The translations under genes were made by a program, and so were the position numbers. A DNA stretch of 64,000 nt from Limonium bicolor. Lineage: Eukaryota > Streptophyta > Magnoliopsida > Caryophyllales > Plumbaginaceae. A model generated the notes under the pieces. The model did not search any database. It saw only the letters and a list, made by a program, of their open reading frames with translations, and was not told the origin of the DNA. The stretch spans positions 2,170,001-2,234,000 of the forward strand of contig CM041779.1 of the NCBI GenBank assembly GCA_023374045.1, read 5' to 3'. This document shows, piece by piece, positions 1 to 64,000 of this stretch; position 1 is the stretch's first letter; the number at the start of each line of letters is the position of its first letter.

Positions 1-390
1 GCTGACCCCCTAGGGGGAACGTTTTTAGTGTGCAGGTACTTGAAGCTGACCACCGTTCGAGAGAGTAGGACGGGGACTGCTGTGAGCATGGGTAGTTAAA
101 TTGTAATTACTTATGCGTTTGAGTGAGGTGTAAGTCCGAGTATGTTATCGGCATCCGTATATTGTAGACTCGGTATAGTAGAGATATGAATTGAGTATTG
201 TATTTGTATGAAGTACTCGGTTGTTCCAGTTCATCAGACCGTTACGGTAAGTAAGAAAGGCCTGGTTAGCCACATGGGTGGCTAACGGCGTTGTTTCACC
301 CCTCGTTGTAACTAGAGTTCCGCTGCGTGAGTAGGAGTAATTAGTAACGGTTTAAGAGATAATGACGAGATTAACGGTTGGGGTGTTACA
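1..390 (+). repeat. 3' part of the 5' LTR of the LARD-like element
   Basis: This copy matches 9316-9706 and ends in TTACA directly before the spacer and primer-binding site. It holds a perfect CCCCCTAGGGGG palindrome at 6-17 and an AG/GT junction at 35/36, both paralleled in the Tekay element. The LTR start lies outside the window. Confidence 0.9.
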
Positions 391-394
391 AAAA

Positions 395-422
395 TGGTAT
401 CAGAGCGAAGTATCGCTCTGAT
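395..422 (+). promoter_or_regulatory. tRNA-Met primer-binding site inside a hairpin
   Basis: TGGTATCAGAGC at 395-406 is the usual plant primer-binding site complementary to the 3' end of initiator tRNA-Met. Bases 399-408 pair perfectly with 413-422 around a four-base loop, so most of the primer site is also one arm of a hairpin. The Tekay element has the same arrangement with different bases in the upper stem. Confidence 0.85.
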
Positions 423-3400
423 GACTGGAAATACCGAGCTTAGGAAATACCGAGTTAGGAATTAGTGAATTAGGGCTAAGGGTTGAGCGGTAGCGTGAGA
501 GATGCGCTAGTTAGGAACTTCCAGTATGATCTGGATACCTACAATACCATACCCGCCCTCCACAACCCCCGTATTGAAAGCGTGGGGAAGAACGCCAGAG
601 AGACGGGGAAACCCAATCTGGCAGTTATTTAATATTTCAATATGAACTAGAACCTGTCATGCGGTAGATCCCGAGAACCGGAAGTCCCGGAGACGGATCC
701 CGCTGGAACGACAATAACCGCACTTAATGGCGAGGGAACGAGACATCCTAATCCAAGGAGACCAGAATTTGTGGCAGCCTGGGGCGACATGCTTAGCAGT
801 CGCGAGAACCTAGCTAGCCGAGCAGTAGCAGAAGAAGAAAGCACTAACCGTGCAAGAAGGCGGATTAATGAGAAGCAATGATAATAACAAAAACCGAGAC
901 ACATGTCTACGGACCGCCATAACTAAATAATACCATCAACGGTATACCAACCAACTAAGAACCTGGTTGAGAGTAGGTACACCCACCCTGCCACACCCGA
1001 AGAAGATGCAATACTTCACTGATATAGCTTAGATAGCTACGAGCATAACTACGGGATATACCCGAATAGGACTACAGAAGTAGTACCTAAATAAGTTAAA
1101 CCTCGGTAACCACAGTAAAGACGTGGGAATGAGCAACGAGGTAAAGCATAGAATTAAAGTAATTAAGGAACTCCGGGAGTGGAGGAGCACCTAAATGAAT
1201 GACAGTCATGTCAAGAGGAATGAGAAGCTGCTCTAAGGAGCAGTTATCCAATTAAAGGATCAAGGAAGAGCCGTCAAGGCTACCAAATACAACGTGAACA
1301 GTACCGTGACCGGTATGAGTTAACCCAAAAACCACCTGTACCGCGCACTTGCCACGGCAAGTGCAGTAATAGCGGGATTATTAAGAGGAACCTTTGCAAT
1401 AAGAAGTACTTAGCAAGTACCAAGACGGCAAGAGAAGCCAATATAGCATCACAAACCCTAAAGAAATTCTGAAATGAAACTTCGGAAAGGCCTGACAGCC
1501 TGACCACTTTATTGAGGAGCATACCGGTCGGCGAGAAGCTAGACCTGGTAAGAAGCAACCGGCAAGGGAATGCCATGAAAATTTTATTTTCAAAACTCAA
1601 ATTTTTCTTTTAAAACGCAAGTTTTCCAAAAACCCCCAAATTCTGAAACCAAACCAGAGAGCCATGGTAAATCATCATAGGACGATACAAGAGGAGTTGG
1701 CAACAGAATACTTCACTTAGGCGTGACCGACACTACAAGTGTACACAAACGAGACATGGAACAACCGCACTCCAAAGGAGCTTGCGGGCCTGACAGACCA
1801 GTTATGAGTTAGTCGGGTAAGTGGTAACGTATCAATAAGATACTCCATGTATGTATACAAGTAGATTACGGTACACGGGAAGTAGCCCACTCCATACTAC
1901 GGACGAAAGAGCCAATTCAAACCGAGACAGTTAGACACTTCGAATGATCGAAGAACACAAAGAAGCTGACTAAGTTAAAGGAGTCAAGAATCCAGTAGGA
2001 TGATGGAGTTAAGAACATAACGTTAAAAAGTGCGAGAAGCACAGAGTATTAAGTACAGACATTGGATATGTCTCAGGAAATACCGAATAACTGGGTGAAT
2101 ACCAGTGTAAATAATACGGCGGATGCCTAAATGAACTTATTAATGTACGATAAACGGGATAGAATTCCCACTTTATACCTCACTGAAGAGAATAATGACC
2201 AGACCTAGAAGGTATTTGAAGGTACCAAGGATCTACCCGATAATGGGAGACATTACAACCCTAAACGGGATAGTCAAGGACATAGCCGCAAGGCGAAGTC
2301 ACAACTGAACATAACCATAAGTACAAGCCAGATGTAATGGCATTACTCAGTAACACCCAGGAGCAATCCGAGAAAGGTGCCGGAGTCCACAGTAGTTGAA
2401 CGAAACATCGTGTTGAGAACACAAGTGTTAAGTCAAACACTCGGGTAAAACCCGAAGGGATCCCACGTAACACGGGATACCCTAGATTGCCAGAGAGCAT
2501 GAACAAATATCAAGTTATTTAAAAGGGCCTTCCATGTATGGAAGTGTGTTGAGACAACCTTATCGAAAAGCCCAGTAATACCTCCAAACCATTAAATGGT
2601 GTACGGAGAAGAAGAAACTTGTATAAACAGCCCGCATGGAGCATTACTCGAGGAAAGGTGGCTTGTAAGCCGATAGAACCAACTACAACTTGTAGATCCA
2701 AACGTAGTAAAACATATGCATAAAGGCGTAAGAGTTATTGTGGAGCGTGAACCACCACCTTAGAGTGGGGACACCACTTATTATTGTGGAGCCTATGGAG
2801 CGGCAATTGCGTGAATCCTCCAGAGAAAGGCTACCATCTAAGTATGTAATGTGAAACCGCTAGAGCGGTGTAGTAAAACTTGAGCATGTGTATATTGCCA
2901 AGGAGCATATGAACTATAGTAGTATGTAAAGAGGAACCTTGATGGCAGTACAAAGAAAACCGATAGAGTAATCGGATGAGTAGTGAACACTGCATGTGTA
3001 CAGTATGAACTGCAGAGTAAGCAGTGCGCAAGCGCGCAGAGAGATTTAAAGAGTAACGTATTTCATTGAGCCAAGTGAATGGCAAGCCATAGTATAAATG
3101 GCGGGAGTACATGAGCAGAAGCTAAAGTAGTAGCGGATGCCATGTAAACAAATGTTGTAACGAGTAGAACAAGGTACGCAGTAAGCGACCATTGTAAGAG
3201 TATATTCGGATAGTGATTAGAGTTGATGAAGAAATGTGGTAAAAGAGACATGTTCATTCCTATCTCATGAGAGATTTACTGTCAAGGGTTTACGCTTCTG
3301 CACTCTGTATGACTGAGTGTTTTGGTATTGCACTTGTGCGGTAATGATCAAGTGGGAGAGCCAGGAATTGAGAAATGTCAACGAAGCCTGTTGAGAGAGA

Positions 3401-5383
3401 ATCTAGAGAGATAACCGTGCGGCCATTGGCCAAAGATGCACAAAGAACGTGGGCAGTAACCCACAGGGCCCAGGATCGATATGTGGAAAAATGCAGAGTA
3501 GTAGTATGAATGAAGAACTCTGGCACAGAACCAAGAAACAAACATAATCCATGAGCCACTAGTAAACGAGGAAGCACTACATGCTAAGTAGTAGCTTGAC
3601 CTCAACCGACAATAAGTCGGGAAAAATAAGTGAATAATCACAAACGTATACAGTGTTATACGAAGTAGATTCCCAGAGAACTGGTGAGACAATCTAAAAT
3701 TCATCGAATTCGCATACGGTAAGAGATACCAAGCGATGATTGAAATACATTGAAAATACCAAAAGAGCGAATTAAGCTCTAGTTATCAGGTCACGCAGCA
3801 GAAGCTTGTGAACGTTGATTCAGGGTTAAGTATACCTATATCATAAACCCCTTGAAGCCTTAGAGGCTAGAACCGAACCCGGTTATGAGTTAATTAACCG
3901 TACTGAAGTTAATAAACCAATGTTCAGTGATAACATATGGTTGGTTACGCGGGCGTAACCCCTTTTAAGGGGGGGTAGGGCGAGAAACCGCTTAGAGTAT
4001 GTTTTACGTATTGGTGCGTAAACTACTATGTGCATAGCACAAAAGAAATTATTTGGATGATTGGAACTCATGTTACATAAACATGTCTACCCATTCATCG
4101 TGTAAGTATGAGTATTATGCATGAGAGATGCGAGTAACGAGTATGTAATATTTATGAAAAGAGGAGTAGAGAGACTCCTAGGGAATGAGAATCCCTATAG
4201 TATATGTCTAGTGAGATTAGACATGAGTTATGATGAGTATGAATCGGCATGAAACCGATGTGTAACCTAAGAGGGAGTGAGTTCCCTAGGTGATTTCATT
4301 TGAGAATGATAGATGGAGTGAGTTCCATCCTTTGGAGTTGTATGTTATGTGTTTTAAATTGAGCAACAATTTGAGTAAAAGAAGCCATAAGTATGGAATA
4401 CCTAGGTAAGTAGTGAAGCAATGAGAATGACAAATGACCTAAGTACTAGGAACTAGAGATTAATTGAAACGAATTGTTTCGTGAATATAACTAGAAAGAG
4501 TAAAAGATAGAAAACGAAAATGTTTGACTATCTGTTTGTTTGAAACTGACGTGGGAGGTGGAACTTGATCTGCTAGCGATCAAGGGAAACCGAACACAAA
4601 TTGGGGTGTAAGGATAGTTCAACACTGATGCTGATCACATCAGGGTTGGATGATTCTTGAAGCTCCCTATAAGTGGTCACAAGTAATCACGCTAAGAAAG
4701 GATACAACTACCATAAACCGGATTTGGAGTTGTGTGATGTTTTAAAAAGAATTTTCAAACAGATTTTGGAAAAAGAATTTTCTTCAAGTACGAAGATGGA
4801 AATGAAAACTGGTTTTGAAACCGCTATCACCCGCCGATGGCTGTGGCCTTAAGTCTTAATGACCGGTAGAACGGTGGGCGTGTACAGGTTTTGAAACCAT
4901 TGCACCGTACGTGCGGCGGTCCTAAGTGACCGGTTGGGGGGTGTCAGTGTGTGATTTTTCCAAAGGCAGCGGGACGGGGAGAGTACCCTGAGATGTTCCT
5001 GTGTTGAGTGAGTCAACCAGAGTGCTTGAGGATATGTATATGTGTAACGTTTTGATCAGAACCGAAGGGACCGTGGGCCAGAGAGAGTAAGTGCCCATTT
5101 GTCATGAAACGGCCGTGAACCAGAAAGAGTAAGTGTTCAACATGACCGGTACCTGAGGGATCAGTAGTATATTACTCAACATGGATTCGAGGACTGTAGT
5201 GCCTTCTTGTCTTCGGACCGATTCCATGGGGAGAGAACAAAAAGTATTTTTGATTGCTATACATGCTGTGATATGTGTGTGGTATGTGTAGTATGAAATG
5301 AGACAGACTTGTGGAGTCTGTAAGGTTATACATGTATTATAATCTTGGCATAGTACGCCATGAGAGTAACCATCTAGATTCAC
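423..5383 (+). other. Non-coding interior of the LARD-like element
   Basis: About 5 kb with no retroviral domain that I can recognise in any frame. The frames present are short, lie mostly on the minus strand, have no family motifs and are peppered with stops. No trace of gag zinc knuckles, a DSGA protease, the RT catalytic motif or an integrase signature was seen. GTA and GAG trinucleotides are frequent. The block is probably carried for RNA structure and packaging rather than for coding, as proposed for LARDs in general. Confidence 0.7.
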
Positions 5384-5384
5384 C

Positions 5385-5417
5385 AACTTTGAGGACAAAG
5401 TTCCTAAGGGGGGTAGA
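5385..5417 (+). promoter_or_regulatory. Polypurine tract with preceding hairpin
   Basis: AACTTTG (5385-5391) and CAAAGTT (5396-5402) form a stem with loop AGGA, followed by the purine run AAGGGGGGTAGA. The purine run primes plus-strand DNA synthesis in LTR elements. The same hairpin-plus-purine layout precedes the 3' LTR of the Tekay element at 20654-20690. Confidence 0.75.
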
Positions 5418-6164
5418 TTTTAATACCCCGGACCTAATAATGGTGATTTAATTACTCTAATAAAATTATTAAGGGCCTAAATGTGCCCAGAGAGTATTGG
5501 TAAAAAGGATAAAACCAAAAGAAAAGAGAAAACGCTTGAAAAGCGAAAAACGCTAAAATGCGTATTAAATCTAAATAAGAGATATAAGATCTCGTAAGGG
5601 TCCGAGATGGATTCCTAAGGCTTAGTTAGGCCTAATTAGTGTACGGGAATGATTCCCGAAGAAAACGGATCCAGATAAAGGATTAAAACGCTAACGGAGT
5701 TTTTAAGCACGTTTTTCGAGAAAACCGAAAACGTGACTTTAAGTGGTCAAACGGACCCGTAAAAATTATAGTTGATTAAATAACTATTAATAAGTATTAA
5801 TGGAAGCTTAAAAAACCATTAAAATTAATTAAACGAGAAAATTCCGGAAAACGGACCCGGTAAGTGAATAGTGACGAAACCGGGAGACGAAACGCGTTTA
5901 ATTCGAAAAGACGAAAAACGACCCGGGCTATTAATTAATGTGGGCCGGTTTTAATTAATAAGTGTATACCCATTAATAGCTTGCTAGCTATTAAGTAATA
6001 ACAAGACAAATAAATAAATAAAGAAAGTAAATAGTATAAAGTAAAAAGTAAAATAAAAAAACATACCTCTCACCTTTCCTTCTTCATTCACGATTTGCTC
6101 CAGACCTTGCAACTCCTTCTTCTTCCTCTCTGTACGCGCGACAACAACAGCACCACCCTCTCCC

Positions 6165-6347
6165 TTGTCTCACCTCTATCTTGCTCATTCCTCCACCAAA
6201 TCACACGAAATTTGTACCGTTGAACTCCTCTCGGTGAGAGCTTCGTTTTCCACCCCTCAAAATCTTGATTCCTCCACCTTCACTTCCATGGATGTTGGAG
6301 CTTTTGAAGCTTTAAGAGCTGATTTTAACTCTCCTCCACCTCCTTAA
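6165..6347 (+). CDS. Short LTR leader ORF, doubtful
   Basis: A 60-codon plus-strand frame in the first quarter of the LTR, after an AT-rich promoter-like block and a pyrimidine-rich stretch. It has no recognisable domain and ends in a proline run. The Tekay LTR carries a short frame (11006-11263) at a comparable place, so it could act as an upstream ORF in the transcript leader, or be chance. Confidence 0.2.
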   Translation: MSHLYLAHSSTKSHEICTVELLSVRASFSTPQNLDSSTFTSMDVGAFEALRADFNSPPPP

Positions 6348-6720
6348 TGTCTTAAGGTAATAATAAGTAAGAGTTTTGGCCATTTCAAGCTTGTTCTTGT
6401 AATTTGGGAAATTTTCCCTCACGTTGAAAATTTCCTCCATTTCAGCCGATTCCACCTTGCTCTTGTGGGGTGTTGGAAATTCCATTATTTGATTGCCAAG
6501 CTCTCCTTTTGGACACTCTAAGGTAATGTCAAAGTTAAGCCTTAAAAACTAGCTCTTAAATACTAGTTTTGTAAGGAGGGTTTGAATTAATAAGTTTGAT
6601 ATATGTATATGGGGATATGATTGTAGTTGGCAATCTATGCCCCTTTGTTTTGATGTGGAAACATGAAGAGGATGAGGGAACAAGAGAAAGAGGAAGAAGA
6701 GGGAGAAAACCGAAAAGGAG

Positions 6721-6741
6721 CAAGGTAAAAAGCTTACCTTG
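6721..6741 (+). promoter_or_regulatory. Palindromic splice-donor-like motif in LTR
   Basis: CAAGGTAA (6721-6728) and TTACCTTG (6734-6741) are perfect inverted repeats, and the left arm contains a donor-like AAG/GTAA. The Tekay LTR has AAGGTAA and TTACCTT at 11616-11634 in the matching region. Confidence 0.4.
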
Positions 6742-7435
6742 AGCTAGTTTTTATGTGACTTGTGAGTTAAATGATAGGTTGAATTAAGGACCTTGAATTG
6801 TGGTGGTCATGATACTATAATGTTGTTTGTTGAATGGGAATGTTTCAATGGGTTTAAGTGTGTAAAATGAACCTAGGAAACCAAGCTAGTTTATATGTGA
6901 ACAAGTGGGAATTTAATGTGATTGTTGATGTCTAAACTAAACAGGTGGGAAGAAGTGCTTGTGAGTTGATTTTAGTGTGGTGGAAATGCTTAGTAAAGCA
7001 AGTAAGTGCTGTCAAAATTTACCTAGGAATGGAAAGTCTTGAGTGTTCTATGATGAGGAAGAGACTAGGTGTGCTTAAGAGGTTTAAGTGAGTAGTAATG
7101 GTTTGCAAAAATCAAGCTAAGGAGAAAGGTGTATTAGGAGTAAAGATAATGTCATTTGAGTGCTAAGAATGACATTGGTAAGGGAAGTTTGAATGGTATA
7201 ATGATGCAACCAAAATCTGTTACAAGAGTTGAACAAAACAAGAAAACTAGTTACGGAATATAAGTGATGTTGAGTAAGAATTTGGGTAAGGTTTGAGCCT
7301 ATGATTTGAAGAGTTTTAGAGCATGTTTTAAGGTGATTAAATATGTGGAAACTTGTGGAAATTTATGGAAAGATTAAGGGTGGTTTAAGGATTGATTTGG
7401 AGTGGAAAAATCAAGTTTGGAGCAGGTTTTAGCAG

Positions 7436-7616
7436 GGTCCGGGACTTGGTCCTTGGACAAAGTCCCGGACCACACTTAAAAAAAGGTCGAGAGCTGCAGC
7501 ACACCCCTGGTCCGGGACTATACTCCAGGACAAGGTCCCGGACCATAGTCTAAAATCAGCCGAGAGTTAGGAAAACAATTGGTCCGGGACTTTAGGTAAG
7601 GACCAAGTCCCGGACC
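7436..7616 (+). repeat. Array of three palindromic units, period ~72 bp
   Basis: Each unit has GGTCCGGGAC facing GTCCCGGACC. Arms lie at 7436-7447/7460-7471, 7509-7518/7535-7544 and 7581-7592/7605-7616. Unit starts are 73 and 72 bp apart. Each unit can fold into a strong hairpin. A related five-unit array sits in the Tekay LTRs. Confidence 0.85.
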
Positions 7617-8869
7617 ACCCCCAGAAACCTACAGAGAGTGTTTTAAGGGTTTAAATGATGGGGGTTTGAATGCTAATGATGTTATAAGATGTTAAGGCCT
7701 TGTTTGGTGACATGTAAAGGCCCTAAGAAGTGTAAGAAAGTGTTAGAAGAGAGTGAGAAATGAGAACTCAAATTAACAAGTGTAAACCGAATAACGGGAT
7801 AAACGGGGTTAAGTACGGGGAGTATTAGTTTTACATACCGTAATGCTTTGATGTTAATAAAACATTTGAATGTTATCAGTGGATCGTGTGAGAACAAGCA
7901 TGGTGAGATGACACGGTAAAAGTAAAAACCCCGGTGAAAGGTATGATTTTCTCATGCCCCGTATGCTAACCGAGTTACACTGATTTGTGTGTTTGTGTGC
8001 CGGCTTAATCAAGACTAAAGCATGAAAATAATCCCTTGTTTGATTATGAATGTCTTGTTGTATGTTGAATGAACTAACATACTTGTATGCCGGTGTGGTC
8101 TAACATAGTGTAAAGACCGACTCATAGTGAGTAACGTTCGGCTAGAGATCCGTAGAACGGAACGATGCGTATGATAACGAAAATATGCAAACACACACAA
8201 GCTATCGATTAAAGTATAACGATAACACAAACATATGAACTCCCTAGAACGTGAGGAGATGTAGGGGGTGAGTAAATACCCGATAACGGTTAGAAAACCT
8301 TACTGAAACAATCCACGAAATAATTATGAGTGGAGAGATAAATGAACCTCCGTCGAGAGGATTGAAGTTAATCCAATAATGTGAACTTATAAGGAAGGTA
8401 AAAGAGACCTAGGGGATTAGTAACTCCCTTGAGACATGGTCGACCTCCTATAAGAGGTTTACCCGGTATAAGAATATAACCGAAAGTATGAGTATATGTA
8501 TTGTAAAGGTAACTCTTAAACCTAAGATTAACCAAACTTGAGTAATGTTCCCTAAGTCATTAGAAACATCGAGAATGATGCTTCTAGACTAATATACATG
8601 ATATAAATTATAACTCCGAGAGAGGAGTATATGGGAATGTGAGTAGTCCGAGAGTAGTCGGACCTATGTAAAAAGAGTTAGGAACTAAGAGAGAGTTCCG
8701 TGAGCTAGTTGAACCTTCCCACCATGCTAGACCCAGAGTAGGGTCGAAACCGGGGAAGTAAGACTATGCTAGAGAGCCATGAGTTTTGGCTTAAGTATGT
8801 AATAAGAGTAACAAGCGTGACGTAGGAGACCTGTAGTGTCTCGAGAATCTACAAGAGCTTGAGTATGAA

Positions 8870-9070
8870 TAACCCAAGAGTGTGGGTGAGATAATGAGTA
8901 TAATTAACCCGAGAGAAAGGGGTGAGTATGTATGAGTAACCCGAGAGAAAGGGGTGAGTATATGTATTAGTAACCCGAGAGAATGAGTAAGTATAAGTAT
9001 GGGTAGCCCAAGAGAATGGGTGTGTATACGAATAAGTAACCCGAGAGAGCGGGTGAGGTATTGAATAAGT
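8870..9070 (+). repeat. Minisatellite in LTR, ~34 bp unit, about six copies
   Basis: Direct repeats share the core TAACCCGAGAGA followed by a GGGTGAGTAT-like tail. Units run 33-36 bp and diverge toward both edges. They make short overlapping minus-strand frames that I do not regard as genes. Confidence 0.8.
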
Positions 9071-9315
9071 AAACAAGGCATAGTGAGGAATAACCCTCAA
9101 TGCCTAAGAGTAACCAGTTACCACTAACAACATTGTTATGTTGGTTAGGAATCGTGTTCCGTGATTGAATGTAGATTCCTTGTGTGATATACACATATAT
9201 TGTATTGCCATGATGCATGTTGTTTGATTAAAATGAACTCCATGTATATCCGACCCAAAGTAGTCGGCGTACCGCGGTTAGCACGCGGTATATGCGAATT
9301 TCATGCGCAGCGTAA

Positions 9316-9350
9316 GCTGACCCCCTAGGGGGAACGTTTTTAGTGTGCAG
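9316..9350 (+). promoter_or_regulatory. LTR-end palindrome and AG/GT junction (3' copy)
   Basis: Second copy of the CCCCCTAGGGGG palindrome (9321-9332) followed by a T-run and GCAG/GT. The Tekay LTRs hold CCCCCTCGGGGG, a T-run and CTTGCAG/GTAAG in the same order at 14054-14090. Confidence 0.5.
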
Positions 9351-9706
9351 GTACTTGAAGCTGACCACCGTTCGAGAGAGTAGGACGGGGACTGCTGTGA
9401 GCATGGGTAGTTAAATTGTAATTACTTATGCGTTTGAGTGAGGTGTAAGTCCGAGTATGTTATCGGCATCCGTATATTGTAGACTCGGTATAGTAGAGAT
9501 ATGAATTGAGTATTGTATTTGTATGAAGTACTCGGTTGTTCCAGTTCATCAGACCGTTACGGTAAGTAAGAAAGGCCTGGTTAGCCACATGGGTGGCTAA
9601 CGGCGTTGTTTCACCCCTCGTTGTAACTAGAGTTCCGCTGCGTGAGTAGGAGTAATTAGTAACGGTTTAAGAGATAATGACGAGATTAACGGTTGGGGGT
9701 GTTACA

Positions 9707-10322
9707 TTCAGTGTTTAAATTCATGTATTAAGGGCTAAGAGCCATGTCATTTAAGAGCCTTAGTGCTATGCAATTTAAGATTATGCACAATATTGAGTTT
9801 ATTATGAATGAGTTGATTTCAGTGTGGAAAATAATGCATTTGGGCATGATAAAACACTAGAGAAGCTATGGCGAAATTGAGTAGAAAACAAAGAGTTTAA
9901 GTGGAGGTGGTGAGTTAATATGCCCTAGGATTCACTAGGGATCATTCTGAGGAATTTGAGTGGAAATGAGTTAACTAAGGAGTTCTGGAGGTTTAGAATG
10001 ACCTAGAATTGTCTATGAGGAAATTAGAGTTTAGATGGGGTATTGAACACACCAAAGTCATGGTATGAGAATGGTAAGACTGTGCCAAATTGGAGGAAAT
10101 TGGTACAATGTTTTAAGATGATTTAGGTATGAACTAGGGAATATAACAATGAGAAGTTTTGATGTCTGTGTAAGTGGTGAAGATGCTAGTAGTGGATTAA
10201 TAAGGTCATAGTTGGATGGTAATGAGTGGACTTGGGTGATGGAAGTGAAGATTGAAGGAGAATGTTGTCAAATGTCAAGGAAAATGACTAGGAATGTAAA
10301 AAGCATGCGTGTGATCATGAGT
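9707..10322 (+). repeat. Fragment of an older, related long LTR
   Basis: This stretch is a diverged match to the middle of the Tekay LTR (about 11870 onward): both run through TTCAGTG, a 'gggctaag...cc' block and ACTAGAG...ATGGCGAAATT in the same order. The LARD-like element ends directly on its left and the Tekay LTR starts directly on its right. Its own two ends are missing. It is probably a target into which both elements inserted, but the right continuation is not seen after 24795. Confidence 0.7.
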
Positions 10323-10803
10323 CGAAATACCCCAAACTTAGATATGGTGTTTAAATGATAAACTAAGATATAAGGAGGCTAAATAATGCCTTAGAAACAT
10401 TAAGAAACATTTCTAATCAAAGAAAATATAAGGAAACACCAAAAGAGCAGTTTTAAGCAAAAACGTGCTCTAAGCTTGGAGAGACATGGGAGAGTACCCA
10501 ATATTGTTCTAAGACCTTAGTAATATCCTAATGGTCATTTTAAATCAATTACCAAAGAAAACCAAGCTTGAAAACAAGTTAAAACACAAAATGTGCTTTA
10601 AGGAGTCTTAAAGCACGTTTTTGAAAATTGTCTTGTAAATGAGTTTTGAATGGCTAAATGTCCATCATTACTCTTTAATTAATATGTGTACTATATAGTA
10701 TCACATTTGGAGGTCTATATCAATGGGAAATCAAAAATTTCACAACAATGTGCCTTGTTTTTGATGAATAGTGAATTTATTAAGCTAGTTTATAACATAA
10801 GTC

Positions 10804-10810
10804 TATATAA
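10804..10810 (+). promoter_or_regulatory. Candidate TATA box of the 5' LTR
   Basis: TATATAA about 480 bp into the LTR, followed by pyrimidine-rich leader sequence. The same box is at 21168-21174 in the 3' LTR. If used, roughly 3.6 kb of LTR would be transcribed as leader. Confidence 0.5.
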
Positions 10811-11005
10811 GTGAGACATTTGGTCAACAAAGACTAAACTACCCTCATTCACTAAAGGGGGCCGGTTTCTTTAAGTGTGACTCACCACACTTATCTAACT
10901 AAGTAAAGAGAAAGCAAATAAGTAAGTTATAAGCATAAAACACTATTCACCTTTTAAGATAAATATCACTTTTGCTTACCTCTCTCCTCACTTCTTCATT
11001 TTCCC

Positions 11006-11263
11006 TTGTTGCCCACGATTTCTTGCTCTCTTTCTCTTCTCCATTCACGTAGAGCTCACCTCCATGAAAGCTCCACCTTCTCTTGCACACCACTTGCTCA
11101 TTTAAGCTCCAAATCCAAAAACAATACATATTCCTCTTTTAGCTCAAGCTCCTCCTTCCTATCTTTTCAAAACTTCAAGAGCTTCATTTTGGTGCCAAGT
11201 CAAACCACCATTAGAGGAGGAAATTCAAGTTTGGAGACTCCATTGGCATCTCCATTCTCTTAA
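11006..11263 (+). CDS. Short LTR leader ORF, serine-rich, doubtful
   Basis: An 85-codon serine-rich frame starting about 200 bp after the TATA-like box. A near-identical 86-codon version is in the 3' LTR at 21370-21630; a 3-base net length change keeps both open. No domain recognised. It may be an upstream ORF that limits translation of downstream gag, or an unselected frame. Confidence 0.3.
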   Translation: MLPTISCSLSLLHSRRAHLHESSTFSCTPLAHLSSKSKNNTYSSFSSSSSFLSFQNFKSFILVPSQTTIRGGNSSLETPLASPFS

Positions 11264-11615
11264 GTAAAGAAAGTGTAAGAAAATCTAGGTTTCCACCATT
11301 TTCTTCACATGACCGAAAATATATACTCATGGGACTCCATGTTTATGCCTTGTTCTAGCTTGTTTCTACTCTTCAAAGGGGAGAGGAGGTCCTTCTTGCT
11401 TCACATCCAAGTTGTCTTGAGAAACCAAGGTAAAACAATCACATTAATACCTTAAAACATTTTTTAACCTAGGGTTTGTTCCTTAGGGTTGATGTGTTAT
11501 CTAGTACTCATTGGAGTCATTGGATATTGGTTAGAACATTGGCAAGGAGAATCACATTGGTGACCGAGATTGAACAAAGAAAACCTAAGGAGAAAAGTTA
11601 AAGCTTGTGAGAAAC

Positions 11616-11634
11616 AAGGTAAATTACTTACCTT
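11616..11634 (+). promoter_or_regulatory. Palindromic splice-donor-like motif in LTR
   Basis: AAGGTAA (11616-11622) and TTACCTT (11628-11634) form an inverted repeat containing a donor-like AAG/GTAA. A similar palindrome exists in the LARD LTR at 6721-6741. Confidence 0.4.
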
Positions 11635-12637
11635 AAGTGTCTTGTTGTTTAAGGGAATGAGATGTGGGTATATGATGAGTTTAGTGTTTAGTTTATATGG
11701 GAGGTGCTATTAAACCTAGGAGAAACAATGTCTATACTTGTGAACTTGTGACTAAGGAGCAAATGAGAAGAGATAGTTTAAGATATAAAGGTGAAGTACA
11801 AGAAGCATTTTATTTCAATGGGAGCCTTGTTGAGTGTATTCGCAGGTTGAAGGCATATATATGTGGAAATTCAGTGGTTAAGATTATTGTCATTTAAGGG
11901 CCTAAGTGCCAAGCATTTTAAGTTTAAGCATTATATGATGATGTGGTGAAGTTTTAGTGTAAATGGGTGTTAAGTGTTGTGATGAGAATTTGTGTGGTAT
12001 TGGTTGTTTGATGGAGAAAACCATGTGTTAGGAAGTATTATATACTAGAGAACCCATGGCGAAATTTAAAGGAAAGTTTAAGTGTTAAGATATCCTAAGG
12101 GAATTTAATGATTAAGAAAGTACTATGAGTGTTCTATGGGTTGTCTTGATGAAAAAGGGTGAGAATAAGGTGTTTCTAAGGACTCATAATGACTGAGGCA
12201 TTACTAGGAAGGATTAGAAATCAAGAGAGTGTATAGGAATATTTAGGACTTAGGCAAATGTTGGTGCACAACTAGGAAGAGATAATGTGATGATGATGGA
12301 AGTTTAACTTGTTAAGGAACTTTAAGTAAATGCTTAAAAGAGTTTAGATAGTGAGAGATGCTTGGGAGATGATGTTATAGTGGTGAAGAAAACATTTGGC
12401 ATAGTGGCTACACTAGGTATGAACCACCACCTAGAAACCTAGAGGAAAACATTACAAGTGTTAGCATTATTACAAGGAAAATGCATAATGACTAAGGTGG
12501 ATCTTGGTGGATGATTTAAGGTATTTTAAGGAGGGCTTAAGGTGTATTTGAGGTGCCCAAATGAGGTTATAACATATGAGGATATATGAGGAGAAGTTTG
12601 GAGTTAAAAAGGAATTTAGAAACAAGTTTTTAGAGCC

Positions 12638-12957
12638 GACCGGCCTTAGGACCGGACTTGCAAGGTCGGTCGGGCTCTGTTACACTACCGGGAAATGTTT
12701 CTGGAATCGACCGGACTTGGGGACCGGACTTACAAGTCCGGTCGGGCTTGTTTTGTGAGAGGAAAATGTTTCTGGAATGGACCGGACATGGGACCGGACT
12801 TGTCAAGTCCGGTCGGCATGAATTTAGTACGGATTATAAGTCTCTGGAATCGACCGGACATAGGACCGGACATGTAAGTCCGGTCGGAGTGAATTTTCCA
12901 ACGGTAAAGGTACTGGAATGGACCGGACTTGGCAAGTCCGGTCGGTAAGTCCGGTCG
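12638..12957 (+). repeat. Array of five palindromic units, period ~71 bp (5' LTR)
   Basis: Units start near 12638, 12709, 12780, 12852 and 12921. Each combines GACCGGAC(T/A)T with AAGTCCGGTCGG, so each can fold back on itself. A pure A-run (12963-12980) follows. The duplicate array in the 3' LTR is at 23010-23334. Confidence 0.9.
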
Positions 12958-14053
12958 AGCCTAAAAAAAAAAAAAAAAAAGAAATTTTAATTTCTAAAAA
13001 TGGTAATGGGTAATGAGGTATGCCCTTGGTAGGGTAGTAATGATTGGGACCCTAAGAACTTGAGGAATTAAGTTAAGATTAAGTATAAGTTTTAATGTTC
13101 AAGTTAAGTTTGTAAGATTAAGTGATAAAGACTTGGGAGGTTATTGAATGGAAGTCCTTAGGGACTAAGTGAGTTAAGTAAGGTGCAAATAACTAATAAC
13201 CTAAAAATGAATGAATGTTTTAGGTTTGTGAATTGGGACCCCGAAGAAGATTAGTCAAACAACGATCGACGGTGAACGGTACAATCCTTTTCGTGACCTG
13301 CTTGCTAACGAGGTGTCCCTCGGCTTGTGTGCTATCTGTTTATTTGCTATGACTAAAACAAGATAAAGCATGCAACCGGTTATATTGTTCTCGTTGTGTT
13401 TGTGTTATATTTACACTAACCCCGCGGCTTGAGAATGTTACTAACCAAGTTTAGTACTTACTGAGTTAAGAATAAGAGTTAAGTTTGATGGTTGTTGGTT
13501 AATGCCCGTAAGGCTTAGCTAGCACATGGTGTTTAAGATGTCTACTAACTGGAACTTGAGTGAGGAAACCCGGGACCGATCTCCGGTCATGCATGCTAAG
13601 GAAAGGGGGACGGTATCTGAATCAGATCCGCCCTCCGCTTAAGGACTTGTCTTCGGACTTGTAGCCTAGGGCCGGTTGCCGGCTCAGCTACGCTGGACTC
13701 CCGTCCAGAGTAGGTGGCATTAAGATGGTGCGGTGGGATCACCTAAATCCCAGGTTCGAATTAAGCTACAACCAATCCCTTCCAGGAAAGGTTTGTATAC
13801 TGAGATTAAGATTAAGATTGATTAAGATTAAGGTAAGGAAAGAAATGAGGACTAAGGAGGGGGTACTAACCCACTTGTTAAGGGACGCTTGAGTCGTTCA
13901 TTGCTTGTGAACTATATATGTTCATCTGTGGTTATTGTTATTGCACTTCATATTATGTTTGTGTATGTAATCAATTTCCATGCTATCGACAATTAGTCGT
14001 CGTAGCCCCGTTAGCTTGGGGGCCATGAGAGGGTGTACCAGCATTCGTGCTGA

Positions 14054-14090
14054 CCCCCTCGGGGGCTATTTTTACACTTGCAGGTAAGAG
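14054..14090 (+). promoter_or_regulatory. LTR-end hairpin and AG/GT double splice site
   Basis: CCCCCTCGGGGG (14054-14065) is followed by a T-rich stretch and CTTGCAG/GTAAGAG with the junction at 14083/14084. The sequence reads as an acceptor and as a consensus donor at the same point. The arrangement recurs at 24455/24456 and, with base changes, in the LARD LTRs. Confidence 0.45.
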
Positions 14091-14429
14091 GCCCATGAGG
14101 ACGCACTACGAGAGTAGGAGCGGTTAGACTTAGGAGGGGACATTTATTTTGAGTTCGGGTTGCGCCTGTGCACCCGACTGTTCATATTAAACTGTTGTAA
14201 GTTTGAGATTACGTTTGAGATACTAGTACTCGGTTGGTGGTGGGATTGTGGATGTTAATGTTTTGAGTTGGATAAGTATTTTGGTTAAGTATTGTAAATA
14301 TAAGCCGGTATATTCTAACGATCAGACCGTGGCAAGGTCCAGGTGTTGTTTATTTCCGCTGCGACGTATTCGATTAAGTGTTCAGATTGCGATAACCACG
14401 ATAGGCTTTGGATGGGGTGTTACAAAAAG

Positions 14430-14457
14430 TGGTATCAGAGCGTAGTTACGCTCTGAT
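14430..14457 (+). promoter_or_regulatory. tRNA-Met primer-binding site inside a hairpin
   Basis: TGGTATCAGAGC at 14430-14441. Bases 14434-14444 pair with 14447-14457 (11 bp) around a two-base loop. Compared with the LARD element the stem bases differ but pairing is kept. Confidence 0.88.
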
Positions 14458-14643
14458 CAAGAAATACCGGATATAAGTAACCACCGAGTTAGGATTAAGT
14501 TAAGGAATAAGTGTTGGTTAAGGGTGTGAGAAGTTAGAGTGAGTAGAGTCAGATGACCACTAATAAGTGTGGATTGTCTTTACCGTCTACGGACGTTAAA
14601 ATTTACTAACCAAACAATGGTGAATGTGAATCTAATGTAAGTT
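14458..14643 (+). other. Untranslated leader between primer site and gag
   Basis: About 190 bp with no frame of note. It probably holds packaging signals, but no specific structure was identified. Confidence 0.5.
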
Positions 14644-15975
14644 ATGCTTGTTCAGATGGCAGGACGCCCTAGAGGAGGCCGAGGTCGCGGCCGGGGTGAG
14701 GATATTCCAGGGATACCTGGAGGGCAGACGATCGCAGAGATCGTAGCTGCCGCTTTAGGGCATATGGGCTACCAGCCTGGTGTGGGTGCACCACCTCCAC
14801 CGCCACAGCCTAGGGAACCAAACTGGGTGAAGAGTCTTGCTGATCTTCGACCCGCTCACTTCAAGGGGGAGACCGATCCCGCCAAGCTTGAGGCGTACAT
14901 CTCCGAGCTGGAGACCGCTTTCGAGACCCTTGATGTCCCTGCTGGGATCAAGGTGCGCTTAGCTGCTTTCTACCTGAAGGGGGCGGCGGGCGATTGGTGG
15001 AAGCTGGTGAGGGCCGAGCATGTGGCCAACCCAGAGTTCGGCTGGGAGCAGTACACCGCCTTGCTACGGGCAAAGTACTACCCCGCCCATGTCCAGACGA
15101 AGAAGCGCTTGCAGTTGGATGCGCTTAAGCAGTCGGACAAGATGACAGTGGACGAGTATTACTCAGAGTTCACTGCCTTGCTCCGTCTTCTGCCAGGTCT
15201 AGGGTATTCTGACCAGATCTTGGTGGACCGCTTCTATGGCGGGCTTAGCCATCGACTCCGCTACGGCATGGGGCCGACGAGTTACACTACCTTGCAGGTA
15301 ATAAGAATGATTGAGAATTGAGTAAGTGATGAATAAGATTTAGTTATGATGAATAAGTATGACTAATACCATGGAAAAGCAGGAGTGCTATCATGCCGCT
15401 GCTAAGGTTGAGATTACCGTCCAGCTGAGGGACGAGGAGAATGCGAAGAGGAAGAGTGCTGGGAAGAGCTCAGAGAGTCAAGGGCAAGGAGGGTACAAGA
15501 AACAGAAGTACCAGCCTCAGGCCCAGAAGAACAGAACCCGAAGGGAAGGAGGAAAAGGAGAAGGCTTCGGAAGAGCCATTGAAGCTGACTTACGCGATTG
15601 CAGCTACACCCACTCGCTCTAAGGCGCCAAAGGGGATCTGAGACTGAGAGAGGAGCCGGTGGTGGCTACCAGCGACGCTTCATCTGTAGATGGTGTCACA
15701 AGGACCACCCCGGGCTCGACTGCAAGGGAAATAAGGTGGAGTGCAACTTCTGCGGAGTGTATGGGCACCGGGCATACGAGTGTTACCGGAACCCTGCTAG
15801 CAGAGCCTATAGGCCCGACACCAGGGGCAAGGGCAAGACCGATCAGGGAGCTGGATCTGACGGTCAGAGGAAGTGCAGCAGCCGGCGGACAAAAACCCAC
15901 GGGCGACCCAGAAGACGGGGCCCACTCTACACATGGTGGATCGGGACGATGAGCCTGAGCCCTCATCGAGGCCAG
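14644..15975 (+). pseudogene. gag: gag (capsid and nucleocapsid), interrupted
   Basis: The Gag polyprotein forms the virus-like particle. The first part (14644-15321) has an Arg/Gly-rich N-terminus, a proline run and the retrotransposon Gag domain, with the AAGDWWK and RFYGGL motifs typical of Ty3/Gypsy capsids. An 85-nt intron-like segment (15298-15382) then interrupts it, and the capsid frame resumes in phase after it. A basic linker follows, and then two zinc knuckles: a C-x2-C-x3-H-x4-C variant near 15685-15723 and a canonical C-x2-C-x4-H-x4-C near 15742-15783. The linker and knuckles lie in successive frames, so at least two single-base shifts are present, and a third before the acidic C-terminal tail around 15915-15975. 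Start choice: the ATG at 14644; a second ATG four codons later (14659) is an alternative. Confidence 0.85.
15298..15382 (+). other. Intron-like segment inside gag (85 nt)
   Basis: Starts GTAATAAG directly after TTGCAG and ends AAAGCAG. A plant-type branch site, GACTAAT, lies about 15-20 bases before the acceptor. It is AT-rich unlike the GC-rich gag around it and contains in-frame stops. Its removal joins two capsid parts in phase 0. If it stays, Gag ends at 225 codons without zinc knuckles. Confidence 0.7.
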
Positions 15976-16108
15976 GTACCACTATAACCATTTAGTAATA
16001 AAACTACCTGCTTACCGCATTATCATGCATGTTTGGTGAAATATATGAGTTAAGTAAAAATAAGATGAGATTAGAACCTAAGTAAGATATAACCTACTAC
16101 CACTTTAG
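15976..16108 (+). other. Candidate intron between gag and the AlkB-like ORF
   Basis: AT-rich stretch beginning GTACCA after GGCCAG and ending CACTTTAG. The gag tail frame stops at 15993 if it is not removed. Splicing here would bring gag next to the AlkB domain, but the phase is off by one base in this sequence. No coding feature is seen within it. Confidence 0.45.
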
Positions 16109-16109
16109 G

Positions 16110-16845
16110 AAGATTCAACATTGCTACCCTATACCATCTACATCTAACCCGGAGCACACCGACATCGAAACCACACACTTTCCAACCGAACAATGTCAGG
16201 TTATCCGCCCAGGTATGATTTTATTAAGGGGATACCTGACACCCGACGCACAAATAGCCATCATCAGGAGTGCAATCAACTAGGAATGGGACCGGGAGGT
16301 TTTTATACACCGGAGTACCCAGGGGGAGCAAGGATGAAATTAAAGATGATGAGCTTGGGCAAGGATTGGAATCCGTATGCCAAGAATTACCAAACCACAA
16401 GGGAGCAAGATGGAGTCTCACCACCGGGAATACCCGAAGAGTTCCATCCAGTTATTACACAAGTCATGGAAATCGCTCAGCAGTTGGAGCTGAACCGATT
16501 CCAGACATCCAGCCAGACATTTGCATTGTAAACTTCTACGAAAAAGATGGGAAACTGGGACTACACCAGGATAAGGACGAGACAACGGAGTCTCTCGAAA
16601 GAGGGATACCCGTAGTGTCTTGGTCCATTGGAGATGATGCGGAGTTTTTATACGGCGAGCAGAAGCGTGCGGACCGTGCAGATAAGATAATACTTAAGTC
16701 AGGTGATGTATTAATTTTGGGAGGAGAATCAAGGATGTTATACCATGGGATTAAGAGAATCAAGCTGAATACAGCACCGCCAGCAGTAATCAATGCGACG
16801 CACATGAGACCAGGAAGATTAAACCTAACCTTTAGACAATATTAG
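16110..16845 (+). pseudogene. AlkB/ALKBH1-like Fe(II)/2-oxoglutarate dioxygenase inside the retrotransposon
   Basis: AlkB-family enzymes oxidatively remove methyl groups from nucleic acids. The segment reads as a near-complete ALKBH1-type domain: an N-terminal PGMILLRGYLTP block (from 16209), GPGGFYTPEY and MKLKMMSLGK blocks (~16290-16370), PDICIVNFY and LGLHQDKDE, then GDVLILGG, MLYHGI and RLNLTFRQY. The iron ligands His (16564-16566), Asp (16570-16572) and distal His (16744-16746) are present, as are the two arginines of the C-terminal RxNxTxR motif (16816-16836). The domain is intronless, in sense orientation, and ends with TAG at 16843. Two single-base frame changes (near 16280 and 16485) split it; real decay and assembly error are both possible. 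No in-frame ATG lies upstream of the conserved N-terminal block, so it may be made as a Gag fusion. Capture of a host cDNA is the likely origin. Confidence 0.9.
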
Positions 16846-17060
16846 CCGTGTAATGCTAGAATGAGATGAGAAATGAGATGTAAGATTGAAGCACATGTTG
16901 TAAACAGGATGGTCATGAATAAAATAACAGTGTTGTTCATATAATTGTTACGACTCTTGTTATACCATCAATACTCATGGAGCTTGTGAATACAATTAGG
17001 TTATGGACTCGGTACGGAAGGTGCACTAAGCATACTCACAGAGGCACAGGCCGACGTTAG
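16846..17060 (+). other. Spacer between the AlkB-like ORF and protease
   Basis: About 215 bp, AT-rich, with no frame. It ends with CACAG/GC (17049/17050), an acceptor-like site in the correct phase for the donor at 15975, except that a TAG lies at 17058-17060 directly before the protease reading frame. Confidence 0.5.
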
Positions 17061-20000
17061 CGGTACTATCTCACCGGCACCTTTCCGATCAATGGAATTG
17101 AGGCATCAGTTCTCTTCGACTCAGGGGCCTCGCATACCTTTGTCTCTGCATCATTTGCGAGCAGGTTGGGGCTAGACGCTGATGAGCTACCCGACTTCAC
17201 GGTTACGCTCCCGTCTAAGGAGAAGGTTCGTTGCACTCGTTACTACCGAGGAGCCACCATCAGAATTAAGGGGGAAGACTTCCCAGTCAGTTTCATTGAG
17301 TTCAGTAAGCTAGGATTTGATGTTATCTTCGGGATGAACTGGTTGGAGCGGCACAAGGGACGTATCCTCTGCGCCGAGCATAGATTGCTGCTCAGGAGTC
17401 CGTCTGGGGTAACAATATCATACCGCCAGAGGCCCAGGGAGCCTTCGACTAAGATCATCACCGCCATGGCAATGTACAAAGAATTAAGGAGAAATGAAGA
17501 AGTATACCTCTGCTATGTACAGGACATAGAGAGAGACCCCGAGTTCGACCCCGACTTACTGGTAGTGTCGGAGTTCCCCGACTTATTTCCACGGGAACTG
17601 CCCGGCATGCCACCCACTCGGGAGGTAGAGTTCACCATTGAGCTGCTACCTGGTACCGGACCGATAGCCAAAGCACCATACCGTATGGCTCCGGCAGAAA
17701 TGACTGAGTTAAAAGAACAACTGAAAGATTTGTTGGATAAGGGATTCATTAGACCAAGTGTGTCACCATGGGGAGCGCCAGTCCTCTTCGTGAAGAAGAA
17801 GGATGGTAGTCTCCGCCTCTGCATCGACTACAGAGAGCTGAATGCAGTGACAGTGAAGAATAAGTACCCACTACCCCGCATTGACGATCTGTTCGATCAG
17901 TTGAAGGGAGCATCTGTGTTCTCCAAGATTGATCTCAGATCGGGGTATCATCAGATAGCCATTAAGGAGGGAGACATTGAGAAGACGGCATTCCGGACAC
18001 GATACGGCCACTATGAGTTTACAGTGATGCCGTTCGGTTTGTCGAACGCGCCAGCGAAGTTTATGGATCTGATGAACCGCTTGTTCCGGGAGCAGCTGGA
18101 CAAGTCGGTGGTGGTTTTTATTGATGATATATTGATATATTCAAAGTCTAAGGTTGAGCATGAGGAACATTTGAGAAGGGTGTTAGAATATTAAGGGAGA
18201 ACCAGCTATATGCTAAGTTCTCCAAGTGTGAGTTTTGGCTTGACCAGGTCTCTTTCCTAGGTCATGTCATCTCAGATGCTGGGATCGCAGTGGATCCAGC
18301 AAAGATTGATGCCGTACGTACCTGGCCAAGGCCGAAGACTGTTACCGACATCAGGAGCTTTCTCGGTCTGGCAGGTTACTACAGGAGGTTTGTTAGAGAT
18401 TTCAGCAAGGTCGCGAAGCCGATGACCAGTCTGATGAAGAAAGATGCACCATTTCTATGGACAGTCGACTGTGAGAGATCATTTCAGCGCTTAAAGGACT
18501 CACTGACCACTGCACCGGTTCTGACCATTCCAGACGGTACAGAGGGCTTTGAGGTTTATTGTGATGCATCCGGCAGAGGGCTGGGTTGCGTGCTCATGCA
18601 ACATGGCAAGGTGGTGGCATATGCCTCACGCCAGTTGAAGAAACATGAGGAGAACTACCCCACACATGATTTAGAGCTGGGAGCTGTAGTCTTCGCTTTG
18701 AAGATATGGCGCCACTACTTATATGGGGTTAGTGTTACGATCTACACCGATCACAAGAGTTTGAAATACATATTCACTCAGAAGGAGTTAAATCTTCGAC
18801 AGAGGAGATGGTTAGAATTTCTGAAAGACTATGACATTGACCTCCAATACAAAGAAGGGAAGGCCAATGTTGTAGCAGATGCCCTGAGCCGTCGAGCACA
18901 CTCACTCCATTCGCTAGTTTCTTTCTCCAGCTTGGTTGATGAGGTGCGAGAGGCTCAGAGGACTGATGAGTATATGAGAGAGGTCAGACAGAAGCTGACA
19001 GATGGTACCTTCGAGAGTCAGAAATACGACTTCAGACTTCATGATGATGATCTGATCAGACTTAAGGGCCGATTATGCATACCACGAGGTAACACGGATC
19101 TGAAAGACCGTATACTTAGAGAATCACACTGTTCTTCAGTTTCCATCCATCCGGGAGCCTCTAAAATGTATAAAGACATGAAGAGATACTTCTGGTGGTC
19201 GGGGATGAAGACAGATGTTACCGAGTTCGTCTTGAGGTGTCTCACATGCCAGAAGGTGAAATTCGAGCACAGACGACCGGGCGGAATGGTACAGTCGATG
19301 CCAGTTCCGGAATGGAAGTTCCATGATATCTCCATGGACTTCGTAGTTGGACTTCCACCTGCTAGGGGAGGTCTCAACATGATATGGGTGGTGGTGGATC
19401 GCCTTACCAAAGTAGCCCGATTCATACCGATGAAGGATACTTGGAAGGTGACCAAATTAGCTGAGTTGTTTGAGAAAGAAATCATGAGACATCATGGCAT
19501 ACCGAAGACCATAGTGTCAGATAGAGATACCAGATTCCTTTCGAGGTACTGGAGAGCTACCAGAGAAGCGTTGGGTACAGAACTCAAACTGAGTACCGCG
19601 TTCCATCCTCAGACAGATGGTCAGACTGAGCGTACTATTCAGACACTCGAGGACATGCTGAGAGCATGTGCCTTAGACTTCCAGGGCAGTTGGATTGACA
19701 GATTGCATCTGATCGAGTTTTCATACAACAACAGCTATCACGCTTCGATCAAGATGGCACCTTTTCAAGCGTTGTACGGTAGACCATGTCGTACACCGCT
19801 CTGCTGGGATGAGTCGAGTGAGACGGTCATTATAGGACCAGAGTACTTAGAACAATTCAGGCTGAGGTTCAGCAAATCAGGGAGAACATGAAAGCTGCTC
19901 AATAGGCAGAAGTCGTATGCTGATGTTCGACGACGAGACCTGGAGTTCGCAGTGGGCGACCAGGTATTTCTGCGAGTATCACCGATGAAGGGTGTATTCA

Positions 20001-20373
20001 GGTTTGGGCAGAAGGGCAAGTTAAGCCCGAAATTTGTTGGTCCTTATGAGATTACGGAGCGGGTGGGCCCAGTTGCTTACAGGTTGAATTACCTGCTGAG
20101 CTGGGTAAAGTGCATGATGTCTTTCATGTTTCACAGCTAAAGAAATACATGCACCACCCCTCCCATGTGTTAGAACCTGAGAGGTTGACTTTAGAACCAA
20201 ATATGAGATCCGTGGAGACTCCTCAGAGAATCTTGGACAGTAAGACTAGGGACACTCGCCACAAGTCAGTGCGACTGGTGAAGGTTCTCTGGTCTAACCA
20301 GGATGTCGAAGAGGCCACGTGGGAATTAGAGGATAAGATGAGGGCGAAGTACCCTTCTTTATTTACTGACTAG
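17061..20373 (+). pseudogene. pol: pol: protease, RT, RNase H, integrase, chromodomain-like tail
   Basis: This polyprotein processes Gag-Pol, copies RNA to DNA and integrates it. In order: protease with DSGA at 17118-17129; RT with the FIDD catalytic motif (aspartates at 18123-18128); RNase H with Asp, Glu and Asp at residues 92, 129 and 154 of the frame starting at 18290; integrase with an HHCC zinc site (H280, H287, C317, C320) and the D350, D411, E447 triad; and a C-terminal tail ending EEATWE...KYPSLF, the CR-type chromodomain-like end of Tekay elements, which may guide integration to heterochromatin. Frame changes near 18190, two around 19865-19910 and one near 20090 break it; nearly all are single-base. 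Catalytic residues are intact. I chose the start at the first codon after the TAG at 17058. Confidence 0.93.
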
Positions 20374-20653
20374 ATCGTCTGTATAGGGTACGGGGCGTAC
20401 CCCTTTTTAAGGGGGGTAGAGCTTCCTCGCTTTTGAGTTAGGAAACGAGCATGTTTGTCGTTTGTTTGGTTGTTTAAGATGTGGATTTGAGTAAGTTGCT
20501 ACACTTCGGTGTAAGTTTGAGTTTTGAGTTATGTATGATACTTATGTATTGTATTTGAGATTGACCTTTGGTCTTGAGATGTATGAATGTGAATATAAGA
20601 TGTGGTATTAAGATTAAGAGAATTGTGTACCGTGAATGGTTAAACACATGTGT
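20374..20653 (+). other. Non-coding 3' region of the Tekay interior
   Basis: Follows the pol stop. It contains a G-run like that of the polypurine tract (CTTTTTAAGGGGGGTAGAG at 20402-20420) about 270 bp upstream of the true one, possibly a second plus-strand primer. No frame is convincing. Confidence 0.5.
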
Positions 20654-20690
20654 GAACTTTGAGGACAAAGTTCTTTTAAGGGGGGTAGAT
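20654..20690 (+). promoter_or_regulatory. Polypurine tract with preceding hairpin
   Basis: GAACTTTG (20654-20661) pairs with CAAAGTTC (20666-20673) around AGGA, then AAGGGGGGTAGA leads directly into the 3' LTR. The structure matches 5385-5417. Confidence 0.8.
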
Positions 20691-23600
20691 TGAAATACCC
20701 CAAACTTAGATATGGTGTTTAAATGATAAACTAAGATATAAGGAGGCTAAATAATGCCTTAGAAACATTAAGAAACATTTCTAATCAAAGAAAATATAAG
20801 GAAACACCAAAAGAGCAGTTTAAGCAAAAACGTGCTCTAAGCTTGGAGAGACATGGGAGAGTACCCAAATATTGTTCTAACCTTAGTAATATCCTAATGG
20901 TCATTTTAAATCAATTACCAAAGAAAACCAAGCTTGAAAACTTTAAAACACAAAATGTGCTTTAAGGAGTCTTAAAGCACGTTTTTGAAAAATTGTCTTG
21001 TAAATGAGTTTTGAATGGCTAAATGTCCATCATTACTCTTTAATTACATGTGTACTATATAGTATCACATTTGGAGGTCTATATCAATGGGAAATCAAAA
21101 ATTTCACAACAATGTGCCTTGTTATTGATGAATAGTGAATTTATTAAGCTAGTTTATAACATAAGTCTATATAAGTGAGACATTTGGTCAACAAAGACTA
21201 AACTACCCTCATTCACTAAAGGGGGCCGGTTTCTTTAAGTGTGACTCACCACACTTATCTAACTAAGTAAGAGAAAGCAAATAAGTAAGTTATAAAGCAT
21301 AAAACACTATTCACCTTTTAAGATAAATATCACTTTTGCTTACCTCTCTCCTCACTTCTTCATTTTCCCTTGTTGCCCACGATTTCTTGCTCTCTTTCTC
21401 TTCTCCATTCACGTAGAGCTCACCTCCATGAAAGCTCCACCTTCTCTTGCACACCACTTGCTCATTTAAGCTCCAAATCCAAAACAAAATACATATTCCT
21501 CTTAGTTAGCTCAAGCTCCTCCTTCCTATCTTTTCAAAACTTCAAGAGCTTCATTTTGGTGCCAAGTCAAACCACCATTAGAGGAGGAAATTCAAGTTTG
21601 GAGACTCCATTGGCATCTCCATTCTCTTAAGGTAAAGAAAGTGTAAGAAAATCTAGGTTTCCACCATTTTCTTCACATAACCGAAAATATATACTCATGG
21701 GACTCCATGTTTATGCCTTGTTCTAGCTTGTTTCTACTCTTCAAAGGGGAGAGGAGGTCCTTCTTGCTTCACATCCAAGTTGTCTTGAGAAACCAAGGTA
21801 AAACAATCACATTAATACCTTAAAACATATTTTTAAACCTAGGGTTTGTTCCTTAGGGTTGATGTGTTATCTAGTACTCATTGGAGTCATTGGATATTGG
21901 TTAGAACATTGGCAAGGAGAATCACATTGGTGACCGAGATTGAACAAAGAAAACCTAAGGAGAAAAGTTTTAAAGCTTGTGAGAAACAAGGTAAATTACT
22001 TACCTTAAGGTGTCTTGTTGTTTAAGGGAATGAGATGTGGGTATATGATGAGTTTAGTGTTTAGTTTATATGTGGAAGGTGCTATTAAAACCTAGGAGAA
22101 ACAATGTCTATACTTGTGAACTTGTGACTAAGGAGCAAATGAGAAAGGAGATAGTTTAAGAATATAAAGGTGAAGTACAAGAAGCATTTTATTTCAATGG
22201 GAGCCTTGTTGAGTGTATTCGCAGGTTGAAGGCATATATATGTGGAAATTCAGTGGTTAAGATTATTGTCATTTAAGGGCCTAAGTGCCAAGCATTTTAA
22301 GTTTAAGCATTATATGATGATGTGGTGAAGTTTTAGTGTAAATTGGGTGTTAAGTTTTGTGATGAGAATTTGTGTGGTATTGGTTGTTTGATGGAGAAAA
22401 ACCATGTGTTAGGAAGTATTATATACTAGAGAACCCATGGCGAATTTAAAGGAAGTTTAAGTGTTAAGATATCCTAAGGGAATTTAATGATTAAGAAGTA
22501 CTATGAGTGTTCTATGGGTTGTCTTGATGAAAAAGGGTGAGAATAAGGTGTTCTAAGGACTCATAATGACTGAGGCATTACTAGGAAGGATTTAGAATCA
22601 AGAGAGTGTATAGGAATATTTAGGACTTAGGCAAATGTTGGTGCACAACTAGGAAGAGATAATGTGATGATGATGGAAGTTAAACTTGTTAAGGAACTTT
22701 AAGTAAATGTTTAAAAGAGTTTAGATAGTGAAGATGCTTGGGAGATGATGTTATAGTGGTGAAGAAACATTTGGCATAGTGGTTACACTAGGTATGAACC
22801 ACCACCTAGAAACCTAGAGGAAAACATTACAAGTGTTAGCATTATTACAAGGAAAATGCATAATGACTAAGGTGGATCTTGGTGGATGATTTAAGGTATT
22901 TTAGGAGGGCTTAAGGTGTATTTGAGGTGCCCAAATGAGGTTATAACATATAGGATATATGAGGAGAAGTTTGGAGTTAAAAGGAATTTAGAAACAAGTT
23001 TTTAGAGCCGACCGGCCTTAGGACCGGACTTGCAAGGTCGGTCGGGCTCTGTTACACTACCGGGAAATGTTTCTGGAATCGACCGGACTTGGGGGACCGG
23101 ACTTACAAGTCCGGTCGGGCTTGTTTTGTGAGAGGGAAAATGTTTCTGGAATGGACCGGACATGGGACCGGACTTGTCAAGTCCGGTCGGCATGAATTTA
23201 GTACGGATTATAAGTCTCTGGAATCGACCGGACATAGGACCGGACATGTAAGTCCGGTCGGAGTGAATTTTCCAACGGTAAAAGGTACTGGAATGGACCG
23301 GACTTGGCAAGTCCGGTCGGTAAGTCCGGTCGAGCCTAAAAAAAAAAAAAAAAAAAAAAAAGAATTTTATTTCTAAAATGGTAATGGGTAATGAGGTATG
23401 CCCTTGGTAGGGTAGTAATGATTGGGACCCTAAGAACTTGAGGAATTAAGTTAAGATTAAGTATAAGTTTTAATGTTCAAGTTAAGTTTGTAAGATTAAG
23501 TGATAAAGACTGGGAGGTTATTGAATGGAAGTCCTTAGGGACTAAGTGAGTTAAGTAAGGTGCAAATAACTAATAACCTAAAATGAATGAATGTTTTAGG

Positions 23601-24795
23601 TTTGTGAATTGGGACCCCGAAGAAGTTAGTCAAACAACGATCGACGGTGAACGGTACAATCCTTTTCGTGACCTGCTTGCTAACGAGGTGTCCCTCGGCT
23701 TGTGTGCTATCTGTTTATTTGCTATGACTAAAACAAGATAAAGCATGCAACCGGTTATATTGTTCTCGTTGTGATTGTGTTATATTTACACTAACCCGCG
23801 AGACTTGAGATTGTTACTAACCAAGTTTAGTACTTACTGAGTTAAGAATAAGAGTTAAGTTTGATGGTTGTTGGTTAATGCCCGTTAAGGCTTAGCTAGC
23901 ACATGGTGTTTAAGATGTCTACTAACTGGAACTTGAGTGAGGAAACCCGGGACCGATCTCCGGTCATGCATGCTAAGGAAAAAGGGGGACGGTATCTGAA
24001 TCAGATCCCCCTCCGCTTAAGGACTTGTCTTCGGACTTGTAGCCTAGGGCCGGTTGCCGGCTCAGCTACGCTGGACTCCCGTCCAGAGTAGGTGGCATTA
24101 AGATGGTGCGGTGGGATCACCTAAATCCCAGGTTCGAATTAAGCTACAACCAATCCCTTCCAGGAAAGGTTTGTATACTGAGATTAAGATTAAGATTGAG
24201 ATTAAGATTAAGGTAAGGTAAGGAACTGAGACTAAGGAGGGGGACTAACTTGTTAAGGGAACGCTTGAGTCGTTCATTGCTTGTGAACTATATATGTTCA
24301 TCTGTGGTTATTGTTATTGCACTTCATATTGTTTGTGTATGTAATCAATTTCCATGCTATCGACAATTAGTCGTCGTAGCCCCGTTAGCTTGGGGCCATG
24401 AGAGGGTGTACCAGCATTCGTGCTGACCCCCTCGGGGGCTATTTTACACTTGCAGGTAAGAGGCCCATGAGGACGCACTACGAGAGTAGGAGCGGTTAGA
24501 CTTAGGAGGGGACATTTATTTTGAGTTCGGGTTGCGCCTGTGCACCCGACTGTTCATATTAAACTGTTGTAAGTTTAAGATTACGTTGAGATACTAGTAC
24601 TCGGTTGGTGGTGGGATTGTGATGTTAATGTTTTGAGTTGGATAAGTATTTTGGTTAAGTATTGTAAATATAAAGCCGGTATATTCTAACGATCAGACCG
24701 TGGCAAGGTCCAGGTGTTGTTTATTTCCGCTGCGACGTATTCGATTAAGTGTTCAGATTGCGATAACCACGATAGGCTTTGGATGGGGTGTTACC
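20691..24795 (+). repeat. 3' LTR of the Tekay-type element
   Basis: Pairs with 10323-14424. It includes a TATA-like box (21168-21174), the leader frame (21370-21630), the palindrome array (23010-23334), an A-run and the AG/GT site (24455/24456). The last base reads TTACC where the 5' LTR has TTACA. Confidence 0.93.
23010..23334 (+). repeat. Array of five palindromic units (3' LTR copy)
   Basis: Same units as 12638-12957 with one- to three-base length differences. A longer A-run follows it than in the 5' copy. Confidence 0.9.
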
Positions 24796-26243
24796 AAAGT
24801 ACACTTTTATTAACCGGAAACAGATTACAAGGTCTATCTGACATTACATGCGGAAGCCCAACTTCAAGTCCTATTTGGAAGGCATTAATAGGCGTTCGTG
24901 ATCTCGTACGATATGGTCAACGATGCTCTATTTTCGATGGACGAACCACTCCGGTTACCTCACGTTGGATTATCGGCAAGTCAGGTGGCCAGCCATTCCT
25001 TTGGAAGTTCCCTTCATGTCAGGTGCCATCTGCAAAGGTAGCAGATTTTATTACTAGCGCAGGTACGTGGAATCTTCCTCTTCTTCAACAGCGTTTCACC
25101 CCTGATGATGTTGGTTTGATTACCAAAATTCCGTTATTCTGTGCTTCGCCTAGTCATGACTGTTGGATGTGGGGCCTCACACCCTCAGGTAAATTCACTG
25201 TTAAATCTGCTTATTATGCGGATAGGCTTCTCTCGACATCTACTTCTGCATCTTCAAGCGATCCTACTTCATTTGGTCGGGTTTTTCAGCGATTACGAAA
25301 ATGTGACATCCCCCCACGTATTCGTCTCTTTGGTTGGAAGCTTATTCATGGTTATATCCCTTGTAAAGCGACAGTGCAGCGACGCTTGCACTCCTCCCTT
25401 TATCCCACTTGTGCTTTCTGTGATCAGCCAGAAACGATCGCCCATACTTTTATCCACTGCCCTACAGTGCTGACTTACTGGTCTACCATTGATATTTCAC
25501 GGCCCAGCATGTTGCATTCTGACCTGGCTTTCACTGATTGGTTCCTTCACCAATGCAGTTCCTTGCCTATGTCGTTGCTCACTCAACTAATTATCTTCTT
25601 ATGGCACCTTTGGTTTGCACGCTGTCAGGCCTCGCACAATACCTCGATCCCGTTCAGCTGGGGCTGGTATCAAGGGGATAGCTTCTTGGACGCTGCTCAA
25701 ACTGCAGCAACCTCGGATTCTCGGCTCTTGCAGGATCACCGTCTTGAGCACCCAGATTATGTCGAAATTACGGTTGACGGAAGTATAGATACTCACAAGC
25801 ACCCGGGCTTGGGTTTCATGGTGTCTCGGCATAAAGTTCCTCTTTCTGCTGGCGCTCATGGGTTTGTAGCCAATCTCCTTCCTTCCACAGTTGAATGTTT
25901 GGCTTTGCAGTTTGCTCTGCGTCATGCGCGACATGAAGGTCATACCCATCTCAGACTCTTGGCGGACAGTCAACAGATGATTTGATACCTCTCTGCCACA
26001 TCTACTACATCGCTGCTTCCAGAATCCACAACGATTCTGAATTCTGTCTTAGCTAATTTGACCATTTTCATGATATTTATTGGTTTTATGTACCTCGTTT
26101 GGCAAATCTAGAGGCTCACAACCTAGCATCTACTGCTAGAATGTCGCAACTTATATGTTGCTGTTGGAAAGTGGCTGACTTTCTAGACTTTGTTCGAAAT
26201 CTCAGTTCTTAATATATATGTGATGGTTTTTTCAAAAAAAAAT
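24796..26243 (+). pseudogene. 3' end of a LINE: zf-RVT and RNase H domains
   Basis: The frame open to 25985 shows the zinc-binding RT C-terminal region (a WGLTPSGKFTVKSAY block, then a C-x2-C and H-x4-H/C cluster around 25400-25460) followed by an RNase H fold with ITVDGS, VECLALQFAL and LLADSQ supplying the acidic residues. After a frameshift near 25980 the remaining RNase H end can still be followed to about 26210 (PRLANLEAHNLAS-like in another frame). A short A-run (26236-26244) closes the element. RT and endonuclease are missing on the left, where the Tekay LTR begins. The open frame appears to start inside the LTR (24714), which is a chance fusion. Confidence 0.85.
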
Positions 26244-26611
26244 ATTTCTAAGTTTGGAGACGGAGACGTTTCTGGGAGGGGAAACAGCAACTTTTAAAAA
26301 TACCCAAAAACAGAAACGGCAAGTTATGAAATTTTTTAATAATATTATATTCAATGAAAATAATATATAATGATGTGAAATAATATACTAATTAAGTTAA
26401 TTTTGTATTGCATTAGTTAAAATAAGTACTAATTGACTAGTTTACACATCTACTTTAGTCTATGAAATAATATATAGTAGTGTATCAAATATATAATATC
26501 AAAAATAGATAAAGTTTCGAAAATATTTCGAAGTTTCTGAGTTTCGGAAACGTTTCCGGAACGGGAATGGCAACCTTGTAGAAGTTTTGGTGCAACATTA
26601 CACTCAAAACC
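26244..26611. other. AT-rich spacer
   Basis: No gene seen. Two diverged direct copies of a CGGAGACGTTTC / CGGAAACGTTTC block lie at about 26266-26296 and 26543-26573. Confidence 0.5.
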
Positions 26612-28716
26612 AATAGCTGACAGTTTTTTTAAGATACGCTGTAAATGGTCAAGCGATTAGGTTAGAAAAGTTACTGTAGCATTTCGCTCTCCTCAGGAGG
26701 CGATCCCAGAGGCGACTTTGTTCGTTCTCTTTGGTTCTCGTCTGGACTCCAGCGAGTTTTGGCCGCGCGAGTCATCTTCTTTCACTGGAGGCTGGTGGTC
26801 GTTGGCTTATCTATCGGTGTTGGGGCTTCTCCGAGTGGGCTCTAGTTTTCTCCCCCTCAGGAAGTTTCTCCTGATTTGTCTTCAGTTCGTGGTGTGTTTT
26901 GTTGCTGATTCTGCTTCAGTGATTGGAGGGTGGAGTTTAGCTGGTGAGGTCTTGTTTCTGCGGGTTTCTCATCGGGTTTCCCTTCCTCGAAGTGTTTCCA
27001 CGGGAGCTTCAGCAGTTTTATCCTTCCCCGCCGATTAGTTGGGCATCGATTGGTGTCTCCTGGGTGGTCTCCGTGCTGGGGTTTTTGTTTGTCTGCTCCT
27101 GCTCGACGGCCGTGTCGGTGGTCCAGAAGGGGACGGTTGTGTGGTGTTTTCGCAAGTGTAAGCTAGGTCGGGACAAGTTGGTTGAGTCTGGCATCGAGTT
27201 TTTCTGTTGGTCTCTGGTGTTTTGGCAGCTACGTGGTGGTGTTCTTGGGGGGAGCTTGATTTTGTGCTCCTTATTTCTCCTCAGGTGGTTAGGTTCTGGT
27301 TGTCTTTGATTAGTTTTTGTGGAGGTAATCAGACCAGTTTGTGGATTTTGTGTGGATTTTCTGTTAGCCGATTTGCTTTGTTAATTTGGTGAATCTGGGC
27401 TTGAGCTGATGGGTTTTTGTTGGTCAAGGTGGATTGATGAAGATTTCAGTTTTGGGATTTTTTCCAAGTTCCAAGATCGAAATGTGGAGTGGTGCAGGTG
27501 CACACGAGTAGTATTGGTTCTTTTATGGAGTATTTACTTCTTCTGGGTCTTTGGAGTATTACTCTATTCTGTTTTGGTAGATGATCTTGAGTTTCAAGAT
27601 GCTATAAGTAACAAATCTAGTTTCAACCAGGGTGGCTGGGAGGAGTATGATGGTCGAGCTGAGTGGCCTAATCATCCTCTAATTGAGGGAAGCTTATGTT
27701 GCAATGGGTTATTTCTTTTGTTCAATAGAGATTTAATCTAGAAGGAAAATTGTGGTGATAGTGATAAGCAAGTGAGTGTTCTCCGGAGGAAAGAGACGCT
27801 CTATGATGAGGGTGTGGGGAACAAGTTTTCCTCCAAGGATGGAGCTTCTCATTCGCAGAAGTATCTGAATCTGAAGTCCAAAAGTTTCTTCTCAAGCACA
27901 ACTATGGTGCAACTGGTTAGTTTTATAACAAATCAAAAAGCTTTGGAGCTTGTTCTAGTGGCGGGTAGCCTCAGCTATTGTTATAATCTGACATTTGGGT
28001 CAATCAAGAAGACTGTGGATTGGGATATCAAACATTTTGGAATCTCCAAGTTCCTTGTTAGCAACAAGTGCCATGAGCGTAATATTCGTCAAACTGCAGT
28101 GGAGCGTGCCTCGCTGGTGGGTATCCACAACATGTGGTATGGTCTAGATCACAAGTCTTTCAGGATGGCTCTAGTCGGCAAGTTGAATCATAAACGAAGG
28201 GTCAGGAAGGGGGTGACTACTAGTTCGTTTGATGTGGAAGTCCTATCTTGTAGGGTTTACAACAATCTCAATCTCAGCACTATCAATGTGCGTTTAGCTA
28301 TTTCCATAACATGTTCAATTGCTTTGGAGCTTGCTTTTCAGGTGGGTAGCCATAGCATGTGTTATGAAGTAGTTTTTGAGTTGGCTAAGAAGACTCTGGG
28401 TGATGATGGCAATCGCAAAGAAAGAGCTATGGTGATGGAAATAAGTAGTTTGCAAGATCCTAAGTTTAGGTCTAGCCTTATTTACTCATTTTATGTATTT
28501 AAGTATGTCTATCTTATGAGTAGCTATGTTCGAACTCTAAGTCAGGGAGTTGGTGGTTTTTGTCAAATGAGGAATTGGGAGCTTGTTTTCATCCTCATCA
28601 AACTACTCTACACTCAAATGATAGGGATCTTCTATTCCCTTAATTTGAGTGATTTTTATTTTATTGTATGAATGAATATCTCAAGTTTACTCAAAAAAAA
28701 AAATAGCTGACAGTTT
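26612..28716 (+). mobile_element. Non-autonomous non-LTR retroposon with target duplications
   Basis: A 15-bp direct repeat AATAGCTGACAGTTT occurs at 26612-26626 and 28702-28716. The inner sequence ends in an A-run (28693-28703) touching the right copy, so this is a target-primed retroposition product of about 2.08 kb. The first kilobase is GC- and T-rich; the last part ends with an AT-rich tail like plant LINEs. No RT or endonuclease is present, so movement would need another LINE. It is unlike the two recognisable LINEs in the window. Confidence 0.85.
27772..28671 (+). CDS. Unknown 299-codon ORF in the non-autonomous retroposon
   Basis: I do not recognise it. The frame is open for 299 codons, ending at an AT-rich tail 20 bases before the A-run. 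Within it three stretches resemble one another: (A/S)ALELVLVAGSLSYCYN-like, AVERASLVGIHNMWYG and ALELAFQVGSHSMCYE, each followed by a lysine-containing segment, so it may have grown by internal duplication. No transmembrane or catalytic motif is clear. Two shorter frames upstream (26718-27038 and 27409-27741) could be its broken 5' parts, since all lie on the same strand. The true start is uncertain; it might be a remnant of a longer protein. Confidence 0.4.
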   Translation: MSVLRRKETLYDEGVGNKFSSKDGASHSQKYLNLKSKSFFSSTTMVQLVSFITNQKALELVLVAGSLSYCYNLTFGSIKKTVDWDIKHFGISKFLVSNKCHERNIRQTAVERASLVGIHNMWYGLDHKSFRMALVGKLNHKRRVRKGVTTSSFDVEVLSCRVYNNLNLSTINVRLAISITCSIALELAFQVGSHSMCYEVVFELAKKTLGDDGNRKERAMVMEISSLQDPKFRSSLIYSFYVFKYVYLMSSYVRTLSQGVGGFCQMRNWELVFILIKLLYTQMIGIFYSLNLSDFYFIV

Positions 28717-30085
28717 CTGTAAAATTTTATTAGCAAACAGTTTCTCAATTTCCAGCAACAAGACTTAACAACAGTTTTTATTTTTTTAAACCACAAGCAG
28801 ACGTTCCACCAAACACCAAAACCAACAACTTATACAAAACCATCCGCAAACTTCTCAATTTCCAACCGGTCCCCAAACGAACCGGAAAAATGTCATTTTC
28901 GTTATAGTATACTTCCTCTCTCTTCTTTTCGAACGGAAATAAATTGTTTTTTTGAATTTGTTTGATTTCTTACTTTAACTATGGTCTTTCTCTTATGTTT
29001 ACGTCTTTTTCTATGATTTCTTCTGTTTTCAGCAGCTAATTATTTTGATTTCTTCTTCGTCTTACTCTCTAATATTAACAATAATAACTCTTAGCTAATT
29101 TTTCGAAACACATAACTCAGCTTTTTGAAAAAAAAAATACAATTAATTTGATTTCTTCTTCGTTTATATATGGGTAAAGCTGTACATTTCATACAAACTA
29201 CACTTTGAGTTATTATATAGTTTTTGTTTATTCAATTTACAAATTCAGTATACAAGAATTTGCCAACATTCAATTCAACCCCAAAAAAGATGAAGGAATC
29301 AACCCGTGTACTAACTGAAAACAGTTTTCTTCCCCTTGGCGGCAGCTGAAGATCGATTCTCTGTTGTTCGTCGCCCTTGATGGAAAAAATCCGCGATGGG
29401 TTGGTTCATCTTGCTGAAGTAGTATTGCAAAAGCCTTTGAATTCTTAGGAGTGCTTAGGAGCCATGCTTTTTTGTGGTTTTAGTATAATGTTTGTGATGC
29501 TTCAGTTGTTAAAACTGAATCGAGTAGCTAACTTACTGGCATAAAATAATTAGCCTGTAAAGATGGGCTAAGGTCGATTCTCAGGTAATCTGTGCCCTGA
29601 TTGCAAACTCCTCAGCTGCTGCTCGAACTAAACACTCATACTCCAATGGCACACTTCTCGATAGTATAAACTAAATAGTTGTCAAACTTGCAAGTGTATT
29701 TGAGCAAATACACACACTTCTCGACAGCTCCAAAAGCCCCCCAGCGGCTATTAAGGTGGATTCAAGGTTATAGAAAGCCGGTAGACTTGGCAACAGATAG
29801 CCAATTCTACTTTCAGATTAGCCAGTCCATTTCTTTCTTCTCGTTACGTATTTTCTGTTATGTTATGATTTCATAGTCGTTTCGCGCCAAAAAGGAAGCA
29901 GGAAATCCTAAATCTCCATTAAATACATCCAAGTTTCAACCTTACTTGAACAAAACTTACTCTTAACATGATATAAAAGGGTATACCACCACTCTAATAG
30001 ATAAAGTCTGCAGTCATCTAAATCCTAATCGCAGTCATAATTCCTCTATTCACAATCAGGAAAATGAGCTCTACAAATCTGATCT
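28717..30085. other. Intergenic region downstream of RPA1
   Basis: AT-rich; contains the continuation of the retroposon target site. No convincing gene, repeat array or RNA was seen. The part nearest 30085 should hold the RPA1 3' UTR, but no clear polyadenylation signal was picked out. Confidence 0.5.
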
Positions 30086-33000
30086 CTACTGAGAGCTTTT
30101 TCTCATCTTTGCAATGTCATCAAGAAGGATCTTTGTCTCAGCGGCAAAGTCAACAGGTGCCAAGGCTCTCACCGTTATCCTCTGTCTCTTCTCATTCATA
30201 TATTCATTCACAGCAACGCTGACTCTGAGACGGTACGGAATCCAAGTAGCCTCTTTCAGCTTCGTTTGGAATTGACCATCGTCCATCTCCTGTGATCTCA
30301 ACTGGTCAAGCTCATTGGCAGAGCATCCAACCATTTTTTCAGCTTGCTCATTGAATACAGACACCCACGCTTCACCACTTGCATCAGTGATCTTCACCAC
30401 CATAATATACCTGACAGATCAGCCAAACAAAGTTACTATACGCAAGATACCATAAATATATTTAATATATCCATGTTTTGCCAGTTTCTTAGCACCAAGT
30501 AATTATAAAAGCCCAGAGTTTCTAACCTTAGGTTGCACTCATCATTTTTCTGGCATCCTTCACACCAGTAACCAGACCCAATAGCTTCTGTGACTTTTTT
30601 GTTACAAGTTTTGCAAGCCTTGTACCACATTGCTTGGTCAGGCTTGATCAAACTTACGGATGCTTTTACACTGAAAAAAGCAGGCTTATCTTCTCCCAAA
30701 GATGTGTCACCGGTAATGCGGGTTAAAGAGACCTGATCACTGTACATGGATCTTCCCCCACTGCCAGGGGAAGGAGTCAAACCAGCACCAACGGATGCCA
30801 TTGATGTCCCCTTGCCCTCAGAATCAAACCTGCACAGGATTTTTGGCGTTCTGTCAATCAAAACAGTAGAAAGCTAACTCAAAGATCATTACTGGCTAGC
30901 AGGAAAGAAGAAACTTACCAAGTTCTCAAGCTCTTGGCCTCAGGCAAATCTGGGTTTATTTGCACAACACTTTTACTAAGGGTTGACAAAGATACACCTG
31001 CCACATTTTAACAAAATATGAAGAAAAAAAGTTGGATCTCATCTTCTGTACCATTTTTCCATACTGCAGTCAGAGACAACCAGAACAATAACAAAAAGGA
31101 CAGCAATGAATATACCTCCAAAATCCCCAACTTTAAGACACTTTATTGCAACAATAGGTGACGTATCAGCCATATCAAGAAGCTCTTGGCCAACACCAGT
31201 TGCAAGGTCATTCCATAGAGAAACTACAACAGTCTTCTTCCTGTAATTTTTCACCTTATTAGTTATACACTTGCAAATGCAATATACACGTAACTACCTG
31301 GCTAAAAAGTGAAGAGGGTCTATCACGTACGATGCATCAGCAATGGTCATATCTCTCTTTGGAATGCTCTCATTGTCAAGTTTCCTTCTAATGCTGACTG
31401 TAGGAGAAACGTTTTGCACAATACCAACAACATCTGCACAGAACCATCATGTAATAAGTAATCAGGAGTCAGGACATGAACTTTATTTAAGAAAGGGAAA
31501 AACATTGAACACTACAAAATATATTAGTATTTCATACCTACGAGCTCTTTTCCATTAACATACAGACCCAGCTGATCAATAGGGACAAAATCGAATTTTG
31601 TTTCAGGAATAAACACAGCCTCCTCCTTGGCTTCCTCAACCATAGAGTTCTCATTAATAGTCATCTCATAGTCGTTCTTAACAGTCTTGAACTGCTTATT
31701 AGCAAGCTTCAATGTTCCTCTAGAAATGTAATATACCCTTCCAACTGAAAATTTGTCATAAAATTTTCTGGCAGCATCATTGAACATTGTAGCCTGGATT
31801 TGAGTACCCTAAAGATAGACGCCAAAATAAGGGTTAGCAATCAAAGTCGAACTTTTTTTTAATTGACAACAGGCGTTTATCAGATGTTATGCAAATGAGA
31901 AGCAAACAATCTACTTACATCTTCATCGGTCAACTCTACATTAAAGACATTGCCTTCCCCTCTTGCATTTCGGTAAGTGCGCATGCTACCTTTGCTTGTA
32001 ACCCGAACTTTAATCGTCCAATTTCCTTGGTAAGGATTTAAAGAAGCAAGAGGGTGGACTCTTCGAGTCATTGACATGCGAGCAGAAGGAGCCATGCTAC
32101 GACAGATAATAGACGATTTTAAATCATTATTCCGTTCTACTATATCAATACTCGCTTATTTAAAAGAACATGTATTAAGACAAACCAGCTTACTTTCCAC
32201 TTTGTTCTTGCATAATCTGTACGGCTGACTTAGTGGTTACTTCTTGCTTAGGCTTCAGCATTATTCCAGGCTCATCCTTCACCACAGGCTTAACATCAAC
32301 CTCTTGTTTTGACTCCGATGGAATACCACAATCTTCAATTTTTATCTCTGATTCAAGCGCTGGGGATGCAGACTCGCACATTGTCACGAGTAGAAACCTA
32401 AACAAAAACACAAATTTGGAGAAAACTTTAAATTTTGAACTGCTTAAAAATTCGACTAACTAAGTCCAGCTTTACGCCAGAATTAGAGCACGATATGAAA
32501 GGAATAGACGCTTACTTTTCAGGCTTGTTTGAGATGTCGTTCAGGGAGTAATAGAGAACTTTAATTAGGCACAGATTCTGAATGGAACCAGATGTGACCA
32601 TGTTAGACAGACTTGACTGAAGCATCGCCCTAAGCTTCTGCTTTCCATCGGTAACGTGGAACCTAATACAAATCACAGAAACAATACAAAACTGATTAGA
32701 ATTGAAAAGGAGAAGAGGAACCGAATGGAAAATTCCTTGAAACATTATAAAGGAACAAAAAATCTACTGACCAGTTAACCTATATAGTGAGCAAATATTA
32801 ACTTTCACTTCTTGAAATTATTAAAATTAGAAAAAGTGAAATCATGCTGTTAAACCCTAAATGTAGAGCCGACTAGTCGACCACAAGATTCTGGTGGTAA
32901 GACTTAACACCCTACTGGATATCAAGGGTCAGTCGCTACCAAACCCAACTTGGATCTAGAAACAACGCCTATAGAAATTTTTCATCTCTCATAAGTCCCT

Positions 33001-33240
33001 CAATCAAGACATTTCAGATCTAGAAACTAAACAGCGTATATAGTGAATTTTCAAGCAGTTTTACAAACAAATTACTTAAAGAGTGAAAGAATATATAGAG
33101 AGAGAAAGTTACATGAACTTGCTACCAACCGCCTTCAAATCAACAACCTGAAGGACCAGCTCTGGAACGTCACATGGCGAATCTGGAGATGGGTTAGCAA
33201 GAATGGTTGAAATCGCATTCGGAGTCACCATTTTCGCCAT
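30086..33240 (-). CDS. RPA1: Replication protein A 70 kDa subunit, ten exons
   Basis: RPA1 is the large subunit of the heterotrimeric single-stranded-DNA-binding complex used in nuclear replication, recombination and repair. Exons (minus strand, in order): 33240-33113, 32662-32516, 32397-32194, 32096-31919, 31808-31538, 31433-31331, 31240-31116, 30997-30919, 30829-30527, 30410-30086. All junctions are GT-AG and phases match, giving 620 codons plus stop. Residues 1-~110 form the protein-interaction OB fold, an acidic/lysine-rich linker follows, then DNA-binding domains A (~175-275), B (~300-400) and C (~450-610). The zinc ribbon of domain C is C484-x2-C487-x13-C501-x2-C504. There is no long CCHC extension, so it is not the C-type plant paralogue; A- and B-type could not be separated. 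Start: first ATG of an unbroken frame; a second ATG lies three codons later. Confidence 0.96.
32852..32860 (+). promoter_or_regulatory. Telo-box in RPA1 intron 1
   Basis: AAACCCTAA within the first intron. Telo-boxes occur near the 5' ends of many plant genes expressed in dividing cells. A single short match, so weak on its own. Confidence 0.35.
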
Positions 33241-33793
33241 TTTTCTGTCTCTATCGTCCTCACGCACTCCGATCTTCGGTAACTCTTGCAGGTATTCTTT
33301 AGCAAGTGAGGCTCGAAGCGGTCTGAGGGAAGAAAAGGAATAGAGAGCTCCTTTTGTAATCGGATGAATCGCGCCAAATTCCTGTCCATTTGAACACCAG
33401 TTGTAAAATTATAGCGGGATTATTTTTGCTATTTTTCGACTTTGGAGCCAAAGCGCTTGGGTCGGAATACACAAGGGAACCCCCGTTTACAAAAAAAAAA
33501 AAAAAGAACAAAACACGGACCGTACAACCAGCGGTCTAGGGTGGTGTTTTGGGAAGCTGACTCGGCGGGAGAAAAAACTTGTGACAAAAATAGCAGGATT
33601 TTCTTATTCGCTTGGGTCATAAAGAAACCGCCAACAAAATTGCAACAAAAAATAGAGGTGATTTTTCGATTATTTTGTTTAACTGAAAATAAAAAAGTGG
33701 AAAATAAAATTGATTTTCGATTATTTAACTATATCAAATTTACTGAAATAACCATATTAATTGAAAAAATTTTAATCAAATAACCTTAAATCG
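33241..33793. other. RPA1 upstream region
   Basis: Likely 5' UTR and promoter. It includes the E2F-like sites and an A-run at 33491-33505 that may be the tail of an old retroposon. Frames here are low-complexity and not credible as genes. Confidence 0.5.
33371..33378 (-). promoter_or_regulatory. Candidate E2F site upstream of RPA1
   Basis: Reads TTTGGCGC on the minus strand, a perfect match to the E2F consensus TTTSGCGC, 131 bp upstream of the start codon in gene orientation. A second, weaker GC-rich site (TCTCCCGCC on the minus strand) is near 33561-33570. E2F control would fit S-phase expression of RPA1. Confidence 0.55.
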
Positions 33794-33917
33794 AATTAGT
33801 ACCGGATTTTTTTTTTTTTTGAAGAAAGATAAACTGGATTAACAAAACCAAATATTTACAACCTAAATGCCAAAACTATATAATCTGCAACAGACTGCAG
33901 ATGAATACAATCCAGAA

Positions 33918-36900
33918 CTAAATTCTCAGAAGTTCAAGCAGATCAAACCTCTTACAAACTCTATAATTCTTCCTGGTAAATTGTAACCGAAATCTACCCC
34001 ATCTTAATTTCAACTCCAGTTTAATATCTACAGCACATTGTTTCCAATTAGAAACACCATCAGCAAAAATCGCCCCATTCCTCATTTTCCAGATCTGATA
34101 TACCACAACACCCACAGCAGCACACCGCAACTTATATACCAAAGCATTTTTACACCTAGATCTCCACAAACAAGCCATACACTCAGAAAAGCGTATCGGC
34201 AGCTTGCAGTCCAGCCAGTTGTGAATAACATCTATAAACACCCGTTTACTGAAATCGCATTCAAAAAATAAGTGATCTCGAGATTCTTCTTGCCCACGGA
34301 ATATACAATAAGCAGAAATATTTAAGTTCCATCTCCGCAATCTATCCTTACTAGCCAAGCAATTATGGCATGCCAGCCACCAAGTAAAGGAGGCGTGAGG
34401 GGTGCAGTAGTTTGACCAAAGGATCAAATCCCAACCTTCTTCAGGTAGTGGAGGATGAATAATCTCAAACACCTTGCGCACATTAATGGAGCCATGTTCC
34501 TCAATCCACTTCTCCAACTCTCCTATAAGATTCTGGCTCACCACCTCATCTCTTAACTTCAAGCAATTATTCCACCAAAAGGCATGAGTGCCTCTGAGTT
34601 TTACACCTCAAATATCCTCATTTTTCAATAGGTAGACTCTACACCAACGAACCAAAGCAGACTGTTCAGCTCCAGCAGAATTCAATCGCAAGAAAATGCA
34701 TAGTATAGCAGCTTTGTTCCATGACAGTATTTCTTTTATGCCTAAACCCCCATTACTCTTAGGTCTGCATATAGTACTCCAAGAAACAGGGGCTTTCCTG
34801 CTGTTCTCATCCCCACTCCACAGGAAACTTCTACATTTCCTAACAATCATCTGTACAACATATTTGGGAAACAAAAAAATGTTAGCCCAAAATCTCTGAA
34901 TGCTCATTAACGTACTATCAACCAATTGTAATCTTCCTGCGTAACTAAGTTTCCTTGTAGCCCAATGCGAGATACGAACAGTGATCTTATTTAACAGAGG
35001 GACAAAATCTGCAGACTCAAGTCTATGAGTGGACAGTGGAACACCCAGATACTTAACTGGTAAATCACCTTCTTCAAAACCCAATATGTCCAATATTTTC
35101 TGTTTCTCCTCATCTTGAACCCCACCAAAATAAGCCTTGCACTTTAGATGACTAAAGAACAAACCAAAAGACCGAGAAAATTCATCCAGTAGTCCTTTAA
35201 TAATACTAATGGACCCAACATCACCTCTGCAAAAAATCAGAAGATCATCCGCAAAACACAAGTGACTCAACCCAATCTTACCACACTTAGGATGGTAATT
35301 AAAATTCGGATTATTACTGACCGTATCTAACAGTCTGCTCAAGTACTCCATGCAGAGAACAAAGAGAAGAGGGGATAAAGGGTCCCCCTGCCGAAGACCC
35401 CTCTCTCCCTTAAAAAACCCTTTACTCTGGCCATTAATCAAAATGGAATAATAAGGTGTGGACACACAACACATAATCCATTTAACAATCTTATCCTGAA
35501 ACCCCAAACCCACCAAGACTTCCTCCAGAAATTCCCAACTTACACAATCGTATGCTTTATGGATATCCACCTTAAAAGCACAACGAGGTGAAATATTTCT
35601 CCTCTTATACCCCTGAATAATCTCCTGGCACAACAAGACATCTACCTTTAACAAAAGCCCCCTGACAATCATTTACAATTTCAGGCAAGACAAGTCTAAT
35701 TCTAGCAGCAAGCACTTTCGAGATAATTTTGTATATCACATTACAACAAGCAATTGGCCGCAAATCTTTAACTTGGCTAGGATTCGCAACCTTAGGAACA
35801 AGAGTAATGAGAGTGGTATTCACCTGCTTAAGGAGCTTACCCTTCCCAAAGAAATCTCTAACAGTAGCACAAATATCCTTACCAAGAATAGTCCATGCAG
35901 ATTTGAAAAACAGAGAGCTGAAACCATCTGGACCAGGTGCCTTCGAATTCTTAATGGACTTTAGCGCATCCCAGATCTCACTATCAGACACCAGACAAGA
36001 AACTTTATCATTCATTTCACCATAAACTTTCATACCTCTGAGAAACACAGTCTGATCACAGATGCTTCTAACAGAACACTTCTTACCCAGAAGGTTAGTA
36101 AAATATTCCACTATATGCTCACTTATTTCCTCCTCAGAAGTAAATCTCGTACCCTGATCATCCAGTAAAACATGAATCCTCGACTTACTTCTTCTAGAAT
36201 TCATGATTCTGTAAAAATAAGCATTTGCCTCATCACCCATCTGTAACCAGTCAACTTTAGCTTGCTGAGCCACATGTGAATTCAGACAGCTCGACAACTG
36301 ATTAACCTCTTGAATCTGTTTATTTTCCAGCTTAATCAGACTAGTATTAAACGGGTCACCCATCAACCTTCTTTGAATATCATACAGCATTTCCATGCTT
36401 GACTGCACCTTATCCCTCGGGTGTGAAAACTTTTCTTTATTCAAACCTTTCAACCTGACCTTCACCCCTTTCATTCTCTGCACAATTCTATACATAGGAC
36501 ACCCCTCCACTCTAGCAGACCACGCCTCTCTGACTAGCTCCAGAAAGTTCTCATCAGAGGCCCACAAATTTCTAAATCTGAACAAAGAGGAAACCTTGAC
36601 AACATCATTCTCAATCATAACCAGAATGGGAGAATGATCTGATATATCAGGGGGACAAAACTCGGCACAAAAAAACAGAAAAGTATTCAGCCAGCTATTA
36701 TTTACCAAAGCTCTATCCAGCTTACAGTAAACTCTTGAGGAAGGATCCTGAATGTGCTTATTTGACCAAGTAAATCTCGCACCAGAAAACTTTAGATCAT
36801 GAATATCAATACTCTCAGCACAATTAGCAAATTGATCATCAATATCATCAACCACACCATTCCCTACCAATTTATCCCCATGCTGAAGGAGGCAATTAAA

Positions 36901-37329
36901 ATCACCTAACACCAACCATGAATCCATCATCAACAAACCCACCTTCCTCAAATCATCCCAGAGGCTAACTCTATCAGTAGCTTTATTCGCAGCATAAACT
37001 ACTGATAACCAGAAAAAGTATTTACCATTTTTCGAAGAAACCTTGCAATGAATCAGCTGATTACTCATCCCTACACAGTGAACCTCCCAAACATTATCAT
37101 CCCAAAGCAACAAAATTCTACAGTTTTTATCCAATTCCACATTAGATATCGCTTTCCACTTCCTTTTCCACCAACCAGAAATAGAATCAAACTTATTATC
37201 CCGAACTCGAGTTTCCAAAATGGCAAATAAACTCACCTTATTAGCCGCATCAAAACTATCCACTGCAGCTCTCTTATTCGGGGCATTCAGCCCCCTAATA
37301 TTCCAGGAAGCAATGTGTAGCCTACCCAT
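33918..37329 (-). pseudogene. LINE ORF2: APE endonuclease and reverse transcriptase
   Basis: ORF2 nicks target DNA and primes reverse transcription there. From 37329: an endonuclease with SWNIRGLN near the N-terminus, GDFN in the middle and SDHSP near residue 240, then a linker into RT. A single-base shift near 35640 divides the RT finger region. The next frame (35672-34608) holds RQGDP at its residues 94-98 and the catalytic FADD at 140-143. A stop near 34608 then separates the last frame (34562-33918), a zf-RVT domain with a C...H...C cluster. No RNase H follows. Apart from one shift and one stop the protein looks intact. Confidence 0.9.
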
Positions 37330-38548
37330 TAGGTAGAATAGTATTCAGGCCCCCTTGCAAACTACCTCCTCTCCCTTTTCCACTATGCTCAAAACTCCTA
37401 CTCAAACTTCTCTTTGAGACCACAGTTGTCCACCCTTCGATCTTAGACTGATCAACCTCTTTACTAGAACCAGCCTCACTTATCCTAGCCTCAGGACCTC
37501 TATTCTCCATCTGGCTGTTAGGAACCCCACTACGAACTTCTCCCTCCTTAGGCGCAAAAACAACCTCTTGTTGATCATCCACTTCCTTTCCAATCACCTT
37601 CTGACACCGCGAGGATAAATGACCAAAACATCTACAAACCTCGCAATGCCAAGGACGCCATTCAAACACTATACGATGGGAATACCTATTTCCATCACCA
37701 TCCTCCAGAATTATTTCCTCTTTCGGTTTTACTTTAGCATCCAACTCAACAAGAATCCTAGCAAACCCTATCTTCTCCTTAAGAGTTGTCAGCTTATCAG
37801 CGAGAATCGGCCTCCCAATTTTGCTAGCTATCCTTCCCAACATACGAGGCGACCAAAATTGTAAATCGAGATTCGACAGTTTAACCCAACTGGAGTTGAA
37901 GATAAATTTGCGAGATCTAATTTACACCCAGGCGACCAAAATCGCAAGATTAAAGGCAGATTACCCCTCAAAAACCATGGCCCATTCTCCATAATCTGCA
38001 TCATCTCATCCCTATTCTCAAACCGAAAGACGAAAATACCTGCATCATTCTGATAAATCGATGACGAGGTGAACTTGCTCCACTTCAGACGGACAAATCT
38101 TTCCATCATTATAAACGAACACTGTAAGCCCATAGCAGCCCCAATAAGTGAATGTTGCCAGAATTCCACCTCCGATCTGACCTCCTCCTTATCAAATTTA
38201 AGCACCGGAGTGTCATCCTCTTGAAACGATTGTAGATTAAGACAGTTCTCCCTGTCTCGATTATGAGCAACGACATCTCTCTAAGACTTCTTCGCCTGAG
38301 GCACCTTCACGACCTCAACCACAGGATTCTGCCCAAAACTCTTTACCAGATCTCCCAGACCACCTCCTTTATCCGTCGCATCCTCCAGATCTACAATTAC
38401 ATCTTGCACCTTACCTGCATCACAACTTCCAAACGAGAGTCTTCTTCGGAGCACCCGACGAGACAACCGGTATACACTGATCTTTAGGAGTCGAAATTGC
38501 CGCCCCAAGCAAAGGAACATAAGCTTTCGGTTTGCGTCCTCTGCCCAT
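37322..38548 (-). pseudogene. LINE ORF1: DUF4283 and zinc-knuckle protein
   Basis: ORF1 proteins coat LINE RNA. The likely start is the ATG at 38548, giving MGRGRKPKAYVPLL, a usual plant LINE opening. Several frame changes (between about 38440 and 38200, and near 37840) split it. The middle part (38205-37828) is DUF4283-like with MENGPWFLRGNLPLILRFW. The final part (37843-37322) has W-x-C-E-V-C-x4-H-x4-C, the CCHC_4 zinc knuckle, then a charged linker. It ends eight bases past the ORF2 start, so the two ORFs overlap slightly. Confidence 0.85.
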
Positions 38549-38627
38549 AGTAGATGCACAGGAAATTGCCTTAGAGAAAAGAGAGAATCTCTCTCTAAAA
38601 CATTGCTTAGTAGCAATTAGTACCAGA

Positions 38628-39298
38628 ATTTTGTTAATTGGCTAATCGAATTAACCATATTTGTAATTTAATTTTTAGTTATGTAATTTAAACAAATTAA
38701 CCAAACAACCTTAAAATCGTGTTTGAAAACTTCGGTGTTAGTGTTGTCTACAATAATTAACTAACCATGAAGTTGAGTATAACCAGATGCATTATACACA
38801 CCTGATCTAAAAAACATATAATTATCACACTCCCAATCAACAAAATATACAAAATTAAGAGGGTGTTAGGGTATGAGTATGACGTGCAAGCCATGTCAAA
38901 GTATATAATCTAAAAATAATATTAATAAGTATACCACCCATGTTGAAGGCTTCCAGTTTAGATCAAGTGCCGATAAGCGGCATCTAGCTAGGGGTGAATC
39001 CAAAGGGGAGGTCGGGGGCATCTCCCCCCGCTAGTGGTTCTAGGGGTGGATCCAAAGTGGAGGTCGCCCCCCCCCCCCGCTAGTGGTTTTCCTTTCTAGA
39101 CGATAAGGTGTATTGGGGTTAATGAACTACAACAATAGGCTTTTATGTGAACATTTGACTCATCTGACTCTAGTGGTTGTGTACATTGATATTATCTCTT
39201 CTTAGGGTTTTGAATTATATATATAATTTGAGATTAAAAAATTCTTATTTAGATTTTTTTGTTATGATTTTGTTTGTTATAATTTTTCTATATTTTGG
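38628..39298. other. Intergenic, with a ~52 bp tandem duplication
   Basis: No gene seen. A segment reading CTAGGGGTG(A/G)ATCCAAAG...CCCCGCTAGTGGTT occurs twice in tandem at about 38983-39034 and 39035-39088. The second copy contains a long C-run. Confidence 0.55.
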
Positions 39299-39431
39299 AT
39301 CAGGTAAATGTGTAAAAATAAAAGGGAATTGTTATTTTAAAACTTTAGTTAATTTGGTTAACCAATTCTTTATATATAAAGCTGAAGTTTTAAAATAACA
39401 ATTCCCTTATATTTTTCCATATTCACCTGAT
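39299..39431. repeat. Inverted repeat/hairpin, possible MITE remnant
   Basis: A perfect 22-bp arm (39322-39343) is inverted at 39387-39408, with weaker pairing out to ATCAGG (39299-39304) and CCTGAT (39426-39431). The loop is about 43 bp. No clear target duplication was found, so classing it as a MITE is tentative. Confidence 0.6.
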
Positions 39432-39714
39432 AACAATACGGTTATCCGAATTCGGTCATAACCAAGTTAATCTAACCTAATGTTGTGGAGGGTGATTTTT
39501 CGGTATGAGGGGGGGGGTCTATCTAAATATGGTTCTTGGCTGAAAAGCCTAGATCCTAAAATGCCATTCTGTGGAGGGTGAAAACCTGTTATTCATGGCA
39601 TCCCTCAAATGCCTAAAATCGTCGTCTTTCCCAGAAAGCATAAAGTGGAGTGCAAGTGTGCACTACACCCGCTCTCGATGGGCTCCACGCGGACTTATGC
39701 CTCTATAAGGCGGA

Positions 39715-39731
39715 ATTGACTAGAGTCGCCA
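39715..39731 (-). promoter_or_regulatory. Primer-binding site of the Ogre/Tat-like element
   Basis: Minus-strand TGGCGACTCTAGTC directly follows the LTR end. It resembles the tRNA-Arg-type primer site of Ogre elements only over the first ten bases; the tRNA assignment is inference. Confidence 0.55.
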
Positions 39732-40257
39732 CCTAGTTTGACCTAAGATACTAGGAAGGAAGGGAAAGAGGGTTCTAAGAACCGTTGGTTGACTCTGAAT
39801 TTGTTGCCTATGGATAGGACTTATCTGGTCAGATCAGAGATTCTACTATGGGTTCGCACTAGGTTACACCCTTTAGAAGTGGCAACGACCACGACTTCGG
39901 ATTGGTGCCCGAGGAAACCTCGGTCTCCAATTGTCGGGATTGTCTTCTTTCAAAACCTTATTAGAGAGATTCAGTTAAAGCCAAAGGATAGGATAGGATG
40001 GGAAGAGAGAAAGAGAGTGGATGAGGCGAGCTTTTCTGCCAAGCTAGCGCCAAGACGAGGAATCGCTTAAATCGGATGAATATAGAATGAAGGTTTGGGA
40101 ACAGTCGGGGTTAAGTGAATAGACAAGACTTAGAGTCTGATGGTTTGAAGTTTGTGGGAGCCGAAGAAGGGTTGAGAGTTTCAAAAGGTATGAAGAACAC
40201 CTTAGAGGGGGAAAGGGGTTTTTTGTTTGGAATGGGGTCGCACCCTAGATGGGCTGC

Positions 40258-40297
40258 CTACGTACTCAACTCCCTGTTGAGATCAGACCTTACGTAG
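40258..40297. repeat. Nested stem-loop in the Ogre/Tat-like LTR
   Basis: CTACGTA (40258-40264) pairs with TACGTAG (40291-40297), and inside it CTCAAC (40265-40270) pairs with GTTGAG (40276-40281). It sits about 520 bp from the LTR end. Confidence 0.7.
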
Positions 40298-40419
40298 TTC
40301 ATGGATTTTGGGTTTTGGAAGTTTTGATGTTTGTGGAGCTTGAAGATATTTGTAGTGTTTGAGATTTAGAAGGGTTCGAAGTTTCAAGAAGTTTCGGGTT
40401 TTAGGAGGTTAGAGCTTGT

Positions 40420-40640
40420 GAGACGCCAAGGTCTGTGAGACATTGAAATCTCAGAATGATTGAGTGTGAGACGTTCGGGTCAGTGAGACATTGAAATCTC
40501 AATGATTGAGTCGGTGAGACGCTCGGGTCTGTGAGACATTGAAATCTCAGAATGATTGAGTCTGTGAGACGCTCGGGTCTGTGAGACATTCGAGTTCGTG
40601 AGATGTTCGAGTCTATGAGACGCTCGGCCTGTGAGACTTT
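40420..40640. repeat. Tandem repeats in LTR (GAGAC / TCTGTGAGAC units)
   Basis: Four to six irregular copies built from GTGAGACATTGAAATCTCAG and GAGACGCTCGGGTC, with unit lengths of about 20-50 bp. Confidence 0.7.
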
Positions 40641-41187
40641 AGAAATTTGAATGAAGTTGGAATTTGTAAGAGGATTTGAGTTTAATGCGAGTTGAGATGA
40701 TGATTTGAGTTTGGATGATTTGAGTTTGGATAATGATTTGAGTTTGGATAATGATTTGAGTGTATGAGGCAATTGAAGTTTGGGTAGAGATCCCGGGTTT
40801 TTCGGATTTGAGATTATGACAGGGTTGATGTTTTGGGATATTTCGAATTTAGAGTGAGATGATGGTGGACTGAATTTTTGGAGGAATGATTGTCAAAATC
40901 GTCTTCTTAAAGTTTTTAAAATAAAAAAAAACCATTTTTTGTTGTAAAAGGGCGGATAATCCCGAGGGATTACCCTATGTACCCCCTCGAACACGACACT
41001 TAATTAATGGTAAGTGTCGAGGCTCGAAAGATGGGGCAATGAATTTATGTCGAAAAATAGGATTCAGAGAGAAACACCATGATTGAGATGTTCTCGGTCG
41101 AACCCTAATAACGTCTCTAACTCCCGGGTTTCAAAACGTTAATAACCGAAAACATTGAAATCGAGTGGAAGGGAGTTAGACGATTCT

Positions 41188-41341
41188 AAAATCCCGGCTG
41201 CAACTAGGAAGACCGTTACTTCCCTAGCACCCCGCCTTGTAAAAATCTAGGCTACAATTAGGGGAGGTTTGTCTCCCTAATGCCCCGCCTAAAGAGATCC
41301 AAACTGCGACAAGGGAGATTACGACCCCAGTGCCCCGCCTC
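41188..41341. repeat. Three diverged ~51 bp repeats ending CCCCGCCT
   Basis: Each copy runs (A/T)CCNGGCTGCAACTAGG-like, then TCCCTA(G/A)(C/T)(A/G)CCCCGCCT. The copies diverge strongly from each other. Confidence 0.6.
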
Positions 41342-41931
41342 GGATTTTTATTTTGGGAAGGGAGACAAGTGATGTTCTAACCAGGAAGAAAGCATATTGG
41401 AAGTGTTAGACGTTTCCCGTTCCCCGAAAACGGTTTATTTTTGAATTTCAAAGGTGAGTTTTGAAAAGAGTTTGAAGTCGTTCGGAACTCTCGATGAAGA
41501 AACACTGATTTTGAGAAATGTTTTTAGGAGAAAACTTTCTGTATATGTGAGAAGAACTTTCTGCGTTTGAGAAGAGTTTTATGTGATGTGAGAAGAGTTT
41601 TTCCTTTAAAATTCCACAAAATGGTTTCTTTGAAATTTGATGAAATTTGAATGAAAAGATTGTTTGAAACTTGAGAAAAGATTTTTTTTTTTTGAATTTT
41701 TGGAATTTGAACGGGATTTACAATGAGTTTGAATTGGATGAGTGGAAATTGGGTTCGATGGTTTGCATGAATTGGGTTTGAATTGAATTTGGTTTGAGTC
41801 GAATTTGGTTGGGGTTGAAAACAAGGGGGTCAAAGTTAGACCGAGTCAAAGTGGGATTGAGTCAAAGTTGGGTCAAGGTCAAACTTTGGATTGGTCAAAG
41901 CTAGACCGGGTCAAAGCTAGGTCAAGGTCAA

Positions 41932-42066
41932 GGTTCGAGTCAAGGTCAAAGCTTGGGTCATGGTCAAAGTTCGAGTCAAGGTCAAAGCTTGGGTCATGGT
42001 CAAAGTTCGAGTCAAGGTCAAAGCTTGGGTCATGGTCAAAGTTCAAGTCAAGGTCAAAGCTTGGGT
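41932..42066. repeat. 36-bp minisatellite, almost four copies
   Basis: Unit GTCAAAGTTCGAGTCAAG plus GTCAAAGCTTGGGTCATG, 36 bp, hence open frames on both strands with a 12-residue period. It is embedded in a wider GGTCAAAG-rich stretch from about 41820. Confidence 0.9.
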
Positions 42067-42660
42067 AGGTCAAAGTTGGACCGAGTCGAAATTGGAAGTT
42101 TGGGCCTAGGTCAAAGGTGGAAGTTCATGACTTGTTTGGGCCGAATTAGGCCTTATTTGGGCTTTTGGGCCTTGGGCTAATGAGTTTTGGGCAAGGTTTG
42201 GTTTGGGCCAAAGCGGGCTGTGGGCTGGATTGGGATGTGGGCCGAGTGTGGGAATTGTGTTTGATTTTTGGGCCTGATTTTGAGCCTTATTGATTTGGGC
42301 TGAAGTGAATTTTTGATTGGGCCGAGTGGACTTTTGAATCCAAGTGTTGGGCTTGACTTGATTTTTGGGCCTAATCTTGGCCTTGGGCTTTTAGGCCTGA
42401 TGGGCCTTGGAATTAGATTTGAAATGGTTTGGGCTTTTGATTTGAGGTGGTTTGAATGGCCATTTTAGAAATGGGTCAAAGATGGGCCTCATTCGATTTG
42501 GGCCAAACTTGAGTTCTAATTTGGGTCCAATTGGGCCTTATTGATTTTTGCTTCGAATTGGGCCTTGAAATGGGCTTTGAATTGAAATTGAACTTTGGAA
42601 TCGGATTTGATTTGGATTTGAATTCTCTTGTTTTTTTTGGGTAAAGTTTTTTAAGTAAAA
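42067..42660. repeat. TGGGC(C/T)-rich block in LTR
   Basis: Dense occurrences of TGGGCC, TTGGGCT and their relatives over about 500 bp, partly from local duplication. TGGGCY is the site II element bound by TCP factors in plant promoters; whether it works that way here is unknown. Confidence 0.5.
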
Positions 42661-42699
42661 TTAGAGGGTGGTTTGGGATAGGCTTTACAAGTGTGGAAG

Positions 42700-42825
42700 G
42701 TATCGTTCCCCACAACTGTGGGGTACCTTCAAAGGCTTAAATAGAACTTCAAAGTTTGGAGAGTATTATTCCCCACAAAGCAAATAGACGAAGCTAGCTG
42801 TGGGGTACCCTCCAAAACTTATCAT
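42700..42825. repeat. Two copies of a TTCCCCACAA...TGTGGGGTACC hairpin
   Basis: TCCCCACAACTGTGGGG (about 42707-42724) folds as a tight hairpin. A longer-looped version with the same CCCCACA and TGTGGGGTACC arms follows at about 42770-42815. Confidence 0.6.
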
Positions 42826-45060
42826 AGCAAATGGGTGACCTAAAAGGGCTGTCTAGGGCTACCTGTCATAACCCAATTTGACTATCCAAGAATCAGGCCC
42901 AAACAAAGGTTGGATTTGGGCCCAATTCAAAGCAATAGTCACAGGAAACATAGGTAACAGGTATGACTGAAATAAAAACAAAAACAAACATGAAATCCCA
43001 TAAAGCATTAATGAAATACCAAAGAAAAACAAAGCAAATGATCCTCAAAATTATTCAAACTACCTGTACTATTTGTTTCAGTAATCTATGCCGGTCTATA
43101 CAAGTTTGGTGCAAGATCGGATTAGTACTCCTCATTTGTTATAAGCCTCTGTTAGCAAATTAAGAGTACATAGGCCGCATAGTCCAACACAGACAAGATA
43201 TACAGAATGAACTCTACTGTTGTTTTTTTTTTAGTCCTCATTTCCTTTTCGGTGGTGAAACGATTTTAATGATAAACCCTAAACATATTTTCCAAGTAAA
43301 TGTCCTGAAGCACAAAAACATGGGATAAGCTTGCACACCCATCTACACGGAAGTGAACCAGAAAAATTACACCAGTTCAATTGACAGCATATGTACAAAC
43401 CCTTAGGATACAGAAATCAGAAAGTCGATGGCACAAACAAATGGCAACACAGATTGAATGGCATCTGAACTAACATTCAACTTAAACAACTAGATATCTT
43501 TCGGATAAGATTAAATACCAAAAAAGGGGCAATGTGAGCTTCTGAATTCACTGTGAATTCGCAAATTTCGACATACACTTTCTGGATTTGATTCGCGCAA
43601 AGAGACAGGCTTCCGGTGAAGATTGACGTGATCTTGTTTGAACCGTACCAAAAAAAATCACACTGTCTGTTTCGCTTGGCCTGGATCCCGTTGTGGGTAT
43701 GAATGGTTGCTTCTCTGAGTGAAAATGAATCAAATGAGTTCAAAACTCTGAAGTAAAGCAAACCAGTGTATAGTTCGAAGAAAATGAAACTGGAAAAAAT
43801 GAAGGAAACCGAGATAGAAGATGCCAACGACAAGGATACAGTAAAAGGAAAAATAAATCAGAAGAAAAGAAAGAAAAATGAGAACTTAGCTGGAAAAAGT
43901 TTATCCCGTGTTCGATTGTTCCACAAGAGGAACAAGAGTATACCAAAATGTCGAGATCTGGGCGGGACATTAAGGTGTCGACTCGGGTAGCTTGAAATCC
44001 ATCGGGGGGCAAATGATTTTCATCCACGGTGATGTTGGTGAGGAAAATCGACTGTAAACTTGAGAGGGAGGAGCAAGTATGCTCCGCATTCGCCAACGAA
44101 TTGAAGAGGATGAAGGCTACAGAGCATGCATGCTCTTTGTTTCGCCAGATTGGGTTAGTAAAATTACCGCGAGTGTGGAGATGAAAGGGGGCAAAGCGTG
44201 TAGGAATTCTCCAGTTGGGTGAAAAATGTTGAAAGCGACGAGAATGGAGGACAGAGCACGATGTCCCTTGCTCGCAAGTCGGTTTGCAAAATTACCGAAG
44301 AAAATGAAGAGGATGAGAAGGGGAAATGGTTAACGTAGAAGAAGAAGAAGGAAGATTGGTGTAGAAGAAGATGGCGGCGGCCATTGTCGATCGAAGGAGA
44401 AAACCGATGGAGTTTTTTTTTTTGGAGTCGAATGAAGTCAGGGTTCATCAAAGAATGAATGAGAGAATGCCCGATCGCTCAGGTGGCTACTATCCTCTGA
44501 GTGGGCTAGGGTTTTCGGTTGATTGAAGGTTGAAGAAGAAGGTGGTGGCGGCTCGATGGAACAGAGGGAGGAAACTCAGGAAAGAGCCGATTCGAAAGTG
44601 GAGGTAGGGGATAAATGTTGGTGATGGTGACCGGAAGGGAAAACGAAGAGGATGAAGCTATTTTGGTTGTTCTTCTGGTTTTTTTTTAGTTCGACAAAAC
44701 ATTGAGGCGGATCAAGAGGGAAGAAAAATCGAAGAAGAAGCCTAGAGAGGAAGATGAAGGTGTCGAGCATGTGTTCTGGGTTCACCAGTTTTTGATTGCA
44801 AATTACCGTGAAGATGAGCATGAAAAGAAGTTCAGAACAACATGTGTCCTATTCGACAGTTTCGATGTAAGACCGGCGTGATTAAAGAGAATAGAACGGG
44901 GCACAGTTTGTATTTTTTCTGCTTGATTACCGATGTAAATGGGGATGGTCTCTTTTATAAACAAATCTAGGGTTTTTGAAATTTTTCTTGGGGGCTGGGC
45001 GTGTGTTGACTGAGGTCATGGGGCGGGTTTGACCAGAGGGATACAGACATGTAAAAAAAA
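42826..45060. other. Remaining body of the Ogre/Tat-like LTR
   Basis: No gene supported. Between about 44070 and 44860 a block reading AGCATG...GCAAATTACCG...GAAGATGA recurs three or more times in diverged form. The minus-strand frames seen here are low-complexity. Confidence 0.45.
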
Positions 45061-45069
45061 AGAATTCAA

Positions 45070-45145
45070 ACTTGCCCACCCACTAGGATTCGAACTCAAG
45101 TTCCTCTCTTCTACCAAGTGGGCACTAACCAATTCTGCTATTATG
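45070..45145 (-). repeat. tRNA-like module 1 (A-box and B-box)
   Basis: Minus strand: TTGGTTAGTGC (within 45122-45138) resembles a pol III A box and GAGTTCGAATCCT (45085-45097) resembles a B box, at tRNA-like spacing. The arms do not fold into a complete cloverleaf by eye. Confidence 0.5.
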
Positions 45146-45219
45146 GAACTTGGGAAATAAACAGAGACACACAGTTTTGAGTCATCACAAAGGTTAAATT
45201 AATAAAAGAGATAAAAATG

Positions 45220-45290
45220 CTCTTGCTGGGATTCGAACTCGGGACCGACGAATTCTTTGTGGGATGCACTAACCAGTTGTGCCAATGCAG
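45220..45290 (-). repeat. tRNA-like module 2 (A-box and B-box)
   Basis: Minus strand: GCACAACTGGTTAGTGC (45266-45282) and GAGTTCGAATCCC (45228-45240), the same layout as module 1 about 145 bp away in the same orientation. It could be tRNA-derived, SINE-like, or a decayed tRNA gene. Confidence 0.5.
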
Positions 45291-45880
45291 ATTTTAGTAT
45301 GTGGATGAGACAAATAATACTAGAACGCTAATTCATCCGAACGGGCTCTCCCAAAATCCATTCGAAATGGGGATTGAATTGGCTATGTACGAGCAGCAGC
45401 AAATAGAACAAAATAGACAAGTAATAAAAATGAAATGAGGTCAGAGGAAGTTTAATCAAATTAGGAACGAAATAAAATATACACAAAATGACGAAGATGA
45501 TCATAAGATAATAATGATAAAGACGAAGTGAAACGAATAATGATAAAGAAAATACAAGTAAAAAGTATCAATGGAATTAATGGGATGAAATAAACAAGTA
45601 ATAAAATAACATAGGATAAGAACAATATAGAACGCATTAGAAAAAATAAATAAGCAAAGGTAAAAGGCTAAAATAAAGTAAAAATGGTAAAGTAAAGCGG
45701 AAATTCATTTTCGAAAAACAGTGTTTTTATGAAATGTTTTGAAAATTGATTTAAGAATTGTCCGTAAAACGATGGTTTCGTTTTGGCACGCGCGTTGATA
45801 CTTTTCTTTGAAAAAGAAAGGCGACGATCCCTCTCATTTTTGGAATTTACTTTATGGGGTGAGAATTTTTGGTGTCTACA

Positions 45881-46226
45881 AATGTTCACCTCTAACCGAA
45901 ATGATTATTACAAAACAACACTTATGTTAATAATATGTCACCCACAATCCATCTTTGAACTCAATAAATCCAACTATTCATTTATTCGAATCAAAGTTGT
46001 TGTTCTCAACACTATTATGAAGAAGAATGAAAATAAGACAAGTATATTTCTTTTTTTGAAGAAAATTACATTCACATTAACGGATCGTTTGGTTTCTGGA
46101 ATACTGAATAGAATTCCTGGAATACAACATGACCTCATTTGGTTGCTATGGTAGGAATAGTTGGAATAGGATATTTCTTTTGTTTGGTTGTCAGAATAAT
46201 AATAACCATAAACTGAGAATAAGATA
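45881..46226. other. AT-rich spacer with GTTTGG-type repeat
   Basis: No gene. From about 46083 the GTTTGGTT...GGAAT pattern looks like part of a degenerate small DNA transposon, not resolved further. Confidence 0.4.
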
Positions 46227-46459
46227 CTCCCTCCGTCCTGAATTGACCGTCCTGTTTACTATTTGGATATGTCGTTTGACTTCAATTTTAACATATAAGA
46301 TAAATTAATTTTGAAAATTTAAGGTTTGCATATGATTCCTTACATGATAAACTATATGTTACAAAATTTAGTTTTATAAAATTATTTTATCTTATGCTTA
46401 ATATTGAAGTGGAAAAACGTGCCATAAAGCAAAGGACAGTCAATTCAGGACGGAGGGAG
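46227..46459. mobile_element. Stowaway-type (Tc1/mariner) MITE
   Basis: Terminal inverted repeats begin CTCCCTCCGTCC and end GGACGGAGGGAG, extending imperfectly over about 26 bp. A TA dinucleotide flanks each side (46225-46226 and 46460-46461). It is 233 bp, AT-rich inside and non-coding, as expected for Stowaway elements mobilised by mariner transposases. Confidence 0.96.
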
Positions 46460-47149
46460 TACATAAGTACAAATATACCCTTTACAATTATAAGAATAAT
46501 TAACAAAACTTGTTTGTCGTATTTGTAAGAACTCATCAAATAACACAATAATTTATTTTTCAAAAGCTCTCTAAATTTAAGTTATTTCTAGTTAATAGTA
46601 ACATAAAACTAAAAATATATATGCAGAGTAACACAAAAACTACTATCCATACTTTATAAATTTTTCAGTTTTAGTTTAAGTATACTACGCTATAAGCTGT
46701 AATTAATATATTTTTGGGAATTATATTACATACCGTTTGAATACCAAAATTATAACAATGGCATAATTATGTCGAATACATAGTAAAAGATAATGCCATT
46801 TATTATATATTAACATGTTGCTCAAATGTTATTAATATAACTTAAACTTCATACAAATTAAATTCTTGTAGCAAGTGGTTTTAAAAGTAGACAGAAACTC
46901 TAAATCAAAAAAATTATGAGTTATTCAAACTTTTGACAAACAAATTATATTAAATAAACAAACTAATAAAATAACAATGTCACTTTTCCCAACTTGAAAC
47001 TTAGTACCACTAGATCAAGATAAATAAATAGATATTTCTAAAAAATTACAAGATAACTCGTAATTATTCACTTACCAAAAAATTTAAAACATAGATATGT
47101 CCTAATCTAGATCAACGAGTGTGCTAAGAAATCAAAATTTTGACCCAAC
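46460..47149. other. AT-rich intergenic stretch
   Basis: Very AT-rich; nothing recognisable on either strand. Confidence 0.5.
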
Positions 47150-48623
47150 CAACACGTGCCTCCAATGGAAGATTATAGAAAACGAGCACTAGATCTCTTC
47201 TTTGTGCTAAGAATGTCAAAGCAGAGTATTTTTTAATCCTCGTTCAAGCCCTCTAGTTTTTGTATTTCTTCATATAACCCAAGTAACTTACTCTCCATCT
47301 CTTGATCATCAGATAACAAACTTTGCATGTTGTTATCCAATTTTTTCCCCAAATCTTCAAAACCATGCTTCATATATTTCACATCAGAAGTAAATTCTGC
47401 ATGAAGCTCTGATGTTACTCTCTTTTCTTTTAGTCTTACTACCTTCAGTTGGTAAGTTCGGAATCTCTTGCTCCTCATCTTCTTGTACTGAATTATTTAT
47501 AGTTTCACTGTAGTGTGATTGCTCAATGTTAACTCCCTCGTTTATATCGTATGTTGTAAGAGAACCATCACCATGTGCGCGATCCTTTGCGTAGATCTCA
47601 TTAAATTGCTCCATGTAGGGAAAACTTTTATTTCTATACGGAGCAGCACTAGGTTGGCCTACACACAACAAACATTGTAAAATACTTACAAAAGATAGAA
47701 AGAAAAATTTTAGAGAACATTTCAAAGTAATATAAAAATAGAATATATCATCTTGAAATGAATTGACCTACCGCGACGTAGGCCTTCCAAACATCATCTT
47801 CCACGCTTATAACATTTCTAGTGTAATCCCAACCAAAACCACTCGAGCCAAACTTTTGATTTGTGAAAAGGTCGTGTATAATGCTCCACTATTTCTTTAG
47901 TGTCTTGATTCAAGACCTTATGTGTGGTTCTGCCTTCAAGTCATTGTGTCCTAATTTTTTCTCCAATCTTTTCTCTAGATCTTGTAAGTAGCCATTTTTG
48001 AATCCACAATTAGCTTGATATGTCTTTGCATTGAATAAGTCCATCATGCATTCCACCAAAGCATCATATTCTCTAAGATTCCACCTTTTAAAGTTGATTT
48101 AGGCTCTGATGATTGATTACCTGCCATATCTAATACAAAGCAAATGTTTATAGGTAAGTATAAAACAAATCCAATGTTGTAATATCAAACTGAAGAAGAA
48201 ACAAAATCACTAACTTAAATAAATAAAAACATTAGTTGTACTCATTAACACACGTCCATTGTATCTTTGACATTAAAGAAAAAATCACATCATCAAAATA
48301 AAACACACAACTGAAGTCAAGCTAATGATATTCATGATAAATAATGCATTAGAAGTTATGCATTCGTGTTGCCCTCCACTCATTGAACATTGTGTTAGCT
48401 AGTTGTAATCTTCAAGCATTCCAAGCGTCAGTGGTGCCAAGATTCGTGATTACATCATCTTCATCAACTTCGTCATCATTATCTTCGGTATCTTGTTCAT
48501 GATCTTCTATAGGATCGAAAGACATCTCTTGTCTAATGAAATTGTGTAATAAACAGCATGCCAATATTATGGCACTACCGGATAAAATGAAGGACTTTTG
48601 AGTATAGCCCATCTCATCTTCAA
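47150..48623 (-). pseudogene. PIF/Harbinger transposon remnant: Myb/SANT-like ORF and transposase tail
   Basis: Two parts lie on the minus strand. The region 48125-47233 shows a Myb/SANT-like DNA-binding protein, with a LVECMMDLFNAKTYQAN-like helix region, then RNKSFPYMEQFNEIYAKDRA and a coiled, acidic C-terminus; it contains stops and frame changes. At 48612-48412 a frame gives ACCLLHNFIRQEM and DP, the well-known C-terminal end of the PIF/Harbinger DDE transposase (DDE_Tnp_4). These are the two genes of a Harbinger element. The catalytic core of the transposase is missing because the gag-only LTR element starts at 48624. Terminal repeats were not found. Confidence 0.8.
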
Positions 48624-49886
48624 TAAGAATCTATCTAAACGGAGTATTTACAATGATTTGTCCGGGGTTCAGGATTACATCATCCTAAGTACCAATATGA
48701 TCACAAAATAAAATTACAAGACTCGAATTTAACCAAACAAATGAATGTGCCGGATGTCCTGCCAGACACCAGATGCACGGCACATTCAAGGACTTTGAAT
48801 GTGTCGGACACCAGACACCCGACAGTACACCCGACATGTTCAAAATGTCAATGCCATTCTCTTATTTCGGGTCTGATAACAGGAAACTCACTACCCATTA
48901 TCAAATCGAGCAAATCATGCCACGAAACGAACAAGATAGTGGGGGAAAATGGATTAACTCGTAATCTTAAGTCTTGATGTTCGATCCATAGAACAACAAA
49001 GTTAAAGACCACTAAGATTTCCTAACCTACTCTACTCTCGGGCTTTTTTTCCTCAAGTAGAATTTGCAAAGAAGAGAATAAAGTGGCCACCGTCATTCAC
49101 TTACAAGAAGAACCAAATCTTAATGAACGCTTGAAATTATATTAAGATAATCACATTGTTTACAAAGAAGTAATCATCCCTAACCAAGAACTAACAAGGA
49201 TTTCTACTTCACCATCTACACAAACAAAAGAGAGATACAACAAGGAGAAGAAATTGATCATAGCCTTAACCGATAAAGATCTTCTTCGAAGACTGTGGAG
49301 CAAAACTTCCTTGGACACCAACAGTGGGATGATGCGGAATTGAAGTGTGAATGGAGTGTATTGATATGTTGAAGTGTATGGAAAAGTGGAGAATGTCGCC
49401 CTATTTATAAGCATCATTTCTTCTTTGTACCGGGTGCCATGCGGGTCAATGTCACCCGACACCATATTAAACACGTGCTAATCTTTAACGGTCGAAACTG
49501 GCAAATATGAGCAAAGAGTTGCTTATGTCGGACAGGATGTCCGACATCATACCCGACAACAGTTGAATTGTCAATGGTAAATAACTGTTATCTTTTGATG
49601 AACCGCGATGACTCTTCACTTGTGCCAGCTACGATCTACCCGACACTGCATCTGGCAACACCTTCATTCGGCTCCATATTGATGCCGTGAGTTGCCAATC
49701 CGGCATAGTACCCGACACTATTTGATCAGGAGCTGTTCCTTGCATGAAAATATATAAAACATAAGTCCAAACATTTATGACAGACTTTATACATAATATA
49801 ACATAAATATTAGTTATTCTAGCCTTATTTTGACTATTATTCATATAATTATAGTACATAATATATGATAAGTCTGAGGCTTATCA
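48624..49886 (-). repeat. 3' LTR of the gag-only element, truncated
   Basis: Matches 53161-54433 with scattered substitutions and small indels. The part matching 52933-53160 is missing at the Harbinger junction. Confidence 0.88.
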
Positions 49887-50964
49887 AGGCCATACACTTA
49901 CCTTTTGCTAGTCCTCGAGCAAAACCAAATCAGAAAAGAATAACTGCTTACGCACAAAACAGATAATCTCAAGAATGATAATTAGATAATCATTTCCAAT
50001 TATTTGAATCTAATTCACAAGCATCACTTAATCTTCCTTAATCCATCAAAAACATACTAATGGGTATGAAATAAAACATTCAAATTCAAAACCAATCAAA
50101 AACTCTTGGGCTAATTTGCATAAGGGAATCTGTAGTCTTTCTTTTTTTCGGTTTCCAGCATTCAGCCCTATTTTCAAGCGTTTCTGAATGTGGCCAAGAC
50201 CCTCATAAATGGATTGCATGATTCAGCCATATTTTTCAAGGGTTTATGAATCTGGTCATGAATTTTTTTATTTAGAATGGGGAAGTTAGGAGAAAAACAA
50301 AAGGAAAAACTCTTGGTTGTTTCTTTTATTCTGAGGCATTTTTTGCAACCTCATAGAATAATGCTTCATCACTTTTTATTTTTTTCTGAAATAATATTTT
50401 CTTTCTCTTTGTCTTCTTCTTTTTTTTTAATATAATCCCTCTTCATGATTTTCACCCAAAAGAATTCTCACCATTTCGAAAAGAAAGTAAAAATATTACC
50501 CAGAAGTAAATCAGAGATAAAAGTAGGAGTAAGGTCATATACTCATGTTAATAAAAAGAATCATGAAGTTAAAACAGAAATCTAAAAGTTAGTATAAAGC
50601 TTACCTCTTTAGAGAACAAGCATTTACTCTTCCCTAATCTCATTTGATCAAAGACATACAAAAAGCTTAGTAAAACATTAATAAGACTCTCAACTTATAC
50701 ATATTATTTATATACATGAACCCCTTTCTTTTTTAATGAACATATATATATTTAAATTAAATAATTTTGTTAAAATAACATAATTTTTTAAAGGGGGGAC
50801 CCCTGCCCGCCACTTGGTAGGAACGCTGTCCCCAGTGTTCAAAACAAATAAGAAATAAATAAATTTCTAAAGAATTTAAAGAAAATGAAATAAACACTCC
50901 CCTGATATGACGAGTCCGGATGGATGGGGCCCTACACTTAGCCTTTGGCTATTTGGCGGGATGA
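49887..50964. other. 3' interior of the gag-only element
   Basis: No pol domain seen on either strand. Includes a pyrimidine-rich block (50135-50450) and two diverged copies of a TTCAGCC...TTTTCAAG(C/G)G block at about 50160-50190 and 50222-50252. Confidence 0.5.
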
Positions 50965-52357
50965 TCAGAGATCTTTGAAGTTATGGTGACGGACTTCACA
51001 TGCTGGTCTTGGCTGAGCAAGAAGTTGCCGCAATTGCAACTGCAACGTCTTGTGCTCCTTGAGAATGGTCGAGATCTCTTCGTGAGCGTCTTGAGATTTG
51101 TTCATCAGAGCCGTCATCATATCGCGCAATTCTGCCATCTCGGCCTCTGAATTCGATGTGGGTTGGGATGGTCGGTTCGGGCCTCCACTGTAAGGGTTTG
51201 CATGAATTGCCTTTGACTTCCCTGGTAGCCGGCATGGTTTTGGAAATTCGGAGGGGGTTGGCCCCAATGCTACCAAGGCTACCTAAACCCAACATTGTTG
51301 CTCACATAATTTGCTTCCTCAGCATTCTGAAAGTCTTGTAATTCAGGGCCCTGGGTGTTTCGTAGTGCGCTAACCACATTCGCCTGTTGAGGAAGAGAAT
51401 TCATTGCCATTTGCTCCACAACCTTTTGTAGAGCACTCACCTTTGTTGATGTTTGAGCATTGCTCTCCAACAACTGCTCATGACTCTTCATTAATCTGTC
51501 AAATTTATTGTCACCCTCACCCACTTGATATAAGCCTGCGGTACTGCCCCTTAATCCACCGGTGGCCCAATCTCTGATTTCTTCGTAGAGAGATTCAATC
51601 CCACTTAGGAATTGCTCTCCAGGCTTCTTCAGGATATCAGCACCAAGGGAGGATAGTATCATAGTTTTGCATTGGTTTGCTAATCCTTTGTAGAATAACT
51701 GGGAAAGTTGTTCCTTGGTGAGGCCGTGATGAGGACATGTCCGAAGCAACCCTTTGAATCTGTTCTAAGTCTCACAGATGTTCTTTGAACCAGATTGTTT
51801 GAAGTTATATATTTCGGCGATCATCTCCAGGGTGCGACTTGGTGGTAGAATTTATCATAAAATTTGGTTGCCATGTCCTCCCAAGTCGAGATGGTGCTTG
51901 GGGTTAGACTATGGTACCATTTGCTGGCTATGCATGTGAGGCTATAGGGGAAGAGGGAAAGTCTGGCATATTGAAGGACAGCATCGGAGGCAGTCAGGCT
52001 ATTGATGTGCTGCTGAAATTTGGTTACGTGGAGCAAGGCCTCGTCCGGATTTGAACCATCGAACATGCCCAACTCTTTCACACAGCGAATTTGATGATAT
52101 GGTTTAAGTTTTTGCCACTCCTCTTACTCGTTATGTGGGAAAGAGGGAGGTTGATAGCAGGTTTCTGGCCTTGACTGGAAGGCTTGTTGATGTTGCGGAC
52201 GTGGGAGTTTCCATCTCACCAACGATATTGGATTCGTTTTGTGTAGGGGTGCGTTTTGTTGGTTTCTTCGTTGCCTGAAAGAATGAAGAAAGGTCCTCTC
52301 GATCTCGGGATCAAAGTTGGATAAATCTTCAGGAAGACTATTTGATCGGAGATGCAT
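50965..52357 (-). pseudogene. gag: Athila/Tat-like gag, frameshifted
   Basis: Capsid protein of a Ty3/Gypsy element. It starts at 52357 with MHLRSNSLPEDLSNFDPEIE, an arginine-rich opening as in Athila Gag. The retrotransposon Gag domain begins at about 52081 with FDGSNPDEALLH and continues through a LFPYSLTCIASKWYHSL block, then after a frame change LTKEQLSQLFYKGL and GLRGSTAGLYQVGE. A coiled region with RDMMTALMNKSQDAHEEISTI-type heptads ends it near 50965. There are at least three frame changes or stops. No zinc knuckle is visible. Confidence 0.85.
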
Positions 52358-52484
52358 TCACCAAAGATAACTTCAGGAGGAGCAAAATAAAACGTTATAA
52401 TTTTTTAACAAATAAAGAATAAGACAGTTATGTAAATAATTTACAAAAAAAACTTAAAAGAAAATAAAAATAAAAAATTCACGT

Positions 52485-52800
52485 GCTGGGTGCAAGGCCG
52501 GACATATATTATCCGGCATCGGAATTCCTCCGAATGTGCCTGGCATTGTGCACGACACATTCAACTTGAAAGAAAATAATTGAATCAAAGAATAAGGAAT
52601 AAGAGAATGGAAAAATAAAATGAATGGTGTAAAAATAAAGATAAATTATATACGACTCTAATACTTTGCAAAAAAAATAAAAAATGGGAAATGAAGTTGA
52701 ATGTGCTGGATAGCGTGCCGGGTGTATCCTGTCTGGCGTCGGACTTCCTTTGAAGGTGCCGGGAGTATTGTACTCGGCATCATGCACGACACATTCAACG
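52485..52800. repeat. Two copies of a CCGG(A/C)-motif segment in the leader
   Basis: Segments at about 52490-52560 and 52690-52800 both run AATGTGC(C/T)GG..., GCCGG..., TCGG(A/C), and GCACGACACATTCAAC. Related segments lie in both LTRs (about 48740-48835 and 53279-53375), so the same module occurs four times in the element. Confidence 0.65.
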
Positions 52801-52911
52801 GATTCTAAAAAATGAACGAATGAATAAATAAAATAGTGGAAGAATCAAATCGAAGAATAAAGAATAAAGAATAGGGCGATTACCAATTTTAGGACTTGGA
52901 CTAATTCCAAG

Positions 52912-52929
52912 TCCCTGACAACAACGCCA
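52912..52929 (-). promoter_or_regulatory. Primer-binding site of the gag-only element
   Basis: Minus-strand TGGCGTTGTTGTCAGGGA lies three bases after the LTR end. It resembles the TGGCGCCGTTGCCGGGGA site (tRNA-Asp type) of Athila/Tat elements with C-to-T type changes. Confidence 0.7.
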
Positions 52930-52932
52930 TTT

Positions 52933-54433
52933 TGCTAGCAAGGAATTTAGGGATAAAGAATGTACAAAAATGAATAAAAAAATGAAGGAATCCTACAACT
53001 CTATACGGGTAGTAAAATTCCAGTCGGAATATAGTGTAAGTAAATTACGACCAAGAGTATCGAACCCAAGGGACTTAATAGAAAATCAGTCATAATCCTC
53101 GGTAATTACCTATTCTAAATAGTGGGGACGAATAATAATTTCAACATAAAAAGAACTAACTAAGAATCTATCTAAACGGAGTATTTACAATGATTTGTCT
53201 GGGGTTTGGGATTACATCATCCTAAGTACCAATATGATCACAAAATAAAATTACAAGACTCGAATTTAACCAAAAAAATGAATGTGTCAGATGTCATGCC
53301 GGACACCAGATGCACGACACATTCAAGGACTTTGAATGTGCCGGACACCAGACACCCGGCAATACGCCTGACATGTTCAAAATGTCAATGCCATTCTCCT
53401 ATTTCGGGTCTTATAACAGGAAACTCACTATCCATTATTGAATCGAGCAAATCATGCCACGAAACGAACAAGATAGTGGGGGAAAATGGATTAACTCGTA
53501 ATCTTAAGTCTTGATGTCCGATCCATAGAACAACAAAGTTAAAGACCACTAAGATTTCCTAACCTACTCTACTCCCAGGCTTTTCTTCCTCAAGTAGAAT
53601 TTGCAAAGAAGAGAATAAAGTGGCCACCGTCATTCACTTGCAAGAAGAACCAAATCTTAATGAACGCTTGAAATTATATTGAGATAATCACAGTTCACAA
53701 AGAAGGAATCATCCCTAACCAAGAACTAACAAGGATTTCTACTTCACCATTTACACAAACAAAAGAAGAGAAACAACAAGGAGAAGGAAATTGATCATAG
53801 CCTTAACCGATAGAGATCTTCTTCTCTTCTTCGAAGATGGTGATCAAAACTTCCTTGGACACCAACAGTGGGATGATGCGGAATTGAAGTGTGAATGGAG
53901 TGTATTGATATGTTGAAGTGTATGGAAAAGTGGAGAATGTCGCCCTATTTATAAGCATCATTTCTCCTTTGTACCGGGTGCCATGTCGGGTCAATGTCAT
54001 CCGACACCATATTAAACACGTGCTAATCTTTAACGGTCGAAACCGCCAAATCTGAGCGAAGAGTTGCTTATGTCGGATAGGAGATGTCCGGCTTCATACC
54101 CGGCAGCAGTTGAATTGTCAGCGGTAAATAACTGCCATCTTTTGACAAACCGCAACGACTCTTCACTTGTGCCGGCTACGATCTACCCGAAATTGCATCC
54201 GGCAACACCTTCATTCGGCTCCTTATTGATGTCGTGAGTTGCCAATCTGGCATAGTACCCGACACTATTTGATCAGGAGTTGTTCCTTGCATGAAAATAT
54301 ATAAAACATAAGTCTGAACATTTATAACAGACTTTATACATAATATAATTTAAATATTAGTTATTCTAGCCTTATTTTGACTATTATTCATATAATTCTA
54401 GTACATAATATATGATAAGTCTGAGGCTTGTCA
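52933..54433 (-). repeat. 5' LTR of the gag-only element, complete
   Basis: 1501 bp, minus-strand start TGACAAGCC and end CTAGCA, pairs with 48624-49886. Confidence 0.85.
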
Positions 54434-55410
54434 GTCTTGGATTATAGATAGTGGAGCAGCTCATCATGTATGCTTTAAGTTTGGCTGGTTTGTTCATTTT
54501 TATACCATAGCTAAAGGTGTTCATATAGAAATACTAGATGGATCTTTGAAATATGTTAATACGGTTGGAGATGTGTGTATAAATGATCACCTTACCTTGC
54601 AGCATGTGTTGTTTATACCACAGTTTAAATACAATCTCTTATTGTTAGCTGGTTTTCAAAATAGTTTGGTGTGAAACTTCTATTTGAGGAAAATTGTTGC
54701 ATGTACCAGGACCCTTTTCTGAGGAAGCAAAAGGAAGTTGGTAAAGTGGTGAATGGCATATATGTGTTGAACAAGACAACGTTAAATGATGTACTTAAAG
54801 AAGGAACTTCTTGTAATAGGTTCATATCTAAGAATATTGGTTGCTTGTCTTCTGTCATTCTGTTAAAGCTGACAGAATTTGTACCATTTCAGATGGTTTG
54901 ATCAATAAAGATATGTTTGGTTCTGGTTTTATGTCGGTTAATAGTTTATTTGTTTCTCAGCTTTGGCATCTTCGTTTCGGTCACTTACCCTTGCATAAAT
55001 TACAGAAGCTGATAAATTTTGATAAGTTTGTTAAGGATAAGGAGCTTCTGTGTGAGATTTGTGTTAAGGCTAAACACACAAAACTACTGTTTGCTAAATC
55101 AGAGAGCAAATAAGAGGAGGTTTTTGACTTGGTGCATGGAGATGTTTGGGGGCCTTACAATACCCCAACGCACGATGGTTTCAAGTACTTTTTGACTTTG
55201 GTAGATGACTGTTCTATGGCCACATGGGTTTATATGCTAGTAACTAAAGCAGAAGCTATTTTGCATAAAACAGTTTGTTAAAATGATAAGAAATTAGTTT
55301 GGAAAACAAGTGAAGGTTTTGCGAACTAACAATGCTTTAGAAATGGGCTCGTCTGTAGAAGGTTTAAAGTTTTTTGCAGAGATGGGCATAATACATCAAA
55401 CTAGCTGCCT
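54434..55410 (+). pseudogene. Ty1/Copia gag-pol fragment: protease, pre-integrase, integrase
   Basis: Plus strand. It opens with WIIDSGAAHHVC, the Copia protease active-site block, at about 54440, then after a frameshift near 54670 a linker region. LWHLRFGHLPLHKLQKL at about 54960-55010 is the GAG pre-integrase motif and C-x2-C (ELLCEICVKAKH) its zinc site. HGDVWGPYNTPTHDGFKYF at about 55135-55190 begins the integrase core, with VDDCS following. Stops and shifts make it inactive. The left end is cut by the gag-only LTR and the right end stops before the LTR at 55435. Confidence 0.88.
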
Positions 55411-55434
55411 GTAGCACACATATATATCTCTAGG

Positions 55435-56526
55435 TGTCATGCCTTATTTGTTGAGCTGCATGATGACAAGTGATTCCATGCTAGTTTGCTCTTTGGTTGG
55501 TGGCCGCTTAGACTTGTATTGGGTTTGTTTTGTCACTTTCATACTTGATTGTCACTTTGACTTAGTCCTGTAAGTTCCACGGTCCTTGAGACCCCCAGAG
55601 GACAAAGGTTCAAGGTCCGGGTATTAGTTGAAGTGCACAATGCATTGAACTTTGCCGAGCTGAGTAGCGCCAGCTTGTGACTCTAGTGAGGGCCGAGTTA
55701 GAGGTGCTGTAGAGGGCATGCCTTTGGGCATGCACGCTGCCAGGGTGGCTTGGTGGCGACTTCAATAACATGGGCACATTATGCTCAGTGCTGGCCCTTA
55801 GGTTGCGTGTGCCAGTGAGTTCACGGGCATGAAACAACTAGGGGTTTCCTGATAGTTTGACTCCTACCACGAACAGCAAGTGGGTGTTGCACATCAGATC
55901 CATCTCACGACTCGGCATGAGTTGAGTTATGGATAAGGGTGGAGACATGGTGCGACGTAGCCCGCATTAGCACACCTCATTGACTCATACTAGTTGGTGG
56001 TTCTTGACTGTCGTCAGCATCTTGGACAAGCACATGTGGTTGTGGACTTGGTCACTGTTGAGAGAACTAGATTCGGCTTGTCGTATGTCACCATAGAGGG
56101 AGCCTTTGAGATGGACCTTGAGTCCTTTGTAATGGAAGCGATGGCCTAAATGTTGCCGCTTGGTTGCTTGTCAGGTCGATGAGAGCTTGCTGGTTTGGAG
56201 GACGAGTGTGGCGCGCACGAGTACTCGGGCCGCGGCGTGAAGGACAGTGTTGACTCAGTCTGAGCTGCGGCCTAGCATTCGATTGAGGTGTTCGGGCCAC
56301 AAAAATGTGAGACAGTGAAGGGACTTGTCATTGGCAGGATAAAATCCACTCTTGCCTCTAGCTTGTTGCTAAGTGGTTAGCTTGGCTTTCCACAATAAAC
56401 AGTTGGTTGGATGGGTCTTTGACCCAACACCGGTGATGCCTAATCAGTCTCTTGATTAAATCTGTATTGCCCTTTTGGGGTTTAGCTTCCGCGTAAAAAT
56501 TCTCGAGTTCAAGGTTGGGCCTTACA
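55435..56526 (+). repeat. 5' LTR of the pol-less element (~1.1 kb)
   Basis: Starts TGTCATGCC and ends CCTTACA before the primer site. Only its first ~160 bp can be compared with the other LTR. Confidence 0.7.
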
Positions 56527-56530
56527 ATTG

Positions 56531-56545
56531 TGGTATTGGAGATCA
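56531..56545 (+). promoter_or_regulatory. Degenerate primer-binding site
   Basis: TGGTATTGGAGATCA resembles the tRNA-Met site TGGTATCAGAGC with three changes in the first twelve bases, four bases after the LTR end. Confidence 0.5.
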
Positions 56546-56619
56546 CTCTACAGTTTTCTTGATACTCCATGTGATTGCCTCGTTGATGTCCTTAGCTTGT
56601 CGCCTGAGTCATGGTGGCC

Positions 56620-56960
56620 ATCGGGTCCGGTTCTACCCGGAACCGGCGATTCTACCCGGAACCGATTGGAACCGGAACCGGTGGAAACCGGAATCGGAAC
56701 CGCCTCAGCTGGTTCCAAATATGAATACATGTTTTGAGATTCGGGCCCGAACCGGGCCCGGAACCAGAACTGCTTGGAACCGTCGTTGGCTTCGGAACCG
56801 TGGAACTGGAACCGGGAACCACCCCGGAACCGGCCAAAGTAGCCGTTGGAATCAGTCCAAAATGACGTCGTTTTGGGTCTGTCCCCACGCTCCTCTATAG
56901 AATATAACCGTTGGGAACCGGAATTGGAACCGGAACCGCCTGGAAATCCTAACACATTTT
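56620..56960. repeat. Left subterminal GGAACCGG array
   Basis: More than ten copies of GGAACCG(G/C) and the like in about 340 bp. In hAT elements such short repeats bind the transposase. They produce spurious long frames on both strands. Confidence 0.8.
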
Positions 56961-57176
56961 TTTCTTTGTGTCTAACGGCTCCTAAAGCCCCCAAATGACT
57001 ATATTGCCCCAAAACCCCTATAAATACACCATTTTATCATCATTCTCACCACACAACTCATCATACTCTTCTTATCTCTTATTAATAGTATTTCTTGTGC
57101 AATTAAGTGTTATTAAGCATTCTAGCTACTCATTTCCCACATTAGCTCTCAATTCCCATTTCCCACTTATAGCAAA

Positions 57177-58918
57177 ATGTCGAGGAGATCCGGAAAGGAA
57201 GTGATACCTTCTTCTAACTCCCAATCGATCCAAATTTTCAAGTTGATGAGCAAGATCAAATTGACGAGATGGAATCCGGGTATCATCAACAACATCCATA
57301 TTATTCACCTTCATCACTCCCGCAAGGTGGAAGCTATACAATTTCTCAGCATGGATCTACAAACATGGGGGCAACACAACCAGGAATATCACCACCATTT
57401 GGTAAGTTTTAATATTAGTTACAATTTATTTTATACAACTTTAATTTTAATTACATTATTATCTTAATTATAGTCTAAATCAATTTTTTTACAATTAAAG
57501 GTACATCCTCTACCCCATCCGATGCCCACAATCTTGATCAAGATGATGATCAAGAAGATGATGATGCCGACAACAGTGCTCCAACAAAATCGAAACAAGC
57601 TTCTTGGGTGTGGGCATACTTCACAAAGAAAGAAGATCCGCAGAACCCCGAGACATACAAGCAATATTACAATATTTGCAGGAAAGGACTTGCATGGATG
57701 ACGGGCATTGGAACCTATGCAAAACACATGAAAACACACAAGATCTACAAGGATACGGTGGCAATGGCGGGCGGTACGAGCGGTCAAACTAGGCTTACCG
57801 GGTTTACCCAATGACAACCCGGTCCAGGTTTTTTCCATTATGATAGAGAAAGAATGATAGATAGCATGTAGGTTTATGATTGCTGAACAATTACCTTATA
57901 ATTTTGATGAAAGCTCTTATTTTGAAATTTTTGTTTGCACTACATTACAACCACAATATAGTATAGTGCTTAGGAATACGCTAAACGTAGAAACTAGTAA
58001 AACTAGAAACAACTAATGGAAATGATGAATGCATTTGATGGTCTGTTTCATTAACTAGTGACATGTGGACCTCTACTACTAATGAGGCATTTATTTGTGT
58101 TACACTTCATTGGATTGATAGTTTTGGACGCTTCAGAAGCGTATTATTGTCTTTGATATTTTTGATGATGCACATACTGGTAATATTTCTGAAAAACTTG
58201 TTGAAGTGTTATTTGAGTGGAACTTGTTAGATAAGGTGTTCTCTATTTCTTTAGATAATGCTTCAAACAACGTTAGGTGTGTAGATTACCTAAAATCTAA
58301 TATGAGACTCACACTCTTGCATGATGGTGATTACTTGCATATTCGATGTTGTGCGCATGTTGTGAATTTGTGTGTACAAGATGGTTTATCTAACTTGACA
58401 ACTACATTAGAACCACTTTGGCATGCAATGAGAAAATTTAGGAAATCGACTGTTGTTAAAAATGAGTACAAAAAAATGTGTGAGCAATCCGGTATACGTC
58501 CTTGCCATTTTGCTCCCGACACCCCCACTAGATGGAACTCCACATATGAGTTGTTAGTTAATACTGAGAAACACCAACCCATTTTGACTAGTTTGTATAA
58601 CTCTATGGTTGTTCAATCAAATCAGGAATTAATGGGTCCGAACTTTTAGGAAAAGGCTAATGTTGTGAGCAAGGTTTTAAAATGTTTGATGCTGCAACTA
58701 AGGTATTTTCATTAGTTTATGAGCCTAATGTGCATCTGTCATAAATGAATGTATAGCATTTCCATGTCTTGTAAGAGAACAAGAATGTTGATGGGATTAG
58801 TGAGGTTATTTATGATATGATGTCTAAATGGTTTAACTATTTTAGTGAATTTCCTTTGATTTATTGTATTGCAACTGTTCTTGATCCTTAAATAAAATTG
58901 GAAGGTCAACAAATTTGC

Positions 58919-59003
<85 letters not shown>

Positions 59004-59583
59004 CGTATTGTTCCAGGAGGTCCACCCAGGATGGTTATGTTAAAGAATATGTACAAAAGGTTAATGTAGCATTGAAAAAGCTACACGATGAATATACTTC
59101 AAAGTATCGCCCCCGAGGAGCTTTCTTCTTCTAGTGTAGTGGTTTCTCTTCGAAACCACCACACCCCGGTAGCAAAAGAAGTTCTTTGATTTCTAGTATT
59201 TTGAAAAGACCAAAATCAGTTCAATCGGGTTCCGGATTTTGTACATATGATGATTATATTAACTTTACTTTTAGTTTTAATGATGATGATGGTGATATAG
59301 ATGTCTTAAGTGGTGGCAAGCACATGAAGCCAAGTTTCCAATCCTTGCAAAGATAGCCCGAGATGTGCTAACAATTCCAGCATCAAGCGTGGCTTTAGAG
59401 TCGTTTAGTGCGGGCAAACGAGTATTGGATGAAAAGAGATCAAGCCTTGCACCGGACTCAATCAAGGTTTGTGTGGAGAAGTATGATTGAGACTTAGTCG
59501 AGCTTAGATCCCAAGCACGCGCATTGCAATATGAAGGCCAACATGATGATTGGTATGAGATAAATGGGGATAACACCACTTAG
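57177..59583 (+). pseudogene. hAT transposase, decayed
   Basis: hAT transposases cut and paste their element. Exon 1 begins at the ATG 57177 and, after a frame change, runs to 57401 (a glutamine- and serine-rich stretch). An intron spans 57402-57500 (GTAAG...AAAG) and keeps phase. Exon 2 (57501-57813) has an acidic run, then WVWAYFTKK and a GIGTYAKHMKTH block, a weak BED zinc finger with missing cysteines. After stops, 58206-58649 gives LDNASNN and HIRCCAHVVNLCVQDGL, the hAT core, with RWNSTYELL. The dimerisation region is at about 59361-59480 (IPASSVALESFSAGKRVL). Many stops and shifts, plus a TTA microsatellite, show it is dead. Confidence 0.87.
58918..59003. repeat. (TTA)n microsatellite, about 28 units
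   Basis: An almost perfect 86-bp TTA/ATT run inside the transposase region. It gives a leucine run in one frame that is not a real protein. Confidence 0.97.
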
Positions 59584-59904
59584 GACTTCTATCTTGTAAT
59601 ATTTTAGAATGTATTAGTATTACTTTCTTTCCATGTAATCTTGTTTTTAAGACTTGCAAATTGAAATCATGTAACCTTTTAGTAGCTATACTCTTTTTCC
59701 TTATTAGGGTTTTCCCAATGGGTTTTTACCTAATAAGGTTTTAACGAGGCAGTGAATCATATAATAAAATTCTCTTTAATTCAATCAAAAATTTTAAGTC
59801 TTTGTTTCTTACACATTTAAGATTATAAACTTGAGGAATAACCTATATAGGAGTAAAGTGGATGAAAAGAGTAACGTGTGCGCGTAAACGGATCTCAAAT
59901 CCGA

Positions 59905-60130
59905 CCTAAAATAAAGATTCTAGAGCCGATCGACCCATAGAGGGTCGATCGGCTCCAGTTCTCGAGTCTCGAATCTGGAACCGATATGGAACCAATTGGA
60001 ACCGGTTCCGGAACTGGCCGAAACTGTTTTTTTGACCGAATCTAAATCGAATACAGATTTCAGAACTGGAACCGCCCAGGACCGGTTCCGAATCCGAATA
60101 CAGATTTCCTGGAACCAGACCTATGGACAC
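59905..60130. repeat. Right subterminal GGAACCGG region
   Basis: Copies of GGAACCGG and TGGAACC, plus an inverted repeat at about 59922-59957 (GAGCCGATCGACCC and GGGTCGATCGGCTC around ATAGA). Confidence 0.75.
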
Positions 60131-60133
60131 CAT

Positions 60134-63100
60134 TACACCTGACTAAGGCGAGCAGTTGTGGCTGATTCCTTTTAGATGATTTGATCGAGTTGAAGGCTTT
60201 GATGAAACCCTCCTAGTTGATGTACAAATGCGACTTTAATAGGTTGGCTGGACTGAGATAATACTAAGATCAAATGCCCTTGCGGTGATTTTATCATCGG
60301 GTAAGGATTCGTATGAGGCTGAGTTATGGGTAGTCTAACTCGTGATGCATATGTGATGGACTTGGTTATAAAAGATCCTTCGAAAGGAGGTTTACAAGTC
60401 CTTTGTCAAAGATTATATGAGGGTTCATGAATGCCATGAGAAAAAGAGGCCCTACTCTTATGGGTCGACTTATTGGTCTAAGTTGGAAAAGATCCTTCTT
60501 ATGAAGGTTGGCTCGTCCCTATCATACCCTGTATGGATCGGGGATAACTTCCTTGTATACCAAAGTGTCATGCAAACACTACAGAAGTGTTCACGTGAGG
60601 ATAAGGTCGGGTTTACGGTGATAGATGTCAAGTTGGTTTGAACGAGCGAGGGTTTGAGATCTGTCACAAGTTCAGAAGAAGTTGTTATGTGACCATGCGA
60701 GTTGGGACGTTAGTCTCCTATAACATGCAGATTTTTTGTGCCTTCATACTTGGATATGGTCCTTATGGGCTTACCTTGAGTTTTTCTTTCTTGCCTTCGT
60801 TTGAGGCTGCAGCATATGAAGTTAGGCCACATGTTGCTGAAATGAGCTTGTTAAGGCTGACCTGAAATTGGTTTTGGCTGCAGACTTAGTCCTGCAGATT
60901 GGCTTGCGATTGGTTTGAGCTAAGGTCTTCGCGTATAGTCTTGTCCTTTTTTAAGGCAAGAACTCAGACCTTGGGCTTAGCCTAACGGTGTCAGGTATGA
61001 TGACTAATTGTCAGCTGCTTGGTACTATAGCGTGATCCGATGTTTAAACATCTTTGTCACTTGATCAATGACAGATGATTTGAGGGGAGTAGGTCCCAAA
61101 TAATATTGTAGAACGTTGCTGGAATCGCTTAATGGACCTTTAGACATGCTGCTCGATCTTAGCCTTTATGTTCATTCATATACGTGAATCGTGTTGAGGT
61201 TCTGGAATGGTCAACGAGTGTTTGGCTTAATGGTTGCAACCAAGGATGGACCTAATAAGGTGTTTATGGTAGGTTCTTGCCCCTGCCGTCACTGACAAAA
61301 GTTAAAGTCGTGGGCATTGCCAACGTTGCTGGTGAGTCCTTGGACTCCAGGTGTCATCTTGTGTTCGGTGGGTTAAACCATCTTTGAGTGGTTGACAAAT
61401 GCATTTGATGTTGACCTATTGGCAATGAGCGTCGAACAACTTGTTTATTACAGTCCGGACCCGCCACTGAGATGTGGTAATCCATGTTTGGTTAAAGATT
61501 CAAGCGGCGATGCGCATAGTGTCAAGACAGACCGATGGGTTAGCCTTTGATTTAAGGTGCACTAAATTTTGGTTGAAGCTCACAATGACCGAATTTATGG
61601 GTGGACGCGCTTTTAGAAGAAAGAATCGGTCCCCCCGACTAATCATGGCATTTTGTGGTTGTGAAGTTCCTTGAGAGTTTGTTTTGTTTATGCTGGGTAC
61701 ACTTGTGGTAGTCAAAGGCTGACAAGCCAACAACTTCTCTGTTTCCATACCTTGATCGGTGTTGTCACTTCACCAAACAGAGCCTTTTATGTTGGCAAGC
61801 TGTCGGAGTGTGTTGGTGGGCTTGACGTTATGCTTTATTATAGGTTGTTGGGCCGATAACAAGGTCTTATTGCCGACAAGACCAAATGACTACATCGTAG
61901 TTGGGGTGGTTGTGGCAATGACCTGACTCTCTAGTCCCTCAAACTCCCATGGGTTAGTTAAAAGGGAACTTGGTATAGGATGTGATACTAAAAGAAGTGA
62001 TGTTCTTTTGGAATGGAGCTAGCGTGGACCTTAGATTTGTGATAGGGCTTCAACTAGTCCTTTTGTCAAGAAATGAGCATTTAAGCTCATGAGGAAGTGG
62101 CCTATTGTAATATTCTTTGTGGAAAAGTGCATATGTGGTTCTAAGTAAAATTGGATGTCTCTTTTGTTTCCTCCTAGTGAAAAGAGACCTTCCGAACCCT
62201 TGTGGTGAATCAGATGTGACACGAGGTTAGAGGTGCGGAGGGATGAATCCTAGGTGTCCCAGGACACTCTTGGAATTCCTCAAATGTTTGGGGATCGTTC
62301 ATGTTAATGGTGAATGGCCAGTGCTCCCGTTAAGGAGGCACATTAGGTGGGGTCCCAAAACAACTTTACCCTTACCCCTTTGTGTTCAAAGGGGTGCCAT
62401 GTCGCAATGTGATTAAGTGGTCATCATAAGTCCTCGATTGAGACTTTAAATGTTTGAGCTTAAGGTAGCCTCAACAAAATCTGGTGTTGGGAATGTTGTC
62501 GTCATACTAAGTGTAGAAGGGTGTGATCGGCCCAGTTTCCTTGCCGGTTTGCTCGTACTATGGAATCTAGTCCGCTCAGTCTCGCGATTTTATGTGAAAG
62601 TATTCACTCACCGCGGTGACCTATAGCAGAAGTAGTGGTGTCATCCAAGTCTATACTCCTTTTGGCTCAACATGGGGCTTGAGATACTAGGGGCTTCGTG
62701 TTACCCAGTGTCGGGCGCACTTGCAAGTTGCCTTGCGGTGTCGCGATAAATACTATATCGCACGAGAAAGCAGGATGTGGTGCGGTCCCTTGGAGGCTCC
62801 ATGCCTGTGAAAGGTTCTAGAGTTTAGTGGGAGTGAGGCTTTGACCTAGAGTTCCACCTAGGTGGAATCTTGGGAATTTTCTAACGGTACTTGAGTTTAT
62901 TCAAGGATGCATATTTGTCCCTGGACTGGTGGGAGGTCTTTTCATATGGCTTCGATGTTGCCTATTATCTTGTAGTTGGGTGCTTAGCACTAAACTACTT
63001 GGTTCCTTTGAGGTAGTTGTTCCCTTGGTGTGGCCTGACAGGTACGAAGGAAAATTTTTGGTGTGTCTCGCCGGTGCGATAGTGCGCTTGGTGTGATCCA

Positions 63101-63823
63101 GTGCCTGTCCGTCCAAATGCATAAGTAGCCAGGGCGCTGAAGGACGCGTCTGGGAAGGATCCTCAAGTTTATGACTCAGGAATGCACACCAATCTAAGCG
63201 GGAGATGACCCTTTTGATGTGCACACGTTGACCTATAAAGGTCATTGGCACTGATGCAAATCTTGCACGGAAGTAAGCGCAACCAGTTAAGACTGAGCCT
63301 GCAAGAGCTGATGTCGTCGTTAATGAGTAGTGTAGTAGATGTTGATGCGAATTGAAGGACCAAGTACATTGACATCATAGAGACATAGGGAACCCATTAC
63401 AGCATAGCCTCGCCGAAGTGTTGCCGCATCACAAATGGATGGACTCAGGTTGTCGCAGCAACATGAATCGCTGAACACTTGGTGTATTCGTGACACGGGT
63501 GGAAGGACTTAGGACGTCGCAACATCTTGAGCATCTGGACACTAAGTGGCAATGTGTGGCAATGAGAAGGACACAAGACGCTAACGTTTTTTTGCTCGAT
63601 AGATCGATGACCTATTCGAGTAGATCGTGGTTGAATTCCAAATTATTTGAGCTTCAAAAAGCATATAGTTTAATGAATTAATGCAGTTGTCTGCTTGTGA
63701 TAGTAAAAGAAAATGTTGGCGGGTTGTTAGAACTTCAAAATAAGGTAAACTTTAGGAGTGTGATAAAATCTCCTTAATCGATCTAAGGCTTATCGTTGTA
63801 TCTTATCGGGGATGGCAAGAGCT
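60134..63823. other. Interior of the pol-less LTR element, right part
   Basis: About 3.7 kb with no retroviral motif in six frames that I could see. Frames are short and lack family motifs. Either a non-coding LARD-like interior or pol decayed beyond recognition. Confidence 0.55.
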
Positions 63824-63838
63824 TCAGTGGGGGAGGTT
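63824..63838 (+). promoter_or_regulatory. Polypurine tract of the pol-less element
   Basis: CAGTGGGGGAGGTT directly before TGTCATGCC of the 3' LTR. Confidence 0.65.
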
Positions 63839-64000
63839 TGTCATGCCCCATTTGTTGAGCTGCTTGATGACAAGTGGTTCAATGCCAGTTTGCCCTTTGG
63901 TTGACGTCCGCTTAGGCTTGTATTAAGTTTTTTTTGTCAGTCCCATACTTGATTGTCACTTTGACTTAGTCCCGTATGTTCCACGGTCCTTGAGACCCCT
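63839..64000 (+). repeat. Start of the 3' LTR of the pol-less element
   Basis: Matches 55435-55598 with scattered substitutions; continues beyond the window. Confidence 0.8.

What the first reader, a model, noticed from the sequence alone, without database searches (positions are those of the whole stretch)
16110..16845. A Ty3/Gypsy retrotransposon carries an AlkB (ALKBH1-like) demethylase domain between gag and pol
Seen: an ALKBH1-type domain in sense orientation inside a Tekay element bounded by matching LTRs, with all iron ligands (H, D, H) and both C-terminal arginines present. Known: AlkB dioxygenases remove methyl marks from RNA or DNA, and some plant RNA viruses carry an AlkB domain. 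Inference: the element may erase m6A, m1A or other methyl marks from its own RNA or from its DNA copy and so escape host control, a retrotransposon parallel to viral AlkB. I do not know of an established description of Tekay elements with this gene.
Basis: partly seen in the sequence, partly recalled or inferred. Interest (0 to 1): 0.92.

Follow-up and report, generated by a model that had tools for sequence, protein, structure and literature searches.

The report
Plant retrotransposon family with AlkB exon
A family of young plant retrotransposons carries, between its two main genes, a gene resembling enzymes that strip methyl groups from DNA or RNA, and appears to join it by splicing to its own coat protein; this differs from the one earlier case that we found, in orchids.

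Summary
The AlkB domain is real and not a passenger of one copy. In the window's own genome (2.92 Gb, unnamed) a DNA search scored 40 of 3042 first-look candidates; all 40 are 96-100% identical. All 40 lie before the same pol, and 39 follow the same gag. Catalytic codons are kept, by column, in 40 of 40. Variants shared between copies show purifying selection on AlkB (ratio 0.25), weaker than on gag or pol (0.08-0.09).

AlkB is an exon between gag and pol. One fetched copy lacks exactly the 133-base GT-AG intron between gag and AlkB; a genome scan found three such junctions and no gag-pol junction. So a spliced Gag-AlkB RNA was probably reverse transcribed.

Six unplaced database proteins form a clade with it, apart from 37 ALKBH1 rows.

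Against: AlkB is intact in only 5 of 40 copies, and 35 share one frameshift; indels here look partly like assembly error. No RNA data; activity untested; the sample is biased towards the window copy. Orchid Ty3/Gypsy elements with an ALKBH5-like domain are published (PMC9289625), so this is a new variant.

The parts
10324..14427 (+). 5' LTR of the element
   Evidence: 97.7% BLAST identity to 20692-24798; aligned, 36 substitutions in 4077 sites (0.88%) and 50 gap runs. No clear target-site duplication seen by eye.
14430..14441 (+). Primer binding site like those for tRNA-Met
   Evidence: Read by eye in the output; motif recalled, no tool test.
14641..15975 (+). gag exon, frame broken in this copy; ends at the donor CCAG|GT
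   Evidence: PF03732 on 14641-15318; gag frame open for 415 codons up to the donor, zinc knuckle inside, in 1 of 39 copies.
15976..16108 (+). GT-AG intron between gag and AlkB, 133 bases
   Evidence: Missing exactly in copy L044; three such junctions in the genome, all without an extra base; donor GT in 38 of 38 copies that have the site; acceptor AG in all 39 copies listed.
16109..16845 (+). AlkB exon, own stop at 16843-16845; spread over three frames in this copy
   Evidence: PF13532; frames; intact in 5 of 40 copies; selection; tree.
16846..17041 (+). Linker with a conserved splice acceptor (AG at 17040-17041) before pol
   Evidence: AG kept in 40 of 40 copies; pol has no ATG upstream of it in 37 of 40. 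No gag-pol junction found in the genome.
17042..20373 (+). pol exon: protease, RT, RNase H, integrase, chromodomain; frame broken in this copy
   Evidence: Pfam matches on the separate frames; open for 930 codons downstream of the acceptor in the best of 40 copies.
20692..24798 (+). 3' LTR of the element

Best explanation
A plant Ty3/Gypsy chromovirus family (probably Tekay) took up an ALKBH1-like gene long ago and has multiplied with it. SHOWN: AlkB lies at one fixed place between gag and pol in every copy examined, and three places in the genome join gag to AlkB exactly at GT-AG splice sites, which is what reverse transcription of a spliced RNA would leave. INFERRED: the element uses alternative RNA forms; unspliced RNA gives Gag, RNA spliced to the first acceptor gives a Gag-AlkB fusion, and RNA spliced to the second acceptor would give Gag-Pol. 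INFERRED: Gag carries the enzyme to the element's RNA or into its particles, where it removes methyl groups that hinder translation, packaging or reverse transcription (m1A, m3C or m6A in RNA; 6mA or alkyl lesions in single-stranded cDNA). The enzyme was under purifying selection while the family spread, but copies without a working AlkB may also have spread, perhaps served by others.
For: 40 of 40 scored copies, 96-100% identical, same place. Copy L044 lacks exactly 15976-16108; three exact junctions genome-wide, control pattern 0. Phase and open frames fit both acceptors; unspliced gag stops 6 codons past the donor in 34 of 39 copies (L044 among the 39), pol has 17 open codons and no ATG before its acceptor in 37 of 40. 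Shared variants in AlkB: 19 replacement, 21 silent, ratio 0.25, codon positions 9/8/23, p 0.005; wrong-frame controls 1.11 and 1.01, linker 0.87. Catalytic codons kept by column in 40 of 40. Clade with six unplaced proteins, 100/97, apart from 37 ALKBH1 rows. N-terminus of P0001 resembles the intron (7 of 1000 shuffles as high).
Against: AlkB intact in only 5 of 40 copies; one frameshift shared by 35 of 40. Frame-breaking indels per copy and kb: AlkB 4.27, gag 3.40, pol 2.80. Selection on AlkB weaker than on gag and pol, and the singleton-shared contrast is not significant for AlkB (p 0.067). No gag-pol junction in the genome, at exact match only. Two of the three gag-AlkB junctions were not read further, so they may be duplicates of one event. 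No RNA or protein data; surroundings of the related proteins not seen.
Confidence: 0.5

Rival explanations
1. Hitchhiker: an ALKBH1 cDNA or exon was caught once and multiplied with the element but does nothing for it; signs of selection come from a short useful period or from the host gene.
For: AlkB intact in only 5 of 40 copies and one frameshift shared by 35; the window copy is young, 0.88% between LTRs, although its AlkB is broken.
Against: Shared variants are biased to silent changes; conserved splice sites; a distinct clade with related, open proteins; many indels look like assembly error.
Confidence: 0.22
2. AlkB is made as a separate protein, from the internal ATG of the exon (about 210 codons), not as a Gag fusion; the intron splicing serves something else.
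For: The gene call of P0002 starts at the matching Met; the first Met in the open 251-codon frame lies there.
Against: A spliced junction in phase with gag exists; the exon upstream of that Met is also homologous to P0001.
Confidence: 0.15
3. Relic in this subfamily: AlkB worked in the ancestors, and the subfamily around the window copy has lost it and spreads without it.
For: The shared frameshift in 35 of 40 copies.
Against: Gaps outnumber substitutions between the LTRs of one element (50 runs against 36), which suggests assembly error; copies with and without the frameshift are mixed on the pol tree (about 4 changes, at least 2). The sample was drawn with a broken copy as query.
Confidence: 0.13

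Closest known systems
Phalaenopsis Gypsy_Pa_2799 family with a 2-ODD (ALKBH5-like) ORF2 (PMC9289625; abstract, results parts 1-2 of 3 and discussion read)
   Same: Plant Ty3/Gypsy family that has multiplied with an AlkB-type domain; cofactor residues kept.
   Different: There: Tat lineage, sister to Ogre, 25 kb, Gag-Pol in one ORF and AlkB in a separate 565-aa ORF, ALKBH5/9-like, m6A activity shown in vitro. Here: chromodomain element of 14.5 kb, ALKBH1-like, between gag and pol, joined to gag by splicing, activity untested.
Ogre elements with a partly spliced intron in the coding region (cited in PMC6317226 and PMC12786077; passages only)
   Same: Splicing controls which polyprotein an LTR retrotransposon makes.
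   Different: There the intron separates parts of the polyprotein; here the interval holds an AlkB exon, and only the gag-AlkB splice is seen, as genomic retrocopies.
Plant ALKBH1, such as rice OsALKBH1 5xeg/5xoi
   Same: Best solved match by sequence and, for P0002, by fold (TM 0.83).
   Different: The element proteins form their own clade with a long stem, outside the 37 ALKBH1 rows compared.
AlkB domains of plant RNA viruses
   Same: A selfish genome carrying its own AlkB.
   Different: RNA viruses, not retroelements; no sequence comparison was made here.

Membership tests
AlkB family (PF13532) | Profile match above the curated cut-off | tested here: met
   120.8 bits against 31.2
AlkB family (PF13532) | HxD...H iron ligands and two 2OG-binding arginines | tested here: met
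   By column in 40 of 40 copies; which residues are ligands is recalled and from PMC9289625
AlkB family (PF13532) | Demethylase activity | not testable with these tools
   No assay
Plant ALKBH1 (host clade) | Falls inside the host ALKBH1 clade | tested here: not met
   Seven element-type rows split from 37 rows at 100/97; sister relation, midpoint root
Tekay chromovirus | Chromodomain after integrase | tested here: met
   PF00385, 25.7 bits against 25.1; weak
Tekay chromovirus | Place in an RT/RH/INT tree | not tested
   No lineage-labelled references at hand
Tekay chromovirus | tRNA-Met primer site | tested here: inconclusive
   Motif read by eye, recalled; no tRNA of this plant compared
Phalaenopsis AlkB Gypsy family | ALKBH5/9-like AlkB domain | tested here: not met
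   Nearest named proteins and solved chains are ALKBH1/AlkB; no direct comparison with ALKBH5
Phalaenopsis AlkB Gypsy family | Tat/Ogre lineage | tested here: not met
   Chromodomain present, absent in non-chromoviruses according to PMC6317226; no RT tree
LTR elements with a spliced coding intron | Spliced form shown | tested here: met
   gag-AlkB: L044 and two further places
LTR elements with a spliced coding intron | Splicing joins gag to pol | tested here: inconclusive
   Sites and phase fit; 0 junctions in the genome at exact match

The most novel reading that the evidence does not exclude
A long-lived lineage of plant chromoviruses uses splicing to choose between Gag, Gag-AlkB and Gag-Pol, so that every particle carries its own nucleic-acid demethylase next to the reverse transcriptase. 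It would be a second, independent taking of an AlkB enzyme by plant Ty3/Gypsy elements, spread over several plant lineages.
Probability: 0.35. Interest if true: 0.9.

Novelty: new variant of a known kind. Interest (0 to 1): 0.76.

Why it matters
Two different plant Ty3/Gypsy lineages with different AlkB subfamilies, besides RNA viruses, would mean that methyl marks on nucleic acid are a recurrent barrier to mobile elements. A Gag-AlkB fusion also says where to look: in the particle. The splice junction seen in genomic retrocopies makes the expression question testable with ordinary RNA data.

Tried and rejected
One-off passenger in one element: rejected, 40 of 40 scored copies carry it. L1-type processed pseudogene dropped into an element: no poly(A) run seen after the AlkB stop, and the same place in all copies. 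Viral-contig search with P0002: 2 pattern matches, 0 relatives. Linking the related proteins to pol by equal contig lengths: none of the 120 listed pol hits had those lengths (a capped list, and proteins above 1006 aa were not candidates). Primer-tRNA m1A58 as the substrate: put low, because retroviral plus-strand synthesis uses that mark as its stop (PMC13191261, passages). A linker control in the second selection script crashed, so the linker figure is only. Identity of the plant: not pursued; the last protein search went to AlkB. More distant copies and host ALKBH1 genes in the same genome: asked, never answered (P0001; P0007; DNA of another copy). Count of unspliced copies: not obtained. 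Novelty searches for AlkB in LTR elements; among the titles and abstract starts listed only PMC9289625 was to the point; PMC12786077, opened for passages, cites it, and PMC13317346, opened for passages, has no AlkB.

Full report
OBSERVATION. The stretch 16110-16845 encodes an AlkB domain in sense orientation (PF13532, 1.1e-34). It lies between a gag and a pol with a weakly matched chromodomain, inside LTRs of about 4.1 kb. In this copy the protein is spread over three frames. The closest solved structure by sequence is rice OsALKBH1. A model of the related protein P0002 (nine sequences; two of five models at mean pLDDT 71-72, three at 36) matches OsALKBH1 at TM 0.82-0.83 and the best E. coli AlkB chains at 0.71. 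The human and mouse ALKBH1 chains listed score 0.39-0.53, so the plant name ALKBH1 should not be read as human ALKBH1.

COPIES. The window lies in a 2.92 Gb genome. A DNA search with 16110-16845 gave 3042 first-look candidates. Forty were scored, and all match over nearly the whole query at 96-100%. The others were not scored, so 3042 is not a copy number. I fetched regions of all 40, the window's own included, reaching to about 19850 in window terms, so the ends of most copies were not seen. Gag, AlkB and pol are collinear in 38 of 40; L038 matches from 15634 on, and in L047 the gag side is replaced. Pol follows in 40 of 40. The sample is biased: these are the copies nearest to the window copy.

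LAYOUT. Gag runs to a CCAG|GT that is kept in 38 of 38 copies with the site. Unspliced, it stops 6 codons later in 34 of 39 (L044 is among the 39). The AlkB exon starts after an AG seen in all 39 copies listed and ends at its own stop. Pol has no ATG and only 17 open codons upstream of an AG, kept in 40 of 40, in 37 of 40 copies; in 3 of 40 the stretch is longer and has one ATG. The gag phase at the donor fits both acceptors; gag is open for 415 codons to the donor in one of 39 copies. Locus L044 lacks exactly 15976-16108. A genome-wide scan with a free gap of 0-12 bases found three places, all without an extra base, one of them L044; the other two were not read further, so they may be separate insertions or duplicates. 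A like scan for gag joined to pol found none, at exact match to 25 bases. So splicing to AlkB is shown by genomic retrocopies, and splicing to pol is inferred from frames and acceptor alone.

SELECTION. Variants shared by two or more copies: AlkB 19 replacement and 21 silent (ratio 0.25; 0.34 with transitions weighted), codon positions 9/8/23, p 0.005. Singletons: 44 and 22 (0.56). Pol shared 0.08, gag shared 0.09 (40, 40 and 38 copies). An earlier alignment gave 43 and 20 for the AlkB singletons. AlkB read in the two wrong frames gave 1.11 and 1.01 for shared variants, and the linker 0.87 on eight variants. The contrast of singletons with shared variants is not significant for AlkB (p 0.067), though it is for gag and pol. 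Shared variants per kb are 105 in the intron, 53 in the AlkB exon and 51 in the linker, so the exon is not more conserved than the linker by this measure. I read this as purifying selection on AlkB while the family spread, weaker than on gag and pol. The catalytic codons are unchanged, by column and ignoring frame breaks, in 40 of 40.

FRAME BREAKS. A script counted 6 of 40 copies open from the GFYTPEY motif to the end; one of the six reads its middle in another frame, so 5 of 40 are intact. A single-base frameshift is shared by the other 35; it needs about 4 changes on the pol tree, at least 2 by well-supported branches. Frame-breaking indels per copy and kb are 4.27 in AlkB, 3.40 in gag and 2.80 in pol. 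The two LTRs of the window element differ by 36 substitutions (0.88%) but 50 gap runs, 37 of one base. More gaps than substitutions is unusual for real mutation and suggests assembly error in repeats, so broken frames here are weak evidence of death. With a recalled rate of 1.3e-8 per site and year, 0.88% is about 0.3 million years.

RELATIVES. Two protein searches with AlkB (1548 and 449 hits, 120 listed each) give six closest proteins, P0001-P0005 and P0063: 63-80% identical over the aligned part; four of them listed at 62-74%. The next rows lie at 42-56%. A tree of 45 rows separates these six and the family from 37 rows that I labelled host (36 named plants, one metagenome protein, picked by me from the hits) and a rice piece, at 100/97. 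An earlier 122-row tree of the C-terminal part, without P0063, puts 115 rows on one side and the family, five of the six and E. coli AlkB on the other (97). The first 28 residues of P0001, which lie before the exon, resemble the translated intron: 0 of 200 shuffles reach the score, 7 of 1000 (15 of 1000 with the window copy only), against 284 of 1000 for the linker. Of 14 other N-termini tried, one reached 11 of 200 and the rest 50 or more of 200. This hints that P0001 comes from an element of the same layout. The DNA around these proteins could not be fetched.

MECHANISM. Fusion behind the zinc-knuckle part of Gag would bring the enzyme to the element RNA and perhaps into particles. Candidate substrates are m1A and m3C (which block reverse transcription; recalled), m6A, or 6mA in single-stranded cDNA. 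ALKBH1 is reported to act on 6mA preferentially in single-stranded or unpaired DNA (PMC10469495, abstract and background read). These are inferences.

KNOWN CASES. PMC9289625 (abstract, results parts 1 and 2 of 3, discussion) describes orchid elements, sister to Ogre, with an ALKBH5-like ORF active on m6A in vitro; its screen of 121 angiosperm genomes reports the 2-ODD domain in two Phalaenopsis species only. Partly spliced Ogre introns are cited in PMC6317226 (passages and one section) and PMC12786077 (passages). The other searches (open-access library, no preprints) listed no other such case by title and abstract start. I therefore call it a new variant of a known kind.

Noticed in passing
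window 33921-37921, minus strand: LINE-like frames: zf-RVT, reverse transcriptase, a sub-threshold endonuclease match and DUF4283.
   Followed up: no
window 24690-25982: Frame with a zf-RVT match right after the boundary of the 3' LTR at 24798; probably a LINE remnant into which the element inserted or which abuts it.
   Followed up: no
window 1-390 and 9316-9706: Direct repeat, 99.7% identical; may be the LTRs of another young element cut by the window's start.
   Followed up: no
window 48624-49886 and 53161-54433: Direct repeat, 93.5% identical over 1276 bases; may be an LTR pair or a duplication.
   Followed up: no
window 12626-12957 and 22998-23332: Short internal repeats (72-76% alike) inside both LTRs.
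   Followed up: no
window near 15634: Most fetched copies have about 80 bases in gag here that the window copy lacks.
   Followed up: partly
L047, upstream of its AlkB exon: The gag side is replaced by unrelated sequence just before the AlkB acceptor; a nested insertion or a recombination.
   Followed up: no
G000 copies L009-L048 and the LTR pair of the window: Single-base gaps are more common than substitutions, which suggests assembly error in repeats of this genome.
   Followed up: partly
window 18164-19888: The 120 nearest listed pol proteins are only 46-59% identical, so the plant or the element lineage is poorly sampled.
   Followed up: no
window 16148-16531 and fetched copies: A second frame runs open through much of the AlkB exon in several copies; probably chance.
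   Followed up: no
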